Program-made: the position numbers and the translations under genes | Notes under the pieces: generated by a model | What the model saw: the letters and a program-made list of their open reading frames with translations, nothing else | What the model was told of the DNA's origin: nothing | Databases searched by the model: none | IMG/VR virus record: IMGVR_UViG_3300025096_000025 | Span: 1-53,404 of that record | Strand: one strand, 5' to 3' | Length of the DNA stretch: 53,404 nucleotides | Source: a virus | Shown here: in pieces, positions 1 through 53,404 of the stretch | How the letters are laid out: the number at the start of each line of letters is the position of its first letter | How positions within the stretch are numbered: position 1 is the first letter of the stretch

Positions 1-235
1 GATATAATAAATGCGAGGAGTGAGTACAAACACGGTTAAGCCAACAATAACTCGTAAAAACATACACGTTGGTGGGTCGAGTCTGGAGCCCTCAGAGAAT
101 TCCAGCAAGAGATGGCGAGATTGTCTACGGACTGACCAGCGCCTTATTAGCTTGCCTTGTAGCAAAGACAAGAGTGGTAAGACACTTTACGCTTAATCCC
201 TGTGGCGCGGGGGACATCTCTAACTAACTTTAAGA
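1..235 (+). ncRNA. Promoter-driven leader of uncertain nature (RNA or 61-aa ORF)
   Basis: A TATAAT box lies at 3-8. By the spacing seen at other early promoters of this window, transcription would start near base 15, inside the only ORF here (11-196, 61 aa, basic, no recognisable family). That ORF is therefore doubtful as a protein, and an untranslated early RNA is at least as likely. The sequence is richer in G+C and in short complementary runs than the coding regions around it. The upstream part of the promoter is cut off by the window edge. Confidence 0.3.
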
Positions 236-239
236 CATT

Positions 240-317
240 ATGGAAAAGGAAACAACCTCTTCTGCTATTCCGAAGAAGATTGTAGTTGAATGTGATAAAA
301 AAGACATTATCATTTAA
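240..317 (+). CDS. Very small hypothetical protein (25 aa)
   Basis: A 25-codon frame (MEKETTSSAIPKK to DKKDIII) ends 5 nt before queD. It has no family match. Its only support is the tight spacing to the next gene, which suggests a leader peptide or a translationally coupled small gene. It could equally be chance. Confidence 0.3.
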   Translation: MEKETTSSAIPKKIVVECDKKDIII

Positions 318-322
318 ATAGG

Positions 323-886
323 ATGCAATACATTACGCGTAAAGGGTCGTTTGATTCAGGTCATCGAGTGATGAATGAATGTATGAAGTGTTTTAATCTT
401 CATGGTCATACATATCTATATGAATTAGTGTTTAGCTTTGATACAATGGAGGATATTGGATATGCTATTGACTTCAAAGAGATCAAGAGAGTCGGATGTC
501 AATGGATCGATGATATGTTAGATCATGGCTTTATTGCTAATCCAGAAGATACTGTTTATCTTAGTTCTGCGATGATAGGGGGTAGTAAGATTTGGAAGAT
601 GTCTCTTAACGGAGAAGGAAAATATTGCAATCCATCTGTAGAGAATATTGCACGGGAGATTGTATTAGCGATGGAGATCTTATTCTCGCAATATAAAGCA
701 CTTGATATAGATCATATTGTTCTCCACGAGACGCCTAATTGCTCTACTAAATGTTATGGAGGCGAAATGGGCGACTTCAGTATACCTAGTGCTGAGAGGG
801 AGAACTTCTGCAAAGCGAGAGAGAAAGAGATCCGTGCATATGCAAAAGAGAAAGGTATCGTAGAATATGACGATAGGTTAATATGA
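323..886 (+). CDS. queD: 6-carboxy-tetrahydropterin synthase QueD
   Basis: This enzyme of the QueD/PTPS family makes 6-carboxy-5,6,7,8-tetrahydropterin from dihydroneopterin triphosphate, the second step towards the 7-deazaguanine preQ0. The three zinc histidines are visible as H14 (FDSGHR) and H27/H29 (LHGH). The catalytic Cys is C23, four residues before H27. The family motifs LDH (66-68), PSVENIAREI and HETPN follow. Its 187 aa is longer than the usual 120-140 because of an insertion around residues 70-100. The stop overlaps the next start by 4 nt. QueF (37248) and a TGT-like protein (29057) lie in the same window, which argues for use in DNA or tRNA modification. Queuosine supply for the host cannot be excluded. 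Confidence 0.9.
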   Translation: MQYITRKGSFDSGHRVMNECMKCFNLHGHTYLYELVFSFDTMEDIGYAIDFKEIKRVGCQWIDDMLDHGFIANPEDTVYLSSAMIGGSKIWKMSLNGEGKYCNPSVENIAREIVLAMEILFSQYKALDIDHIVLHETPNCSTKCYGGEMGDFSIPSAERENFCKAREKEIRAYAKEKGIVEYDDRLI

Positions 887-1182
887 AAGCTATGAAAGAA
901 GAAGATAAGCCATGTCCTGCTTGTGAGAGTCAGGAAGAAATAGAATTCCTCTACATGGGGATGGGATATTGTAACGACCACATGGTATGTATGTCGGTTG
1001 GATACAATTTAGATTACGCTGTCAAAAAAGCTATGCAATTTGAGATAGCATCAGGCGGCAAGGCTAAGTTTGAGTCTGTCAATGAAGTAAGGATAGGAGA
1101 TACAGAGAAGTTCGGTTCGTGGTCAAGAGAGGCAGTGAGAGGATACATTAAGAGCTTCTTACTCAATGAGTATCTTGACTAG
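883..1182 (+). CDS. Hypothetical protein, CxxC N terminus
   Basis: The 99-aa product overlaps queD by 4 nt (ATGA) and is probably translationally coupled to it. Starts at 883 and 892 are both possible. The N terminus has a CPAC pair and further cysteines at YCNDHMVC, which could bind zinc. The remainder shows no known family. Coupling to queD does not prove a role in the deazaguanine pathway. Confidence 0.65.
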   Translation: MKAMKEEDKPCPACESQEEIEFLYMGMGYCNDHMVCMSVGYNLDYAVKKAMQFEIASGGKAKFESVNEVRIGDTEKFGSWSREAVRGYIKSFLLNEYLD

Positions 1183-1187
1183 TAAGT

Positions 1188-1220
1188 GTCGTGAAATAAA
1201 AAGCGTCGCGAAATAAAAAG
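1188..1220 (+). repeat. Two direct repeats GTCGYGAAATAAAAAG
   Basis: Two 16-nt copies (1188-1203 and 1205-1220, differing at one base, period 17) abut the early promoter at 1220. A related GCCGCGAAAC lies at 8407-8416, also between two early genes. The position suggests an operator or an upstream promoter element. Confidence 0.5.
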
Positions 1221-1241
1221 GAACTCTGATATAATTATACT
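1220..1241 (+). promoter_or_regulatory. Early promoter (GGAAC + TATAAT) without an ATG at the start point
   Basis: GGAAC is at 1220-1224 and an extended -10, TGATATAAT, ends at 1235. The predicted start point is about 1242. Unlike its siblings it has no start codon at that position, so it probably drives an RNA. Confidence 0.7.
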
Positions 1242-1480
1242 TAGGAAAGGACGTCCACATGAAGAGGCGAAGGTCGCAGGTGCAACTCCTGCCGGTAACC
1301 AAAGGGTTGCCGAGGCGAGACAGAACACGTAACCCTTTCTTAGTTCAAGAGCCGGTGGTCGACCCGGAAGGAGAACGACGAGACTAGTCTCCAGCAGGGG
1401 ACTAGTCTCACACCGAAAACTCCACGGTAACAATGGGGGACTAAAACATAAGAAAGGACCTGAGCACGTACCTTACAAAA
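1242..1480 (+). ncRNA. Candidate structured early RNA
   Basis: Transcription from the 1220 promoter would enter a G+C-rich stretch with several possible hairpins. These are GGACGTCC (1249-1256), GCAGG/CCTGC around a 7-nt loop, GGTAACC pairing with GGTTGCC, and GAGACTAGTCTC with a second copy of GACTAGTCTC. A 42-codon frame (1259-1387) exists but has no family match. Its start is 17 nt from the predicted start point, unlike the leaderless neighbours. From about 1480 to 1603 the sequence is A+T-rich with no gene visible. Tandem hairpins without a matching known RNA class leave the function open. Confidence 0.4.
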
Positions 1481-1581
1481 TAAACTGCTCATTTACTATT
1501 ATGATCATTCTACTATTATTCTACTATTTGCAATTATACTAATTCTCTTATGGGAAAAGTATCCGAATGGATTGCCTTAAA

Positions 1582-1603
1582 GGAACTCAGCTATAATAAG
1601 AGC
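1582..1603 (+). promoter_or_regulatory. Early promoter
   Basis: GGAAC at 1582 is exactly 22 nt before the ATG at 1604; TATAAT sits at -12 to -7. Confidence 0.75.
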
Positions 1604-1741
1604 ATGAAACGGAGAAAGCCGAAACTTCCCAAAAACTCACTCGAGGCGCGTAACATGGTGCGTCACACGATGCCCTTACCGACTGTGAGATTTAGGGACA
1701 AGAAGAAAGCAGCGCGTAAGAGCGCTTGCCGCGAGCGGTAA
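1604..1741 (+). CDS. Small basic hypothetical protein (45 aa)
   Basis: The start at 1604 was chosen because the promoter lies immediately upstream. The longer in-frame ATG at 1550 would translate the promoter itself. The product is rich in Lys and Arg (MKRRKPKLPK, then FRDKKKAARK), so nucleic-acid binding is plausible but unproven. The next GGAAC box begins right after the stop. Confidence 0.6.
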   Translation: MKRRKPKLPKNSLEARNMVRHTMPLPTVRFRDKKKAARKSACRER

Positions 1742-1763
1742 GGAACTCTGATATAATAATAGT
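1742..1763 (+). promoter_or_regulatory. Early promoter
   Basis: GGAAC lies 22 nt before the ATG at 1764. An extended -10 (TG at -15/-14, TATAAT at -12 to -7) puts the start point on the A of the ATG. Confidence 0.8.
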
Positions 1764-2096
1764 ATGGATGGACCAACGAAAGAAGAGCGCCTAGCTCACG
1801 ATACGATGCAACGCGAAGAGATCCACAAGATCAGGATGCGCAACAGCCGCGCCTGGAATGAGATGAAGGACTACAAAGCGCCAACGTTGGATGATCTGGA
1901 AAAAATGGCTGCGGAGAAGTATCCCGAGCACGACGATCTCATCGAAAAGATGATGGATCTAGTCTCTGGGAACATCGAAAATAGCCGCGAATGTCAGCAC
2001 GGGAGAGAGATTCTTGACGATGTCATAGCTGATCTTAAGCAATACCGTGATACTCTCGCGACTCCTGAACAATATCTCGAGAAAGGATTGCTGTAA
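1764..2096 (+). CDS. Hypothetical early protein (110 aa)
   Basis: The product is charged, mostly predicted helical and soluble, with no recognised domain. It begins at the predicted transcription start and is followed 1 nt after its stop by the next GGAAC box, the one-promoter-per-gene pattern of this region. Confidence 0.7.
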   Translation: MDGPTKEERLAHDTMQREEIHKIRMRNSRAWNEMKDYKAPTLDDLEKMAAEKYPEHDDLIEKMMDLVSGNIENSRECQHGREILDDVIADLKQYRDTLATPEQYLEKGLL

Positions 2097-2118
2097 GGAA
2101 CTCAGCTATAATAATAGT
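2097..2118 (+). promoter_or_regulatory. Early promoter
   Basis: GGAAC at 2097, 22 nt before the ATG at 2119; TATAAT at -12 to -7. Confidence 0.8.
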
Positions 2119-2334
2119 ATGCAAGGAGATACATTTGACCGCCACGGAGGAGCGTACGATAGAGGATCAGCAGATTTCTACTATGGCCGCCCTCGAAAGC
2201 CTCACTATTACATAGGAGGATCATACAAATCACCTCGAGTAGATGAGCGGAATATGACTGAAGATGAAGTCGACGATTACAATCGCGGATATGACGATGC
2301 ACAGCTCGACGGAGATCGAAAAGATTACCGGTAA
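2119..2334 (+). CDS. Hypothetical early protein (71 aa)
   Basis: The start at 2119 follows the promoter directly; an in-frame ATG at 2047 would read through the promoter and is rejected. The product is rich in Tyr, Gly and Asp (YDRGSADFYYGRPRK, NRGYDDAQLDGDRK) and probably poorly ordered. Function unknown. Confidence 0.65.
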   Translation: MQGDTFDRHGGAYDRGSADFYYGRPRKPHYYIGGSYKSPRVDERNMTEDEVDDYNRGYDDAQLDGDRKDYR

Positions 2335-2356
2335 GGAACCAGCTTATAATAATAGT
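2335..2356 (+). promoter_or_regulatory. Early promoter
   Basis: GGAAC at 2335, 22 nt before the ATG at 2357; TATAAT at -12 to -7. The box begins directly after the preceding stop codon. Confidence 0.8.
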
Positions 2357-2569
2357 ATGACAAGTTATACGATAGAGAGAAGGTCACCTCTCACAGGAAA
2401 ATTGAACTCCATGGAGATTACCATGAACCCGCAAGATTATATTGCGTTTGAGAGAGGAAAGAACATCCAAGATGCTCTTCCATATCTCACTACTGATGAA
2501 CGTGAGTTTATTAAGACAGGGATCTATCAGGGAGAGTGGGAGGACATTTACCCAGCGCCAACTAGCTAG
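2357..2569 (+). CDS. Hypothetical early protein (70 aa)
   Basis: The start follows the promoter (MTSYTIERRSPLTGK); the in-frame ATG at 2264 lies upstream of the promoter and is rejected. There is no family match. The stop is immediately followed by the ATG of the metalloprotease gene, so the two are probably co-transcribed. Confidence 0.65.
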   Translation: MTSYTIERRSPLTGKLNSMEITMNPQDYIAFERGKNIQDALPYLTTDEREFIKTGIYQGEWEDIYPAPTS

Positions 2570-3025
2570 ATGAAATCAACACTCGCGACGTCAATCAAGT
2601 ACGGAAACTACAAACGTCTGCAACCAAGAGCAGCGCTGGTTTTCAAATGGATTAAGTTTTACTGGGACGATTTTAAAGAATACTTTGACTTTGATGATGA
2701 TGTAGAATTTCACGTCCGTCCCGTTCGAGGAAATACTTACGGCTGGTACAGAAATAAGAAAAAGAAAGTCGAGATTGATCCTCGTTATGGTCCAAAGAAA
2801 GTCCTAGACACAATTGCTCATGAACTCGTTCATGCTGAACAGTATAAGCAAGGTAGGCTTGAATGGGATTGCAAAAAACTTATGAGCGTCTGGAATGGAG
2901 TCCACCATAAGCGCGGATCCACTCACAAGCAGTACCTCAATCTCCCATGGGAGATCGAAGCGCGTGAGAGAGCTGCTCAGTTTGTCGAAGATATGAGAGG
3001 TAAATATTACAACAAAACCTGGTAA
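2570..3025 (+). CDS. Putative SprT-like zinc metalloprotease
   Basis: The 151-aa protein carries the zincin motif HELVH at residues 84-88, with a third candidate ligand in PWEIEARERA about 40 residues later. The surrounding sequence (VLDTIAHELVHAEQYKQG) fits small SprT-like or related phage metallopeptidases. The 80 residues before the motif are basic and aromatic, which would suit DNA or protein binding. Its substrate is unknown; early expression with the gene at 2357 suggests an action on host proteins. A non-SprT zincin is the main alternative. Confidence 0.7.
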   Translation: MKSTLATSIKYGNYKRLQPRAALVFKWIKFYWDDFKEYFDFDDDVEFHVRPVRGNTYGWYRNKKKKVEIDPRYGPKKVLDTIAHELVHAEQYKQGRLEWDCKKLMSVWNGVHHKRGSTHKQYLNLPWEIEARERAAQFVEDMRGKYYNKTW

Positions 3026-3047
3026 GGAACCAGCTTATAATAATAGT
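3026..3047 (+). promoter_or_regulatory. Early promoter
   Basis: GGAAC at 3026, 22 nt before the ATG at 3048; TATAAT at -12 to -7. Confidence 0.8.
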
Positions 3048-3248
3048 ATGACAATCAAAGAGCTGAAAGCAGAAATCAAGTGGCTGGAGAGGCAGCAACT
3101 CGTTGGACCATCCACTCCAGTTATCATTGGAAAGCACGGAACGTCAGGAGTTATTGACGGTCCAGAGGTCCAGAAAGAAGTTACTACCACAGATATTCAG
3201 GTGATTCCTGGAGGAAGTGCAATCGCATTCACCCTAGTACATAAGTAA
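3048..3248 (+). CDS. Hypothetical early protein (66 aa)
   Basis: A helical N terminus (MTIKELKAEIKWLERQQ) is followed by a beta-rich half. It heads a run of four closely spaced genes (3048-3893) with gaps of 1-3 nt, probably one transcript. No family recognised. Confidence 0.65.
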   Translation: MTIKELKAEIKWLERQQLVGPSTPVIIGKHGTSGVIDGPEVQKEVTTTDIQVIPGGSAIAFTLVHK

Positions 3249-3249
3249 G

Positions 3250-3438
3250 ATGGAGAAACCAACAGTTAAATTGACAGAAAATGATGGTAACGCGTTTGCC
3301 GTTATGGGACAAGTGCAGAGAGCACTTAAGAAAGCAGGATATCCTAAAGAGGAAGTAGAGAAATACTTGGAGGAATCCATGACCGGAGATTATAATCATC
3401 TCCTACAGGTTGCGATGAAGTGGGTAAACGTACGATAG
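3250..3438 (+). CDS. Hypothetical early protein (62 aa)
   Basis: A small mixed-charge helical protein. The segment NAFAVMGQVQRALKKAGYP resembles short conserved hypothetical proteins of other phages and bacteria, but no function is known. It lies 1 nt after the preceding stop. Confidence 0.65.
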   Translation: MEKPTVKLTENDGNAFAVMGQVQRALKKAGYPKEEVEKYLEESMTGDYNHLLQVAMKWVNVR

Positions 3439-3441
3439 ATT

Positions 3442-3660
3442 ATGAGTTATATTATAGAGCGAGGGGGACACCTTCATTGGCAACGATTTCTTAGCAACCC
3501 TAACCGTTCAGGTTGGCCAGACGATAGCGACTTTTCAACGTTTAAGAGAGCACACGAATTTCAGAATAGAGGAGAAGCGGAGAAGTGGGTCAAAGACAAT
3601 AAAGGAGAAGGCCAATTCACCATTCATTCCACAGGTCAACTTAGCGTAAAGGAACTATAG
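3442..3660 (+). CDS. Hypothetical early protein (72 aa)
   Basis: An aromatic-rich small protein (MSYIIERGGHLHWQRFLSN). It is the third gene of the 3048-3893 operon, 3 nt after its neighbour. No domain recognised. Confidence 0.6.
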   Translation: MSYIIERGGHLHWQRFLSNPNRSGWPDDSDFSTFKRAHEFQNRGEAEKWVKDNKGEGQFTIHSTGQLSVKEL

Positions 3661-3662
3661 AG

Positions 3663-3893
3663 ATGGGAGCAATCATAGCAGACCGGCTTAAGAAGATCGT
3701 TGATGCGCACGTACTGAAATTTGATAAAGATGTGCGAGAGGCGATTGATGCGGACATTAAGAGATTTAAAGGCGACGTTGGGGCTGCTTGCAAGCATTAT
3801 GGAGTCAGTGATAAAGCCAACTTGATTGATTTTCATATGTTCTTTGCTGGTGAGGCGCTAGTGATAGAGCTGGAGAAGCTCTGCGATCTCTAA
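3663..3893 (+). CDS. Hypothetical early protein (76 aa)
   Basis: A helical, soluble protein (MGAIIADRLKKIVDAHVLKF), last of the four-gene run. The next early promoter follows its stop by 2 nt. No family recognised. Confidence 0.65.
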   Translation: MGAIIADRLKKIVDAHVLKFDKDVREAIDADIKRFKGDVGAACKHYGVSDKANLIDFHMFFAGEALVIELEKLCDL

Positions 3894-3895
3894 AT

Positions 3896-3917
3896 GGAAC
3901 TCTAATATAATAATAGT
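3896..3917 (+). promoter_or_regulatory. Early promoter
   Basis: GGAAC at 3896, 22 nt before the ATG at 3918; TATAAT at -12 to -7. Confidence 0.8.
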
Positions 3918-4265
3918 ATGCCATCAGACGTTAACATTTACTTCGGAGCGTTTTGCGACGAAGACATCAACAAGCGAGTATTTCATTACATCGACAACGT
4001 ACATCGTTGGGATCGTGATATCTTAGAAAGAGCATTTGAGTTGTTCAACGCACCACTAGAGTATCTAGAAGACGACGGTTTCATTATCGCGTCAAGATAT
4101 CGCGGTGAGAAGCTTAGATCACTTTCAGTAGGCGACGTCGTAGAAATCGATAAGATCAAATACCTGTGCGAGGGCGTAGGTTGGCGTAAACTGAAGAAGG
4201 GAGAATTGGACAACAGTACTCCCGGATCTCATCATAGGGCATGCCCACACGTAGGAAAAAGCTAA
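3918..4265 (+). CDS. Hypothetical early protein (115 aa)
   Basis: The protein has an N-terminal FGAFCDEDI segment and a C-terminal SVGDVVEIDKIKYLCEGVGW segment. It looks like a compact globular domain but matches no family I can name. Its last 25 nt overlap the next frame. Confidence 0.65.
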   Translation: MPSDVNIYFGAFCDEDINKRVFHYIDNVHRWDRDILERAFELFNAPLEYLEDDGFIIASRYRGEKLRSLSVGDVVEIDKIKYLCEGVGWRKLKKGELDNSTPGSHHRACPHVGKS

Positions 4266-4561
4266 AGACGATGAACATCGACCCAAAAACAATCAAGAGG
4301 AAAGAATTCAAACCAGAAGAGCTCAAGAGAGACAACTGGACAAACGAAGAGGTCCTGCATCTCCTCAAAGATATGGAGTACATGTACAGCCCCGACGGGG
4401 AGGAGAAGGAAATCCATTCATGTTACACAGACGCCATTAACGAGGTCCGAGACATATTCGAATCGTTCCAAGCGCCAGAGGATTCATACTGCGGACCGAT
4501 GGCTTACGACAAAAAGTCCGGATTCACAGTTTACATCGGACCGCCACTGCCAGTTTGTTAA
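4241..4561 (+). CDS. Hypothetical early protein (106 aa)
   Basis: The start at 4241 overlaps the preceding gene by 25 nt; an internal ATG at 4271 is an alternative that almost removes the overlap. The N terminus is basic and the rest acidic (NEEVLHLLKDMEYMYSPDGE). No family recognised. Confidence 0.6.
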   Translation: MPTRRKKLKTMNIDPKTIKRKEFKPEELKRDNWTNEEVLHLLKDMEYMYSPDGEEKEIHSCYTDAINEVRDIFESFQAPEDSYCGPMAYDKKSGFTVYIGPPLPVC

Positions 4562-4583
4562 GGAACTCTGCTATAATTATAGT
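4562..4583 (+). promoter_or_regulatory. Early promoter
   Basis: GGAAC at 4562, 22 nt before the ATG at 4584; extended -10 TGCTATAAT at -15 to -7. Confidence 0.8.
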
Positions 4584-4802
4584 ATGCCAAAGAATGATAA
4601 GAAGGCCTCCGGAGAGGAGATCCTGCGAGACATCTGGGGAGCTCCTGAGGGAGAGACGAAGACCTGCTGCCTTTGCGGGACGAAATTCACTGAATGGGGC
4701 AACAACCCCGAGCCTATCAAGGCGTTTGAAGAGGGGAAGTGCTGCGATTGGTGCAACGATATGTATGTCATCCCAGCGCGCATGAGAAGTCTTTTCGAAT
4801 AG
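4584..4802 (+). CDS. Small zinc-ribbon-like protein (72 aa)
   Basis: Cysteine pairs CCLC (near residue 31) and CCDWC (near residue 55) bracket a short loop, the pattern of a four-cysteine zinc ribbon. The central TKFTEWGNNPEPI segment resembles small phage proteins often annotated only as zinc-finger-like. Regulation or host takeover is a guess. It sits alone between two early promoters. Confidence 0.65.
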   Translation: MPKNDKKASGEEILRDIWGAPEGETKTCCLCGTKFTEWGNNPEPIKAFEEGKCCDWCNDMYVIPARMRSLFE

Positions 4803-4823
4803 GAACTCAGATATAATAAAGAT
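4802..4823 (+). promoter_or_regulatory. Early promoter
   Basis: GGAAC begins on the last base of the preceding stop codon (4802), 22 nt before the ATG at 4824; TATAAT at -12 to -7. Confidence 0.8.
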
Positions 4824-5027
4824 ATGCCAGATACAGAATACATCGTAGAGATTTACAGCACAGGTTTTCAAGAGATGGGCAAAGTCGGACCAGTCGGTTA
4901 CGTAGAAGCTCATAAAATTCATAAGAGCATTACAGGGAGCGGACTTCTAGCAACAATCACAGAGAAACAAGTGATTGATCACTACAAGGCTCTTGGGGAG
5001 TATTATAATAAAAAGCGCAACGGATGA
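4824..5027 (+). CDS. Hypothetical early protein (67 aa)
   Basis: A small mixed alpha/beta protein (MPDTEYIVEIYSTGFQEMGK). It overlaps the next gene by 4 nt (ATGA). No family recognised. Confidence 0.65.
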   Translation: MPDTEYIVEIYSTGFQEMGKVGPVGYVEAHKIHKSITGSGLLATITEKQVIDHYKALGEYYNKKRNG

Positions 5028-5329
5028 AAGAGATTCTATCAATCGGAGCATTATGCTGCTTAGTCGCTTCACTAGGAGCAGTAGCACTCAACATGGAGAA
5101 GGAGGTTGTTGTAGAGCGTCCTGTTGTCTCAGAGAGAAGCAAGGTGATTACTGTCACGGTGACACTCACCAAATATCAATTAGAGAAGATGCTGGGCATG
5201 TTGGAGGAGGAGAATGGCTACGGAGGTCCAGCAGAACCTCAAGATCAATTTACATTCACCTCAATCGCAAGAGAGTCAGAAGAAGAGTACAACATTTCGT
5301 CGACACACCTCGCGAGAAAACCACATTAG
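5024..5329 (+). CDS. Hypothetical membrane-anchored or exported protein (101 aa)
   Basis: Residues 5-22 (LSIGALCCLVASLGAVAL) form a hydrophobic segment that could be a membrane anchor or signal peptide. The rest is charged and probably extracytoplasmic. It is coupled to the gene at 4824. Function unknown. Confidence 0.6.
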   Translation: MKEILSIGALCCLVASLGAVALNMEKEVVVERPVVSERSKVITVTVTLTKYQLEKMLGMLEEENGYGGPAEPQDQFTFTSIARESEEEYNISSTHLARKPH

Positions 5330-5350
5330 GAACGACTATATAATAAAGAC
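5329..5350 (+). promoter_or_regulatory. Early promoter
   Basis: GGAAC at 5329, overlapping the last base of the preceding stop codon and 22 nt before the ATG at 5351; TATAAT at -12 to -7. Confidence 0.75.
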
Positions 5351-5557
5351 ATGACAGTAAAGCGTTTAATTTCACTCTTGGAGAAGCTCGACTCGGCGAC
5401 TCCGGTTCACATCGACCTTAATGCACCTTTATCCCGCGGAGCGGAAAAGAGCTCTGTTAGTATTGAAGCTATTGTCCAGGAGGACACTACAGTTAACCCG
5501 GGTACTAATAGTGAGCGGAAGCAATCCCGCATTATTCTCACAACCAACCCTTCATAA
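5351..5557 (+). CDS. Hypothetical early protein (68 aa)
   Basis: Begins MTVKRLISLLEKLDSATPVHI. The pattern resembles short phage and bacterial proteins that begin with a leucine-rich helix and a beta hairpin, but no function is assigned. Its stop overlaps the next start (TAATG). Confidence 0.6.
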   Translation: MTVKRLISLLEKLDSATPVHIDLNAPLSRGAEKSSVSIEAIVQEDTTVNPGTNSERKQSRIILTTNPS

Positions 5558-5703
5558 TGGATAAGAACCAACAAATCAAGTTTGCCAAGCGCAAGCATCT
5601 CAAGCAGCTTAAGCGCAACGCTAAGAATAAACACTTACGTCTTCAGCGCATGCGAATTAAAGTCGAACTTCGAAAGATTCGTAAATTTAACCTAGATGCA
5701 TGA
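5557..5703 (+). CDS. Small very basic protein (48 aa)
   Basis: A 48-codon frame between two real genes, coupled on both sides (TAATG upstream, ATGATG downstream). Lys and Arg make up over a third of it (KFAKRKHLKQLKRNAKNK). A nucleic-acid-binding role is possible; there is no family match. Confidence 0.55.
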   Translation: MDKNQQIKFAKRKHLKQLKRNAKNKHLRLQRMRIKVELRKIRKFNLDA

Positions 5704-5954
5704 TGAGGAAGAACCTTCATAAGATCTTAATAGCAGCCGCTGACGAGGAGATTAATCTACACTCTAAAACAGCTCGAAACGAAATTATCGACGAAATTAT
5801 CAAGCTCGTTGAAGAGTATGACAAAGAAGAAGACTACTGGACTACCCAGCCCTTTAAGAAGGGAGTCGACTACAGCAAGATGGCCTGTCCGGATGATATG
5901 ATTATTGACGATGAGGGTTGTATCTGGAGAATGACCCACCCTCATCCTGATTAA
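5700..5954 (+). CDS. Hypothetical early protein (84 aa)
   Basis: Acidic and helical (IIDEIIKLVEEYDKEEDYW) with an aspartate-rich C terminus. It starts in the stop region of the basic 48-aa gene; opposite charges raise the possibility that the two products bind each other, which is inference. Confidence 0.6.
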   Translation: MMRKNLHKILIAAADEEINLHSKTARNEIIDEIIKLVEEYDKEEDYWTTQPFKKGVDYSKMACPDDMIIDDEGCIWRMTHPHPD

Positions 5955-5976
5955 GGAACCAGCTTATAATAAGAGT
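5955..5976 (+). promoter_or_regulatory. Early promoter
   Basis: GGAAC at 5955, 22 nt before the ATG at 5977; TATAAT at -12 to -7. Confidence 0.8.
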
Positions 5977-6198
5977 ATGCCAAGATTAAGTAGAGAATCA
6001 CGATTCGCAGCAGGGCCACTCCCGGCGGATACAGATGAGAAGGTCCTCGAAGTCGACAATGGAATTGTCGTAAAGAAGGAGGTCGAAGGGACCGTTTACC
6101 TGCGCAAGAGTTGCGCTAGGTTCGGTACTAAGTTCTGGGAAGCAGAGGGAACTCCTTTCTACACTTCGATTTCATCTGAAACCTACTGGTGCAGCTAA
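5977..6198 (+). CDS. Hypothetical early protein (73 aa)
   Basis: A compact beta-rich small protein (VDNGIVVKKEVEGTVYLRK). The next gene starts 1 nt after its stop. No family recognised. Confidence 0.65.
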   Translation: MPRLSRESRFAAGPLPADTDEKVLEVDNGIVVKKEVEGTVYLRKSCARFGTKFWEAEGTPFYTSISSETYWCS

Positions 6199-6199
6199 G

Positions 6200-6409
6200 A
6201 TGAGAGAAGAAGAATTAGAACAGCTTAAGCTAGATCTCATCGAGATAGTCAATCCTATCGGAGAAGTCCTCGAGGAGGTTGAAGCTAAGTTCGAAGAGGC
6301 TAAACAAAAACTAAAGATCAACTCCGGCGGACGGTCAGTTTGGCGGAGGAGCACTTACGACCATGGCACAGAGCTAGGGAGCACTAAGGACTTCGACGTA
6401 CCTCTTTAA
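6200..6409 (+). CDS. Hypothetical early protein (69 aa)
   Basis: A leucine- and glutamate-rich N-terminal helix (residues 1-40), likely a short coiled coil, is followed by a disordered tail. It is co-transcribed with the gene at 5977. Confidence 0.6.
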   Translation: MREEELEQLKLDLIEIVNPIGEVLEEVEAKFEEAKQKLKINSGGRSVWRRSTYDHGTELGSTKDFDVPL

Positions 6410-6431
6410 GGAACTCTAATATAATAATAGT
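6410..6431 (+). promoter_or_regulatory. Early promoter
   Basis: GGAAC at 6410, 22 nt before the ATG at 6432; TATAAT at -12 to -7. Confidence 0.8.
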
Positions 6432-6770
6432 ATGAACGTGAGACATTGGACATTTGATGACTACTTGGGCTACCAGTTAAAGATGCTAGCCTTCATCCAG
6501 AAAGGAGAATTCACCATTACAGATGTTAAGGGCTACCTTAAGGATACTGAATACCTCCGGAAGCTTTATCATAAACAATTCAAGGGTGCTACGTGGGATT
6601 GGGATGACTGGACAGATCGGATGAACAGACATATCTATCGTGTGGTAAAAAACCTCGGAGGGGCACGGCGCAAAAATTTGAAAACACGTCGTTGGGTCTA
6701 CTCACTCAGCCCTAGTCTCTGCCATCGAGACCTTCAAACCAACGTGCGGAGGAGATTCAACGCAGCTTAA
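6432..6770 (+). CDS. Hypothetical early protein (112 aa)
   Basis: Tryptophan-rich (WTFDDY, ATWDWDDWTDRM) with a basic C-terminal third (GGARRKNLKTRRW). Function unknown. The next gene starts 1 nt after its stop. Confidence 0.65.
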   Translation: MNVRHWTFDDYLGYQLKMLAFIQKGEFTITDVKGYLKDTEYLRKLYHKQFKGATWDWDDWTDRMNRHIYRVVKNLGGARRKNLKTRRWVYSLSPSLCHRDLQTNVRRRFNAA

Positions 6771-6771
6771 C

Positions 6772-7137
6772 ATGAAGTACAAGCAACACATCGTAGATTA
6801 CGCCATCGACAACAAAGTGTCCTTGGAGGAGGCCTACGCACACTTCATTGTTAAAGGGAGAGAAGAGAAGGAGGAGAAGTTTAAAGAGGAGTATCAAGAT
6901 AAAGCAGAAGACCTCGAAGATCCAGAACGCTACAATGATCTCTACGGCGATCAACCAAACATCGATGAAGCTGCATCATTGTTACCAGGAGAAGAAGACT
7001 CATGGGCGAAGTATAAAGCAATCAAGAAGGATCTAGAACGTCTCTATGAGGAGTATTCAAACGAAATCACACAAGAGGAGATGGACTGGGTAGAGAGGGA
7101 ACTTAAAGAAGTCGATAAGATGTACAACAATGAATGA
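6772..7137 (+). CDS. Hypothetical acidic early protein (121 aa)
   Basis: Strongly charged and helical, with long Glu/Lys runs (EEKEEKFKEEYQDKAEDLED). Co-transcribed with the gene at 6432. No family recognised. Confidence 0.65.
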   Translation: MKYKQHIVDYAIDNKVSLEEAYAHFIVKGREEKEEKFKEEYQDKAEDLEDPERYNDLYGDQPNIDEAASLLPGEEDSWAKYKAIKKDLERLYEEYSNEITQEEMDWVERELKEVDKMYNNE

Positions 7138-7173
7138 TCGATCATTCACAACCCAGCGAATAAATCTATTATT

Positions 7174-7341
7174 ATGAAAAAGCGTAAAGGTATAATCGAA
7201 GAACTTAGAGCATCCACTAGCCTTAAACAAGTGGGAACTCTAGAGGAAAAGCTTAAAGGATATGACTACGCATCCGATAAGACAATTAGAAAATTCGTAC
7301 GTCTCAGACAGCGTAAAATAAAATCATTTAAGAACAAGTAG
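7174..7341 (+). CDS. Small basic protein (55 aa)
   Basis: A 55-codon frame (MKKRKGIIEELRASTSLKQ) that ends directly at the ATG of the next gene (TAG then ATG). The periodic basic helix pattern ending VRLRQRKIKSFKNK could bind nucleic acid. The tight junction with 7342 supports it being real. Confidence 0.55.
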   Translation: MKKRKGIIEELRASTSLKQVGTLEEKLKGYDYASDKTIRKFVRLRQRKIKSFKNK

Positions 7342-7545
7342 ATGTCTGATAGTCTAACAGTCGAAGACATCGAAGAAGCCGTAAAGGTATGGGCACCTAA
7401 GTTCAATCTAATCAGAGAACTATGGCCTGGCGCATCGATTGAGGAGAGTCTTAACCTATTAAGCGTAATAGAGGAGAAGGCAGAAGAGATTAAAGAAGAA
7501 GATAAGAGTCCTATGGGGTTTGTATCGGAAAAGAAGAAGAAGTGA
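7342..7545 (+). CDS. Hypothetical early protein (67 aa)
   Basis: Acidic and helical with a lysine-rich tail (SEKKKK). Overlaps the next gene by 4 nt (GTGA). No family recognised. Confidence 0.6.
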   Translation: MSDSLTVEDIEEAVKVWAPKFNLIRELWPGASIEESLNLLSVIEEKAEEIKEEDKSPMGFVSEKKKK

Positions 7546-7964
7546 GTGCTATCTGGTTAGATGATATTCTCTTTACACATTGGATATGGCCAGGACAATT
7601 TGATGGAGATGAGTTTGATCAGCTAGCCAAAGATGCAGTATGCTACGAGTCACCGCATCATCTAATGAGGATAGAAGACTCGATACATTATAAAGCTTTA
7701 ATATCAGATGATTACACAACATATAACAGATTTTGCGAAACAGCTGCGGAAGGAGAGGATCATTCAGAAGAGAAGTTTAAAGAACTTAAAAGGAACTTTG
7801 ATGTTGAACTGCTTCAAACACACAGAATGGGATTGAACTGGCATGAAAGAACTAACAAATACGTCGTTGCAGGAGGGCGCCACCGCCTTTCAATACTAAA
7901 ACTCTATACTGATTGGGCACCAAGAAGCGTCTTTATTATGTGTGAAGGGTATCTGCCACGATGA
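7542..7964 (+). CDS. ParB/Srx-fold domain protein (140 aa)
   Basis: The start is a GTG overlapping the previous stop. The segment NKYVVAGGRHRLSILKLY resembles the GxHR box of ParB-like nuclease and sulfiredoxin-fold domains. A GQFDGDEFDQLAKD segment precedes it. At 140 aa it would be a stand-alone domain without the ParB helix-turn-helix. Its role may be nucleotide binding or regulation; the family call rests on one motif. Confidence 0.5.
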   Translation: MSAIWLDDILFTHWIWPGQFDGDEFDQLAKDAVCYESPHHLMRIEDSIHYKALISDDYTTYNRFCETAAEGEDHSEEKFKELKRNFDVELLQTHRMGLNWHERTNKYVVAGGRHRLSILKLYTDWAPRSVFIMCEGYLPR

Positions 7965-8118
7965 GATGGATAAAACATAGGATAATCTGAAAAAACAATT
8001 GATCTTCCCCAATTGGGGGAGTCTGCACCAAAGACCTGGGCATGTCTTAAACTGCCCAAACCCTTATAAAACAAAGGAGTTCCTTATAGACAAACCAGAT
8101 CCGCCGTAGAGGGAGAGG
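7965..8118 (+). ncRNA. Hairpin-rich intergenic stretch
   Basis: No gene is visible. Two stem-loops are clear: CTTCCCC-AATT-GGGGGAG (about 8004-8021) and GGGCA-TGTCTTAAAC-TGCCC (about 8038-8057). Neither is followed by a clean U-run, so this may be an attenuator or processed leader for the gene at 8119 rather than a terminator. Confidence 0.35.
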
Positions 8119-8403
8119 TTGAAAATACAACAATACAAGTTAAATACAAGAAACAAAGGAGAAATGGAGCGAGAAATATTATTAGAAGACGGAATCGGCG
8201 GAGAACACAAGGTCAAATACCTAGATGAAAATAGAGTAATAGTGCAAACAGTGACAAGATATGTAGTACCTGCACACGAAGATCACATCACTTACTCAAT
8301 GCCAGCTAAGGTGAAGCTATATGACATCGACAGTTGGCCATTCACTGAAGAGCTTAAGTTACAGATCAAGTCCTTCCACGCACAATTTACTGCCGCAAAA
8401 TAA
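8119..8403 (+). CDS. Hypothetical protein (94 aa)
   Basis: The longest frame starts with TTG at 8119 after a GGGAGAGG run; an ATG at 8164 would shorten it by 15 residues. Beta-rich and soluble (GGEHKVKYLDENRVIVQT). No family recognised. Confidence 0.55.
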   Translation: MKIQQYKLNTRNKGEMEREILLEDGIGGEHKVKYLDENRVIVQTVTRYVVPAHEDHITYSMPAKVKLYDIDSWPFTEELKLQIKSFHAQFTAAK

Positions 8404-8465
8404 TAAGTGCCGCGAAACTATTCCCCCCTATTAATCGAGTAGTAGAGTTATCTTATCATAGATAA

Positions 8466-8485
8466 GGAACTATAATACAATATAC
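8466..8485 (+). promoter_or_regulatory. Variant early promoter
   Basis: GGAAC at 8466 is 20 nt, not 22, before the ATG at 8486, with TATAAT and TACAAT overlapping between them. A 6-bp inverted repeat (TTATCT/AGATAA, about 8449-8466) touches the GGAAC box. Confidence 0.55.
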
Positions 8486-8827
8486 ATGATGACAGTGACA
8501 CTCAGATACACTGAAGCACTAGGCCGTCTCTGTAAACACTTCGCTGAGTTAATCGAGGAGGAGCACCACATCACCTTTGCCAACGTCTACTGGCTGCAGA
8601 CCTTCTCTGGCTTCCGTCAGACAGATGCCGGCGACGCCTGGCCCAGCACTGGAGCGACCGGTCGTATCGATACTCTCTTCAGAAGCTCAGGTTTGGCGGC
8701 GGTGTTGCTAGGCGAAGAGCATCTAGAGGACCTCAAAAAGGGGCGCATCAAGCGAGTCCGATTAGTCGATCAGATCTATCCGAAGAAGGAGATCGTATTG
8801 CGGGACGTACGCAAGTGGCACTACTAG
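8486..8827 (+). CDS. Hypothetical early protein (113 aa)
   Basis: The sequence reads as a small globular protein (ALGRLCKHFAELIEEEHHI; QTDAGDAWPSTGATGRIDTL). It is more G+C-rich than its neighbours. No family recognised. Confidence 0.65.
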   Translation: MMTVTLRYTEALGRLCKHFAELIEEEHHITFANVYWLQTFSGFRQTDAGDAWPSTGATGRIDTLFRSSGLAAVLLGEEHLEDLKKGRIKRVRLVDQIYPKKEIVLRDVRKWHY

Positions 8828-8837
8828 TATTGATTCA

Positions 8838-8865
8838 GTCAATGGAGAATTCTCCAATCATTGAC
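8838..8865. promoter_or_regulatory. Inverted repeat centred on a 12-bp palindrome
   Basis: GGAGAATTCTCC (8844-8855) is flanked by GTCAAT on the left and AATCATTGAC on the right, giving an interrupted longer stem. It lies 11 nt past the preceding stop and could be a terminator or an operator. Confidence 0.45.
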
Positions 8866-8927
8866 ATGTCGATTTGTCCCGGTTTTTTCGACATGTCCGC
8901 GCCATAGGTCGATTCGATCGACATGTC
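8863..8927. promoter_or_regulatory. Three GACATGTC palindromes upstream of an early promoter
   Basis: Perfect 8-bp palindromes lie at 8863-8870, 8890-8897 and 8920-8927 (spacing 27 and 30 bp), ending 8 bp before a GGAAC box. Phased palindromes at this position suggest a dimeric regulator. Confidence 0.5.
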
Positions 8928-8935
8928 CATCAATA

Positions 8936-8958
8936 GGAACTCTATTATAATAATAGAG
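8936..8958 (+). promoter_or_regulatory. Early promoter
   Basis: GGAAC at 8936 is 23 nt before the ATG at 8959; TATAAT lies at -13 to -8. Confidence 0.75.
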
Positions 8959-9147
8959 ATGAGCAAGACATTTAAGATTGGCGATTGGGTTTATGATGGG
9001 GATGATTACGCGTCGATTGTTGCGATTGACGAGAGCGATCCGGATATCACTTACGTCGATCTGTTTGATGGTAAGAATCACTGGACGGCTGAAATCGAAC
9101 AGATCATGCCAGACCGGCGCCCGATCGGATATTGCGATCGCGCTTAA
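8959..9147 (+). CDS. Hypothetical early protein (62 aa), SH3-like
   Basis: The start at 8959 follows the promoter; the upstream in-frame ATG at 8923 overlaps the palindromes and is rejected. The pattern FKIGDWVYDGDDYASIVAID, then TYVDLFDGKNHW, resembles a small SH3-like beta barrel of the kind that begins FxxGDxV. Function unknown. Confidence 0.6.
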   Translation: MSKTFKIGDWVYDGDDYASIVAIDESDPDITYVDLFDGKNHWTAEIEQIMPDRRPIGYCDRA

Positions 9148-9169
9148 GGAACTCTGCTATAATAATAGC
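9148..9169 (+). promoter_or_regulatory. Early promoter with a downstream leader
   Basis: GGAAC is at 9148 and an extended -10, TGCTATAAT, follows. The predicted start near 9170 is 43 nt before the ATG at 9213, so this copy would give a leadered mRNA. A second -10-like TATATT (9202-9207) lies just before that ATG. Confidence 0.65.
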
Positions 9170-9212
9170 ACAAAGTAGTTGAACGGACATTCAAACGACA
9201 TTATATTATCAC

Positions 9213-9416
9213 ATGCCGATGACGAAGAGACAAATTCTAAGCGCGCTTGATGCCGCACCCGATCTTGATATCGAAACGATTGCAGAAGAGATCACTCCTG
9301 ATCTCGATGCAGACAGCTCTTGGGAAGAGATTGTTGAGATGGTGTTCCATATGGGGCATTCCATCCACACAGCGATGAACGTTGCAATCCATCTCGGCCG
9401 AACCAACGACCAATAG
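9213..9416 (+). CDS. Hypothetical early protein (67 aa)
   Basis: Acidic and helical (MTKRQILSALDAAPDLDIET). The next GGAAC box begins on the last base of its stop codon. No family recognised. Confidence 0.65.
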   Translation: MPMTKRQILSALDAAPDLDIETIAEEITPDLDADSSWEEIVEMVFHMGHSIHTAMNVAIHLGRTNDQ

Positions 9417-9437
9417 GAACTATACTATAATAAAGAT
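9416..9437 (+). promoter_or_regulatory. Early promoter
   Basis: GGAAC at 9416, 22 nt before the ATG at 9438; TATAAT at -12 to -7. Confidence 0.8.
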
Positions 9438-10343
9438 ATGCCGATGAATCTAGGAATTAATCAAACAGAGTTTACTCGCGTCAAGGACATTATAATCCCT
9501 GACATTTTTTATAACCGTCTCAAGTCCGGAGTGATGGACTTCGACAAGCTTTTCGGCGAAGGTCTCCTTCCCGGAGGATCGATCACGTTGACAGCGCAAG
9601 CAGGATGCGGGAAGACCACATTTGCACTTCAGCTTCTTGAGCACCTCAGTCAGGCTGGCTACGATGCATCGTACGCCTCTGGGGAGGAGAATTGCTTCCA
9701 GCTTGCCTTCACTTGCAAGCGACTCGACGTAAGGGGGGTGAAGATCGCCAACGTCACAGATGTCGACACGATCGCTAAAGCGATGGAAGATGTCGATGTT
9801 ATGGTGGTTGACTCCTTCCAAGCGTTGACGACTAAGACTAAGATGAACAGTCGCGCTCTTGAGCAGTACGCCATCAGTACTCTGTGCAACAAAGCCAAAG
9901 AGACTGAGTGTGTGTTGATCTTCATCATGCACTTGACGAAGAGCGGCCAGCTTAAGGGATCGACTCTGGTACCTCACAGCGTTGATGTTAACATGATGAT
10001 CAGCCACGATCTGGAGAACGATGACGATACGACTCGCATCATCTCAGTATCGAAGAATCGATTCGGTCAGTGCATCGACGTGCAGGCCATCTTAGGCGCT
10101 AAGGGTTTCCATATCGGCGAGAAGGTCACGACTGGCAAGAAGGCTAAGTCGAAGAAGGATCGGAAGGCTGATCTTAAGAAGCAGATCCTCGAGCTTGATC
10201 CGCCAATGATTACCGAGCAGCGTATCATGTCATCGTTCAGCCTCACTAAGGGTCAGACCTACGTTGCGCTTAAGCAGCTAGTAGACGATAAGAAGCTTAA
10301 GAAGTTCGGCCGCGGTGCACGGGCAGTCTGGAAAAAGATCTAA
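9438..10343 (+). CDS. RadA-like RecA-family ATPase with a C-terminal winged helix
   Basis: The RecA-fold core shows a Walker A motif (AQAGCGKTT, residues 53-61), a Walker B (VMVVDS, 121-126) and the RadA signature KNRFG (206-210). HLTKSGQLKG matches the RadA HxTKxG region. The N-terminal zinc finger and C-terminal Lon-like domain of bacterial RadA are absent. A lysine-rich linker (about 230-245) leads to a region that reads as a winged helix (about 246-301). A role in branch migration or recombination-linked replication is expected from the family. UvsX or a DnaB-type helicase is less likely because of the KNRFG box. It is the last early gene before a structured intergenic region. Confidence 0.8.
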   Translation: MPMNLGINQTEFTRVKDIIIPDIFYNRLKSGVMDFDKLFGEGLLPGGSITLTAQAGCGKTTFALQLLEHLSQAGYDASYASGEENCFQLAFTCKRLDVRGVKIANVTDVDTIAKAMEDVDVMVVDSFQALTTKTKMNSRALEQYAISTLCNKAKETECVLIFIMHLTKSGQLKGSTLVPHSVDVNMMISHDLENDDDTTRIISVSKNRFGQCIDVQAILGAKGFHIGEKVTTGKKAKSKKDRKADLKKQILELDPPMITEQRIMSSFSLTKGQTYVALKQLVDDKKLKKFGRGARAVWKKI

Positions 10344-10366
10344 CAATTTCTCATCGGCATAACGAA

Positions 10367-10430
10367 GCGCCTCTCAGAGCATGACCCGCCAGGCACAGCC
10401 AGGCAAGGCGTTCTGAGAGGCGCACCCTTT
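10367..10430 (+). terminator. Long stem-loop after the RadA-like gene
   Basis: GCGCCTCTCAGA (10367-10378) is perfectly complementary to TCTGAGAGGCGC (10412-10423), which is followed by ACCCTTTT. The 33-nt loop holds a second possible pairing. It fits a terminator or structured RNA at the early/late boundary. A further GCCTCTGAGAG near 10446 repeats part of the stem. Confidence 0.55.
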
Positions 10431-10589
10431 TCTAGAATCCCCCCCGCCTCTGAGAGACCCCTCTCTCGATAGGCAGCGTTCGAGATTGGTGATATAGTGG
10501 CGCGTTCCGGTACCTTAGAGGTGCACATGTCTCCATCCAATTTTTTTCGGTATAGAAAACTCCCCGTAGATCAAGGAATCCTTGATTAA
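10431..10589. other. Early/late boundary, no gene seen
   Basis: The stretch between the stem-loop and the first late promoter contains no supportable ORF. It holds C-rich runs, the partial stem repeat near 10446 and a T-run at about 10542-10548. Confidence 0.5.
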
Positions 10590-10616
10590 GGAACACATCT
10601 ACAATAAATATAAATA
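10590..10616 (+). promoter_or_regulatory. Composite early/late promoter
   Basis: GGAAC (10590) is followed by AATAAATATAAATA directly before the ATG at 10617. An ATAAATA box lies at -13 to -7. The GGAAC suggests overlap of both promoter classes. Confidence 0.65.
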
Positions 10617-11357
10617 ATGCGAGCAAAAGACGAAGTCAAATTTCTAGCCGAAGCTTATAAAAAAGTTATATTAGAACGCGTAATAGATGGTAAACTAATG
10701 TGTCCGGAGGCTTGCTGCGGTGCACCAGTAATGGAATGTAAGTGCGGTCCAGATTGTCCACATTGTAATTGCCATGAGATTCAGAAGCTAGCTAAAGAAG
10801 AGGACAATGAAGAACGCGTTAGATTAACTCTCGATTCACCAGGTACTGCTTCTATGCACCTACCTAAAGGTGATCCTAGGATTCAGAAGTATCTAGATAA
10901 AGGATATAAGATTGTTAAAGATTATAAGAAGGCTGAACAAAAAAGCGAAGACAATGAAGATGCAGAAGATCGCGATCGTCGACACCATCCACATTATGGA
11001 GAGCCTGAGTATGATGAAGAACGTTCCAAAAGGTTTAGAGAAGATGATATTCCAGATATATCAGATGAGGATCGGCAACGGCCGATTAAGTCTATAGAAG
11101 AGTTAGATAAAGAGATCCAAGATGAGCAAAAGAGACGCATGAAGCAGCTAGGTTGGGAAGACAACGAAGCACCTAGAGATAGTATGTATCTTAAAGATGA
11201 TCCGGAAGCATTAAAGAAAGCTCTTATATGGCATCATGGTAACTACGCTAAGCTTAGACAAAAGTCTATAAGAGGTGAACAGTTAACAGATGACGAATGG
11301 GATTCATTAAAGCACTCAGAAGGGGAATTAGATTTACACGACCAATTACAACGATGA
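10617..11357 (+). CDS. Acidic late protein with a capsid-targeting-like N terminus
   Basis: The N terminus (KFLAEAYKK, residues 8-16) resembles the T4 capsid-targeting peptide, including a Leu-x-Glu site of the gp21-cleavage type. A Cys/His cluster follows (CPEACC, CKCGPDCPHCNC, residues 28-52) and could bind zinc. The remaining 190 residues are very charged and probably extended. It may be packaged inside the head; no enzymatic domain is visible. Its stop overlaps the next start by 4 nt. Confidence 0.65.
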   Translation: MRAKDEVKFLAEAYKKVILERVIDGKLMCPEACCGAPVMECKCGPDCPHCNCHEIQKLAKEEDNEERVRLTLDSPGTASMHLPKGDPRIQKYLDKGYKIVKDYKKAEQKSEDNEDAEDRDRRHHPHYGEPEYDEERSKRFREDDIPDISDEDRQRPIKSIEELDKEIQDEQKRRMKQLGWEDNEAPRDSMYLKDDPEALKKALIWHHGNYAKLRQKSIRGEQLTDDEWDSLKHSEGELDLHDQLQR

Positions 11358-11974
11358 GAACATTTAAAGTATACATAGAAAATAGAGCATATGCATTAGC
11401 ACCTCAACAAGATACCTTAGAAGGGTATCTTAGATCACTAGAGGGTAAAACAATTAAACAGATCTTAGATAATGCATCTTATATGAGATTGTATTTCGGC
11501 AATAAGTTTGGCATGTCAGGGCCTGCAGAGGATACTGCAGAAGCTGATCTTCAAAATTTTGCAAGTAAGTTGACTAATTGGGTTAACAGAGACATTAGTA
11601 AGAAGAGACCTAAGGATAGAGAATACGAAACAGACCAGTTTAAAGCAGAACACAACTACGAGGAGTATAGAAAGGCTAGACACGGTCAATCTAGAGCTCG
11701 TTTGGGTTTAATGAAAGCACGTAGAGAAGAGAATACTGATAAAATGGAAGAGCTTCAAATTGATATCGATAAGTTTGGAGAAGTTTTAGATGATCATCCA
11801 TATATATTAGGTATGCGCCAGATTGAGAGTGAGTATGATGATGCAGTTACAGACTATCACAACTCTCCATTAACGGCAGAGTTTCTTGAAGACGATGGAT
11901 CGAGACAGTACGATGAGCTAGTAATTGCCTTTACTAAGCTTGGTGGTGACTCAGAGACCATTGTAGACGTTTAA
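11354..11974 (+). CDS. Late protein with T4-type capsid-targeting N terminus (206 aa)
   Basis: The ATG at 11354 overlaps the preceding stop; an upstream ATG at 11297 lies inside that gene and is rejected. The N terminus MRTFKVYIENRA closely resembles the T4 internal-protein leader MKTYQEFIAEA. The rest is helical and charged with no known domain. An internal or scaffold-associated head protein is the best guess. Confidence 0.65.
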   Translation: MRTFKVYIENRAYALAPQQDTLEGYLRSLEGKTIKQILDNASYMRLYFGNKFGMSGPAEDTAEADLQNFASKLTNWVNRDISKKRPKDREYETDQFKAEHNYEEYRKARHGQSRARLGLMKARREENTDKMEELQIDIDKFGEVLDDHPYILGMRQIESEYDDAVTDYHNSPLTAEFLEDDGSRQYDELVIAFTKLGGDSETIVDV

Positions 11975-11986
11975 TAGTATAGATCT

Positions 11987-12118
11987 ATGAATAAGGACCA
12001 ACAACAAGAAGCGCGTGACATCTGGGCTACTAATATCGATAGAGAAACACATATATACGATCCTGATGAGGTCTCTGATAAACTAACTCAGATAGATACA
12101 GAGGGTAAAGTCTTATAA
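11987..12118 (+). CDS. Small hypothetical protein (43 aa)
   Basis: A 43-codon frame (MNKDQQQEARDIWATNIDRE) downstream of a TTTAATAGTATAG stretch. Its composition matches the neighbours, but there is no family match. Confidence 0.45.
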   Translation: MNKDQQQEARDIWATNIDRETHIYDPDEVSDKLTQIDTEGKVL

Positions 12119-12182
12119 GACCCCGGGGAAAATTTTTGCCGCGTGATCTTCGATCGAAAAAGTGTAAAAATAAACTATATTG

Positions 12183-12198
12183 TATAAATAATATTACT
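12183..12198 (+). promoter_or_regulatory. Late promoter, exact TATAAATA
   Basis: A perfect T4 late box, TATAAATA, lies at 12183-12190, 8 nt before the ATG at 12199. Confidence 0.75.
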
Positions 12199-12630
12199 AT
12201 GGGCAAACAACACATTAGTTTTAAAAAAGATATGGACCTACTCAGCGAAGCATATGGCTCGATGTTAGGTGGAGCACACGTAAGTATGGGCGGCTTAGCT
12301 CAACAAGCAGCAAATCATATGGCTTCTGAAGAAGAAGAGCATGACAAGACTGGTCATATGTCTGATGAGGCATTACTTGATGCAGTTGACAAAAAAGGTA
12401 CTGCAGGAGATGCTTTACTTAGAGCAGCTCGCGAGCGTATTAGACAAGGTGAGTCGCTTACACCACATGAGAGAGATGCTTTAGCTAGAGATGAATATGG
12501 CTATGGCGGTGAAGATAACGAAGACACTGATCGAGCCGATGCTGGACCAGAAGCTCACCGTAGAGATACCGAAGATGAAACAGCTAGTAGAGAAGGCTTT
12601 TCCGGATCACCTGCTACACCAGCTCATTAA
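12199..12630 (+). CDS. Late protein with a capsid-targeting-like N terminus (143 aa)
   Basis: The start was set by the late promoter; the upstream ATG at 12136 would read through it. The segment KKDMDLLSEAYGSML (residues 10-24) parallels KFLAEAYKK of the protein at 10617 and contains a Leu-x-Glu site. The rest is acidic and His/Ala-rich, probably disordered. An internal head protein is plausible. Confidence 0.65.
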   Translation: MGKQHISFKKDMDLLSEAYGSMLGGAHVSMGGLAQQAANHMASEEEEHDKTGHMSDEALLDAVDKKGTAGDALLRAARERIRQGESLTPHERDALARDEYGYGGEDNEDTDRADAGPEAHRRDTEDETASREGFSGSPATPAH

Positions 12631-12899
12631 TGATCAAAGACGACAATAAGCTTATTTGGGGAGCTCTCATTAATGAGCGTAGAAACCCAGATGCTAGTAC
12701 CTATGATGCTGAGGGTGAATTGCCCGGGCCTGAAGCAGAGTTGGATCCTAACATCGAAGAAGAGGAAGGCGGTTGCCCTAATCTAGATAATCTTATTGGT
12801 CTAGCAGCTACTAGTGAAGATGCTGAAGGAGTAGAAGATATTGGTATAACCGACGAAGATAAAGCTTTTAAAGAAGTCGAAGAAGATACACCTCTATAA
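12630..12899 (+). CDS. Acidic late protein (89 aa)
   Basis: Starts in the preceding stop (TAATGA). The N-terminal DDNKLIWGALINERR may be another short targeting segment ending in Ile-Asn-Glu. The remainder is highly acidic (ELDPNIEEEEGG) and likely unstructured. Scaffold-like function is a guess. Confidence 0.6.
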   Translation: MIKDDNKLIWGALINERRNPDASTYDAEGELPGPEAELDPNIEEEEGGCPNLDNLIGLAATSEDAEGVEDIGITDEDKAFKEVEEDTPL

Positions 12900-13285
12900 T
12901 GATTAAGTCCCGTAAATTTCTAGCAGGGTTTGCTTTATTTCTAGCAGCTACTGCTTTTGTTTTTTCCGGTCACACAGAATTTGACGGGTGGGCTGATATG
13001 ATGAAATGGGTATTTGGTATCTATGTTGGTGGTAATGTTGGTGCACATACAGCTGCTAAAGTTAAACTTGGCAACGGCCACCACCCGCCTGCTAGTAATG
13101 GTCACCCGGGTGTTATTATAGCTCAAGATGATGTACATATAGGACATGGTTCAACGGGACCATCACCCTTTGTAGCTACTAGAACAATGTCAGGTAAGGA
13201 TCCAGCTGAGGTAGCTAAACAAATAGAAAAGTCTGATCCAGAGGGCCTAGAAATTCCTCCGCCAGAAAAAGGCGAAAAAATATAA
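12899..13285 (+). CDS. Two-helix membrane protein, possible holin-like (128 aa)
   Basis: Two hydrophobic segments (about residues 7-22 and 33-50; KFLAGFALFLAATAFVF and WVFGIYVGGNVGA) are followed by a long soluble Gly/His/Pro-rich tail. Coupled to the preceding gene (TAATGA). Size and topology would allow a holin, but a virion-assembly membrane protein is equally possible. Confidence 0.55.
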   Translation: MIKSRKFLAGFALFLAATAFVFSGHTEFDGWADMMKWVFGIYVGGNVGAHTAAKVKLGNGHHPPASNGHPGVIIAQDDVHIGHGSTGPSPFVATRTMSGKDPAEVAKQIEKSDPEGLEIPPPEKGEKI

Positions 13286-13323
13286 ATGCATAAAAGTCTT
13301 GCTGGACATGGTTCAAAATACGA

Positions 13324-13335
13324 GTAAATACTCGC
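13324..13335 (+). promoter_or_regulatory. Late promoter
   Basis: GTAAATA at -12 to -6 before the GTG at 13336, within a short inverted repeat (GAGTAAATACTC). Confidence 0.65.
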
Positions 13336-13905
13336 GTGAGTGATCATTTATTTAGCGGTGGTAATTGTAGGAACTTAGAACTTATTAAAGTTAATAAAAG
13401 TTCGCCAAAAATAGTTAGTGCAATAGTAGAGATACCTAAAGGAACGTCCGCAAAGTATGAATATAATTCGGAACTAGATACGTTCCAATTAGATAGATGT
13501 CTTCCTAGTTCTATGAAATATCCATGTTCCTATGGATTTGTTCCTTCTACGGTAGCAGAAGATAACGACCCCTTAGACATTCTCATCTATAATGATACAC
13601 CTATTGATAGAGGAACTCTCGTTGAATGTAATGTTATTGGTGTTTTAGATATGAAGGACAGCGGAGGTCGAGATTGGAAAATTTTAGGTACGCCTACCTC
13701 ACATGTTAGAAATTATAGATCTTTAAAAGACATTGATCCAATGTTTATAAAGATAGCATCGTACTTTTTTAAACACTATAAAGATCTTAACAATAGTTAT
13801 GTTGAAGTTGGTGATTGGTACGGTAAGCAAAAGGCGCATGAGATTATTAAACAATGCTATAAGAGGTTTATGTACCAGCAACCAGTCCAAAGCTATCATA
13901 GTTGA
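13336..13905 (+). CDS. ppa: Inorganic pyrophosphatase (soluble, family I)
   Basis: The enzyme hydrolyses pyrophosphate to phosphate, pulling DNA synthesis forward. Family motifs in order are VEIPKGTSAKYEY, the substrate loop YPCSYGFVPST, the metal-binding aspartates in DNDPLDILI, and MKDSGGRDWKI. At 189 aa it has the usual bacterial length. The start is a GTG placed 12 nt after the late GTAAATA box. Late expression beside structural genes is unusual for a nucleotide-metabolism enzyme. No key residue appears to be lost. Confidence 0.9.
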   Translation: MSDHLFSGGNCRNLELIKVNKSSPKIVSAIVEIPKGTSAKYEYNSELDTFQLDRCLPSSMKYPCSYGFVPSTVAEDNDPLDILIYNDTPIDRGTLVECNVIGVLDMKDSGGRDWKILGTPTSHVRNYRSLKDIDPMFIKIASYFFKHYKDLNNSYVEVGDWYGKQKAHEIIKQCYKRFMYQQPVQSYHS

Positions 13906-13936
13906 TTTTTAATATCCATATATTATAATTAAGTGT

Positions 13937-14272
13937 ATGTTATTGAATGTATGTATTATTGTAGGTGTTGTATGTTGGGTTATTACATCCGTGTTATTAG
14001 CAGCTATGCTCGGAGCAATGTTTGCGCCTGATAAAGAAAGACTTATTAGCCGTGTTATAATTTCATCTCTATTGTTAATACCGGCACTAGCTGTTGTACC
14101 TTTGAGCTTTGCTGCATTTATTATACTATGTGTAATATCTTTTATTGTTCTAATATCTATTTTCGGTATACGTATGGTTATTGAGCTTATTAGAGATGGG
14201 GTCCCGGAAATTGATGAGGATGGTAATATAATCGAAAATAAGCCGGCTACACACACAGCTCCTTGGGTTTAA
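13937..14272 (+). CDS. Multi-pass membrane protein (111 aa)
   Basis: Three hydrophobic stretches (about residues 2-28, 38-60 and 60-80) and a short acidic C-terminal tail. A TATAAT-like box ends 7 nt before the ATG. No family recognised; holin, antiholin or superinfection-exclusion roles are all possible. Confidence 0.6.
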   Translation: MLLNVCIIVGVVCWVITSVLLAAMLGAMFAPDKERLISRVIISSLLLIPALAVVPLSFAAFIILCVISFIVLISIFGIRMVIELIRDGVPEIDEDGNIIENKPATHTAPWV

Positions 14273-14286
14273 TTTATTCTTAGAGA

Positions 14287-14298
14287 ATAAATATTAAT
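14287..14298 (+). promoter_or_regulatory. Late promoter
   Basis: ATAAATA at 14287-14293, exactly -12 to -6 from the ATG at 14299. Confidence 0.75.
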
Positions 14299-14745
14299 AT
14301 GACAGATCCTCGTTATGTTAATGACCTTTCGAATGTTTATACGGAGATGTATACTCCTGCTGGTAGGGAGAGGCCATTAACCGAACAACAAGTAAAGGAT
14401 GAGCGCGGTGAAGAGGAGGAGCATGATTATGATATTCCAAAATGGAAGCGGCTTTTAAATCAGCAAGCAGCTAAAGAAAAATTTAAGCGACCTCCTTATG
14501 CGCATACATCTGACCCACGGGAAGAGACTACCGAGGAAGAAGAACAGCCAGGTCAAGATGTAGGACCGGGTAGTGCGGTTGTAAGTAAATATATTGATGT
14601 ATTAGAGTTAAAGAACCAAACTGCTAGCCATCAAGCTCAACAATATCTAGAAACTATTATAGATAATGTACCTACTGCAGCTGGTGGGGTAAATATCCAT
14701 AGTATAATTAAAGACGCCTTCATTGCAGGCACTAAAGCAATTTAA
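14299..14745 (+). CDS. Acidic late protein (148 aa)
   Basis: The N terminus (YVNDLSNVYTEMYTP) loosely matches the LxxxYxxM pattern shared by other late proteins here. The central region is charged and low in complexity; the C-terminal 50 residues (VVSKYIDVLELKNQTASHQ and on) look like a folded helix bundle. Function unknown; a head-associated protein is plausible. Confidence 0.6.
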   Translation: MTDPRYVNDLSNVYTEMYTPAGRERPLTEQQVKDERGEEEEHDYDIPKWKRLLNQQAAKEKFKRPPYAHTSDPREETTEEEEQPGQDVGPGSAVVSKYIDVLELKNQTASHQAQQYLETIIDNVPTAAGGVNIHSIIKDAFIAGTKAI

Positions 14746-14756
14746 TTCGTCATGTT

Positions 14757-15284
14757 ATGGACAAAGATCAAAATGATGGACCATCTACACTCCCACTTGA
14801 AGTCAGGGAAGAATACAGAAGAAAGTTATTATCTGTATGGGAGCACACCCGGGCTGTAAGAGCAGCCGCTGTTAAATTAGCTACGCGGCTTATTGATAAC
14901 GCTGAAGCTGATAATGACTTAGAGCTAGCTAGAAGGTTATTACAGCGCTGCAGTAGGCACGATTTATCAAAGTTTCAAGGAATAGAATGGGATACTCTCC
15001 ATAGAGATGAAGATAAAACAGCTTTAAAATTAGCTATACATCAGCATCAGCAAACAAATGATCACCACCCGGAGTATCATGTAGACGGTATTGCTGCTAT
15101 GAATGATGCACAGGTGGCTGAAATGGTCTGTGATTGGTATGCTAGACAATCTGAAATGGGTACGGATTTTAGATCTTTTATACGTAAAGAGGCTCCGAAG
15201 CGATGGGGGTTTACAACAAAATCTAAAATATATAAAACAATAAAAAGGTTTGTTGACCTCTTGCTTGATCCAGTTTTTAAATAA
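14757..15284 (+). CDS. DUF5662-like protein (175 aa)
   Basis: The run CSRHDLSKFQ, followed by HQHQQTNDHHPEYH, is typical of the phage DUF5662 family, whose His/Asp pattern recalls HD-type metal sites. A basic C terminus follows. The biochemical role of the family is not established to my knowledge. It lies 11 nt after its neighbour, without an obvious promoter. Confidence 0.65.
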   Translation: MDKDQNDGPSTLPLEVREEYRRKLLSVWEHTRAVRAAAVKLATRLIDNAEADNDLELARRLLQRCSRHDLSKFQGIEWDTLHRDEDKTALKLAIHQHQQTNDHHPEYHVDGIAAMNDAQVAEMVCDWYARQSEMGTDFRSFIRKEAPKRWGFTTKSKIYKTIKRFVDLLLDPVFK

Positions 15285-15293
15285 ATATATTAT
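15281..15293 (+). promoter_or_regulatory. Late promoter
   Basis: ATAAATA at 15281-15287 (-13 to -7), overlapping the preceding stop codon. Confidence 0.75.
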
Positions 15294-16496
15294 ATGAGCG
15301 ACGAAGATGATAAAGAGGCTGTAGGTATCCCCTTAGAAAAAACAGAACCGGTTGATGATATTCCTGTGTTGGATAGTATTCCAGACCTAGAAATCCCAGA
15401 TATAGATTTAGAAGATTTTGATATTCCAGATGAAGAAGAAACAGCAGTAGAAGATGAATCTGGCGGTTCACAGGTATTTGCTTGGATTGGTTCTGGTCAA
15501 GGCGGCGGTAGAATTGCTAAGGCTTTTTATGATAGAGGTTATAAAAAATGCATCGCTGTTAATACCTCGCACCATGACTTAGATGGTTTAGATATTCCGA
15601 AAGAACAAAAATTATTACTAGATGTTGGTGAACAAGGTGCTGGTAAGGATATGGAAAAAGGGTATGCAGCTGCTAACAAGTATAAGCAGAATATCTTTGA
15701 TCTTATGCGTAAAGTATATGGTAACAATGTAGACCATGTGTTTGTCTGTGTTGGAGCTGGCGGTGGTAGCGGCTCTGGTTCTTCTTTAGTGCTAATTGAT
15801 ATCGCTAAAAAGTACATGAAGTATATTGGACATGATAATCCAGACGAAAGAGTTGGTGTAGTAATGTCACTACCAACTAGAGGTGAAGCAACGTCTCCCA
15901 TAGTCTCCAGTAATGCACATAAGGTTCTCAAGACAGTAGGTGACTATGCTGAGAATGATTCTATTTCACCTCTCTTAATTATTGACAATTCAAAGATAGA
16001 AAGGTTATATAAAGGACTAACAGTGAAGCAGTTTTGGCCAACAGTTAATAATACTATATCAGGTCTCTTTCATGTGTTTAATGTATTAACAAGTAACCCT
16101 TCACCATATACGTCTTTTGATCCGACGGATTATGCTAGTGTATTAAGGTGTGGCGGCGTTATGGTGCTTGGTGTAGCAAAGCTTAAAGAGTTTGAAGATG
16201 AACAAAAAGTATCAGCTGCTATAAAGTCGAATCTTGAGAAAACATTATTAACAGATGTAGAATTATCAGACGCTAAAGTAGCTGCTTGTGTAGCTATTGG
16301 TAGTAAAGATATTATGGAAAACACTCCAGGTTTAATGGATAGTCTATCTTATGGATTTGATACCTTAGGATCTGTATGTCCTAAAGCTACAGTACATAGA
16401 GGTATATATGAAGACAACAAAGATAGCTTAAGACTGTATACAATTGTGTCTGGTTTAGATATTCCTAAGAAAAGACTACAACAATTATCATCATAG
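15294..16496 (+). CDS. FtsZ/tubulin-like GTPase
   Basis: The 400-aa protein has an acidic, repetitive 60-residue N-terminal extension (IPDLEIPDIDLEDFDIPDEE), then a tubulin/FtsZ fold. GSGQGGGRIAKAF (residues 66-78) is the first nucleotide loop. GAGGGSGSGSS (154-164) is the tubulin signature. VNTSHHDLDGL and the acidic G112-E113-Q114 segment fit the remaining nucleotide contacts. Related phage proteins (PhuZ, TubZ types) form filaments that position DNA or capsids. The late promoter puts expression in the structural phase. The C-terminal third is divergent, so assignment to a named subfamily is not possible. Confidence 0.8.
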   Translation: MSDEDDKEAVGIPLEKTEPVDDIPVLDSIPDLEIPDIDLEDFDIPDEEETAVEDESGGSQVFAWIGSGQGGGRIAKAFYDRGYKKCIAVNTSHHDLDGLDIPKEQKLLLDVGEQGAGKDMEKGYAAANKYKQNIFDLMRKVYGNNVDHVFVCVGAGGGSGSGSSLVLIDIAKKYMKYIGHDNPDERVGVVMSLPTRGEATSPIVSSNAHKVLKTVGDYAENDSISPLLIIDNSKIERLYKGLTVKQFWPTVNNTISGLFHVFNVLTSNPSPYTSFDPTDYASVLRCGGVMVLGVAKLKEFEDEQKVSAAIKSNLEKTLLTDVELSDAKVAACVAIGSKDIMENTPGLMDSLSYGFDTLGSVCPKATVHRGIYEDNKDSLRLYTIVSGLDIPKKRLQQLSS

Positions 16497-16522
16497 TTGA
16501 CATTACGAAAACATTATGTATA

Positions 16523-16534
16523 ATAAATATAGAT
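16523..16534 (+). promoter_or_regulatory. Late promoter
   Basis: ATAAATA at 16523-16529, -12 to -6 from the ATG at 16535. Confidence 0.8.
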
Positions 16535-17005
16535 ATGAAACTTAAATTATTTACTGCAATTGCAGTATTAGCTGGACTTGCCACGGCAAGTGGGACTCCT
16601 GAAGAGGAAGAAGGAAGAAAACATCGACATCACCCTGGAATTAAGCAGTTGATTGAAAAGTTTGACAAAGACGGAGATGGTAAGCTAAGTGCTGAAGAGC
16701 GTAAAGCTGCTGGTGAAGCTCGTAAAGCTGAGTTTTTAAAGAAGTTTGACAAAGACGGAGATGGTAAAATTAGCGCTGAAGAAAAGAAAGCTATTGCTGA
16801 AGAATGGAGAAGTCGAAGAGGTGCTCGTCCAGAAGGTCGTCGCCCTAGACCAGAAGGTCGCAAGCCACACGGCAAGCCTGGTAAGCCAGAAGGTCGCAAG
16901 CCACACGGCAAGCCTGGTAAGCCAGAAGGTCGCAAGCCACACGGCAAGCCTGGTAAGCCAGAAGGTCGCAAGCCACACGGCAAAAAGCCTGCTAAAAAAA
17001 AGTAG
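16535..17005 (+). CDS. Secreted EF-hand protein with a basic repeat tail
   Basis: A signal peptide is evident (residues 1-19, ending ATASG). Two canonical EF-hand loops, DKDGDGKLSAEE and DKDGDGKISAEE, lie at about residues 44-55 and 71-82 and should bind Ca2+. From residue 100 the protein consists of nearly identical 12-residue units (PEGRKPHGKPGK) and ends in a Lys-rich tail, so the C terminus is strongly positive. It could bind lipopolysaccharide, peptidoglycan or DNA in the periplasm or outside the cell; this is inference. Expressed late. Confidence 0.8.
   Translation: MKLKLFTAIAVLAGLATASGTPEEEEGRKHRHHPGIKQLIEKFDKDGDGKLSAEERKAAGEARKAEFLKKFDKDGDGKISAEEKKAIAEEWRSRRGARPEGRRPRPEGRKPHGKPGKPEGRKPHGKPGKPEGRKPHGKPGKPEGRKPHGKKPAKKK
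16850..16983 (+). repeat. Tandem 36-bp repeats inside the EF-hand gene
   Basis: About 3.7 near-perfect copies of a 36-bp unit (starts 16850, 16886, 16922, 16958) encode PEGRKPHGKPGK. Near-identity at DNA level suggests recent expansion or slippage. Confidence 0.85.
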
Positions 17006-17079
17006 GACTAACCGCTCTCTGTAAGTGTGAAAAAACATGTGGATGTTCAGTTCTATCCTGCTCATGCATTAAATAACTT

Positions 17080-17495
17080 GGGGGTGTCTTGGATTCGACA
17101 TTAATTTGGATTTATGACCCGCATACCGTGGTTAATCGGTTGGCCACGTTAAAAGCCGATTAAAACACCATAACTGCAGAACACGAAGAAGCAGACCTTC
17201 TTTTGCAAGCAGAGTACATCCTTAACAACCCTGACGAGTTCTTGGTTGAAGAGGAAGTCCTCATGGCTGCCTAAAGAAAACAAATATGGATTCTCATAAA
17301 ATATTTGGGTAACAGAATGAGTTGTTGTTAGCTAACGATCAATGTAAAACCAGTTAGATTAGAGTATTACTAATTAAAAGAAATATAGGATTGGTTGGTA
17401 TGACCATATATCCTTAAAATAGAATATATCTAAGTATGTAGACGGTCATATTGATGGCTTGATGGACAGGGGTTCGATCCCCCTCACCTCCACCA
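17080..17495 (+). ncRNA. ssrA: Transfer-messenger RNA (tmRNA)
   Basis: The 5' end GGGGGTG (17080-17086) pairs with CACCTCC (17485-17491), followed by a discriminator A and an encoded CCA (17493-17495). The 5' domain has the tmRNA hallmark TTGGATTCGACA (17089-17100), and the 3' domain a tRNA T-arm with GGTTCGATCC (17471-17480). The most likely resume codon is GCA at 17176, opening a 32-codon tag frame that begins AEHEEADLLL, ends EEEVLMAA and stops with TAA at 17272-17274. The terminal Ala-Ala fits a protease-recognition degron. tmRNA with SmpB rescues stalled ribosomes. The role on a phage genome is unclear; no smpB is seen in this window. Confidence 0.9.
17176..17274 (+). other. tmRNA tag reading frame (32 codons)
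   Basis: An open frame from GCA at 17176 to TAA at 17272-17274. It is much longer than the 10-residue tag of E. coli and very acidic, ending in MAA. A later GCA (17191 or 17209) could be the true resume codon and would shorten the tag to 27 or 21 residues. Confidence 0.65.
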
Positions 17496-17498
17496 ATA

Positions 17499-17524
17499 GG
17501 AACCGCTCTATAATAAATATATAC
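17499..17524 (+). promoter_or_regulatory. Composite early/late promoter
   Basis: GGAAC (17499), TATAAT (17509-17514) and an overlapping ATAAATA (17513-17519, -12 to -6) precede the GTG at 17525, starting 4 nt after the tmRNA end. Confidence 0.7.
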
Positions 17525-18340
17525 GTGACTCAACAATTTGACGAAAATATGAAAGAGATAGTTCTTGGATTAATAGCTATAGGATCTGCGCCATTTTCAG
17601 CAGATAAAATACAGGATTATTTAGATAAAAGACCTGAATCCATAGAGCAAAAAATTAATGCTGTACAGGCATCTGAAGACATTATTTCATCAACAAGCTT
17701 TCATAGAGCAGCTGAAGAGTATCTTAAACAATATGACGCGAGAAATAAAAACGGGTATACTCCTCCGGAGCCAAGAACAGCTACCAAGACAAGGCCTGCA
17801 GTAGAAGATATACCACCAGATAAATCTGATTCTGATATATTAAGCATCGCTAGCAATTTAATTAAGCCGGTTGAAATATATGGCACAGATATAAGCGATC
17901 CACGTAATAAGAAATTTCTAAGACCTTATACAGATGATGTTGGTGTATATACTATTGGTATTGGTCATAAAATAGGTGACGGTTCAAAGACTGCAAAACA
18001 GAAATGGATAAGCAAGTATGGTAATTCTATTTCTCCGCGATTTGCAGAAAAGCTCTTTAACAATAAATTAGACTTTCATTTGAACCGTGTAAAGGATATT
18101 TTTGGATTAACTTTAAATGATTTATCTGATCAGCAAGCAGCTGTATTATTAGACATTAGTTATAGAGGTGATCTCTTACCGGACATGGATTGGGTAGAGT
18201 TATTACAAAAGGGGGAGAATGTAAAAGCTGCAAATAAATATCTAGACCATCAAGAATATAAAAAACGGAAAAAGAGAGGGAGAGACGGGGTAGTAAAAAG
18301 GATGGAACGTAATGCTGGTATACTTGCAAGTACAACTTAA
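17525..18340 (+). CDS. Phage lysozyme / muramidase (GH24-like endolysin)
   Basis: The GTG at 17525 fits the late box; the longer ATG frame at 17459 would overlap the tmRNA and is rejected. The C-terminal domain (about residues 100-271) carries PYTDDVGVYTIGIGHKIG, matching the DxxGxxTIGxGH core of T4-lysozyme-type muramidases. The catalytic Glu is normally about 9 residues before the Asp; here the nearest candidate is in PVEIYG, displaced by an insertion of about 14 residues. The N-terminal 100 residues are charged and of unknown function. A second lysin (amidase) lies at 20515. Confidence 0.75.
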   Translation: MTQQFDENMKEIVLGLIAIGSAPFSADKIQDYLDKRPESIEQKINAVQASEDIISSTSFHRAAEEYLKQYDARNKNGYTPPEPRTATKTRPAVEDIPPDKSDSDILSIASNLIKPVEIYGTDISDPRNKKFLRPYTDDVGVYTIGIGHKIGDGSKTAKQKWISKYGNSISPRFAEKLFNNKLDFHLNRVKDIFGLTLNDLSDQQAAVLLDISYRGDLLPDMDWVELLQKGENVKAANKYLDHQEYKKRKKRGRDGVVKRMERNAGILASTT

Positions 18341-18348
18341 ATAATAAT
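18337..18348 (+). promoter_or_regulatory. Late promoter
   Basis: TTAAATA at 18337-18343 (-12 to -6 from the ATG at 18349), containing the stop codon of the lysozyme gene. Confidence 0.65.
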
Positions 18349-18672
18349 ATGGCCGTTACAAAAACATTAATTAAAGCTGTACCGTTTGTACCTTCAGGTG
18401 ATTTACGGCGCCAAGTTGATACATGGGAATTAACAATGGCTTTCCAAAGCGGTGTGTCCGGAGCTTCAGATTATTTATATAAAGAATATACAGGTCATTG
18501 CCCTAATGGTGTTATTATAGAGAGGCTAGGGGCTTCCAAACCTGCGGCAGATTTTACTAGAGCCGAGCTAGAGACTTTATGTACTGTGGATGAATGGACG
18601 ACGGAGTTTTTATCTCTCTCAGTTGCTGCTGATACTCCTGAAGCTGATACTTCCTATACTATTCCTTCTTAA
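18349..18672 (+). CDS. Hypothetical late protein (107 aa)
   Basis: A soluble alpha/beta protein (MAVTKTLIKAVPFVPSGDLR). Composition and late promoter suggest a virion or assembly component. No family recognised. Confidence 0.65.
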   Translation: MAVTKTLIKAVPFVPSGDLRRQVDTWELTMAFQSGVSGASDYLYKEYTGHCPNGVIIERLGASKPAADFTRAELETLCTVDEWTTEFLSLSVAADTPEADTSYTIPS

Positions 18673-18732
18673 ATTTAAGAAAGTCTTAAAAATAAAAATT
18701 AAGGTGTTGCAATTGAAATTTCTGTTATTATA

Positions 18733-18746
18733 ATAAATACATGTAT
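18733..18746 (+). promoter_or_regulatory. Late promoter
   Basis: ATAAATA at 18733-18739. Its spacing (-14 to -8) favours the ATG at 18747 over the ATG at 18741, which would be too close. Confidence 0.7.
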
Positions 18747-19223
18747 ATGAAAAAAGTAACTACATTACTTGCTGCACTTGCCCTGGCTAGTGTTGCATTT
18801 GTCGGACCGGCTACTGCAGCAACTGTTGCCGGTGTTGAATTTGCTGACCTTAAGGCTGGTATTACCACTACTAATGGTAGTGATCCTGCTCTTACGATCG
18901 GTGCAACCACTCCTATTACACTTGCTGGTGTAGATCTCGGTCTTGAGCTAGCTCTTGGAGTTAACGGTGATGACGTCCTCGGGGATGTTAACGTATCGTA
19001 TGATGCGTATACCTTCGGTGCTGCAACGGTTTTTGCAACCGGTGGCATTGGGCTAAATTGGCTTGATACTAGCAGTATTGGATTTGATGTTCGCATCGGA
19101 CCTGGTATCTCTTATGCTTTAGGAGATGGTAAAGCTGTTTTTGCAACCTACACCTTTGGTTATGATTTTGACGCTGAAGATACTGATGAGCAAGTGCGCG
19201 TTGGTGTTTCTTTTAAGTTCTAA
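18747..19223 (+). CDS. Small outer-membrane beta-barrel-like protein (158 aa)
   Basis: A clear signal peptide (MKKVTTLLAALALASVAFVG, cleaved after PATA) precedes about 135 residues of alternating polar and nonpolar strands rich in Gly, Ala and Thr. The C terminus VRVGVSFKF ends in Phe, the usual signature for outer-membrane insertion. An 8-strand barrel would fit the size. Its role may be receptor masking, superinfection exclusion or envelope change before lysis; none is demonstrable here. Late promoter upstream, strong terminator downstream. Confidence 0.75.
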   Translation: MKKVTTLLAALALASVAFVGPATAATVAGVEFADLKAGITTTNGSDPALTIGATTPITLAGVDLGLELALGVNGDDVLGDVNVSYDAYTFGAATVFATGGIGLNWLDTSSIGFDVRIGPGISYALGDGKAVFATYTFGYDFDAEDTDEQVRVGVSFKF

Positions 19224-19253
19224 TTAATTTAAAAAATAAATATTAAAACCACG

Positions 19254-19285
19254 ACGCCCTTGGATTAATCCAAGGGCGTTTTTTT
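19254..19285 (+). terminator. Intrinsic terminator
   Basis: A perfect 26-nt palindrome (half-site ACGCCCTTGGATT, 19254-19279) is followed by a run of seven T. It ends the rightward late unit. The next genes lie on the other strand. Confidence 0.9.
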
Positions 19286-19373
19286 ATGATTATCTAATTG
19301 ATGAGAGGCTCTATTGCTCTCCTAGGAGATTCAACGGAGACGCTGTTGTAGCGTTAAAGTAAGTAATATACCG

Positions 19374-19511
19374 CTACTTCTTACGTCGTTTTGGTCGACC
19401 GCCTTGACCTCGATATTTTTTATGACCTTTTGAATTTCTACTAACACCTTGTCTAGTTTTTTTAGGTGTCGCCGTGTCGACCTTCCAGGTACATGTTTTC
19501 TTTTTAGCCAT
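19374..19511 (-). CDS. Small basic protein (45 aa)
   Basis: MAKKKTCTWKVDTATPKKTR, then a Lys/Arg/Gly-rich tail (KYRGQGGRPKRRKK). It overlaps the end of the upstream gene by 8 nt. Nucleic-acid binding is likely from composition only. Confidence 0.6.
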   Translation of the reverse strand: MAKKKTCTWKVDTATPKKTRQGVSRNSKGHKKYRGQGGRPKRRKK

Positions 19512-19716
19512 ATGTTTCTCTAATTACATTATCATCAGAAAGTACTACAATATTGTGATCATTATCCCAGTAGGCACTTGCTGTTACTCCTTCAGAGGAA
19601 AGGGCTTTTAGCTTATCTTGTGCTTCTGAGAATTTACGGCCGGCGCTTTTAGCCCACATTTTAAGATCTTGTGGAAATATTAGCTCTAAATCACTCACAA
19701 CATTCACCTTCGCCAC
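19504..19716 (-). CDS. Hypothetical protein (70 aa)
   Basis: Starts with GTG at 19716, overlapping the upstream 47-aa gene by 26 nt. It ends with a small alpha/beta segment (ASAYWDNDHNIVVLSDDN). No family recognised. Confidence 0.6.
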   Translation of the reverse strand: MAKVNVVSDLELIFPQDLKMWAKSAGRKFSEAQDKLKALSSEGVTASAYWDNDHNIVVLSDDNVIRETYG

Positions 19717-19834
19717 AAGGACATGGCTCTACTTCCGCCTCTTCTTCTTCTTTTTCACAGAAAATAGCCTCCCACCGTCTGGCGTACTCATCATAAGGCA
19801 CAGACCGCGGTCTTTCTTTACTACCCTTACCCAT
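19691..19834 (-). CDS. Small acidic Cys-rich protein (47 aa)
   Basis: MGKGSKERPRSVPYDEYARR, then a glutamate run and a PCPCGEGECC cluster. The start (ATG, complement of 19832-19834) touches the stop of the spanin gene, so it belongs to the leftward operon. The Cys cluster may bind metal. Confidence 0.55.
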   Translation of the reverse strand: MGKGSKERPRSVPYDEYARRWEAIFCEKEEEEAEVEPCPCGEGECCE

Positions 19835-20085
19835 TATTTACCACTATTTCCAAAATAAAGCTGGCGCTCTAATTTTCGAAAGCGTGAGTCGGAATGCCAG
19901 ACTTCATCAGTTTGAGGTGTATATACACCCTTTTTACTCTGAATCGGCGTCCCCGCCGCAAGATTTAAGGTAGAAGGCTGATAAATGTTTAAGGTGCCGC
20001 TTTTCGTCGAGGAGCTCGTCTCGCAAGAGGTCAGCCCTATCGTTAGAATCGACATCACCAGCAGTGCGTAATGTTTCAATTTCAT
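19834..20085 (-). CDS. Outer-membrane spanin lipoprotein (Rz1-like)
   Basis: An 83-aa protein with a signal peptide ending in the lipobox LTSC (Cys near residue 21), then a short Ser/Thr/Pro-rich periplasmic segment. It overlaps the upstream gene (19934-20206) by 152 nt in another frame, the classic Rz/Rz1 arrangement. As o-spanin it would join the i-spanin to bridge the periplasm and fuse the membranes at lysis. Confidence 0.7.
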   Translation of the reverse strand: MKLKHYALLVMSILTIGLTSCETSSSTKSGTLNIYQPSTLNLAAGTPIQSKKGVYTPQTDEVWHSDSRFRKLERQLYFGNSGK

Positions 20086-20206
20086 TGATTAATTTTTTCT
20101 GTTTATTTCTAGATTCAGTAACTACACGGTGATAGTGTGTTTTGTTCCTTAGCTCTAAATAAGCAACTAAGGCTCTTAAAACACCCTTTATTAAACCACC
20201 AGCCAT
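19934..20206 (-). CDS. Inner-membrane spanin candidate (Rz-like)
   Basis: A 90-aa protein with an N-terminal hydrophobic or amphipathic segment (GGLIKGVLRALVAYLEL) and a long coiled coil (residues 25-80, NKQKKLINEIETLR and on). Its partial overlap with a lipoprotein gene and its place between a holin candidate and the amidase support the i-spanin call. The membrane segment is less hydrophobic than in lambda Rz. Confidence 0.6.
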   Translation of the reverse strand: MAGGLIKGVLRALVAYLELRNKTHYHRVVTESRNKQKKLINEIETLRTAGDVDSNDRADLLRDELLDEKRHLKHLSAFYLKSCGGDADSE

Positions 20207-20215
20207 AATTACTAG

Positions 20216-20461
20216 TTACTTTTTAGTAGCTTTTTTAGTAGCCGTTTTAACAACGTCTGTTACAGCTTCCTTTACTTCTGCTTTAGCTTTAGCTTTTCCA
20301 ATATTAAGAGCTAAAACTTCAACGATTCCGTAAATTTTAGCTTTCCATGTCCCTGCAGAAGGTGTAGGGGTGGCGGCACAAAAAGCCGCGGCTGCAGCAA
20401 TTACAGCTGCGATTACGCCAAACCAAGGTTTGTCACTAATGAAGTCAAGTATCATATCCAT
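20216..20461 (-). CDS. Holin candidate (81 aa)
   Basis: One strong hydrophobic helix (WFGVIAAVIAAAAAFCAA, about residues 13-30), a second weaker one (IYGIVEVLALNIG) and a Lys-rich C terminus (TATKKATKK) match small holins. It leads the leftward lysis operon and shares an inverted-repeat promoter region with the amidase gene. Confidence 0.6.
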   Translation of the reverse strand: MDMILDFISDKPWFGVIAAVIAAAAAFCAATPTPSAGTWKAKIYGIVEVLALNIGKAKAKAEVKEAVTDVVKTATKKATKK

Positions 20462-20518
20462 AAAAGTATTTATTTGCCTGAGTGTAATTTACAACTTTTT
20501 AAATAAATACTTTTATGG
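20458..20518. promoter_or_regulatory. Divergent late promoters in a perfect 18-bp inverted repeat
   Basis: CCATAAAAGTATTTATTT (20458-20475) and its exact reverse complement (20501-20518) include both start codons and both ATAAATA boxes (each -12 to -6). Holin candidate and amidase would fire from mirror-image late promoters. Confidence 0.8.
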
Positions 20519-21255
20519 CACTTAAAGATACGACAAAGAAAATACAGGAAGCTGTTGGAGCAACAGCAGACGGTGTATACGGAAAAAACACCGCTTTAAA
20601 AATTATAGGTAAATTAGGTTTTACAAAAGAAGAGTTGACTAAGGTAATACAGAAAAGAACAGATTCTTTAGCAGACGGAGCTTATGGTCCAAATACAGCA
20701 AACACTATTCTTGAAGCATTAGGCTTAAGTGAGCAACCGGCGGTGCCGCAAGTAACATCAAGTGCCGTGGACGGTAGTTATCCGGAGGTTAATAAGCCAT
20801 CACCAAATATTTCTTCATCGAGAATTAGACCAGAGGGTGTAGTACTCCATCATTCCTCAGGCTCTTATGGTGGTTCTGTTAGTTGGATATGCCAATCTAA
20901 ATCACAAGTATCTTATCATTGTATAATTGATACAAATGGTGAAAGAACTATTTTTGCAGATGATGATCGTAGATGTTGGCATGCAGGTAAATCTAGTTTT
21001 AATGGTAGGACAAATTGTAATGGGTTTTTATTGGGGCTAGCTTTTAGTGGTAATACAAATACCAGAGAGTTAACTGATGATGAAGTTGCTTCTGCTGTTG
21101 AGTGGTTAGTACCTAGATTTGAAAAGTGGGGATGGCCAGAAGATTTATCAACAGTTACTACGCATAGAGCAATATCTCCGGGTAGAAAAGATGATCCAGA
21201 TACCCGTGCGGAAGACAAAATAAGGAGTGAATTAGAGGCAGTTCTTAATAAATAA
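20515..21255 (+). CDS. N-acetylmuramoyl-L-alanine amidase endolysin
   Basis: The N-terminal 80 residues contain two short repeats of peptidoglycan-binding type (TADGVYGKNTALKI, LADGAYGPNTANTI). The catalytic amidase_2 (T7-lysozyme-like) domain follows from about residue 100. GVVLHHSSG gives the first zinc His, the WHAG region and VTTHRAISPGRKDDPD give the later ligands. It cleaves the amide bond between MurNAc and the stem peptide. With the muramidase at 17525 it makes a two-lysin set. Confidence 0.9.
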   Translation: MALKDTTKKIQEAVGATADGVYGKNTALKIIGKLGFTKEELTKVIQKRTDSLADGAYGPNTANTILEALGLSEQPAVPQVTSSAVDGSYPEVNKPSPNISSSRIRPEGVVLHHSSGSYGGSVSWICQSKSQVSYHCIIDTNGERTIFADDDRRCWHAGKSSFNGRTNCNGFLLGLAFSGNTNTRELTDDEVASAVEWLVPRFEKWGWPEDLSTVTTHRAISPGRKDDPDTRAEDKIRSELEAVLNK

Positions 21256-21259
21256 TTAT
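21248..21259 (+). promoter_or_regulatory. Late promoter
   Basis: ATAAATA at 21248-21254, -12 to -6 from the ATG at 21260, overlapping the amidase stop codon. Confidence 0.7.
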
Positions 21260-21460
21260 ATGATTACAAGACTGACAGAAACTAGTGTTAAGATATGCTG
21301 TGGAAAAGCCGGATGCCCTGTCGTTGAAAGAATTGATGAAGACCATTACAAGGTTACAGATGACGAAGGTAATACCATCGTTGTTAAGAAAGAAGAACTT
21401 AAGTTAATGGGTGATGCTGTTACCACTATCGACGGTGACGAAAAGTTGCTTTGTGGCTGA
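21260..21460 (+). CDS. Hypothetical protein (66 aa)
   Basis: A small beta-rich protein with CC and C near the start (VKICCGKAGCPVVE) and a charged C-terminal half. Overlaps the next gene by 8 nt. No family recognised. Confidence 0.65.
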   Translation: MITRLTETSVKICCGKAGCPVVERIDEDHYKVTDDEGNTIVVKKEELKLMGDAVTTIDGDEKLLCG

Positions 21461-21743
21461 TCTAACATTTTATACTTTAGCATCATACGGTCTCTGTTAT
21501 GTATTGATGGAGGCTAAAGTTTTTAACTTTATAAGAGACAAAGTTACAAAAATTAAATTTTTTAAAGAGCTATTAAGTTGCTCTTTTTGTACAGGGTTCT
21601 GGACAGGTTTGTTAATTGGCACTTATGCTCCAGCTTATAACAATATACTTTTCGCTTTTTATTCTAGCGCTACTTGCTACCTTATATATCTAGTAAATTA
21701 TATATTACTTTATAAAGTGTACCCTAATGAGAAAGAGAGATGA
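21453..21743 (+). CDS. DUF1360-like membrane protein (96 aa)
   Basis: The GTG at 21453 gives a sensible start (VADLTFYTLASYGLCYVL); the ATG at 21411 lies deep in the preceding gene. The motif LLSCSFCTGFWTGLL matches the CxxCxGFW signature of DUF1360 membrane proteins. There are three predicted membrane helices. Function unknown. Its end overlaps the leftward gene at 21724 by 20 nt. Confidence 0.65.
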   Translation: MADLTFYTLASYGLCYVLMEAKVFNFIRDKVTKIKFFKELLSCSFCTGFWTGLLIGTYAPAYNNILFAFYSSATCYLIYLVNYILLYKVYPNEKER

Positions 21744-22098
21744 CATGCTCTCTTAATCTAGATAACTGCAGTATGGCATACTCCATCCCTTCATTTTCAG
21801 CTTCTTGTTGGAGCTCTTCTATTTTTTCTAGCACCTCTAAGTTGGAAATTTCCCTTTCTGGAACTTCTTCATCTATTGGAGTAGTTAAGCCTTGGAGTGC
21901 GCCTTCCCCGGCAGCCGGGCGCCTGAGGCCGGAGTCAGGGCTAGCAAGTGGTAAGTGACCAGGCATGTTCGATAACGTTTGATTTGGAGGGGCATCACCT
22001 GGGGCCCACTTCATATTAGGCCCGTAACTCCGCAATGATGCATGCTGGCCTCGAAAGCCTTCATAAATCATTTGTATGTTTTCAAAGTCGTTGCTCAC
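21724..22098 (-). CDS. Late protein with a short targeting-like N terminus (124 aa)
   Basis: Starts with GTG at 22098. The N-terminal FENIQMIYEGF resembles the LxxxYxx segments of the head-associated candidates. The middle is Pro/Gly-rich and the C terminus is a predicted coiled coil (LEVLEKIEELQQEAENEG). Convergent with 21453. Confidence 0.6.
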   Translation of the reverse strand: MSNDFENIQMIYEGFRGQHASLRSYGPNMKWAPGDAPPNQTLSNMPGHLPLASPDSGLRRPAAGEGALQGLTTPIDEEVPEREISNLEVLEKIEELQQEAENEGMEYAILQLSRLREHVISLSH

Positions 22099-22103
22099 GT
22101 ATA

Positions 22104-22110
22104 TATTTAA
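22104..22110 (-). promoter_or_regulatory. Late promoter
   Basis: TTAAATA on the minus strand at -12 to -6 from the GTG at 22098. Confidence 0.7.
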
Positions 22111-22141
22111 TACAATTGATTGAAAAATAAAAGGTTAATGT

Positions 22142-22153
22142 TATAATTGTTGT
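22142..22153 (+). promoter_or_regulatory. TATAAT promoter at -12 without GGAAC
   Basis: TATAAT at 22142-22147, exactly -12 to -7 from the ATG at 22154. No GGAAC box, so possibly a middle class. Confidence 0.6.
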
Positions 22154-22606
22154 ATGGAGAAGATAAATGTGTCTTTTGATGAAATCAATTTTTACGCTAG
22201 AACTATAGCAGATAGACTTAAAGAGGAAGGATTTACCCATGTTGTAGGATTGGCGAGAGGTGGGTTGATACCCGCTACAATAATGAGTTATGTGCTTGAT
22301 GTGCCTTTATTAAGTTATGCTATTAGCTCATATGAAGACACTACTAAGACAGATAAATTTAAAGTCCATCAATTTGTCCATTTTAATGATCTTAAGGCTT
22401 TAAAGGAGGTTGACCCGCATGTTTTAGTTGTTGATGATATATGTGATACAGGGGACACAATGCAATATATTTGGAGTAAACTAACACTAGCAAATATTAA
22501 AGCAAAGTGTACAACAATATTTACCAAGGAGAAACATAAAGAATTCTTACATCATTACGGGCTTGTAGTTTCTGATGATAAGTGGATTGTATTCCCATGG
22601 GAATAG
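22154..22606 (+). CDS. Purine phosphoribosyltransferase-like protein (150 aa)
   Basis: A type I PRTase fold with the PRPP-binding motif VLVVDDICDTGDT (residues 90-102) and an early GLARGGLIPA loop (32-41). Length and the C-terminal IVFPWE resemble small xanthine/hypoxanthine-guanine PRTases. It would recycle a free purine base to the nucleotide. Another base, including a deazapurine, cannot be excluded in a phage with QueD and QueF. It precedes the ribonucleotide reductase genes. Confidence 0.8.
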   Translation: MEKINVSFDEINFYARTIADRLKEEGFTHVVGLARGGLIPATIMSYVLDVPLLSYAISSYEDTTKTDKFKVHQFVHFNDLKALKEVDPHVLVVDDICDTGDTMQYIWSKLTLANIKAKCTTIFTKEKHKEFLHHYGLVVSDDKWIVFPWE

Positions 22607-22608
22607 AT

Positions 22609-22620
22609 TATAATAGTATT
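22609..22620 (+). promoter_or_regulatory. TATAAT promoter at -12 without GGAAC
   Basis: TATAAT at 22609-22614, -12 to -7 from the ATG at 22621. Confidence 0.6.
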
Positions 22621-22989
22621 ATGGCAAGTAGAAAGATTACATGCATGATCACAGGGAAAAGCTATACATATAGTCAGGATTATTATGCAAAAAAAGTAGC
22701 TGATTATGTTGATGAAGTAAACCTTAAAAAGTATTTTATTACACAAAAAGCAAAGAATTATTTAAACAAAGGATATTCTATACAAGAGATAAGAAACATA
22801 TTAAATGTCGATGAAGAAGATCTTCCGGGACTTGAATCTCGAGAGATTGCAGAACTTATCGAGTTTCATAAAATTCAAGCTTCGCAAACTGCGAAAAAGA
22901 TTTCAAATACTTTGAACTTTGCGACACATAAATCTGATCCTCAAGTGACTAGCTTTATAAATAATATCAGAAACTATGAACAAGAGTAA
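22621..22989 (+). CDS. Conserved phage hypothetical protein (122 aa)
   Basis: The start at 22621 is set by the promoter; an in-frame ATG at 22582 lies in the preceding gene. The N-terminal SRKITCMITGKSYTYSQDYY looks like a small treble-clef or beta-hairpin module with one Cys, followed by helices. It resembles uncharacterised proteins of T4-like aquatic phages. It overlaps the next gene by 14 nt. Confidence 0.6.
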   Translation: MASRKITCMITGKSYTYSQDYYAKKVADYVDEVNLKKYFITQKAKNYLNKGYSIQEIRNILNVDEEDLPGLESREIAELIEFHKIQASQTAKKISNTLNFATHKSDPQVTSFINNIRNYEQE

Positions 22990-23206
22990 ACAATTTATCG
23001 CACAGCAGGGCTCAACTAGTACAGTTAGAATATTTGAAGCAGGTACAGGAAAATTATATAGAGTTATTACTGTAGGCGGTAGTATTGTTTCGCAACCTTA
23101 TATGGCAGGCAACCTTATGACTGTTACGGTTGAAAGTCATGGTAAAAAGCAAGTAAAGACTTTTTCTTTACCCGGTGGTGGTCTTAAGACCACTATACCT
23201 GTTTAA
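22976..23206 (+). CDS. Hypothetical protein (76 aa), beta-rich
   Basis: A short all-beta pattern (TVRIFEAGTGKLYRVITVGG). May be a small virion decoration or structural protein. No family recognised. Confidence 0.6.
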   Translation: MNKSKQFIAQQGSTSTVRIFEAGTGKLYRVITVGGSIVSQPYMAGNLMTVTVESHGKKQVKTFSLPGGGLKTTIPV

Positions 23207-23226
23207 CCTTTATATATTAATAAAGA

Positions 23227-24210
23227 ATGGACGGGAACACTATATTTACGGAGCAGGTATCTAGAAAGCCTAACATGTATCCATGGACGGATCAGTTCAT
23301 TGAAGCGATGCATAATGGGTTTTGGACTGATAAAGAATTTTCTTTTAAATCAGATATTCAACAATTTAAAGTTGAGTTGACAGAACAGGAAAGAGAAATT
23401 ATAGTTAGGACACTTTCAGCTATCGGTCAAATAGAAGTTGCGGTTAAGACATTTTGGGCAAAGTTAGGAGACAACTTACCGCACCCATCGTTAGCTGATT
23501 TAGGATATGTTATGGCTAATACAGAAGTTATTCATAACAATGCTTATGAAAGGCTTCTTGATATTCTCGGACTAGAAGAGGTCTTTGAAGAAAATCTTAA
23601 GCTTGAATGGATACAGGGCAGAGTAAATTATTTACGTAAATACACACATAGGTTTTATAAAGACAGCAAGAAACAATACCTATACGCTTTAATTTTGTTT
23701 ACTCTTTTTGTTGAAAATGTTTCTTTATTCTCTCAGTTTTACATTGTTAACTGGTTTGCTAGGAATAAAAATGTTCTTAAAGATACAGACCAACAAGTAA
23801 AATATACTAGAAATGAAGAAAATATTCATGCACTTGTAGGTATTAAAATTATTAATACTATAAGAGAAGAGCTGCCTGAACTTTTTGATGAAGGGCTAGA
23901 AGAGAGAATTTTACATGAAGCACAAGAAGCATTATCTGCGGAGAGTAAAATTGTTGATTGGATGGTAAATGGGTATGAGGAAGAAGGGCTAAACGCAGGT
24001 GTTTTAAAGGGATTTATAAAAAATAGAATTATTAGTTCTTTAGAACAAATAGGTTTTAAAGCACCTTTTGAAGTTGATAATGATGCTTTAGCCAGTACAA
24101 TGTGGTTTGAAGAGGAGTTACTTGGCAATAATATGGCAGACTTCTTTCATACGAGACCTACAGAATACTCTAAGAAAAATCAATCATTTTCAGAAGAGGA
24201 TCTATTTTAA
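23227..24210 (+). CDS. nrdB: Class I ribonucleotide reductase small subunit
   Basis: The 327-aa R2-type ferritin fold makes the radical cofactor for reduction of ribonucleotides. Metal ligands by alignment are E70 (QIEVAV, where E. coli has Asp), E100 and H103 (TEVIHNNAY), the Glu of FVENVS, and Glu/His in NEENIH. A radical Tyr is present at Y107, four residues after H103. Ligands appear complete, so this is not a metal-free variant. The gene overlaps nrdA by 1 nt (TAATG). Confidence 0.92.
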   Translation: MDGNTIFTEQVSRKPNMYPWTDQFIEAMHNGFWTDKEFSFKSDIQQFKVELTEQEREIIVRTLSAIGQIEVAVKTFWAKLGDNLPHPSLADLGYVMANTEVIHNNAYERLLDILGLEEVFEENLKLEWIQGRVNYLRKYTHRFYKDSKKQYLYALILFTLFVENVSLFSQFYIVNWFARNKNVLKDTDQQVKYTRNEENIHALVGIKIINTIREELPELFDEGLEERILHEAQEALSAESKIVDWMVNGYEEEGLNAGVLKGFIKNRIISSLEQIGFKAPFEVDNDALASTMWFEEELLGNNMADFFHTRPTEYSKKNQSFSEEDLF

Positions 24211-25856
24211 TGAAAACTTATAGCTGGCTAAACGGAGATTCTAGAAAATTTCTTAAGCGTGGGTATTTAGAAGGGGATGAGTCACCAGAAGAAAGAATTC
24301 AAACTATTGCTGATTCTGCGGAGAAATATTTAGGTATTAAAGGATTTTCAGATAAGTTTACAGACTATATGTCTAAAGGGTTTTATTCTCTCTCTTCTCC
24401 TATTTGGTCTAATTTTGGTAAAAAGAGAGGCCTGCCTATTTCATGTTATGGGACTTATATTCCAGATGATATGGAGCTAATTCTTAATAAAGTTTCAGAA
24501 GTAGGTACAATGTCTAAAGTAGGCGGGGGAACCTCGGGCTATTTCGGAGCCGTTAGGCACAGGGGGGCTCCCATATCGTCTGGAGGCAGTGCGACTGGTG
24601 TTCATCACCAGCTTACAGTCTTTGATGCCCTTATAAACTATGTGTCACAAAGCAATGTTAGACGAGGGTCCTTTGCAGCTTATTTACCGGTTGAACATCC
24701 CGATATTGAGGAGTTCTTAAGAATAAGATCTGAAGGGGACAATATTCAAGATATATCTACAGGTGTATGTATTACCGATAAGTGGATGCATGCTGTAGTA
24801 GATGGTGATAAAGAAAAGAGAAAAATTTGGGGCAAGATAATAAGGAAACGATATGAGACAGGTTATCCATATATCTTCTGGACTGATACTGCTAATGATA
24901 ATGCTCCACAAGTTTATAAAGATAAAGGCAAAAGGATTCATGCAAGTAACCTTTGTACTGAAATATTTCTTTCTTCAGAGGAGGATGAATCGTTTGTTTG
25001 CGATTTATCTTCTCTTAATTTAGTCAAATGGGATGAAATTAAAGAGACAGATGCTATTGAAACATTAGTTTATTTTTTAGATGCGGTAATGTCTGAATTT
25101 ATTAAAAAGACCAAAGGGGTTAGATTTATGGAAGCTCCGCATAATTTTGCTGTTAGACAAAGGGCGCTTGGAGTTGGTGTTCTTGGATGGCATACATATT
25201 TACAATCTAAAAGAATTGCGTTTGAATCACTAGTAGCTAAGGCAACTAATAATGAAATATTTGTTAAGATAAAAGACAGGTGTGATAGAGCTACAAGAGA
25301 GCTTGCAGAGTTATTTGGTGAACCTGAGCTATGCAAAGGGTATGGTATTCGCAATGTCACCACTATGGCAATTGCCCCAACGACAAGCAGCTCTTTTATT
25401 CTTGGACAGGTGTCACCGTGTATTGAGCCATTAAATTCTAACTACTTCACAAAAGATTTAGCCAAGGGTAAGTTTACTTACCGTAACCCACATTTAGTTG
25501 AGCTTTTAGAAGAAAAAGGAAAAAATGATCCTAGTACATGGAAGAGTATTCTCACACACGGAGGTAGTGTGCAACATTTAAAATTTCTATCCGACGAGGA
25601 AAAAGGCATATTTAAAACATTTGGAGAGATATCTCAAAGAGAAATAATTATTCAAGCAGCAATGCGGCAAAAATATATTGATCAAGGGCAGTCCTTAAAT
25701 GTAATGATCCCGCCAAATACTAAGCCAAAAGAAGTAAGTGAATTATTAATTTATGCCTGGCAAAGTGGTATTAAGTCATTATACTATCAGAGGAGTGCTA
25801 ACCCTGCTCAAGAGCTGGCAAGAAATATTCTTAATTGCGCTTCATGTCAAGGCTAA
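24210..25856 (+). CDS. nrdA: Class I ribonucleotide reductase large subunit
   Basis: The catalytic subunit shows the redox Cys in LPISCYGT (C79), the active-site trio in SNLCTEIFL (Asn, radical Cys, Glu) and a C-terminal Cys pair (C543 and C546, NCASCQG) for re-reduction. At 548 aa it is shorter than typical NrdA (about 750) and lacks the N-terminal ATP-cone, so it should escape dATP inhibition, a common viral trait. It is coupled to nrdB and followed 5 nt later by clpP. Confidence 0.92.
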   Translation: MKTYSWLNGDSRKFLKRGYLEGDESPEERIQTIADSAEKYLGIKGFSDKFTDYMSKGFYSLSSPIWSNFGKKRGLPISCYGTYIPDDMELILNKVSEVGTMSKVGGGTSGYFGAVRHRGAPISSGGSATGVHHQLTVFDALINYVSQSNVRRGSFAAYLPVEHPDIEEFLRIRSEGDNIQDISTGVCITDKWMHAVVDGDKEKRKIWGKIIRKRYETGYPYIFWTDTANDNAPQVYKDKGKRIHASNLCTEIFLSSEEDESFVCDLSSLNLVKWDEIKETDAIETLVYFLDAVMSEFIKKTKGVRFMEAPHNFAVRQRALGVGVLGWHTYLQSKRIAFESLVAKATNNEIFVKIKDRCDRATRELAELFGEPELCKGYGIRNVTTMAIAPTTSSSFILGQVSPCIEPLNSNYFTKDLAKGKFTYRNPHLVELLEEKGKNDPSTWKSILTHGGSVQHLKFLSDEEKGIFKTFGEISQREIIIQAAMRQKYIDQGQSLNVMIPPNTKPKEVSELLIYAWQSGIKSLYYQRSANPAQELARNILNCASCQG

Positions 25857-25861
25857 ATATT

Positions 25862-26491
25862 ATGAAGTGGAAATATCAAAACGAAGAGGATACTCAAGAA
25901 GAACAACAAGAGCACTCCGGTCATCAATATATTATTAACACCGCGTCTTCCTCCGGTGGTTCTGTTACGAAAGTAATAGAAAATAATTTATATTTTTATG
26001 GTGATATTACAGAAGCTAATGCACTTGAATTAAACGCGGCATTATATGAACTCGATAAAAAACTTTCCATCACCGGGGTGTTTTTAGATATCAAACCGGT
26101 CATTAGATTGCATATTAATTCTTATGGTGGTTCTCTTTTTGCCGGTCTCGCAACTGTTGATGTTATCCGGAATTTAAAGAGTGATGTGCACTCTATTGTC
26201 GAAGGAGCAGCAGCATCAGCAGCAACTATTATATCTGTCGTGTGTACAAAGAGATCAATGGGGAGATATTCCAAAATGCTTATACATCAGTTAAGCTCTG
26301 GAGCTTATGGCAAGTATAATGAGTTGGAAGATGATATGGAAAATAACTCACACTTAATGAGCACTATAAAAGAGATTTATAAGGTATATACCAATGTGCC
26401 TATGAAAAAATTAAATGAGATATTAAAGCACGATCTTTGGTTTGATAGTAAAACGTGTCTAGAATTAGGTCTTGTTGACGAGATTAACTAA
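25862..26491 (+). CDS. clpP: ClpP-like serine protease
   Basis: The start at 25862 avoids the overlap of the longer frame at 25835 with nrdA. The ClpP/crotonase fold is seen in INSYGGSLFAGLA, the catalytic Ser in EGAAASAAT (S119) and the His in MLIHQLSS (H142); a downstream Asp lies in LWFDSKTCLELGLVDEI. The first 35 residues are an unusual Glu/Gln/Ser-rich extension. No Clp ATPase gene is near. It could mature phage proteins, as phage ClpP-type prohead proteases do, or work with the host Clp ATPase. Confidence 0.88.
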   Translation: MKWKYQNEEDTQEEQQEHSGHQYIINTASSSGGSVTKVIENNLYFYGDITEANALELNAALYELDKKLSITGVFLDIKPVIRLHINSYGGSLFAGLATVDVIRNLKSDVHSIVEGAAASAATIISVVCTKRSMGRYSKMLIHQLSSGAYGKYNELEDDMENNSHLMSTIKEIYKVYTNVPMKKLNEILKHDLWFDSKTCLELGLVDEIN

Positions 26492-28250
26492 TTGTATTTG
26501 AACCGTCTTTTGGAATGTCTGGCGGTTCAGGATTTATTCGTCCATTTTCTCTTAGTCTTTCTCTATCATGTGGATCAAGGAAAGCGTCATCAATGGTTAA
26601 TGCTCTCGGTGGTTGAGCAACATTTGTGGGTTGTTTCTTTTCATGCTTTATTATTTGTGCTTGTGCTTGATAACCATTAATATTAATACCTTCCCCTTGC
26701 GCTATTGTTCTTACACTTTGGTTACCGTCAGTTAGTCTAAGAGGTAAATTCTTAAAGTGGTGACTGTGTGGTGGAGCTTGAATTTTATAATTGCTATCTT
26801 CTTTTAGCGTAAGTGTTGCTGTTGTTGATCCGTTCCATAACTCCTCCCATGTGGAAAAGCCGCTTATTTTAGCTTTAAATTTTAACCCTTTTAATAATTT
26901 TGCATATAATATTGTGTCTTCTGTTTGTTGAGTTTCAGCAGGAGCTGTAACATGGTGTAAATATGTCTCCCCTTCCGTGTAAGTTGAACCACCAACAATA
27001 GTATTATTTTTAACTCCTAAACTAGGCTCAACTAATATTTGTCTATTTGATCTTAAAGAAATGGTTTTTGCTGATTGAAGCTCGACAACATTTTCACTTG
27101 AAATGTTTACCCCGGCTGCTGATTGTAAATTAATTTTATGTGCAGAAACTTTTATTGACGTCCCACCAATCTCTACTGGCCCACTTGTCTTGAGCTGCAT
27201 ACCTCCAGAACCAACTATTACATTATATTTATTTCCAACATTTAGTGTATAGTTACCTACTGGAAAGGCAGATGAATTATCAACCTCTTCCACATGTGGG
27301 ACACTATCTACATTGACATAAGATGTATCAATACCGACATTTACCTCAGAAGGTTGAGATCTACCTTCAGGGTCTATACGAACAGATGGGTAGTCGTTTG
27401 TAGTAGCACCAACTACTTCGACTTTATTTCTATATGTAAACTCTTCTTCGTCGCCACCATTACCCATTCGCTGTTCAACAGGGTTAAGTTGCTCTTGCAA
27501 TGCTAAAAGGTCTTCCGGTAAACTTTGATGAGCTGGGTTAGCGGACCACTGCCCTCCTTCAGTAGCTGCGTTCTCTCCGGGGCCGTATTTTGTTACACCA
27601 TCAGCATTAGAAGCATATCCACCTGCACCAGACCCTGTATTAATATCAGCAATAGTGGGGTTAACTCCAAACAATACACCCGGGTTTGCAATAGGAGCTA
27701 CCGGTGTATACCTATTAACCTCATTTATGTCACCATTAACAACTGGCGGTAGCCCGTAGCCCGGCCACCGGTCATTAATAATGTAATGCTCTTGACTAAT
27801 AGTTGAATTCGGCGCCCTGCCGCCAGCCTGAGGAGTTGTAACACCGTTTGGATAGCTTTTACCTCCTCTTAATATTTCAAATTGCGAGTTTTTTTCTGCT
27901 ATTGGTCTGTATAACTCTTTCCATTCGTCAACTGCATCAATTTCATCTTGATTGCTAAACCCCTTGTATTTATACGTATTTTCAACAACTCGTTCTATAT
28001 AATCTTTTCCTGTATATACATTCTTATCATTTAATACAGTCTCAAAACTATCATTGTTAACTTTAACTTGTTTGTTATTAGCAGCCAACTCACTATTAAC
28101 CATGTTATTTAACTTAACATTTGATCCGGAAAAGTGTGATATGTTTACTGCTTCCCTATCTGTAGAGTTTACTATCTCAAGTGCCCCACCGCGTTGGTTC
28201 CAGACAAACTTATTTCTATACTCTTGCTCTGTTGAGGTTTCTTTACTCAT
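26484..28250 (-). CDS. Baseplate spike / tail hub protein (gp5-like, 588 aa)
   Basis: The N-terminal 150 residues are mixed. A Pro/Gly-rich linker follows, then a repetitive beta region at about residues 340-440 (NVGNKYNVIVGSGG, VEIGGTSIKVSAHKINLQSA) with the short-strand periodicity of gp5/VgrG beta-helical spikes. A histidine-rich segment APPHSHHF lies near residue 495. No lysozyme domain is visible, unlike T4 gp5. It abuts the OB-fold hub gene upstream (1-nt overlap). Confidence 0.7.
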   Translation of the reverse strand: MSKETSTEQEYRNKFVWNQRGGALEIVNSTDREAVNISHFSGSNVKLNNMVNSELAANNKQVKVNNDSFETVLNDKNVYTGKDYIERVVENTYKYKGFSNQDEIDAVDEWKELYRPIAEKNSQFEILRGGKSYPNGVTTPQAGGRAPNSTISQEHYIINDRWPGYGLPPVVNGDINEVNRYTPVAPIANPGVLFGVNPTIADINTGSGAGGYASNADGVTKYGPGENAATEGGQWSANPAHQSLPEDLLALQEQLNPVEQRMGNGGDEEEFTYRNKVEVVGATTNDYPSVRIDPEGRSQPSEVNVGIDTSYVNVDSVPHVEEVDNSSAFPVGNYTLNVGNKYNVIVGSGGMQLKTSGPVEIGGTSIKVSAHKINLQSAAGVNISSENVVELQSAKTISLRSNRQILVEPSLGVKNNTIVGGSTYTEGETYLHHVTAPAETQQTEDTILYAKLLKGLKFKAKISGFSTWEELWNGSTTATLTLKEDSNYKIQAPPHSHHFKNLPLRLTDGNQSVRTIAQGEGININGYQAQAQIIKHEKKQPTNVAQPPRALTIDDAFLDPHDRERLRENGRINPEPPDIPKDGSNTIS

Positions 28251-29008
28251 TAAACTGTAGCTGGTTTGTTTTCAAAGGTGTCTGGGTAATCTTGACTTGG
28301 TGCTGGTCCATCGCCTGTTGTAGGTGCATCAGCAAATATAGGCCCAGTTTCCCTATAACTCACTCTTCCGCCAAAGTATACAGGGAAGTTTAAATCACCT
28401 CTATAGTGAAACACCCACACTTGCGCTCCTACTCTCGGGACCCCAAAAGTACCTGCAGGGGCATTATTATAATTATTTGGTTGAAAGTCTTGTCCATACG
28501 GATTGTTATTTACAGTGAAATTACTAGTAGGGTCTGTAAAAGCATCTCCAATATTTGTTTCCTGATTTTCATATGCAAAAGCAGGTCCAAAAGAACCCTC
28601 TTCAATATTAGGCGGCTTTTCATCGTTTGTTTGAAATCCTTCTTTAAAATTAGTATCAGAAGCTGTACCAATTTCACCCGGGCCGTTATAACGCATCGGT
28701 CCATATTCACCTAAAATAGGTACTACTGGCTCAGCCCATGGTATAAATTTTGACATTTCTTCAAAAATTTTAGTATCTGACCAGTTATCAGAAGGATTAT
28801 TTACACCAGGAAAACGTACATTAATACTACTATCAGAAAATGATTGAAGCCAGTTCCCCAGAGGCTGGTTAGATACTTCTGGAATGTATACCTTTACGCG
28901 AAGCAATTGCTCGGGGTCGTTATTTTTTACTACAGTGCCTTTAAAAAAAGACTGATCGTCTCTCTTATATTCAATTCCTTTATTGGAACCCCTTACATAA
29001 ACACTCAC
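28250..29008 (-). CDS. Baseplate hub OB-fold protein (252 aa)
   Basis: The start codon GTG at 29008 matches the late promoter. The N-terminal YKRDDQSFFKGTVVKNNDPEQLLRVKVYIPEVS pattern (broken here by the usual loop positions) is the OB-fold opening of phage tail hub and gp5-type proteins. VPRVGAQVWVFHYRGD and YFGGRVSYRETG close the fold. Together with the spike gene downstream it would form a split hub/spike. Confidence 0.7.
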   Translation of the reverse strand: MSVYVRGSNKGIEYKRDDQSFFKGTVVKNNDPEQLLRVKVYIPEVSNQPLGNWLQSFSDSSINVRFPGVNNPSDNWSDTKIFEEMSKFIPWAEPVVPILGEYGPMRYNGPGEIGTASDTNFKEGFQTNDEKPPNIEEGSFGPAFAYENQETNIGDAFTDPTSNFTVNNNPYGQDFQPNNYNNAPAGTFGVPRVGAQVWVFHYRGDLNFPVYFGGRVSYRETGPIFADAPTTGDGPAPSQDYPDTFENKPATV

Positions 29009-29013
29009 AAATA

Positions 29014-29020
29014 TATTTAA
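29014..29020 (-). promoter_or_regulatory. Late promoter
   Basis: TTAAATA on the minus strand at -12 to -6 from the GTG at 29008. Confidence 0.75.
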
Positions 29021-29045
29021 TCGTTGAATCTTTAACTCAAGTACC

Positions 29046-29056
29046 TATAATAAGGT
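29046..29056 (+). promoter_or_regulatory. TATAAT promoter
   Basis: TATAAT at 29046-29051 (-11 to -6 from the ATG at 29057). Confidence 0.55.
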
Positions 29057-29842
29057 ATGCTTGTAAGTCATGAATCTCCCATATCAATGCTAGATAAGTC
29101 TCGTACTTATAATGATTATGATTATGCTTTAGTGCATTTATTTGAAACTGAGCCTGAATACTATAACTTTTTTAAAGTTTCTAAGACATTAGGTAGAGAG
29201 GTTTTATTGGATAATTCTATTTTTGAATTAGGTAAATCATTCGATCCAAAGAAGTTTGCTAAATATATTAATGAGTTGGAACCTACTTATTATGTTGTAC
29301 CTGATGTATTAGAGGATTGTACACAAACTGTGTCCTCATTTCATAAGTTTCGTATGGACCATCCAGGGTTACCCGGGTTAAAGATAGGTGTTGTGCAAGG
29401 TAAAACATATCAAGAGTTAGCACAGTGTTATAAATATATGGCTGATAATGCAGACTATATTGCTATCTCTTTTGATTATTCCTGGTACCAAACAATTTCT
29501 TATAATAACCCAATGTGGATTCTAGGTGAACAAAGTAAGGGTAGGAGACGCTTTATTAATATGCTTCAGGAAGATGGTATATGGGATTATAGTAAACCAC
29601 ACCATCTCCTAGGATGCTCGTTAGCTAGTGAATTTACGCATTATAAATCGGATAAAAGCATTAGATCACTTGATACATCAAATCCAGTTGTTGCTGGGGT
29701 TCTTAATAAGAGATATTATAAAGACATTGGCTTGCTTGAAAAGCCTTCTGTACTACTGGCAGATCTTATTAATGCAGAACTTAATGTGGAGCAAGAAGGA
29801 GATATACTATATAACGTTGAAGAGTTCAAAAAACTTATTTGA
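29057..29842 (+). CDS. TGT/DpdA-like 7-deazaguanine transglycosylase
   Basis: The 261-aa protein shows a TGT-type barrel pattern: LLDNSIFELG (about 50-59), PDVLED (82-87, candidate catalytic acids), the TGT motif KIGVVQGKTY (109-118) and HLLGCSLASEF, which corresponds to the LxGxG strand. It is shorter than tRNA TGTs (about 370 aa) and lacks the CxCxxC zinc knuckle. Both are traits of phage DpdA proteins that exchange guanine in DNA for a 7-deazaguanine. QueD and QueF in the same window support this. A tRNA substrate is the alternative. Confidence 0.7.
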   Translation: MLVSHESPISMLDKSRTYNDYDYALVHLFETEPEYYNFFKVSKTLGREVLLDNSIFELGKSFDPKKFAKYINELEPTYYVVPDVLEDCTQTVSSFHKFRMDHPGLPGLKIGVVQGKTYQELAQCYKYMADNADYIAISFDYSWYQTISYNNPMWILGEQSKGRRRFINMLQEDGIWDYSKPHHLLGCSLASEFTHYKSDKSIRSLDTSNPVVAGVLNKRYYKDIGLLEKPSVLLADLINAELNVEQEGDILYNVEEFKKLI

Positions 29843-29857
29843 CACTAAATATAATAA

Positions 29858-30028
29858 GTGAAAGATAATCATCAAACGATTATAACTCGAGCAAACGATA
29901 GAGAGTTTTTTCCGCTAGTAAATAATTCCATCAAACGTTTTTTGTTGTATATATTAATGTGGCTAGTTGGAACAGGTTTAATGGTCGCCCCGGCATGGGC
30001 GCTTGCTTCATACATTATTTCGAAGTAG
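29858..30028 (+). CDS. Small membrane protein (56 aa)
   Basis: A GTG-started frame with one long hydrophobic helix (FLLYILMWLVGTGLMVAPAW) and a short C terminus. A TAAATATAATAA stretch precedes the start. It overlaps the convergent cyclase gene by 14 nt. Function unknown. Confidence 0.55.
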   Translation: MKDNHQTIITRANDREFFPLVNNSIKRFLLYILMWLVGTGLMVAPAWALASYIISK

Positions 30029-32072
30029 CTCTAAAGATTGTATCCCAGTCTTCTCCCGGATCATCTTCTTTTAAATGAGCTATTCTAGCTTCCATCATCT
30101 GGTAATATTCCCTTAGTTCCGGGTAGGTAAGTTTATTAAGTTCAGCCAGTTTTATAGCCCTGCCCCATTGTCTGCTTCTATAATATTGTAAAAATGTATT
30201 ATGATGTGTAACATCTCCGCTGTGGTTAGCATAACTAGTATCCTCTAATACAGCAAAGATTCGAACACCTTCTTTTTTACCTTTAACAGCTATTTTATCC
30301 AACTCTACAAAATTAAACTTATCTTCTATACCTTCGACTGTACCCTGTCCTACTATTAAACCTACCTTATATTCTTTAGTCTGGCCCTCTAATCGAGAAG
30401 ATAAATTTACCGCATCACCTAGACAGGTATAATCAAATCTTTGCTCTGATCCCATATTACCAACAACAACATCTCCTGTATTAATACCAACTCCAATTTT
30501 TAATTCATCAATTCCTTCTTTCATTACCTCCCTGTTTAATTGAGCTAATAAATCAAACATTTTTAAACCACATTGTATAGAATGAACCTTATGGTCTTTT
30601 ATATCTACAGGAGCATTCCAAAATGCCATTAATGCGTCACCGATAAATTTATCAACAGTACCCTCGTGATCGATTACACAGCCAGTCATAGGTGTTAAAT
30701 ACCGGTTAACTAGTTCTGTAAGGCCTTGGGGATTAGTTTTAAAATGCTCACTAATAGTTGTAAACCCTCTAAGGTCGCTAAAGAGTATAGAGAGCTCTCT
30801 AGTATCACCTCCTAACTTTAATTGGGAAGGATCTTTTTGCAAAAGCTTAACAATGGGTGGAGCTAAATAGTGTTCAAATTGTTTTTTAATTAATTGTTTA
30901 GATCTATTTTCATTTATAAATCTAATAAAAGTAGCACAGGCCCAGGTTACAAATACACAAGCAAATGGCCAAGTATAATCGATTAACCACCCGTTATTAC
31001 TATATAACATGTTGCCTATAATAGGTCCAGCAGCTAGAGATGCTAGTATGGCCACTAAGCTAAACATATAGGATAACCAAAGAGCACCAAGGATAAGAAG
31101 GGAGCAGAAGGCTGCTGTAATAATGACTTCTAAAATGGTCGATTCTGTAGGACGTTGTAATCTAGATTCATCAATAATCATTTGTAAGGCTTGACTATTA
31201 ACTTCATGTCCGTATCTAATACCCACTGGAGTAGCTATTGTATTAGCAAGGCCTTCACCGGTGAGTCCTAATACCGCGATTTTATCTTTTACTATAGACC
31301 AATCAGCGTCTTTAAAGGATACTTTATCAAATTCATACTTAAAGTTTAACCAAATACGAGAATTTTCGTCTGTGGTTATTGGGTCAAATCCAGGGACCCT
31401 TATAGCCTCTACACCTCCTAACCCTACTTTAGCTTGATAAGATTCCTGGCCGGCAAATAATCTTATTACTTCTAATGGGACGGTTGGATATGATTCACCT
31501 TTTATTTGTATAACCAACGGCATTCTACGAACTACACCATCGAGTTCAGGTGCTGTTAATATCATACCTACCCCGGCTGCAGATTCTCCTAACCCTTTAA
31601 CAGGTCCTATAGCTTCAGGGTAGTCAAATAACCAATTATCTAAGCTTTCTCCTATTGTAGCCAATCCCCTTGGCACCGGTGTTCCTTTACCTTTTGTACT
31701 TGCTGACTGTCCTATAATTACCGGAACTTGGTCTAATACGCTTATTAATTCTTTATCACCGCCGAGCCTATCTGGTTCAGCGAATAAAATAGGAATGACA
31801 ACTAGTTGAGCACCACTCTCAAACGCTTTAATAATGCCGTTAGCAATTAAATCTCTTTTCCATGGCCACTGACCATATTCATCTAGACTACTTTCATCTA
31901 TTTCGATAATAGCTATATTTTCTGATTTAACTTTTTCTTGCTTATTTTGATAATAATCAAGGCCTTTTAAACGAGCAGTTTCAATAAAGAAAGGGTCGAT
32001 CATTCGAAGCACTACCATTAGCATAGTAATAGCTATACATATTAGATAGTTTTTAATATTAAAAATCTTCAT
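30015..32072 (-). CDS. CHASE2-domain class III nucleotide cyclase (685 aa)
   Basis: An N-terminal membrane helix (about 7-27) is followed by a periplasmic CHASE2 sensor domain (about 35-310; IAIIEIDESSLDEYGQWPW, LVVIPILFAEPD). Further membrane helices at about 320-400 lead to a cytoplasmic cyclase domain (about 420-600). The metal aspartates are in LFSDLRGFT and KFIGDALMAFW, the Lys of that motif fits ATP, and CLGDAVNLSSRLEG holds the Asp/Asn/Arg of the active site. It should make cAMP in response to an envelope signal. It overlaps the FecR gene by 4 nt. Guanylate cyclase activity is less likely. Confidence 0.9.
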   Translation of the reverse strand: MKIFNIKNYLICIAITMLMVVLRMIDPFFIETARLKGLDYYQNKQEKVKSENIAIIEIDESSLDEYGQWPWKRDLIANGIIKAFESGAQLVVIPILFAEPDRLGGDKELISVLDQVPVIIGQSASTKGKGTPVPRGLATIGESLDNWLFDYPEAIGPVKGLGESAAGVGMILTAPELDGVVRRMPLVIQIKGESYPTVPLEVIRLFAGQESYQAKVGLGGVEAIRVPGFDPITTDENSRIWLNFKYEFDKVSFKDADWSIVKDKIAVLGLTGEGLANTIATPVGIRYGHEVNSQALQMIIDESRLQRPTESTILEVIITAAFCSLLILGALWLSYMFSLVAILASLAAGPIIGNMLYSNNGWLIDYTWPFACVFVTWACATFIRFINENRSKQLIKKQFEHYLAPPIVKLLQKDPSQLKLGGDTRELSILFSDLRGFTTISEHFKTNPQGLTELVNRYLTPMTGCVIDHEGTVDKFIGDALMAFWNAPVDIKDHKVHSIQCGLKMFDLLAQLNREVMKEGIDELKIGVGINTGDVVVGNMGSEQRFDYTCLGDAVNLSSRLEGQTKEYKVGLIVGQGTVEGIEDKFNFVELDKIAVKGKKEGVRIFAVLEDTSYANHSGDVTHHNTFLQYYRSRQWGRAIKLAELNKLTYPELREYYQMMEARIAHLKEDDPGEDWDTIFRATSK

Positions 32073-33094
32073 TGCTGCTTAATGTTAAACTGAACATTAT
32101 TACCTGAGTTAAATTTTGCATTAATTATACTCCCTTTATTATCGTAATTAACAGTAACGTTACTGCCATCTTCAACTATTAAAGAAATCATATTATCTTT
32201 ATCTTTTGAAAAGAAAACATATCTACCGTCGTCCATTTTTAAAAACTTATTCATAATTTGTTTTTCTTTTCTTTTTATTTTAAAATCGTCAAAATCTTGG
32301 TTATCTTTTTTATCATCCCCAGGCTTTTTCTCTCTTTCTAAGTTATCTTTCTTTTTGTCTTCTTTTGCTCCAGGACCATCTTGCTTTATAACTTGAGGTG
32401 GGGTTGGTGCTGCTATAGCAGATGTTACAGTTGTTGCTTCGTACGCTTTATCTAAAGTAACTGTACCGCCGAGGGTTGATACATCAATAGAACCAACATA
32501 TGAATTTCCAGCTTCGTCAGTAGAAGGTAAGAGTAAAAAACTACTAGCCCCGTCTTCTTGAACATTCATAGTAAAGTCGGTACCACGTACAGACACGGAA
32601 GCAGTAGGTGATTTTATTTTTACATTTTGTCTAGAGTTTTTAGCTATCTTCCCTGAAGAATACCTTATAGTACCTAAGGCTGCTTTTAAAGATAACTTAC
32701 CAGTTTTTTTGTTAGGATTATAAACAAACTCGTCTATTAATAACTTAGAGTATTCTGTAACGCTAACTTTAGTATCATCAACAAATTTTATATTAGCTCT
32801 ACCTTTTAAGGTCTCAATTAAATCTCTCATTTCAACTGGAGTGTTAACCTCAGTTAAAATTTTATCACCCTTTCTAGTAATTTGAGCCGCTTTAGTTTGT
32901 GATGTTACATTCCCTATTTCACCAAAAGCTGGTATTAAAAATAATAAGAATAATAAACTACTCGTTACCAGCCTGTGGTGGGCCGTCTGGGTTGCTAAAT
33001 TCGTTAAACGGTATAACGTTATTTTCAATTTGCTCAGGCATAAATGTCGGATCAAACGCCCCGTCGGTTTGGAATATTTGGTATGCATTTTCAT
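32069..33094 (-). CDS. FecR-domain exported protein
   Basis: A hydrophobic export segment (LVTSSLLFLLFLIPAFG) precedes a FecR-like domain (AAQITRKGDKILTEVNTPVE to SPTASVSVRGTDFTMNV, the last being the family hallmark). A Lys/Asp-rich linker and a C-terminal beta region follow. The ATG at 33094 lies 137 nt inside the curlin gene (+1 frame) and puts 43 residues before the signal segment. No ATG or GTG lies near the segment; TTG or CTG codons are the only alternatives, so the true start is uncertain. FecR domains often pair with CHASE2 cyclases in bacteria. Confidence 0.75.
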   Translation of the reverse strand: MKMHTKYSKPTGRLIRHLCLSKLKITLYRLTNLATQTAHHRLVTSSLLFLLFLIPAFGEIGNVTSQTKAAQITRKGDKILTEVNTPVEMRDLIETLKGRANIKFVDDTKVSVTEYSKLLIDEFVYNPNKKTGKLSLKAALGTIRYSSGKIAKNSRQNVKIKSPTASVSVRGTDFTMNVQEDGASSFLLLPSTDEAGNSYVGSIDVSTLGGTVTLDKAYEATTVTSAIAAPTPPQVIKQDGPGAKEDKKKDNLEREKKPGDDKKDNQDFDDFKIKRKEKQIMNKFLKMDDGRYVFFSKDKDNMISLIVEDGSNVTVNYDNKGSIINAKFNSGNNVQFNIKQQ

Positions 33095-33737
33095 TTCCTA
33101 GAATTGATAATTCAATAAATTGGCTTTCAGCGCCTACTTGTGATACTAATAAAGAGTTACTACTTCCAAAAACATCAACTAGTTGAGAGTGACCAATTAG
33201 ACCACCGTGACCTTCTTGATAGCTACTTATTTCATTTAAAGAACCTGCGATGTGGTAATCAGTAAAGGTATATGAAGTATCAAATAATAACAAATCAACT
33301 GAGTTGGAAGCGCCTTCTACGTTTAAGTTAATTAAGCCGTTATTTACAGTAGCTTTTTGTGTATCTTCCTCATTACCAGCGATTAAAACATTATTAGAAT
33401 CTCCTGCAACAAAAGCATTTACTTCATTTTTATCTCCCTCTAGTGCTAAAATAAACTCATTTGCATCACCCTGTAATTCAATATTTACTAGTTCTTCATT
33501 ACCAATTGAATCAATATCAATTAGGTTTTCATTACCTATAGTTCCAATGTTAAAGATAACTTCTTCACCTTCAATTCGGGATCTGTTAGTACCTTCACCT
33601 AAATTGTTTGCTGAGCCTATTTGAGATATGTTAAATATACCCGCACTACCAATTTGATCTAAATAAATTTCATTGCTTGCGTTAAGCAAGCCTCCGGTAG
33701 TAAATAGTAGAGCTATTAAGAGAGATTTTATTTTCAT
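32958..33737 (-). CDS. Curlin-repeat amyloid-like protein (259 aa)
   Basis: A signal peptide (MKIKSLLIALLFTTGGLLNA) is followed by repeated strand-turn units of curlin type: YLDQIGSAGIFNISQIGSAN, then NIGTIGNENLIDIDSIGNEE and further GNxN units to about residue 120, and again later (GSLNEISSYQEG, SILGNENAYQIFQ). The spacing of Ile, Gly, Asn and Gln matches CsgA/CsgB-like subunits, with more acidic residues than E. coli CsgA. With CsgG and CsgF encoded next to it, it is the likely secretion substrate. A late promoter precedes it. Confidence 0.75.
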   Translation of the reverse strand: MKIKSLLIALLFTTGGLLNASNEIYLDQIGSAGIFNISQIGSANNLGEGTNRSRIEGEEVIFNIGTIGNENLIDIDSIGNEELVNIELQGDANEFILALEGDKNEVNAFVAGDSNNVLIAGNEEDTQKATVNNGLINLNVEGASNSVDLLLFDTSYTFTDYHIAGSLNEISSYQEGHGGLIGHSQLVDVFGSSNSLLVSQVGAESQFIELSILGNENAYQIFQTDGAFDPTFMPEQIENNVIPFNEFSNPDGPPQAGNE

Positions 33738-33742
33738 AAAAA

Positions 33743-33749
33743 TATTTAT
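33743..33749 (-). promoter_or_regulatory. Late promoter
   Basis: ATAAATA on the minus strand (inside TATATAAATA), -12 to -6 from the ATG at 33737. Confidence 0.8.
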
Positions 33750-33756
33750 ATAAAAT

Positions 33757-34620
33757 CTATCCTTTTAACTTGGTTACCGGCATTTTATCTGCTTTTGGCT
33801 CTTTAGCTTCTTCTGTAGGCACCGCCGGTGATTTTTTAAATTTCCACATTTTTTTCTTTTCGCCTTTTGTAATAAGATCAACTATAGCCATATCTATTGC
33901 TGCTCGAGTCGCTACAGATACTAGTTCGTTTTTTGCGAATCCAAATTCTATTTCTAATGGATTTAAAGCATCTTTAACATACTTAAACACGTCTGTGCCA
34001 ACTGCAGTTGAATATATTGTCTTCGATACTGTTGAAGATAATAAAATTTCGCTAGTCAAAGTACTAACAAATCTTATCGATACAGTAACAACATCTTTTC
34101 TATGCTGTTCATGAGCTCCTATTCCAAGATATGCAGCTCCAACTCCGCCAGATACTGCATTTGTATCATATCCAATAATACCACCATGAATTAATAACCC
34201 AGCAAATAACAACGGTTTTAATCCAGTATTATCATCATCTGTAAAATCTTCTCTAGTTTGTTGGACCAGAGCGCGCTCTCTCATTACAGTGTCTAGTTGG
34301 CCTCTTTCTAATACTTTAAACCAACCATTAGATTCTAAAAGAGACTCAATAAGCCAAGCTTCTCCTCCTTGTGAGACAGCAGCAGAAAAACTAGCGAAAT
34401 TATCAGATTGTTTTCTTGCACCTGTTAAATCTTTAAAGCTATTTACACCTATATAAATAGGTTCACCGTCAAGCTCTGGAAGCTTATTTAAAGTTACGAG
34501 TGCGGCTATGGGCGCGGGAGCAACTATTGGAGGATCGTGTGGACCTCCTTGAAAGGTTTCACATCCACTATATAGTAGCAACGACGAGCCTAAAAGACTA
34601 TTCAGCAGTAGATTCTTCAT
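33757..34620 (-). CDS. csgG: Curli secretion channel lipoprotein CsgG
   Basis: The start at 34620 gives a lipoprotein signal ending LLLYSGC (Cys at residue 20); a longer ATG at 34650 would bury it. CsgG signatures are clear: GWFKVLERGQLDTVMRERAL, LLIHGGIIGYDTN, then a transmembrane hairpin region (GAAYLGIG, VVTVSIRFVSTLTSEILLS) and TVSKTIYSTAVGTDVFKYV. It forms an outer-membrane nonameric pore for unfolded curli subunits. At 287 aa it is close to E. coli CsgG (277). A Lys/Pro-rich tail is added. It overlaps csgF by 23 nt. Confidence 0.92.
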   Translation of the reverse strand: MKNLLLNSLLGSSLLLYSGCETFQGGPHDPPIVAPAPIAALVTLNKLPELDGEPIYIGVNSFKDLTGARKQSDNFASFSAAVSQGGEAWLIESLLESNGWFKVLERGQLDTVMRERALVQQTREDFTDDDNTGLKPLLFAGLLIHGGIIGYDTNAVSGGVGAAYLGIGAHEQHRKDVVTVSIRFVSTLTSEILLSSTVSKTIYSTAVGTDVFKYVKDALNPLEIEFGFAKNELVSVATRAAIDMAIVDLITKGEKKKMWKFKKSPAVPTEEAKEPKADKMPVTKLKG

Positions 34621-35065
34621 TAATAGGCTCGGGCAGTAGGAGAGATCCAATGGGAATTAAAATTGTTGTAAGATCACCATCAGTGTCAACTACAGTTAAA
34701 TTAATTTTATCAGCTAGTCTATACCAGGAAATAACATTACCGTCAAGATCAAAGGACCCAGAATCTGAACCAGTATCTGCAAACAATTGCTCGGTAACCT
34801 GCTTAGAAAGCTCTGAATAAATCCGTGACTGTAAGTTTGTTAAGAACACCTGTAGCGGTCTTCTATTATTAGCTAAATTAGCCTGAATTGCTAATGATTT
34901 TAGCTCGTCCTTAACTGTTTTCTTTCTAGCTGCGGAAATATTTTCTAGATTAATTTTATGTGCACTATAGCCAAGGCCGCTAAAAGACGGGGATTTAAAT
35001 TTAAATTTTAATTCATCAGCTGCAGCGCTACTACAGCAAAGTAATACTAACCAAATATACCTCAT
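34598..35065 (-). CDS. csgF: Curli assembly factor CsgF-like
   Basis: A signal peptide (MRYIWLVLLCCSSAAA) is followed by LKFKFKSPSFSGLGYSAHKI, corresponding to the CsgF N terminus (FxFRNPNFGGNP) that inserts into the CsgG channel. LQVFLTNLQSRIYSELSKQV and INLTVVDTDGDLTTILI match the later CsgF helix and strands. It couples secretion to nucleation at the cell surface. The late promoter GTAAATA lies at -12 to -6. No csgE is visible in the window. Confidence 0.85.
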   Translation of the reverse strand: MRYIWLVLLCCSSAAADELKFKFKSPSFSGLGYSAHKINLENISAARKKTVKDELKSLAIQANLANNRRPLQVFLTNLQSRIYSELSKQVTEQLFADTGSDSGSFDLDGNVISWYRLADKINLTVVDTDGDLTTILIPIGSLLLPEPINEESTAE

Positions 35066-35070
35066 AACAC

Positions 35071-35077
35071 TATTTAC
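35071..35077 (-). promoter_or_regulatory. Late promoter
   Basis: GTAAATA on the minus strand at -12 to -6 from the csgF ATG at 35065. Confidence 0.7.
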
Positions 35078-35095
35078 CTCTATTAATATATATTG

Positions 35096-35395
35096 CTAGA
35101 GTCTAGTGTCTGAAATATGCTTATTTTTTCTCCTATTCTCTCTTCTCTCCTCTTCATGCATTTTTTCTTGCTCTTGAAGAATCATTTGAATTTTTGTATT
35201 AAGACGAATCATGTCGTTATCTAACATTCTTATTCTATCGATAAGCCCTATTAACGTTCCTGTGGATTCATCTAATACAGGTTTTATTTCCTTTACAACC
35301 CAGTTCCATGTATAATATACAAAATAACCTAAACCGAATGCTGCAATAATCGGAAATCCAAAATCATTTATAGCTTTAACTATTTCATCACTCAT
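35096..35395 (-). CDS. Membrane/coiled-coil protein A (99 aa)
   Basis: A membrane helix (FPIIAAFGLGYFVYYTWNWVV, about residues 14-34) followed by a coiled coil (LIDRIRMLDNDMIRLNTKIQ) and a Lys/Arg-rich tail. Paralogous to the next gene upstream. Small phage proteins of this shape are often annotated as holin-like. Coupled to its neighbour by a 1-nt overlap. Confidence 0.6.
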   Translation of the reverse strand: MSDEIVKAINDFGFPIIAAFGLGYFVYYTWNWVVKEIKPVLDESTGTLIGLIDRIRMLDNDMIRLNTKIQMILQEQEKMHEEERRENRRKNKHISDTRL

Positions 35396-35676
35396 TAGTC
35401 TTTTCTAGCATCCTCCTTTCCTTCATTAGCAGCTAATCTATCTAAATTTGGATGCTTGTTAAAAGCGTAAGATACTAATGTATCGATTTTTACTATATCA
35501 TTATTCATCGTCTGTACCCTATTTTCTAATGATTTTATCATTCCTCCTAAACCTTTTACAGCGCCTGTTATTTCACTGAGTATAAATTTAAGAATAATAA
35601 AAACAAATGCTCCACATGTTATAGCTCCTGCTATAGGGAAACCGACATCAGTAACGAACTTTAAGAACTCTTCCAC
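35395..35676 (-). CDS. Membrane/coiled-coil protein B (93 aa)
   Basis: The GTG at 35676 was chosen because a TTAAATA late box sits at -12 to -6; the longer frame to 35793 would overlap the divergent gene. Membrane helix (VGFPIAGAITCGAFVFIILKF) and coiled coil (IKSLENRVQTMNNDIVKIDT) match protein A. It heads the leftward unit that runs into the curli genes. Confidence 0.6.
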   Translation of the reverse strand: MEEFLKFVTDVGFPIAGAITCGAFVFIILKFILSEITGAVKGLGGMIKSLENRVQTMNNDIVKIDTLVSYAFNKHPNLDRLAANEGKEDARKD

Positions 35677-35681
35677 TAAAT

Positions 35682-35688
35682 TATTTAA
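35682..35688 (-). promoter_or_regulatory. Late promoter
   Basis: TTAAATA on the minus strand at -12 to -6 from the GTG at 35676. Confidence 0.7.
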
Positions 35689-35732
35689 TATACCTCTTGA
35701 AAAATGACCGTTTGGGTATAAAATAATAAATA

Positions 35733-36116
35733 ATGCTCCAACTGATACTCCATTTAATTGGTGACTATCTCCTTCAGAGTGATTGGATGGCACTTAATAA
35801 AACGAAATGCAGTAAAGCAGCTGCAGCGCATGCGCTTACATATTCGTTACCTTTTTTAATTTTGGACCCATCTGCCGTGGCATTTGCTGTAATTTGCATA
35901 ACTCACTTTTTTATTGATCGTTTTAGATTAGCTCGGTATGTTGTTTATGCTAAAAATTTAATACTCGGTCCTAAAAAGTATTGGCATAAATGGGAAGATT
36001 GCAAAGAGACAGGGTATCATAAAGATGTTCCACAATGGTTGTCATTATGGTTATTAGTTGCTAGCGACAATACTATTCATTTGCTTATTAACTGGGCGGC
36101 GTTATCATATCTATAA
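35733..36116 (+). CDS. DUF3307 membrane protein (127 aa)
   Basis: HLIGDYLLQSDWMALNK near the N terminus and ICITHFFIDRFRLARY are the two motifs of DUF3307, a small integral-membrane family found in bacteria and phages, with conserved His and Asp residues. Three or four membrane helices. Function not established. Overlaps the next gene by 1 nt. Confidence 0.75.
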   Translation: MLQLILHLIGDYLLQSDWMALNKTKCSKAAAAHALTYSLPFLILDPSAVAFAVICITHFFIDRFRLARYVVYAKNLILGPKKYWHKWEDCKETGYHKDVPQWLSLWLLVASDNTIHLLINWAALSYL

Positions 36117-36661
36117 TGAAGTTTTCAAATTGGATTGCTCTGTTTTCGCAAACCGGGTCTGAGATAGCTGATCTATCTTCAGCATTAAATAGGGTACCAG
36201 ATTTTGTTATAACTAACGCTAAATTAGATCAAATTGATTCTAGAGTGGAGGTTGATTTTAGAGTTAATAAAGAAGAAGCAAAGACGTTAGATATTTTAGA
36301 AAATTTAAATTTTAATAACGACGATACACTTATTACATTAAATGGTTGGTTGAGAATAGTACCTCCGGATAAGTGTAACAAGTATAATATATACAACGGT
36401 CACCCGGGGCTTATAACAAAATATCCTGAATTAAAAGGTAAAGATCCCCAAAAGCGTGTATGGGAGAATATGGCTTCATACCCGGAGATTGGCAGCGTGG
36501 TTCATAGAGTAGTAGCAGAAGTAGATGCCGGGGAGGTTATGGTAGAAAAATCTGTAAAAACAATTGGTGGTGCCTGGAATGATCATCTCGGTGCATTAAG
36601 AAAGACATCTTTTGATGCTTGGTATAGTTTTTTAAAGGAACGTCTATATAATAAAGTATGA
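36116..36661 (+). CDS. PurN-like formyltransferase-family protein (181 aa)
   Basis: The formyltransferase catalytic trio is visible: Asn and His in NIYNGHPGLI (N94, H96) and Asp in AEVDAGEVM (D137). NGWLRIVPP corresponds to the GYMRIL strand, and GSVVHRVVAEVD to the loop before the Asp. The N-terminal folate-binding half is shortened and lacks clear conservation. GAR transformylase activity is possible, but a formyl-sugar or other acceptor is also possible given the glycosyltransferase nearby. Start and stop overlap both neighbours. Confidence 0.65.
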   Translation: MKFSNWIALFSQTGSEIADLSSALNRVPDFVITNAKLDQIDSRVEVDFRVNKEEAKTLDILENLNFNNDDTLITLNGWLRIVPPDKCNKYNIYNGHPGLITKYPELKGKDPQKRVWENMASYPEIGSVVHRVVAEVDAGEVMVEKSVKTIGGAWNDHLGALRKTSFDAWYSFLKERLYNKV

Positions 36662-37245
36662 TTTGTTCGTTTACTGGCGCGCAAAGTACAGGTAAAACTA
36701 CCTTACTAAAAAAACTTCATGCAGAAAATGGTGATTATCCATTTACGTTTGTACCAGAGGTTACGAGATTAGTAGCGCGTGAATATAATATGCCTATTAA
36801 CGAAGGTGGAGGTGATTTAACACAGCTGCTTATTATGACCGAACATGTTCGGAATATTTATAGAAATAGAGCTGATCATCTAATTAGAGGGGTGCATCAA
36901 ATATTTGATCGATGCGCGTTAGACGGTATTGTATATTCTCTATGGCTACTCAATAAAGATAAAATCAGTAGGCGATGTTATGATGCGTGTGAATTAGTTT
37001 GGGAAAATTTAAAAGATAAATATGATGTTATTTTTTATACATCTCCGGAGGATGTAAAGTTGATAGAGGATGGTGAAAGAAGCGTAGATGAGGCGTTCCG
37101 GAAAGAAATTATTGATATATTTGAATTGCATTTACATAGAGAAAACTTTGATTGCGAGGTTGTAACGTTAAAAGGTAGTGTTAAGGACAGGTTAAAGACC
37201 GTCCGGGCAACTCTTGCTAAACATGACATTGGTATTAAAATTTAA
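36658..37245 (+). CDS. NadR-like P-loop kinase (AAA_28-type, 195 aa)
   Basis: Walker A is GAQSTGKTT (residues 7-15). FVPEVTRLVAREYNMP, FDRCALDGIVYSLWL and a basic lid region fit NadR-type ribosylnicotinamide kinases and deoxynucleoside-kinase-like ATPases. The substrate may be a nucleoside or NR. Overlaps the upstream gene by 4 nt; queF follows after 2 nt. Confidence 0.7.
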   Translation: MICSFTGAQSTGKTTLLKKLHAENGDYPFTFVPEVTRLVAREYNMPINEGGGDLTQLLIMTEHVRNIYRNRADHLIRGVHQIFDRCALDGIVYSLWLLNKDKISRRCYDACELVWENLKDKYDVIFYTSPEDVKLIEDGERSVDEAFRKEIIDIFELHLHRENFDCEVVTLKGSVKDRLKTVRATLAKHDIGIKI

Positions 37246-37247
37246 AT

Positions 37248-38183
37248 ATGGTAAAGCTCGATAATAAAAACGTTAGTAAACATCTAGGTCAGACCTCAGA
37301 ATATAAATCTACTTATGATCCGAAGCTCCTGGTTAGAGAGCCTCGCCAATCTAATAGAACGCATCTAGGGATTACGGATGATGATTTACCTTTTGTAGGC
37401 AATGATACTTGGAATGCTTATGAAATTTCAGCTCTTACTAATGAAGGTCTTCCTGTTGTTGGTGTAGCTAAAATTGTATATCCTTGTGAAAGTAAATATA
37501 TTGTTGAATCTAAGTCTATTAAGTTATATTTTAATTCCTTTAATATGACGAAATTAGGTGAGACTAGTGAGGTAGTTCTCGATAATATTAGCATTATGGC
37601 TAGGAAGGATTTAAGCGAGCTGCTCGATATGGTCGTTGAGGTTAAGGTCCATTCTAATAAAAGAGTTTTAGGTGATACTTCTATTTTTGTAGCAAAAGAT
37701 GAGTGGATGCATGGAGAGAATTGTACTCCTAGTTATATCACTCTTGAAGATGAATACCCTGTTGATAATACAGAATTTTCCGTATATAAAGAAACACCTA
37801 ATCTTCTTAAAGAAATTGAAGATGCACCATCAGATAAAGTTTATTATCATAGTGCTTTGTTAAAATCTAATTGCAGGGTTACATCTCAACCGGATTGGGG
37901 AGATGTTTATATCTATATAAAGGGTAGAAATACTGTAGATCCTATTTCTCTATTACAGTATATTGTATCATTTAGAGATGAATGTCATTTTCATGAGGAA
38001 ATTTGTGAAGCTATTTATAAGCGATTAATGGATACAATTCACCCAGAAGAATTAAGTGTAAGGTGTTTATATGCTCGTCGAGGTGGAATTGATATTAATC
38101 CGGAGCGCGCCTCACATAAAAAGCTACTGCATCACACGCTTAGTCAAATTGATGTACCGCATATTAAAACCCCAAAACAATAA
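37248..38183 (+). CDS. queF: 7-cyano-7-deazaguanine reductase QueF
   Basis: This NADPH-dependent enzyme reduces preQ0 to preQ1. The two-domain (E. coli-type) form is evident. The N-terminal half has LGQTSEYKSTYDPKLL, WNAYEISALTNEGLP and the QueF motif ESKSIKLYFNSFN (87-99). The C-terminal half has LLKSNCRVTSQPDWG with catalytic C209 and D216, FHEEICEAIYKRL and YARRGGIDINPERAS. At 311 aa it is slightly longer than E. coli QueF (282). The final base made by this phage is therefore more likely preQ1 than preQ0. Confidence 0.95.
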   Translation: MVKLDNKNVSKHLGQTSEYKSTYDPKLLVREPRQSNRTHLGITDDDLPFVGNDTWNAYEISALTNEGLPVVGVAKIVYPCESKYIVESKSIKLYFNSFNMTKLGETSEVVLDNISIMARKDLSELLDMVVEVKVHSNKRVLGDTSIFVAKDEWMHGENCTPSYITLEDEYPVDNTEFSVYKETPNLLKEIEDAPSDKVYYHSALLKSNCRVTSQPDWGDVYIYIKGRNTVDPISLLQYIVSFRDECHFHEEICEAIYKRLMDTIHPEELSVRCLYARRGGIDINPERASHKKLLHHTLSQIDVPHIKTPKQ

Positions 38184-38190
38184 TTTAAAA

Positions 38191-38946
38191 ATGAACAAAA
38201 TACACGTCATATCCGCCGGAAGAAATGCTGGAAAATTTATCACCTATTGTATCGATAGTGTGCAAAGGCAAACATTGCAACCTGACAGCCACACTGTTAT
38301 AGATGATATATCTGATGATAATACAGCAGAAGAGTTAAAAGCATATGAAAGTCGAAAAGATATTCCATACCTTAAAATTGTTCACAACACCGAACGACAA
38401 TATAGATTAAGGAATATTTATAAACACGCAATTAATAAGGATCCAGAAGATATAATATGTGTTGTTGATAGTGATGATTGGCTTTCGAAAAGGAATGCAT
38501 TAGAGGTGGTTAAAGAGGCGTACGACTCGGATCCCAAGTTAGAGTATGTTTATACTAATTATAGACGTTCTCATGAAACAACAAAAGGACATGGCGAGAT
38601 GCCAGAGGATGATTGGGAGCCATATAAAGGCGGTTGGCCAATGAGCCATATGTCAACCTTTAAGGTTAAGACTCTGGCTAGCATACCTAAAGCTAACTTT
38701 TTAGATTGGAATGGTAGATGGTTTAGAATGGCTACTGACTTTGCTTATATATTGCCGGTAATGCACAGACTTCGAGAAAGGGACGGTGGTTATTCTGCTG
38801 TTAAATTTATTGATGAAGTGTTTTATGTATATCACTTTTTTAATAATCCTGGGAAACCTCGCTCCGGTCCAGAAGGAGATAGGTTAGGCTCAGAGGCTGT
38901 TCGAAATTCTGACTTTATTCAAAAGCGAGGCTATATTGAAGATTAG
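38191..38946 (+). CDS. Family 2 glycosyltransferase (251 aa)
   Basis: The start at 38191 follows an A+T-rich TTTAAAA stretch; an in-frame ATG at 38071 lies inside queF. The GT-A fold is seen in HVISAGRNAGKFITYCIDS, VIDDISDDNTAE and the metal-binding DSDD (93-96). A WNGRWFRMATDFAY segment near residue 175 may be the acceptor side. It could decorate modified DNA, fibre proteins or the host surface. Confidence 0.8.
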   Translation: MNKIHVISAGRNAGKFITYCIDSVQRQTLQPDSHTVIDDISDDNTAEELKAYESRKDIPYLKIVHNTERQYRLRNIYKHAINKDPEDIICVVDSDDWLSKRNALEVVKEAYDSDPKLEYVYTNYRRSHETTKGHGEMPEDDWEPYKGGWPMSHMSTFKVKTLASIPKANFLDWNGRWFRMATDFAYILPVMHRLRERDGGYSAVKFIDEVFYVYHFFNNPGKPRSGPEGDRLGSEAVRNSDFIQKRGYIED

Positions 38947-38955
38947 AGATGCCGA

Positions 38956-38968
38956 TTAAATATCTTTA
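38956..38968 (+). promoter_or_regulatory. Late promoter
   Basis: TTAAATA at 38956-38962, -13 to -7 from the ATG at 38969. Confidence 0.65.
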
Positions 38969-39667
38969 ATGGCAAAATCATTAAGGAAGCTTATAACAAC
39001 ATTTCAGGGTAAAGAGAATTTTTTTGATGGGAATGTAGGTATAGGAGCTATTCCCGGGGAAAGACTTTCTGTATCTGGTAATATAAGCGCTTCAGGTTCT
39101 GTAATAGGGCCTAGTATTTCCGGTACTTGGATCGGTAATTCACTATCAAGTAAACAGGTTAACGTTGAAGGTATTGATATAAAATCAACAGGCCAGGTTA
39201 AAGATTTATTTTTAAAGTCAACTGGTGATGGTCAAGTAATATGGGACCCTATAAATGAAGGTGATGAATTTGATTTTGATAATCAAAATATTGACGGTGA
39301 TCTAATTGTAAGAGGAGATATTATAGAATATTCATCAAACGGAATTGTTTATTCTAAAACTAGTGTATTTACTGGTCCAATGTCAACGGGTGCAAATACA
39401 TTAAACACTTTTGATAAAGATCAGTTTATGACAGCTAAATATGTTATTTCACTTTTTAATTCTGCTTCCTCGAGAACAGCCTGTGAGGTGTTAGTAACGC
39501 ATAACGGTGCAAGTGTAGCTGACGGTACTACGTATGGCATAGTTGATGCTCAAGCTGCTTCGCTCCTGTCAGATGTTACAGCTAGTGTAGGTTCTACATA
39601 TATTAACCTTACTATTACCACGACAGCAGATTGTACCGCAACTGTTTATGGAGTTGCTCATTATTAA
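38969..39667 (+). CDS. Short fibre protein (232 aa)
   Basis: NVGIGAIPGERLSVSGNISASG (written in two parts: NVGIGAIPGERL, SVSGNISASG) is the same fibre module found many times in the next two genes. A beta-rich middle and a C-terminal domain (VFTGPMSTGANTLNTF and on) follow; the C-terminal domain resembles the end of the 1,434-aa protein (DTFSTSDMSAGKYA). Possibly a small receptor-contact subunit. Confidence 0.7.
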   Translation: MAKSLRKLITTFQGKENFFDGNVGIGAIPGERLSVSGNISASGSVIGPSISGTWIGNSLSSKQVNVEGIDIKSTGQVKDLFLKSTGDGQVIWDPINEGDEFDFDNQNIDGDLIVRGDIIEYSSNGIVYSKTSVFTGPMSTGANTLNTFDKDQFMTAKYVISLFNSASSRTACEVLVTHNGASVADGTTYGIVDAQAASLLSDVTASVGSTYINLTITTTADCTATVYGVAHY

Positions 39668-39689
39668 TTGTACATTTGCTGATAAGGTA

Positions 39690-39706
39690 ATAAATATACA
39701 TACATA
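39690..39706 (+). promoter_or_regulatory. Late promoter
   Basis: ATAAATA at 39690-39696 (-17 to -11 from the ATG at 39707). Confidence 0.65.
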
Positions 39707-42700
39707 ATGAGACTGTTTAGCGAAAAGGTAGTCCCTACCTTTACTAGCTCAGATCTTAACATCTTAACAGTTAAAAGTTTAGAAGAGACTTTTTTCGATG
39801 TTTATGAATTTGAGATAAACGGTAAAAAATTTATTGCAGAAAAGAAGAGCCTGTATATGGGCTCTCCTGTCGTAGATATACCGGTAGAGATAGAGGATGA
39901 AGAGTTTATAGCTCCTTTCATATTACGTGAAGGCGTATTTAATGTGGAGTTTAATAAAAATAATAAAACCTACGTAGGTTCAGTTACAAAAGAAGAGCCT
40001 GAAATAGTTTTAGAAGAGGTTGTAGAGGAAGAAGTAGAAGAAATAATCGACCTACCATCAATAGTTGATGAATTGTGTGTTGAACAGGGGTCCCCAACCT
40101 CGAGAATGATCTTTGATCAAAATGTAGATGTATCCGTATCGGATTATGATTATAATATTTTAATTGTAGATAATTTTGATGAAGTATATTTTGATATATT
40201 TGAAGTAAAGATTAATAATAAAACCTATAACGCGGAAAAGATATCTGAATATAAGGGACGGCCTGTAGTTAGTGTACCTATTATATTCGAAAATAAAGAA
40301 TATATTGCACCTTTTGTTCTAGAAAAAGGACCACAGGAAGTATTCTTTAATGAGAATAATTTACAATTTGTAAAACACATTAAGGAAGAGAAGTTAGACC
40401 TTCCGGAGTTTGATAAAGATGTTGTCGAGGATGTTGTTTTAGAGAAAAAAGAAGATATATTACAGGATATAGCTAAAGCGAGAAAATTAGCTAAAAAATA
40501 TGCTGAAGATATTAAGCAGCAAAAAATTGACGAAGCTAATAACACTATCAAGTCAAATGAGCAGCGAGTCGAGAGTTACTTAAAAGATGTTAGAGCAGAG
40601 TTAACGAGCGAATTTCTTACAATTGTAGAAAAAGTAAATACAGACTTAAAGGAAGATACAGAATCTACAACAAAAAATTTAACTTCTTATATTGAAACGT
40701 ATGTAGAAAGGGAAAGTAATAGGTTATTAGATAATTTAGAAGAGCTCAATGAAGGCAGTATTCAGCATTTTGAAGCAAAGATTCAAGAGTTAGTAAAGAA
40801 CATATACACCAACAATCTCACTAAGTTAATCAACGAGAAAAATAACGATAATATATCACGTTACACTAAGTTATTTAAGAATACAAAAACTTCGTTAGAA
40901 GAACTGTTGGATGAAAATAAAGAAGAAATAAAAACTTCTTTAGATAGTCTTGAGGAAAAGGTTGACATAGATATAACAACGCTAGAAAAAAGTAATGTAG
41001 TTTTAGAAGATAAATTACAACGCGGTCTTAACAAAGCTCTTAGCAGAGCCGGGAATATAAAGATAGATACATTAAAGGAAGTAGATAGCAGAATTAAAGT
41101 TACAGAGGAAAAAATAACTGATGTATACGAGGTAACGTTAAACGAGGTCGGTCAGCAGTTAGATAAAAGAATACAGGATGTATCTTATATTAACGAAAAA
41201 ATAGAAAACTTAACACAGGTTAGTGAGAGCGGTGCGCATGCTACGGAAGAAGAGTTAAAGGATGTAAAGAGTGATATTGTTAAGTTACAGGTTGAAAAAG
41301 GTCTATTAAGTGAAAGGATTGCTGAAAGTAAAGTTTTATTAGATAAAGGAATAGATAAACTAAACAAGCTTAATAAAAATATAGCTAAAGAAAATAAAAT
41401 CTATATAAAGGAAGAGGTAGATAAACTTACAAAATATAGTGAAAAAAGCTCCGAACAGACAGCTACTAAATTAGATAGATTTAGTAGCAAAGTAACTAAA
41501 CAGATACAAGAAGCTAAACAGCATTTAGATAAGGATTTAGAGAAGACAGACACAAAAATTTCTGAAGCTAAAAAATCCGCTCGAAAAGATATAGATAATA
41601 CTGAGCAAGTATTAACCTCTTTAATAGAGGCAAGGTTAGAAGATACTAATACCGAAATTAATAAGCTTTTAACAAAAAAGGTTAAAAAGGTAGATGATGA
41701 ATTTAAGGAGCAGCTAACATCTAAAATAGAGGAAAACAAAAAGATACTCTTTCAAGAGGTAGAAGAGTTAAAGCAAACACTACCTGAAACAATAGAAAAA
41801 AAATTAGCTCTAGAACAGGTACAATTTGATAAATTACCTGAAAAAAATGAAAAGATTGATGTTAAAGGTATTAAAAGAGATTTAGAGAATAAATTATCTT
41901 CAAGCTTAAATTCGAGATTTACGCAGGAAATAGCTGCTGTAAGAAGATATCTAGATACTTACGGCGGGGGAGGTGGTAGTGTTGCAAAGCAGTTTGCCGA
42001 TGGCGGTACTATGACGGGAGATCTTGACGTTATTAATAAAGCTAGTATATTGTCCGGTGGTGTAGATCTCGCTGATATATTTGCAACATCAGAAGAAGCA
42101 AGTGGAATAACCGGGTCAGGAACGAAAGGTTATGTACCTTATTTTTCTGATAGTACAACTTTAGCAAATAGTCTTTTAAGCGGCGGTACAGCTGTAACAA
42201 GAACGACTGGTTCTTTAAGCGCTACAACTGATATATATGTTGGTGGGTGTCTTGGTATTGGAACTGTCACACCAAATGAAGAACTTACTGTAGCTGGTAC
42301 CTTAAGCGCATGCACGTCTGTTTACAGCAACAGTATCTGTGGTATATCAACAGTTTGTGGTGCTGCTGTATGCGGTACAACTTCAGTTCGTAGTCCTGCT
42401 GTATGCGGTACAACTTCAGTTCGTAGTCCTGCTGTTTGTGGTTCAACTTCTGTTTGCGGAGGTACTGTAGTAGGTACTTCTATAAGCGCTACATCTACCA
42501 ACAGTGGTTTTGTTTCAGCAGGAAGGGACTTAGCTGATATATTTACAACTTGCTCTGGTGATGTAACCGGTGTTACAGCCGGCCCTGGTCTATCTGGAGG
42601 GGGTACAGAAGGAGACGTAACTGTCGGTGTTGGTTTTGGTGACGGTATAACTGTTGCCGCCGACACGGTTGCAGTTGATAGTACAGTTGTAAGAACAACT

Positions 42701-44011
42701 GGAGATCAAACTATTGCCGGTAAGAAGACATTTTCTAGAGGTATAACTACATCTGATGGTCTTAGTGCTACAGCTACTACAAATGGTTTTGTTTCAGCAG
42801 GAAGGGATCTTGCTGATATATTTGCAACCTCATCTGGTAACGTTGATGGTTCTGGTAACACAGGTTATTTGTCATATTGGTCTGATACAGATACACTAGC
42901 AAATAGTCTTTTAAGCGGCGGTACAGCTGTAACAAGAACGACTGGTTCTTTAAGCGCCACAACTGATATATATGTTGGTGGGTGTCTTGGTATTGGAACT
43001 GTCACACCAAATGAAAACCTTACTATAGCTGGTAATGTAAGTGCTACAGGGACTTTATCAGCAGCTGATGCTAAATTTGGAAGTGATAGTATAACTATAA
43101 ATGGTCCGGCTGGGACGATCTATACAACTGGTGCAATTTGTACCAATAGCTATCTTCAGTCCTATGGCGGTACTTCTTGTTTCGGTGGTGCTGCTGTCAA
43201 TCTTTGCGAAGCTACACCCCTCTATGCTTGTGGCTGTGTGCGAGTTGGACAAGGGATCTCTGGTGGAATTCCCTTAGTTGTTACTGGTAATCTTAGTGCG
43301 ACAAGTACTTTAAGCGGTAGTGCTGTTGAAACTTCTGATACAACCAGAGGGTTTGTTTCAGCTGGTCGTGACTTAGCTGATATATTTGCTAGGTCAGCTG
43401 GCAACATAACAGGAGTGACAGCTGGACCAGGTTTATCGGGAGGAGGATCTACCGGGGATGTAACTGTTAGTGTTAGTTGGGGAGACGGTATAACAGATGG
43501 TGGAGACGCGGTCGCAGTTGATAGCACGGTTGTAAGAACGACAGGAGCGGAATCGATTGGAGGATTAAAGACGTTTACAGATAATATTACTACATCACGT
43601 GGTCTTACTGCACATGATGGTCTAAGCGCTAGATCAACTCGAAATGGTTTTGTTTCAGCTGGTCGTGACTTAGCTGATATATTTTCTTTTGCAAAAATAT
43701 TTACCAAAGGTACAGGTTTAGCTAATGGCAGTGTAATAGATACCTTTTCTACTTCTGATATGTCAGCTGGGAAGTATGCTATACAAGTTAAACGCACCGG
43801 TGGTGGTACATATTTTAGTGAATTAAGCATAACAACAGACGGTACTAATTTAGGGGTTGTTGAATATGGGGTGAATCATACTACATCTGAACCTTTTGTA
43901 CAATATGGGGCTGTTGTTTCCGGTGGTACGGTATCTTTAACAGCGCAAAAAACCGGGGCGTATGATATGGCTGATTTTGAGTTTAAAGGGAATAGACTTA
44001 ATTTATTCTAA
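39707..44011 (+). CDS. Long tail-fibre protein with coiled-coil shaft (1,434 aa)
   Basis: Two homologous N-terminal domains (about 1-90 and 143-228; FFDVYEFEINGKKFIAEK versus YFDIFEVKINNKTYNAEK) probably attach to the virion. A long coiled coil (about 250-755) forms a shaft. From about 765 the protein consists of fibre modules: GxVDLADIF/GRDLADIF units at 42055-43680 (five copies), GIGTVTPNExLTVAG units and LSGGTAVTRTTGSLSA. A short Cys array (about 42340-42470) has the 11-residue repeat of the next gene. The C terminus (GKYAIQVKRTGGG and on) may bind the receptor. Confidence 0.85.
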   Translation: MRLFSEKVVPTFTSSDLNILTVKSLEETFFDVYEFEINGKKFIAEKKSLYMGSPVVDIPVEIEDEEFIAPFILREGVFNVEFNKNNKTYVGSVTKEEPEIVLEEVVEEEVEEIIDLPSIVDELCVEQGSPTSRMIFDQNVDVSVSDYDYNILIVDNFDEVYFDIFEVKINNKTYNAEKISEYKGRPVVSVPIIFENKEYIAPFVLEKGPQEVFFNENNLQFVKHIKEEKLDLPEFDKDVVEDVVLEKKEDILQDIAKARKLAKKYAEDIKQQKIDEANNTIKSNEQRVESYLKDVRAELTSEFLTIVEKVNTDLKEDTESTTKNLTSYIETYVERESNRLLDNLEELNEGSIQHFEAKIQELVKNIYTNNLTKLINEKNNDNISRYTKLFKNTKTSLEELLDENKEEIKTSLDSLEEKVDIDITTLEKSNVVLEDKLQRGLNKALSRAGNIKIDTLKEVDSRIKVTEEKITDVYEVTLNEVGQQLDKRIQDVSYINEKIENLTQVSESGAHATEEELKDVKSDIVKLQVEKGLLSERIAESKVLLDKGIDKLNKLNKNIAKENKIYIKEEVDKLTKYSEKSSEQTATKLDRFSSKVTKQIQEAKQHLDKDLEKTDTKISEAKKSARKDIDNTEQVLTSLIEARLEDTNTEINKLLTKKVKKVDDEFKEQLTSKIEENKKILFQEVEELKQTLPETIEKKLALEQVQFDKLPEKNEKIDVKGIKRDLENKLSSSLNSRFTQEIAAVRRYLDTYGGGGGSVAKQFADGGTMTGDLDVINKASILSGGVDLADIFATSEEASGITGSGTKGYVPYFSDSTTLANSLLSGGTAVTRTTGSLSATTDIYVGGCLGIGTVTPNEELTVAGTLSACTSVYSNSICGISTVCGAAVCGTTSVRSPAVCGTTSVRSPAVCGSTSVCGGTVVGTSISATSTNSGFVSAGRDLADIFTTCSGDVTGVTAGPGLSGGGTEGDVTVGVGFGDGITVAADTVAVDSTVVRTTGDQTIAGKKTFSRGITTSDGLSATATTNGFVSAGRDLADIFATSSGNVDGSGNTGYLSYWSDTDTLANSLLSGGTAVTRTTGSLSATTDIYVGGCLGIGTVTPNENLTIAGNVSATGTLSAADAKFGSDSITINGPAGTIYTTGAICTNSYLQSYGGTSCFGGAAVNLCEATPLYACGCVRVGQGISGGIPLVVTGNLSATSTLSGSAVETSDTTRGFVSAGRDLADIFARSAGNITGVTAGPGLSGGGSTGDVTVSVSWGDGITDGGDAVAVDSTVVRTTGAESIGGLKTFTDNITTSRGLTAHDGLSARSTRNGFVSAGRDLADIFSFAKIFTKGTGLANGSVIDTFSTSDMSAGKYAIQVKRTGGGTYFSELSITTDGTNLGVVEYGVNHTTSEPFVQYGAVVSGGTVSLTAQKTGAYDMADFEFKGNRLNLF

Positions 44012-44025
44012 TTTTAGGACTTTAG

Positions 44026-44061
44026 ATAAATATATTTACGGGGGAAAGTGAACTCGTAGCT
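44026..44061 (+). promoter_or_regulatory. Late promoter with an untranslated leader
   Basis: ATAAATA (44026-44032) lies 30 nt before the ATG, leaving a leader with GGGGGAAAG. Unlike most late genes here, this mRNA would not be leaderless. Confidence 0.55.
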
Positions 44062-47000
44062 ATGGCACTTAATAAAGACTTTAAAGTAAAGAATGGGCTA
44101 ACTGTGACCCAAGATCTATCTGTTGGTGGAAATGCGTATCTTAATGCACTAACTGGTACAAATGCGACGTTCACTAAATTAACCGCAACAGAATTTGAAG
44201 CAACTTCTGCAACTTTTACAAGGACAATTGTATCATCAACTTCAGCTTTATCTGTTATTAATCATGGTACAGGTCCTGCTTTATATGTAAGGCAAAAGGG
44301 AGCCCAACCAATCGCACAGTTTATAGATCAAGAAGGCGGAGAAATACATTTTGCAGATACCGGTGCTCTCGGCGTTAATACATCATCTCCAAATGAAAAA
44401 CTTACCGTATCTGGTAACATAAGCGCTCTTGGTAGTCTTAGTGCTGGTCTAGGGTCGCAAATTGCTGCTTGTAATAGTGCAGCTGGAGGCTTTATATCAG
44501 GTGGTCGTGATCTTGCTGATATATTTGCTACATCTTCTGGTAGCGTTGAAGGATCAGGTAGCACAGGTTATTTATCATATTGGTCTGATAGTAATACTTT
44601 AGCGGATAGTCTTTTAAGCGGTGGTACAGCTGTAACAAGAACAACTGGTGCCTTAAGTGCTGCTACATCTATTTGTAGCCCAGCTATATGTGGTACAACA
44701 TCTGTTTGTGGTGCAGCTGTTTGCGGTACTACATCTGTTTGTGGTCCTGCTGTATGCGGTACAACATCTGTTTGTGGTCCTGCTGTATGCGGTACAACTT
44801 CTGTTTGTGGTCCTGCTGTATGCGGTACAACTTCAGTTTGTAGCCCAGCCGTCTGCGGTACAACATCAGTTTGTGGTGCAGCTGTTTGCGGTACTACATC
44901 AGTTTGTGGTGCAGCTGTTTGCGGTACATCAACAGTTTGTAGCCCGCAAGTTTGTGGTACAACAAAAGTACAAGGAGTGGCTGTATGTGGTACAACATCA
45001 GTTTGTGGTGCTCTTGTTTGTTCTACTGGTAGTATAGTTGGTGATTCTCTAAGCGCTTATAAGGGGTTAAGTGGGTTACATGTTGCTGCTTGTAATAGTT
45101 CTTATGGAGGATTTATATCCGGCGGGCGTGATTTAGCTGATATATTTACAACTTGCTCTGGTGATGTGACCGGTGTTACAGCCGGGCCTGGTCTATCCGG
45201 AGGAGGTACAGAAGGAGACGTAACTCTCGGTGTTGGTTTTGGTGACGGTATAACTGTTGCCGCCGACACGGTTGCAGTTGATAGTACGGTTGTAAGAACA
45301 ACCGGTGCACAATCGATTGGAGGAGCAAAGACATTTTCTAGTGATATAACTACATCACGTGGCCTTACTGCACATGGTGGTCTAAGCGCTAGATCAACTA
45401 GAAATGGTTTTGTTTCAGCTGGGCGTGATTTAGCTGATATATTTGAAACATGCTCTAGTAGTGTTGATGGATCAGGAACCGCCAATTTCGGAGCGCAATG
45501 GTCAGATACAGACACATTAACAGATAGTCTTTTAAGCGGCGGTACAGACATGACCAGAACTACTGGTTCTTTGAGTGCTTCTACAGCTATTTGTAGTCCT
45601 GCTATATGCGGTACGACATCAGTTTGCGGTGCAGCTGTATGCGGTTCAACATCTGTTTGTAGTCCTGCTGTTTGTGGTACATCAACAGTTTGTAGCCCAG
45701 CTATATGCGGTACGACATCAGTTCGTAGCCCTGCTGTCTGCGGTACAACATCAGTATGTGGTGCAGCTGTATGTGGTACAACATCAGTATGTGGTCCAGC
45801 TGTCTGTGGTACAACTTCAGTTTGTGGTGCTCTTGTTTGTGGTACAACATCAGTTTGCGGATTTGAGGTCGTCGGTGGCTCTTTAAGCGCTACATCTACC
45901 AACAGCGGTATTGTTTCTGCTGGTCGTGATCTTGCTGATATATTTGCTACTAGTTCAGGTAACGTTGATGGATCAGGTAGCACAGGTTATATACCAAGTT
46001 GGTCTGATAGTGATACTTTAACCAATAGTCTTTTAAGCGGTGGTACAGCTGTAACAAGAACGACAGGCACCTTAAGTGCTGCCACAGCTATTTGTAGTCC
46101 TGCTGTTTGCGGTACAACATCAGTTTGCGGTGCTGCTGTTTGTGGTACAACATCTGTTTGTAGTCCTGCTGTTTGCGGTACTACATCTGTTTGTGGTCCT
46201 GCTGTTTGTGGTACAACTTCAGTTTGTGGTCCTGCTGTTTGTGGTACAACATCAGTTTGTAGTCCACAAGTTTGTGGTACGACAAAAGTACAGGGAGTGG
46301 CAGTCTGTGGTACTACATCTGTTTGTGGTGCTCTTATTTGTTCTACTGGTAGTATAGTAGGTACTTCTTTAAGCGCTTATAAGGGTTTAAGCGGGCTCCA
46401 TGTTGCTGCTTGTAATAGTTCTTATGGTGGCTTTATCTCCGGTGGTCGTGATCTTGCTGATATATTTGCAACCTCATCCGGTAACGTTGATGGATCAGGA
46501 ACTGCCGGTTTTGGAGCGCAATGGTCTGATAGTAATACTTTAACGGATAGTCTTTTAAGTGGTGGTACAGCTGTAACAAGAACAACGGGCACCTTAAGTG
46601 CTGCTACAGCTGTTTGTAGTCCTGCTATATGCGGTACAACATCTGTCTGTGGTGCAGCTGTATGCGGTACAACTTCTGTTTGTAGTCCTGCTGTTTGTGG
46701 TACGACATCAGTTTGTAGTCCGGCTGTCTGTGGTAGTACATCAGTTTGTAGCCCAGCTGTCTGTGGTACAACATCAGTTTGTGGTGCAGCTGTTTGCGGT
46801 ACTACATCAGTTTGTAGTCCACAAGTTTGCGGTTCAACAAAAGTACAGGGAGTAGCTGTTTGCGGTACAACATCAGTTTGTGGTGGTACTGTATATGGTA
46901 CTACTATAAGCGCTTCTAATGGTCTTAGTGCTACTGGAGGCACTAATTATTTTGCTTGTAATGTTGGGATAGGGACACCAGCAGACGCTAGTTATGGCCT

Positions 47001-50000
47001 TAGGGTGAACGGTTTCATAAAAGACACCAGATTCTCTACGAGCAATAGCCAAATCATTCACGCTAATAACAACTCTCAGTTGAAATTGGGGAACGCTTTA
47101 TTCTCAGAAGTTTCTAACACGGACATAAGCATAACACCAAATGGCGGTGACTCCTATTTTGATGGTGGTAATGTCGGCATAGGAACATCGACACCTAATC
47201 AAAAACTTACTGTATCAGGTAACATAAGCGCTCTTGGTAGTCTTAGTGCTGGTCTCGGGTCGCAAATCGCTGCTTGTAATAGTGCAGCTGGCGGCTTTAT
47301 ATCAGGTGGTCGCGATCTTGCTGATATATTTGCAACTAGTTCAGGTAACGTTGACGGTTCTGGTAGCACAGGTTATTTATCATATTGGTCTGACAGTGAT
47401 ACTTTAGCAGATAGTCTTTTAAGCGGTGGTACAGCTGTAACAAGAACAACTGGTACCTTAAGTGCTTCTACAGCTATTTGTAGCCCAGCTATATGTGGTA
47501 CAACTTCTGTCTGTGGTGCAGCTGTCTGCGGTACAACATCTGTTTGTAGCCCTGCTGTATGTGGTACATCAACAGTTTGTAGTCCACAAGTTTGTGGTAC
47601 GACAAAAGTACAGGGAGTGGCAGTCTGTGGTACTACATCAGTTTGTGGTGCTCTTGTTTGTTCTACCGGTAGTATAGTAGGTACTTCTGTAAGCGCTTAT
47701 AATGGTTTAAGCGGGTTGCACTTTGCTGCTTGTAATAGTTCTTATGGTGGCTTTATTTCCGGAGGGAGAGACCTAGCTGATATATTTGAAACATGCTCTA
47801 GTAGTGTTGATGGATCAGGAACTGCCGGTTTTGGAGCGCAATGGTCAGATACAGACACATTAACAGATAGTCTTTTAAGCGGTGGTACAGATGTAACAAG
47901 AACAACAGGTACCTTAAGCGCTGCCACAGCTGTCTGTAGCCCAGCTATATGCGGTACAACTTCTGTATGCGGTGCTGCTGTCTGTGGTACAACTTCAGTT
48001 TGTAGCCCTGCTGTATGCGGTACAACTTCTGTTTGTGGCCCTGCTGTATGCGGTACAACTTCTGTTTGTGGTCCTGCTGTATGCGGTAGTACATCTGTTT
48101 GTAGTCCAGCTGTCTGTGGTACAACATCTGTCTGTGGTGCTGCTGTCTGTGGTACATCAACAGTTTGTAGTCCGCAAGTTTGTGGTACAACAAAAGTACA
48201 GGGAGTAGCTGTTTGCGGTACAACTTCAGTTTGTGGTGCTCTTGTTTGTTCTACCGGGAGTATAGTTGGTAATTCTGTAAGTGCTTATAATGGTTTAAGT
48301 GGATTACATGTCGCTGCTTGTAATAGTTCATACGGTGGATTTATTTCCGGTGGTCGCGACTTAGTAGATGTTTTTGCTGGCGGTTGTTGTTTAGGTACAG
48401 TTACAAGTGTTACAGGTGGTGATGGTATTGATTCTACTGGTGGTACTACTCCTGAGATTGCTGTTAACACTACTGTTGTTCGAACAACCGGAGATCAAAC
48501 TATAGCTGGTAATAAATCATTTACCGGCAATACTTCCATGACTGGTAATCTATCCGTAAGGGGTACAGTCACTTGCATTGATACACGAATAGAGACAACG
48601 TCTGCTGTAGAGATTCATAACTCAGGTACAGGTCCGGCGTTATGTGTTAATCAAACAGGAGCACAACCTGTCGCTGATTTTCAGGACGACGGAACGTCAG
48701 CTCTTTATATTGAAGACGGTGGTAATGTAGGTATAGGGACCAATGATCCAAATCAACTTCTCACTGTAGCTGGTACCTTAAGCGCTTGCACGTCTGTTTG
48801 CAGCCCAGCTATCTGTGGTATATCAACAGTTTGTGGTTCTGCTGTATGCGGTACAACATCTGTTTGTAGTCCACAAGTTTGTGGTACAACAAAAGTACAA
48901 GGGGTGGCTGTTTGTGGTACTACATCTGTTTGTGGTGCTGCTGTATGCGGTACAACTTCTGTTTGTAGCCCAGCTGTTTGTGGTACAACATCAGTTTGTG
49001 GTCCTGCTGTATGCGGTAGTACATCTGTTACTTCTCCAGCTGTCTGTGGTACAACTTCAGTTTGCGGTGCTCTTATTTGTTCTACTGGTAGTATAGTAGG
49101 TACTTCTTTAAGCGCTTATAAGGGGTTAAGCGGGCTCCATGTTGCTGCTTGTAATAGTTCTTATGGTGGCTTTATCTCCGGTGGTCGTGATCTTGCTGAT
49201 ATATTTGCAATATCATCCGATAACGTTGATGGATCAGGAACTGCCGGTTTCGGAGCGCAATGGTCTGATGGTAATACTTTAACAGATAGTTTACTAAGCG
49301 GCGGTACAGATGTAACAAGAACAACCGGTACCTTAAGTGCTTCTACAGCTATTTGTAGTCCTGCTATATGTGGTACTACATCTGTATGTGGTGCAGCTGT
49401 TTGCGGTACAACATCTGTTTGTGGTCCTGCTGTCTGTGGTACAACATCTGTTTGTGGTGCAGCTGTTTGCGGTACAACATCTGTTTGTGGTCCTGCTGTA
49501 TGCGGTACAACATCTGTTTGTAGTCCTGCTGTCTGTGGTACAACATCAGTTTGTGGTCCTGCTGTATGCGGTACAACATCTGTTTGTGGTCCTCAAGTTT
49601 GTGGTACGACAAAAGTGCAGGGAGTAGCTGTTTGCGGTACAACATCAGTTTGTGGTCCTGCTGTTTGCGGTACTACATCTGTCTGTGGAGGTACTGTAGT
49701 AGGTACTTCTATAAGCGCTACATCTACCAATAGTGGTATTGTTTCCGCTGGTCGTGATCTTGCTGATATATTTGCTACATCTTCTGGTAGCGTTGAAGGA
49801 TCAGGTAGCACAGGTTATTTATCATATTGGTCTGATAGTAATACTTTAGCGGATAGTCTTTTAAGTGGTGGTTCACAGGTAACAAGAACAACGGGGACCT
49901 TAAGTGCCGGTTGTTTAATTGGTCCTGCTGTATGCGGTACAACATCAGTTTGCGGTGCAGCGGTTTGCGGTACAACTTCTGTTTGTGGTCCTGCTGTATG

Positions 50001-53000
50001 CGGTACAACATCAGTTTGTAGCCCTGCTGTTTGCGGTACTACATCTGTTTGTGGTGCAGCTGTCTGTGGTACAACATCTGTTTGTAGCCCAGCCGTCTGC
50101 GGTACTACATCTGTTTGTGGTGCAGCTGTCTGTGGTACAACTTCAGTTTGCGGTGCAGCTGTTTGTGGTACTACATCTGTTTGTAGTCCTGCTGTTTGTG
50201 GTTCAACATCAGTTTGCGGTGCTCTTATTTGTTCTACTGGTAGTATCGTCGGTGATTCTTTAAGTGCTTATAATGGTTTAAGCGGGCTCCATGTTGCTGC
50301 TTGTAACAGTTCATACGGTGGCTTTATATCAGGCGGTCGCGATTTAGTAGATGTTTTTGCTGGTGGTTGCTGCTTAGGTACAGTCACTAGTGTCGCTGGT
50401 GGTGATGGTATGTCCGGCACGGTAACATCTTCCGGTTCGTTGGCAGTTGACAGCACAGTTGTAAGAACAACCGGAGCACAAACTATAGCTGGTAATAAAT
50501 CATTCACCGGTGATACTTCCATGACCGGAAATCTTTCGGTACGAGGTACCGTTACATGTATCGATACGCGTATTGAAACAACGTCTGCTGTGGAGATTCA
50601 TAACTCAGGTACAGGACCAGCATTATGTGTTAATCAAACAGGAGCGCAGCCGGTCGCTGACTTCCAAGACGATAGTACATCAGCTTTGTATATTGCAAAT
50701 GGCGGTAATGTTGGTATAGGGACCAATGATCCAAATGAAGAACTTACTGTAGCTGGTACGTTGAGTGCTTGCACGTCTGTTTGCAGCCCAGCTGTCTGTG
50801 GTATATCAACAGTTTGTGGTTCTGCTGTCTGTGGTACAGCTTCAGTTTGTGGTCCTGCTGTATGCGGTACTACATCTGTATGCGGTGCTGCTGTCTGTGG
50901 TACAACTTCAGTTTGTGGTCCTGCTGTTTGTGGTACGACATCAGTTTGTAGTCCGCAAGTTTGCGGTACAACAAAAGTACAGGGAGTAGCTGTTTGCGGT
51001 ACTACATCAGTTTGTGGTGCTCTTATTTGTTCTACTGGTAGTATCGTCGGTGATTCTTTAAGCGCTTATAAGGGCTTAAGTGGGTTACATGTTGCTGCTT
51101 GTAATAGTTCTTATGGTGGTTTTATATCAGGTGGTCGTGATTTAGCAGATATATTTGCAGTCTCTTCTGGTAGTGTTGATGGTTCCGGAACTGCTAATTT
51201 CTTACCAAGTTGGTCTGATAGTAATACTTTAACGGATAGTCTTTTAAGTGGTGGTACAGCTGTAACAAGAACAACTGGTACCTTAAGTGCTAACTGTTTA
51301 ACTGGCCCTTCTGTCTGTGGTACAACATCAGTTTGTGGTCCTGCTGTATGTGGTACAACATCTGTATGTGGTGCAGCTGTCTGTGGTACAACATCTGTTT
51401 GTAGTCCACAAGTTTGCGGTACAACAAAAGTACAAGGAGTAGCTGTATGCGGTACAACTTCTGTTTGCGGTGCTCTTGTTTGTTCTACTGGTAGTATAGT
51501 TGGTGATTCTCTAAGCGCTTATAAGGGCTTAAGTGGGTTACATGTTGCTGCTTGTAACAGTTCATACGGCGGCTTTATATCAGGTGGAAGAGACTTAGTT
51601 GATGTATTTACAGGTGGTTGTTGTACAGGTACTACAACAGCGAGCAATACCCAAACATTTACCAACAAAAGCGGTAACATATCACAATGGACAAATGATA
51701 GTGGTTATACCGATTGTTTAGGTACAGTAACAAGTGTTACAGGTGGTGATGGTATTGATTCTACTGGTGGTACTACTCCTGAGATTACTGTTAACACTAC
51801 AGTTGTTAGAACAACAGGAGATCAAACTATTGCCGGCAATAAATCATTTACCGGTAATACTTCCATGACCGGGAATCTTTCAGTTCGTGGTACTGTTACA
51901 TGTATTGATACGCGGATTGAGACAACATCAGCGGTTGAAATTCATAACTCAGGTACAGGACCAGCATTATGTGTTAATCAGACAGGAGCACAGCCAGTAG
52001 CTAATTTCCTAGACGACAGTACATCAGCTTTGTATATTGCAAATGGTGGTAATGTAGGTATCGGTACAGATAATCCAAATGAAGAACTTACTGTAGCTGG
52101 TACCTTAAGCGCTTGCACGTCTGTTTGCAGCCCAGCTATCTGTGGTATATCAACAGTTTGTGGTTCTGCTGTCTGTGGTACAACATCTGTTTGTGGTCCT
52201 GCTGTTTGCGGTTCAACTTCTGTTTGTGGTCCTGCTGTATGTGGTACAACATCTGTATGTGGTCCTGCTGTATGTGGTACAACTTCAGTTTGCGGTGCAG
52301 CTATTTGTGGTACAACATCAGTATGTGGTCCTCAAGTTTGTGGTTCAACAAAAGTACAGGGACCAGCTGTCTGCGGTACGACTTCAGTTTGTGGAGGTAC
52401 TGTATATGGTACTACTTTAAGCGCTTCTAATGGTCTTAGTGCTACTGGAGCCGCTAATTATTTTTCTGGTAAGGTTGGTATCGGAACTGCGACACCAACC
52501 GCAAATCTTGATATAACCTCTGCCTTAAATCAACAGCATTTATATATTCAAGGTGCTAACAGCGGAACGACCCCACTCGCATATATAAAAACTATAGCTG
52601 GTGGAAGTGTTTTGCAGTTGGAAACTGGCACAGCCTCAGATAGTAGAGACATTCTTAAAGCTAAAAATTCAAGCGGGGTAGTTCTTAACCTTCAAGCTGA
52701 TGGCAAACTCGGCATCGGCACTGAGAATCCAGGACAAAAACTTACTGTATCAGGTAACATAAGCGCTCTTGGTAGTCTTAGTGCTGGTCTCGGGTCGCAA
52801 ATCGCTGCTTGTAATAGTGCAGCCGGTGGATTTATATCAGGTGGTCGTGACTTAGCTGATATATTTGCAGTCTCTTCTGGTAGCGTTGATGGATCAGGTA
52901 GCACAGGTTATTTATCATATTGGACTGATAGTAATACTTTAGCAGATAGCCTTTTAAGCGGCGGTACAGATGTAACAAGAACAACGGGGACCTTAAGTGC

Positions 53001-53404
53001 CGGTTGTTTAATTGGTCCTGCTGTATGCGGTACAACATCAGTTTGTGGTCCTGCTGTATGTGGTACAACATCTGTATGCGGTGCAGCTGTTTGTGGTACA
53101 TCAACAGTTTGTAGTCCACAAGTTTGCGGTACAACAAAAGTACAGGGAGTAGCTGTATGCGGTACAACTTCTGTTTGCGGTGCAGCTGTCTGTGGTACAA
53201 CATCTGTATGCGGTGCTGCTGTATGCGGTACTACATCTGTATGTGGTCCTGCTGTTTGTGGTAGTACATCTGTTTGTAGTCCACAAGTTTGTGGTAGTAC
53301 ATCTGTTTGTAGTCCACAAGTTTGCGGTACAACAAAAGTACAAGGAGTAGCTGTTTGCGGTACAACATCTGTATGCGGTGCTCTTATTTGTTCCACCGGT
53401 AGTA
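44062..53404 (+). CDS. Giant Cys-repeat tail-fibre protein, 3' end outside the window
   Basis: The frame starts MALNKDFKVKNGLTVTQDLS and stays open to the window end, more than 3,110 codons. The N terminus resembles other phage fibres. The body alternates (a) GIGTxxPNEKLTVSGNISA modules, (b) GGFISGGRDLADIF modules (14 copies, e.g. 44503, 47305, 50332, 52840, all in frame), (c) YWSDSNTLADSLLSGGTAVTRTTG linkers and (d) arrays of an 11-residue unit VCGTTSVCGPA with Cys at fixed positions 6 and 5 residues apart. Most arrays end in SPQVCGTTKVQGVAVCG. The cysteine ladder could be disulphide-bonded outside the cell or bind metal. The C terminus is not visible. Confidence 0.85.
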   Translation, partial: MALNKDFKVKNGLTVTQDLSVGGNAYLNALTGTNATFTKLTATEFEATSATFTRTIVSSTSALSVINHGTGPALYVRQKGAQPIAQFIDQEGGEIHFADTGALGVNTSSPNEKLTVSGNISALGSLSAGLGSQIAACNSAAGGFISGGRDLADIFATSSGSVEGSGSTGYLSYWSDSNTLADSLLSGGTAVTRTTGALSAATSICSPAICGTTSVCGAAVCGTTSVCGPAVCGTTSVCGPAVCGTTSVCGPAVCGTTSVCSPAVCGTTSVCGAAVCGTTSVCGAAVCGTSTVCSPQVCGTTKVQGVAVCGTTSVCGALVCSTGSIVGDSLSAYKGLSGLHVAACNSSYGGFISGGRDLADIFTTCSGDVTGVTAGPGLSGGGTEGDVTLGVGFGDGITVAADTVAVDSTVVRTTGAQSIGGAKTFSSDITTSRGLTAHGGLSARSTRNGFVSAGRDLADIFETCSSSVDGSGTANFGAQWSDTDTLTDSLLSGGTDMTRTTGSLSASTAICSPAICGTTSVCGAAVCGSTSVCSPAVCGTSTVCSPAICGTTSVRSPAVCGTTSVCGAAVCGTTSVCGPAVCGTTSVCGALVCGTTSVCGFEVVGGSLSATSTNSGIVSAGRDLADIFATSSGNVDGSGSTGYIPSWSDSDTLTNSLLSGGTAVTRTTGTLSAATAICSPAVCGTTSVCGAAVCGTTSVCSPAVCGTTSVCGPAVCGTTSVCGPAVCGTTSVCSPQVCGTTKVQGVAVCGTTSVCGALICSTGSIVGTSLSAYKGLSGLHVAACNSSYGGFISGGRDLADIFATSSGNVDGSGTAGFGAQWSDSNTLTDSLLSGGTAVTRTTGTLSAATAVCSPAICGTTSVCGAAVCGTTSVCSPAVCGTTSVCSPAVCGSTSVCSPAVCGTTSVCGAAVCGTTSVCSPQVCGSTKVQGVAVCGTTSVCGGTVYGTTISASNGLSATGGTNYFACNVGIGTPADASYGLRVNGFIKDTRFSTSNSQIIHANNNSQLKLGNALFSEVSNTDISITPNGGDSYFDGGNVGIGTSTPNQKLTVSGNISALGSLSAGLGSQIAACNSAAGGFISGGRDLADIFATSSGNVDGSGSTGYLSYWSDSDTLADSLLSGGTAVTRTTGTLSASTAICSPAICGTTSVCGAAVCGTTSVCSPAVCGTSTVCSPQVCGTTKVQGVAVCGTTSVCGALVCSTGSIVGTSVSAYNGLSGLHFAACNSSYGGFISGGRDLADIFETCSSSVDGSGTAGFGAQWSDTDTLTDSLLSGGTDVTRTTGTLSAATAVCSPAICGTTSVCGAAVCGTTSVCSPAVCGTTSVCGPAVCGTTSVCGPAVCGSTSVCSPAVCGTTSVCGAAVCGTSTVCSPQVCGTTKVQGVAVCGTTSVCGALVCSTGSIVGNSVSAYNGLSGLHVAACNSSYGGFISGGRDLVDVFAGGCCLGTVTSVTGGDGIDSTGGTTPEIAVNTTVVRTTGDQTIAGNKSFTGNTSMTGNLSVRGTVTCIDTRIETTSAVEIHNSGTGPALCVNQTGAQPVADFQDDGTSALYIEDGGNVGIGTNDPNQLLTVAGTLSACTSVCSPAICGISTVCGSAVCGTTSVCSPQVCGTTKVQGVAVCGTTSVCGAAVCGTTSVCSPAVCGTTSVCGPAVCGSTSVTSPAVCGTTSVCGALICSTGSIVGTSLSAYKGLSGLHVAACNSSYGGFISGGRDLADIFAISSDNVDGSGTAGFGAQWSDGNTLTDSLLSGGTDVTRTTGTLSASTAICSPAICGTTSVCGAAVCGTTSVCGPAVCGTTSVCGAAVCGTTSVCGPAVCGTTSVCSPAVCGTTSVCGPAVCGTTSVCGPQVCGTTKVQGVAVCGTTSVCGPAVCGTTSVCGGTVVGTSISATSTNSGIVSAGRDLADIFATSSGSVEGSGSTGYLSYWSDSNTLADSLLSGGSQVTRTTGTLSAGCLIGPAVCGTTSVCGAAVCGTTSVCGPAVCGTTSVCSPAVCGTTSVCGAAVCGTTSVCSPAVCGTTSVCGAAVCGTTSVCGAAVCGTTSVCSPAVCGSTSVCGALICSTGSIVGDSLSAYNGLSGLHVAACNSSYGGFISGGRDLVDVFAGGCCLGTVTSVAGGDGMSGTVTSSGSLAVDSTVVRTTGAQTIAGNKSFTGDTSMTGNLSVRGTVTCIDTRIETTSAVEIHNSGTGPALCVNQTGAQPVADFQDDSTSALYIANGGNVGIGTNDPNEELTVAGTLSACTSVCSPAVCGISTVCGSAVCGTASVCGPAVCGTTSVCGAAVCGTTSVCGPAVCGTTSVCSPQVCGTTKVQGVAVCGTTSVCGALICSTGSIVGDSLSAYKGLSGLHVAACNSSYGGFISGGRDLADIFAVSSGSVDGSGTANFLPSWSDSNTLTDSLLSGGTAVTRTTGTLSANCLTGPSVCGTTSVCGPAVCGTTSVCGAAVCGTTSVCSPQVCGTTKVQGVAVCGTTSVCGALVCSTGSIVGDSLSAYKGLSGLHVAACNSSYGGFISGGRDLVDVFTGGCCTGTTTASNTQTFTNKSGNISQWTNDSGYTDCLGTVTSVTGGDGIDSTGGTTPEITVNTTVVRTTGDQTIAGNKSFTGNTSMTGNLSVRGTVTCIDTRIETTSAVEIHNSGTGPALCVNQTGAQPVANFLDDSTSALYIANGGNVGIGTDNPNEELTVAGTLSACTSVCSPAICGISTVCGSAVCGTTSVCGPAVCGSTSVCGPAVCGTTSVCGPAVCGTTSVCGAAICGTTSVCGPQVCGSTKVQGPAVCGTTSVCGGTVYGTTLSASNGLSATGAANYFSGKVGIGTATPTANLDITSALNQQHLYIQGANSGTTPLAYIKTIAGGSVLQLETGTASDSRDILKAKNSSGVVLNLQADGKLGIGTENPGQKLTVSGNISALGSLSAGLGSQIAACNSAAGGFISGGRDLADIFAVSSGSVDGSGSTGYLSYWTDSNTLADSLLSGGTDVTRTTGTLSAGCLIGPAVCGTTSVCGPAVCGTTSVCGAAVCGTSTVCSPQVCGTTKVQGVAVCGTTSVCGAAVCGTTSVCGAAVCGTTSVCGPAVCGSTSVCSPQVCGSTSVCSPQVCGTTKVQGVAVCGTTSVCGALICSTGS
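44656..53404 (+). repeat. 33-bp Cys-array repeats and long direct repeats in the giant fibre gene
   Basis: Tandem 33-bp units encode VCGTTSVCG[PA]A in about a dozen arrays with many synonymous differences. In addition three direct repeats of about 350 bp (about 48511-48870, 50491-50850 and 51837-52190, encoding NKSFTGNTSMTGNLSVRGTV and following) and three copies of about 130 bp (about 44395-44530, 47205-47325 and 52740-52865) are near identical. This is a likely site of recombination and assembly error. Confidence 0.85.

Follow-up and report, generated by a model that had tools for sequence, protein, structure and literature searches.

A phage-borne tmRNA encodes a long tag whose conserved internal core is constrained as a peptide

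Transfer-messenger RNA (tmRNA) genes are already known from phages, and the new element described here is a conserved core inside the tag that such a gene encodes. The DNA analysed (53,404 nucleotides, IMG/VR record IMGVR_UViG_3300025096_000025, called the window below) is a viral contig and a genome fragment, with RNR, lysozyme, baseplate, TubZ-like and ClpP-like genes. This marine phage has a one-piece tmRNA gene that specifies a 32-residue tag; the tag core, shared by many uncultured phages, is constrained as a peptide, and this constraint exceeds that on the C-terminal degron. The strongest result of the analysis is that the tag appears to be translated and that its core seems to matter as protein; a specific peptide-level role of the core is well supported. 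The literature searched, mostly outside subscription journals, did not mention an internal core that is conserved among the tags of phages.

The tmRNA was called by ARAGORN at exactly 17080-17495 (+), unpermuted and with the tag AEHEEADLLLQAEYILNNPDEFLVEEEVLMAA. The Rfam model RF00023 matched the same span end-to-end (model positions 1-374) with 137 bits and an E-value of 1.4e-53, the gathering score being 47. This gene is the sole tRNA or tmRNA gene of the window and also its sole Rfam match. A sequence-only reading had proposed a complete tmRNA at this place, together with an acceptor pairing, GGATTCGAC, a T-arm and an encoded CCA, and each of these elements is indeed present, the acceptor stem and the T-arm being 100% paired in 13 sequences. 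The fold had been left to a covariance model; RF00023 matched over its full length, with low posterior support for the middle part. The features of the locus are collected in Table 1.

Table 1. Features at and around the tmRNA gene of the window.
Feature	Position	Strand	Basis
Upstream neighbour, EF-hand protein with 36-nt tandem repeats	16535..17005	+	PF00036; syntenic in relatives
TTAAATA, T4-late-promoter-like box	17069..17075	+	consensus match, just ahead of the mature 5' end
One-piece tmRNA gene (ssrA), CCA encoded	17080..17495	+	ARAGORN; RF00023; covariation across 13 sequences
Acceptor stem, 5' side, pairs with 17485-17491, G3·U	17080..17086	+	helix 100% paired
Pseudoknot PK1, stems GTGG/CCAC and ATCGG/CCGAT	17128..17160	+	100% and 98.5% of cells paired, compensatory changes
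Tag reading frame, 32 codons and TAA, AEHEEADLLLQAEYILNNPDEFLVEEEVLMAA	17176..17274	+	ARAGORN; homologous tags in 107 loci; protein-level selection
Conserved tag core, here LLLQAEYILNNPDEF, family consensus LLAEAEYIFNNADEF	17197..17241	+	pN/pS; randomised substitutions
Pseudoknot PK2, stems AAATAT/ATATTT and CTCAT/ATGAG	17282..17321	+	helix 7 92% and helix 8 94% of cells paired, compensatory changes
T-arm	17468..17484	+	100% paired; double changes in 4/5 pairs
Downstream neighbour, phage lysozyme, start inferred at GTG 17525 in a conserved stretch	17525..18340	+	PF00959; phrog_7 endolysin; syntenic

The structure was further assessed in 13 aligned tmRNAs, for which the acceptor stem, H2, PK1, PK2 and the T-arm were drawn by hand and the paired cells were counted. 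In this structure 87.4% of the cells are paired, against 41-53% when it is slid. Double changes were observed in 27 pairs, and the covariation score was reached by no shuffle. The helices assigned to the PK3/PK4 region are weaker, with 74-81% pairing (nested stems only). The acceptor stem consists of 7 base pairs, and its G3·U pair is invariant in all 13 sequences. A G3·U pair in the acceptor stem is the main alanine identity element for AlaRS. The tmRNA of the window is almost certainly authentic and conserved, and very probably functional. Covariation of the structure, synteny within the phage group and strong selection on the tag peptide support the earlier proposal that this tmRNA is functional and encodes a long acidic tag.

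The tag frame of 32 codons ending in MAA had been read from the letters alone in the same form as the ARAGORN tag, and its C-terminus is VLMAA. Among contigs related through their RNR, a tmRNA above the Rfam cut-off was present in 13 of 40 records, and many of these tmRNAs are long-tagged. A family of homologous tags was collected using IMG/VR DNA-pattern scans for PK1 and for the tag core, resulting in 107 phage loci; some of these are overlapping fetches of one contig, and the distinct frames are therefore the better count. There are 74 distinct ORFs encoding 60 distinct peptides, all 32-35 aa long. Most distinct tags (61/74) end in LAA or MAA, and the other 13 end in LFA, LVA, LTA, MVA, LLT, CLA, YAA, MFV, LAV or LEA. 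The core is a segment of 15 residues, family-wide LLA[EQ]AEYIFNNADEF, and is followed by an acidic stretch of variable length. In the tag of the window, A12, E13, I15 and N17 are the near-invariant residues. An AlphaFold2 model of the tag, which is weak evidence for a 32-residue peptide (pTM 0.41), has a helix at residues 2-17, a pLDDT of about 92 at residues 11-20 and shorter helices thereafter.

The constraint on the tag was estimated using a tree made from the tmRNA flanks without the tag, on which 31 pairs with non-overlapping paths were compared. Across the whole tag pN/pS is 0.29. The core has the lowest value, 0.090 (bootstrap 0.064-0.119), whereas the N-terminus has 0.50, the acidic tail 0.56 and the final three residues 0.38. 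When the substitutions within the core were randomised, none of 1000 trials gave as few amino-acid changes as observed (47.5, with a random mean of 116.8). A count over all pairs of 39 sequences agrees with this, giving a core pN/pS of 0.14. The synonymous sites of the core differ freely, which indicates that it is the peptide, rather than an RNA helix, that is constrained. Many loci were fetched with a pattern derived from the core, which biases the set toward conserved cores; the set fetched with PK1 only, and thus blind to the tag, gives the same picture.

The core was also looked for outside this family, using the pattern E-Y-[IM]-[FL]-N-N-[AP]-D-[DE]. No bacterial or archaeal tmRNA with the core was found in 84,980 scanned species genomes, among which the host may not be included. 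In these genomes the pattern occurs in 8 contigs, each time within a longer unrelated frame and near the number expected by chance, and mimicry of a bacterial protein was rejected for this reason. Among 50,697 phage records, neither the tmRNA (BLAST) nor the tag (tblastn) was found, and no isolate phage with the core was seen. Phages may thus have a private way to mark proteins.

In the account that we favour, a functional, late-expressed phage tmRNA provides a tag whose core docks tagged proteins on a recognition protein; as a whole, this account is probably correct, with ample room for doubt. Transcription would start from the T4-type late box right at the 5' end of the tmRNA, and the host AlaRS would recognise the G3·U pair and charge the tmRNA with alanine. 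The search for SmpB that the sequence-only reading had proposed found none in the window or in 42 related contigs (possibly fragments), so that the phage tmRNA would presumably work with SmpB supplied by the host. During infection, as the family suggests, the tmRNA would enter ribosomes stalled on broken mRNA and add alanine and the 32-residue tag. The tag consists of two parts, a variable C-terminus that ends in a Clp-type degron (LAA/MAA) in the majority of members, and the helical core LLAEAEYIFNNADEF, which is preserved as a peptide. The core would most likely serve as a docking segment for a specific adaptor or protease, of host or phage origin, in an SspB-like manner, and the tagged fragments would be degraded fast, returning amino acids and ribosomes to phage synthesis. 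A precedent for such an adaptor is SspB, which docks the front half of the Escherichia coli tag (PMC9382460). The redirected tagging that had been suggested from the sequence is compatible with these findings. A bolder version is that recognition of the tag has moved from the C-terminal LAA to the internal helical LLAEAEYIFNNADEF with a dedicated partner, so that the phage picks the fate of stalled products, and that two other types of long phage tags (types 2 and 3, described below) are independent inventions of this strategy. We put this forward tentatively, as possible but somewhat doubtful.

The core could also be a helical acidic spacer that docks nothing specific and that provides solubility or a long initiation segment for an AAA+ protease. 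The tag is highly acidic and a helix is predicted, and the unrelated long tags of types 2 and 3 in other phage tmRNAs also look amphipathic, which would fit a generic role. However, a generic spacer should tolerate substitution, whereas individual core residues are nearly invariant, and the equally acidic tail has a pN/pS of 0.56 against 0.09 in the core; we therefore consider a spacer unlikely. That the tag serves a purpose other than degradation, by diverting fragments to a host protein or inhibiting one (mimicry or counter-defence), is suggested by a constraint on the core that exceeds that on the C-terminal degron, and by one lineage that lost the canonical LAA ends (MVA, LFA, MFV) and kept the core. 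A weak match of the tag profile to a TPR helix pair of BepA (E 0.0016) points in the same direction, but it is short and may reflect convergence of helical repeats, and a Pfam search with the tag gave no match. In addition, LAA or MAA is retained in most tags, and a search of 6.3 million codons of fetched loci revealed the core in no phage protein encoded outside a tmRNA, on which ground mimicry of another phage protein was rejected. A purpose of this kind is, in our judgement, quite improbable.

The sequence-only reading had also raised the possibility that the gene is a former integration target carried along. In this case the tmRNA would be a functionless remnant of an attB site or of an imprecise excision, and it is true that ssrA is a common integration site and that prophage-mediated gene transfer has been considered for the ssrA of phage Melnitz (Buchholz et al., PMC9004378). 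This claim was not supported, as an integrase was found in neither the window nor 11 related contigs, and in the window, itself a genome fragment, the tmRNA 3' end is not duplicated and no att-like repeat was found. Also, the gene is complete, its helices covary and its tag core is under strong purifying selection, which leaves a remnant extremely improbable.

Within the docking account, the reader of the tag core is most likely host-encoded. Several phage-encoded partners were considered and rejected. A general link to ClpP was discarded, as the protease is present in just 11 of 42 related contigs and missing from several with lengths of 190-217 kb. Of 20 records searched, none has SspB and one has a Clp-type AAA_2 unfoldase; the AAA matches are mostly of clamp-loader size. 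The one unfoldase is an 831-aa frame (G043:C1:195982-197493) in a related phage of 217 kb. In the window, a ClpP-like protease with an apparent S/H/D catalytic triad is encoded at 25835-26491, directly after nrdA. Regarding the host, the DNA polymerase of a relative of 171 kb has at most 33% identity to those of cyanophages, and phages of alphaproteobacteria have the closest RNR. Two genes taken for terminase and major capsid genes in the host search turned out to encode a helicase and a connector protein, and they were discarded.

In comparison with the bacterial one-piece tmRNA (RF00023), the gene of the window shares the full-length match, the tRNA-like domain, PK1 and a well-supported PK2, a frame ending in MAA and the CCA. 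It differs in being phage-borne, in its 32-residue tag and in a core that was not found in bacterial tmRNAs. The commonest length of a tmRNA tag is 10 aa (PMC11915505). The Methylophilales phage Melnitz and the pelagimyophages are marine T4-like phages that likewise have their own ssrA (PMC9004378), and a 685-aa adenylate-cyclase-like protein of the window has about 40% identity to proteins of Melnitz and HTVC008M. However, the tmRNA of Melnitz is two-piece and permuted, with a 14-residue tag, ANDNYVPVDYALAA (PMC9004378), whereas that of the window is one-piece; the permutation of the two-piece tmRNAs of alphaproteobacteria and pelagimyophages is absent from the window gene. A long SsrA tag whose recognition is unlike the usual ClpXP reading of LAA is known from the Mollicute Mesoplasma florum (PMC9382460). 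This tag has NYAFA at its C-terminus and is recognised by Lon, whereas the tag of the window has no NYAFA, and no sequence similarity between the two was seen.

Other modifications of tmRNA have also been observed in phages. Mycobacteriophage DS6A has a tmRNA that consists of the tRNA-like domain only, without a tag, and a form of this kind acts as an inhibitor of tmRNA in E. coli (PMC11915505, PMC4131195). Two related phages in our set have DS6A-like genes of 70 nt with this domain only (L093 1501-1570 and L094 1501-1570), scoring 57 bits to RF00023. Ordinary short tags also occur among phage tmRNAs, and two further types of long tags were seen, both without obvious similarity to the core. 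Type 2 has the form APSxxEADAILAKYGYADxELLAA and type 3 the form AKVITNAVEAVKSAMTNVVEFFxEEESYALAA; their loci are L082, L083, L088, L116, L244-L257; L105, L133, L258-L260; and L106. Long conserved tags therefore seem to be a recurrent habit of phages. A survey by Buchholz et al. found tmRNA in 402 of 18,146 phage genomes (PMC9004378), and huge phages carry tmRNA together with SmpB (PMC7162821). Upkeep of the host machinery and recycling of amino acids have been suggested as reasons for phage tmRNA (PMC9004378). These suggestions predict nothing about the tag. A core that is conserved over about 100 phage loci, and more strongly so than the degron end, provides a testable handle, namely to find its binder. 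Should this binder be an adaptor or a protease, a bacterial pathway of quality control would have been rewired by phages. Another possible use of the core is as an orthogonal degron.

The order EF-hand gene, tmRNA, lysozyme gene is present in every relative that spans both sides (L117, L142, L150, L167, L168 and L128), and the EF-hand and lysozyme proteins of these relatives are 57-77% identical to those of the window; L166 is a near-identical phage. In L106, a different tmRNA with a different, type-3-like long tag follows the same EF-hand gene, and the tmRNA gene is therefore exchangeable at this locus. The window has a (T/G)AAATA box just ahead of its tmRNA, as do six relatives with type 1 tags at the locus and L084/L106, and the TTAAATA of the window looks like a T4-type late box. 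In L086, L091, L118, L144, L152, L180 and further members of the tag family, (G/A)TTCTTTGAAA or ATCTTTGAAA is conserved just ahead of the tmRNA, resembling a boxA antitermination element. A composite promoter had been placed 3 nt past the tmRNA; instead, a TATAATAAATA box lies at 17509-17519, 14 nt beyond the gene and without a -35 match, and the only nearby perfect sigma70-type site occupies 16497-16524, ahead of the EF-hand gene that precedes the tmRNA. Exact TATAATAAATA boxes start at 16519, 17509 and 18729, and with one mismatch allowed there are 19 against 4.8 expected; the box is likely a phage promoter motif, judging from these counts.

The EF-hand protein has a likely signal peptide and the 36-nt repeat PEGRKPHGKPGK, and it was not found in isolate phages by tblastn. 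Two genes ahead of the tmRNA, at 15294-16496, this T4-like phage encodes a TubZ/FtsZ-like GTPase (PF00091). Stop-codon recoding in the repeat region at 44-53 kb was rejected as a cause of stalling, as a standard-code frame is open there from 44062 to the end of the window. This frame (44062-53403, +, 3' end open) has at least 3114 standard-code codons and is preceded by a 1434-aa frame at 39707-44011. Its 33-nt repeats encode TSVCGPAVCGT, with regularly spaced cysteines.

Follow-up and report, generated by a model that had tools for sequence, protein, structure and literature searches.

Pelagiphages are known to carry genes for curli export (type VIII secretion, T8SS). CsgF, CsgG, curlin, FecR, and adenylate cyclase genes have been described in pelagiphage podoviruses and myoviruses, with a proposed role in curli regulation (PMC9599517; mSystems 2022). 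csgF and csgG were also reported in pelagimyophages (PMC7029224) and in the phage Melnitz (PMC9004378). In Burkholderia, an operon containing a FecR and a CHASE2-kinase affects biofilm (PMC5192318). Here, we analyzed a 53,404-base IMG/VR virus record (the window, meaning this whole stretch of DNA), which carries seven closely packed minus-strand genes, running from ~35.7 to 30.0 kb in the order tmA, tmB, CsgF, CsgG, curlin, FecR, and CHASE2-cyclase. The csgF, csgG, and curlin-repeat genes are adjacent, as in the pelagiphage T8SS module. It is nearly certain that the locus is this module, already published for SAR11 phages. The first-pass annotation had proposed an undescribed system, a claim overturned by PMC9599517, where these genes are already reported together with FecR and cyclase. 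The module is carried by phages of the most abundant ocean bacteria, and it raises the puzzle of why a phage would build a surface amyloid and monitor it with a cyclase.

Gene content and integrity of the operon

The operon is headed by two small membrane-protein genes, both on the minus strand. tmA (35395–35676; start GTG at 35676, the longest ORF extending to 35793) encodes a 93-aa single-pass membrane protein with a coiled-coil-like tail ending in DARKD, as judged from phrog_18771 (E 2.8e-26), the family alignment, and the hydrophobic stretch. tmB (35096–35395; 99 aa; phrog_18771, E 5.3e-31) is its paralogue, with one membrane helix and a coiled-coil-like tail (RIRMLDNDMIRL). In both, one hydrophobic segment is followed by a charged tail, and the alignment supporting tmB contains 11 invariant columns. 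The genes in the position before csgF are named histidine kinases in PMC9599517, where they are called "short" and diverged; we equate them with tmA/tmB from position and shortness. No HisKA domain was found in 28 phage records, where the sole HATPase_c match was a 635-aa frame far from the module, so a kinase identity of tmA/tmB was rejected. The small genes of HTVC008M and Melnitz likewise contain no kinase domains. Because these reference phages fail the kinase test equally, the mismatch reads as a naming problem, and the window still belongs to the pelagiphage module. The position of the pair varies: in L009, L010, and L013, it is located downstream of the cyclase and on the other strand rather than ahead of csgF, and it was not found in loci with 700–800-aa FecR proteins (L045, L055, L062, and others).

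Small single-pass proteins at the head of an operon would suit lysis timing, in which CsgG/CsgF would serve as a gated pore or pinholin-like device, with the timing of envelope opening tuned by the tm pair and the cyclase (PMC9004378). The Melnitz authors argued for this from synteny and from missing csgA/B (PMC9004378). However, curlin genes do occur (PMC9599517 and the present analysis), even in the GenBank annotation of Melnitz, so the argument from missing curlin fails. A holin identity, BhlA-type or otherwise, was also rejected for the tm pair, as no Pfam holin family was matched and only a weak YvrJ match appeared. Furthermore, FecR, the cyclase, and usually the tm pair persist in a type I secretion (T1SS) version that contains no CsgG (see below). 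We therefore consider lysis timing unlikely.

CsgF, the curli pore partner, is encoded at 34598–35065 on the minus strand (PF10614, E 2.8e-16) and CsgG, the outer-membrane curli export pore, at 33757–34620 on the same strand (PF03783, E 1.8e-48; lipobox LYSGC). The CsgG ORF was listed to TTG 34650, but ATG 34620 is the likelier start. Both a lipoprotein-type N-terminus and the CsgG domain are present, and residues 23–272 match the solved CsgG 3x2r (E 1.2e-35). CsgE gave no match among the operon genes in a Pfam profile search, which fits the proposal that CsgG/CsgF without CsgE import larger molecules into the infected cell (PMC7029224, PMC9599517). Nevertheless, an uptake pore would leave curlin, FecR, the cyclase, and the T1SS version unexplained, and we find it hardly credible.

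The curlin-like exported amyloid subunit (32958–33737, minus strand) was assigned by its position and its homology to Melnitz curlin genes, which match PF07012. The first-pass call of a curlin gene stands on motif enrichment and the solenoid model, though the protein has no Pfam match of its own. It contains 11 GxxN and 5 QxG motifs compared with 3.2 and 1.3 in shuffles, within degenerate two-strand repeats of ~22 aa. The model is a regular solenoid with two strands per 22 residues (pLDDT 78.7) and a disordered C-terminus. A Foldseek search of this model against the PDB gave no match below E 0.001; thus, the identification relies on homology, motif content, and the solenoid pattern.

The final two operon genes alone occupy 30015–33094, where the annotation had placed a FecR gene and a full CHASE2-transmembrane-cyclase gene; Pfam domains and intact catalytic residues bear this out. 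The exported FecR-domain protein is encoded at 32069–33094 (minus strand). Its ORF begins 137 nt inside the curlin ORF, an overlap falling mostly in the curlin region modelled as disordered, and starts at ATG 33094 or at ATG 33088, the latter preceded by AGGA at a distance of 7 nt. The cyclase gene (30015–32072, minus strand) overlaps the FecR gene by 4 nt (ATGA), as the annotation had noted, and the overlap is retained in the five nearest relatives of the window, L001–L005, whose cyclases are 53–82% identical to that of the window.

A chimeric assembly was excluded. L002, an IMG/VR contig from a different metagenome, is colinear with window positions 20078–36115 at 75% nucleotide identity, and this ~16-kb colinearity with an independent contig spans both suspected edges (about 29.9 and 35.7 kb). 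L001 is colinear across most of the same interval. No close DNA relatives were found among GenBank phages, and the module gene order recurs in more than 20 phage contigs and in the isolates HTVC008M and Melnitz, answering the annotation's call for recurrence. Its idea of one unit is also supported, as an operon; its five-gene set is present, but it omitted the two small membrane-protein genes. For the cyclase, FecR, curlin, CsgG, and tmB genes against L001/L002, dN was 0.08–0.16 and dS 0.9–1.7 (NG86), giving dN/dS of ~0.1 with dS close to saturation. With that reservation on dS, the low ratio indicates that these five genes are under purifying selection. On sequence grounds, the 35.7–30.0 kb region is a real seven-gene operon, predicted to serve curli-type amyloid export together with a surface sensor expected to produce cAMP.

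Other features were observed in the window. A one-piece tmRNA with an unusually long predicted tag of 32 aa lies at 17080–17495 (RF00023, 137 bits); the Melnitz tmRNA is two-piece (PMC9004378). At 16850–16983, a 36-bp unit is present in 3.7 perfect copies within an ORF. One ORF, still open where the contig ends, runs for at least 3114 aa and is filled with Cys-rich repeats of 33 bp, or 11 aa, such as TSVCGPAVCGT (44062–53403, and 42351–42454). Near the module, at 23227–26491 and 37248–38183, are a ribonucleotide reductase pair, a ClpP-like protease, and a GTP cyclohydrolase-like gene; the reductase large subunit is ~61% identical to those of phages of alphaproteobacteria.

FecR protein, CHASE2-cyclase, and the missing cAMP reader

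The FecR protein begins with an export-type hydrophobic segment and matches PF04773 (E 1.1e-9), a domain found in 28/28 FecR homologues. Its model has a mean pLDDT of 78, with residues 19–190 mostly above 90 and the C-terminal part at only ~60–75. The model aligned with the PupR cell-surface-signalling domain (6OVK; Z 15.7, 128 residues, 2.4 Å) and with the cell surface anchoring domain 5IX9 (Z 10.5, 73 of 76 residues, 2.0 Å). We take 5IX9 to be the N-terminal part of a Marinomonas ice-binding adhesin, which holds the adhesin at the outer membrane. In the FecR C-terminus, solenoid-like strands recur about every 11 residues, and the end is a nearly invariant IxQ (IxIxQ); as modelled, these strands and this end resemble curlin strands. 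A Pfam search of the FecR homologues gave no match to the PF07012 curlin repeat in their tails.

The last gene encodes a CHASE2-transmembrane-class III adenylyl cyclase with a C-terminal tail. Pfam places CHASE2 (PF05226, E 1.9e-37) at residues 16–328 and Guanylate_cyc (PF00211, E 1.1e-21) at residues 425–601, and the catalytic domain matches the solved adenylyl cyclases 6fht (E 2e-39) and 2w01 (E 4e-35). Metal-binding Asp433 and Asp479, adenine-binding Lys475, and transition-state Arg560 are conserved in 84/84 aligned homologues, transition-state Asn556 in 83/84, and a Thr or Ser occupies position 549 in 83/84. The class III adenylyl cyclase set (two metal Asp, Lys, Thr/Ser, Asn, Arg) is thus complete in the window, and this complete, conserved active site makes it likely that the phage cyclase is catalytically active. 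In a quick tree, all phage cyclases grouped in a single clade, separate from the bacterial cyclases sampled (SH-aLRT 100).

This conservation bears on the proposal that the surface amyloid serves aggregation or "sibling capture" or keeps other phages out (PMC7029224, PMC9599517), in which the cyclase merely boosts amyloid expression or is a passenger. The minimal export set and curlin are complete, as this proposal would need. However, a passenger cyclase would not retain its metal, substrate, and transition-state residues in 83–84 of 84 homologues, and the Melnitz authors observed no clumping in culture (PMC9004378).

We then considered what would read the product. None of the 27 phage records contained a cNMP-binding domain, whereas the control was positive in 10 of 14 genomes; a phage-encoded cAMP receptor was ruled out as a cNMP-binding domain in these records. 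In the family of the MAG "Candidatus Pelagibacter sp. MED605," 58 of 60 genomes contained no cNMP-binding domain, with the caveat that the MAG may be impure. Similarly, 58 of the same 60 genomes contained no class III cyclase, and one of the two cyclase matches was in the MED605 bin, which also contains the phage contig L112. With no cNMP receptor in the phages and almost none in the SAR11-type family, the signal would be one without a known reader, a gap in the cAMP step that the first-pass annotation had not foreseen. The target in SAR11-type hosts is unlikely to be a receptor of the CRP type. A non-signalling role then has to be considered, in which host or defence metabolism would be the target of the cyclase, through nucleotide drain or interference with nucleotide-based defence, and the surface genes are mere neighbours. 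Nevertheless, a nucleotide drain would need no sensor, whereas CHASE2 is kept and, at each of the 26 well-flanked loci, the cyclase is coupled to FecR and an export system. We therefore regard this role as very unlikely.

Putative sensor genes beside two secretion systems

Among cyclase loci with enough flanking sequence, a FecR gene was present in 26/26, accompanied by CsgF/CsgG in 23 and by a T1SS set in 3. Similarly, of 28 whole cyclase-bearing phage records, 24 contained CsgG and the remaining 4 contained HlyD, with no record having both or lacking both; no CsgF was found anywhere in a 172-kb T1SS record. In T1SS loci, a FecR-cadherin(-RTX) adhesin, a TolC-like outer-membrane protein, an ABC-type membrane domain, and HlyD precede the cyclase in that order, and the tm pair usually comes after it. 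Here, the FecR domain forms the N-terminus of the exported cadherin/RTX adhesin itself, which ties FecR to the appendage rather than to curli as such; the 5IX9 match, to an adhesin-anchoring N-terminus, fits this arrangement. Since all loci keep FecR and the CHASE2-cyclase, these form the common element, while the appendage and exporter vary.

Such T1SS sets precede the CHASE2-cyclase in phage-type contigs (L060:2727–11923, L047:2104–11809, L046:2459–11902, L058, L085, and L086). The ABC protein of these loci is only 253 aa, with no ATPase domain matched within it. Some contigs inside bacterial MAGs (L084, L085, L086, L112, and L139) also carry cyclase modules of the phage type, accompanied by tm, curli, or T1SS genes; these are probably phage contigs binned into bacterial genomes.

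In the quick tree, the T1SS-locus cyclases formed a single clade (SH-aLRT 99) within the phage cyclases. Given this one clade and the small number of T1SS loci, the switch between curli and T1SS may have been a single event. Searches with phage-derived profiles found no T1SS genes near true bacterial CHASE2-cyclases, leaving a T1SS ancestor of the module unsupported. A narrow literature search returned no relevant paper on the phage T1SS version.

The replacement of curli by a cadherin/RTX adhesin makes adhesion a common theme, in favor of the surface-amyloid proposal; nevertheless, a cyclase that was only a passenger would not be expected beside both of two different secretion systems. We consider this proposal somewhat unlikely, and it is partly compatible with a sensor.

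The best overall explanation, to which we assign a probability of about 0.5, is a phage curli module with a FecR/CHASE2-cyclase sensor of appendage status. The pairing of FecR and CHASE2 for envelope signalling linked to amyloid export, as first annotated, is supported. The mechanism itself, in which FecR would report to the CHASE2-cyclase, is quite possible, its steps being drawn from gene content. The infected cell would export curlin to the surface through CsgG/CsgF, with the FecR protein located in the periplasm or at the pore. The anchoring/signalling fold and solenoid-like tail of FecR could engage the outgoing fibre, and the state of FecR (free, bound, or consumed by export) would be read by the periplasmic CHASE2 domain, which would set cyclase activity and hence cAMP. 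More tentatively, the FecR fold and CHASE2-cyclase, usually with the tm pair, might be less an addition to curli than a sensor able to combine with either of two appendages, a T8SS amyloid or a T1SS cadherin/RTX adhesin. In SAR11-type hosts it would make a cyclic nucleotide that lacks a canonical receptor in host and phage alike, the output passing through a non-canonical reader. That two unrelated secretion systems are accompanied by the same sensor half sets the sensor apart from curli. This separation makes the question testable, through the cyclase response to appendage export and the reader of its product.

Relation to described systems

5IX9 and PupR 6OVK have the same fold as the FecR model, at low sequence identity (13–19%). 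The phage FecR shares the periplasmic FecR signalling fold of PupR-type anti-sigma regulators by profile and model, but has no visible N-terminal or membrane anti-sigma part. In the Burkholderia BiofilmReg operon (PMC5192318), an exported FecR protein adjoins a CHASE2 membrane sensor, as here. However, its CHASE2 protein is a histidine kinase, its FecR is fused to LysM, and curli genes are absent, unlike in the window.

Bacterial CHASE2-cyclases (Methyloceanibacter, Desulfovibrio, Zoogloeaceae, and others) have the same domain order and the C-terminal tail, with best segments mostly 27–40% identical, and form a clade separate from the phage cyclases. A FecR gene is often close by, but curli and small-TM genes are absent. 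In L099, L105, L108, and L114, such loci had a recurring neighbourhood of a FecR gene and an MBL-GAF-HD protein; L099 additionally has a TPR/SlipAM-type protein.

HTVC008M (NC_020484) and Melnitz (MZ577095-98) have the same order as the window, the tm pair included. However, a second curlin follows FecR before the cyclase in both and is absent from the window, and their cyclases are only ~41% identical to that of the window; the HTVC008M match ends at residue 606, without the C-terminal tail found in the window. The module of PMC9599517 similarly has a second curlin between FecR and cyclase, in contrast to the window and L001–L005, and was described with curli only, not with T1SS. The missing cAMP reader and the generalization to T1SS are additions of the present analysis and worth following. 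Like the window, the published module is phage-encoded and marine, and it shares CsgF, CsgG, curlin, FecR, the cyclase, and one or two preceding short genes with the window.
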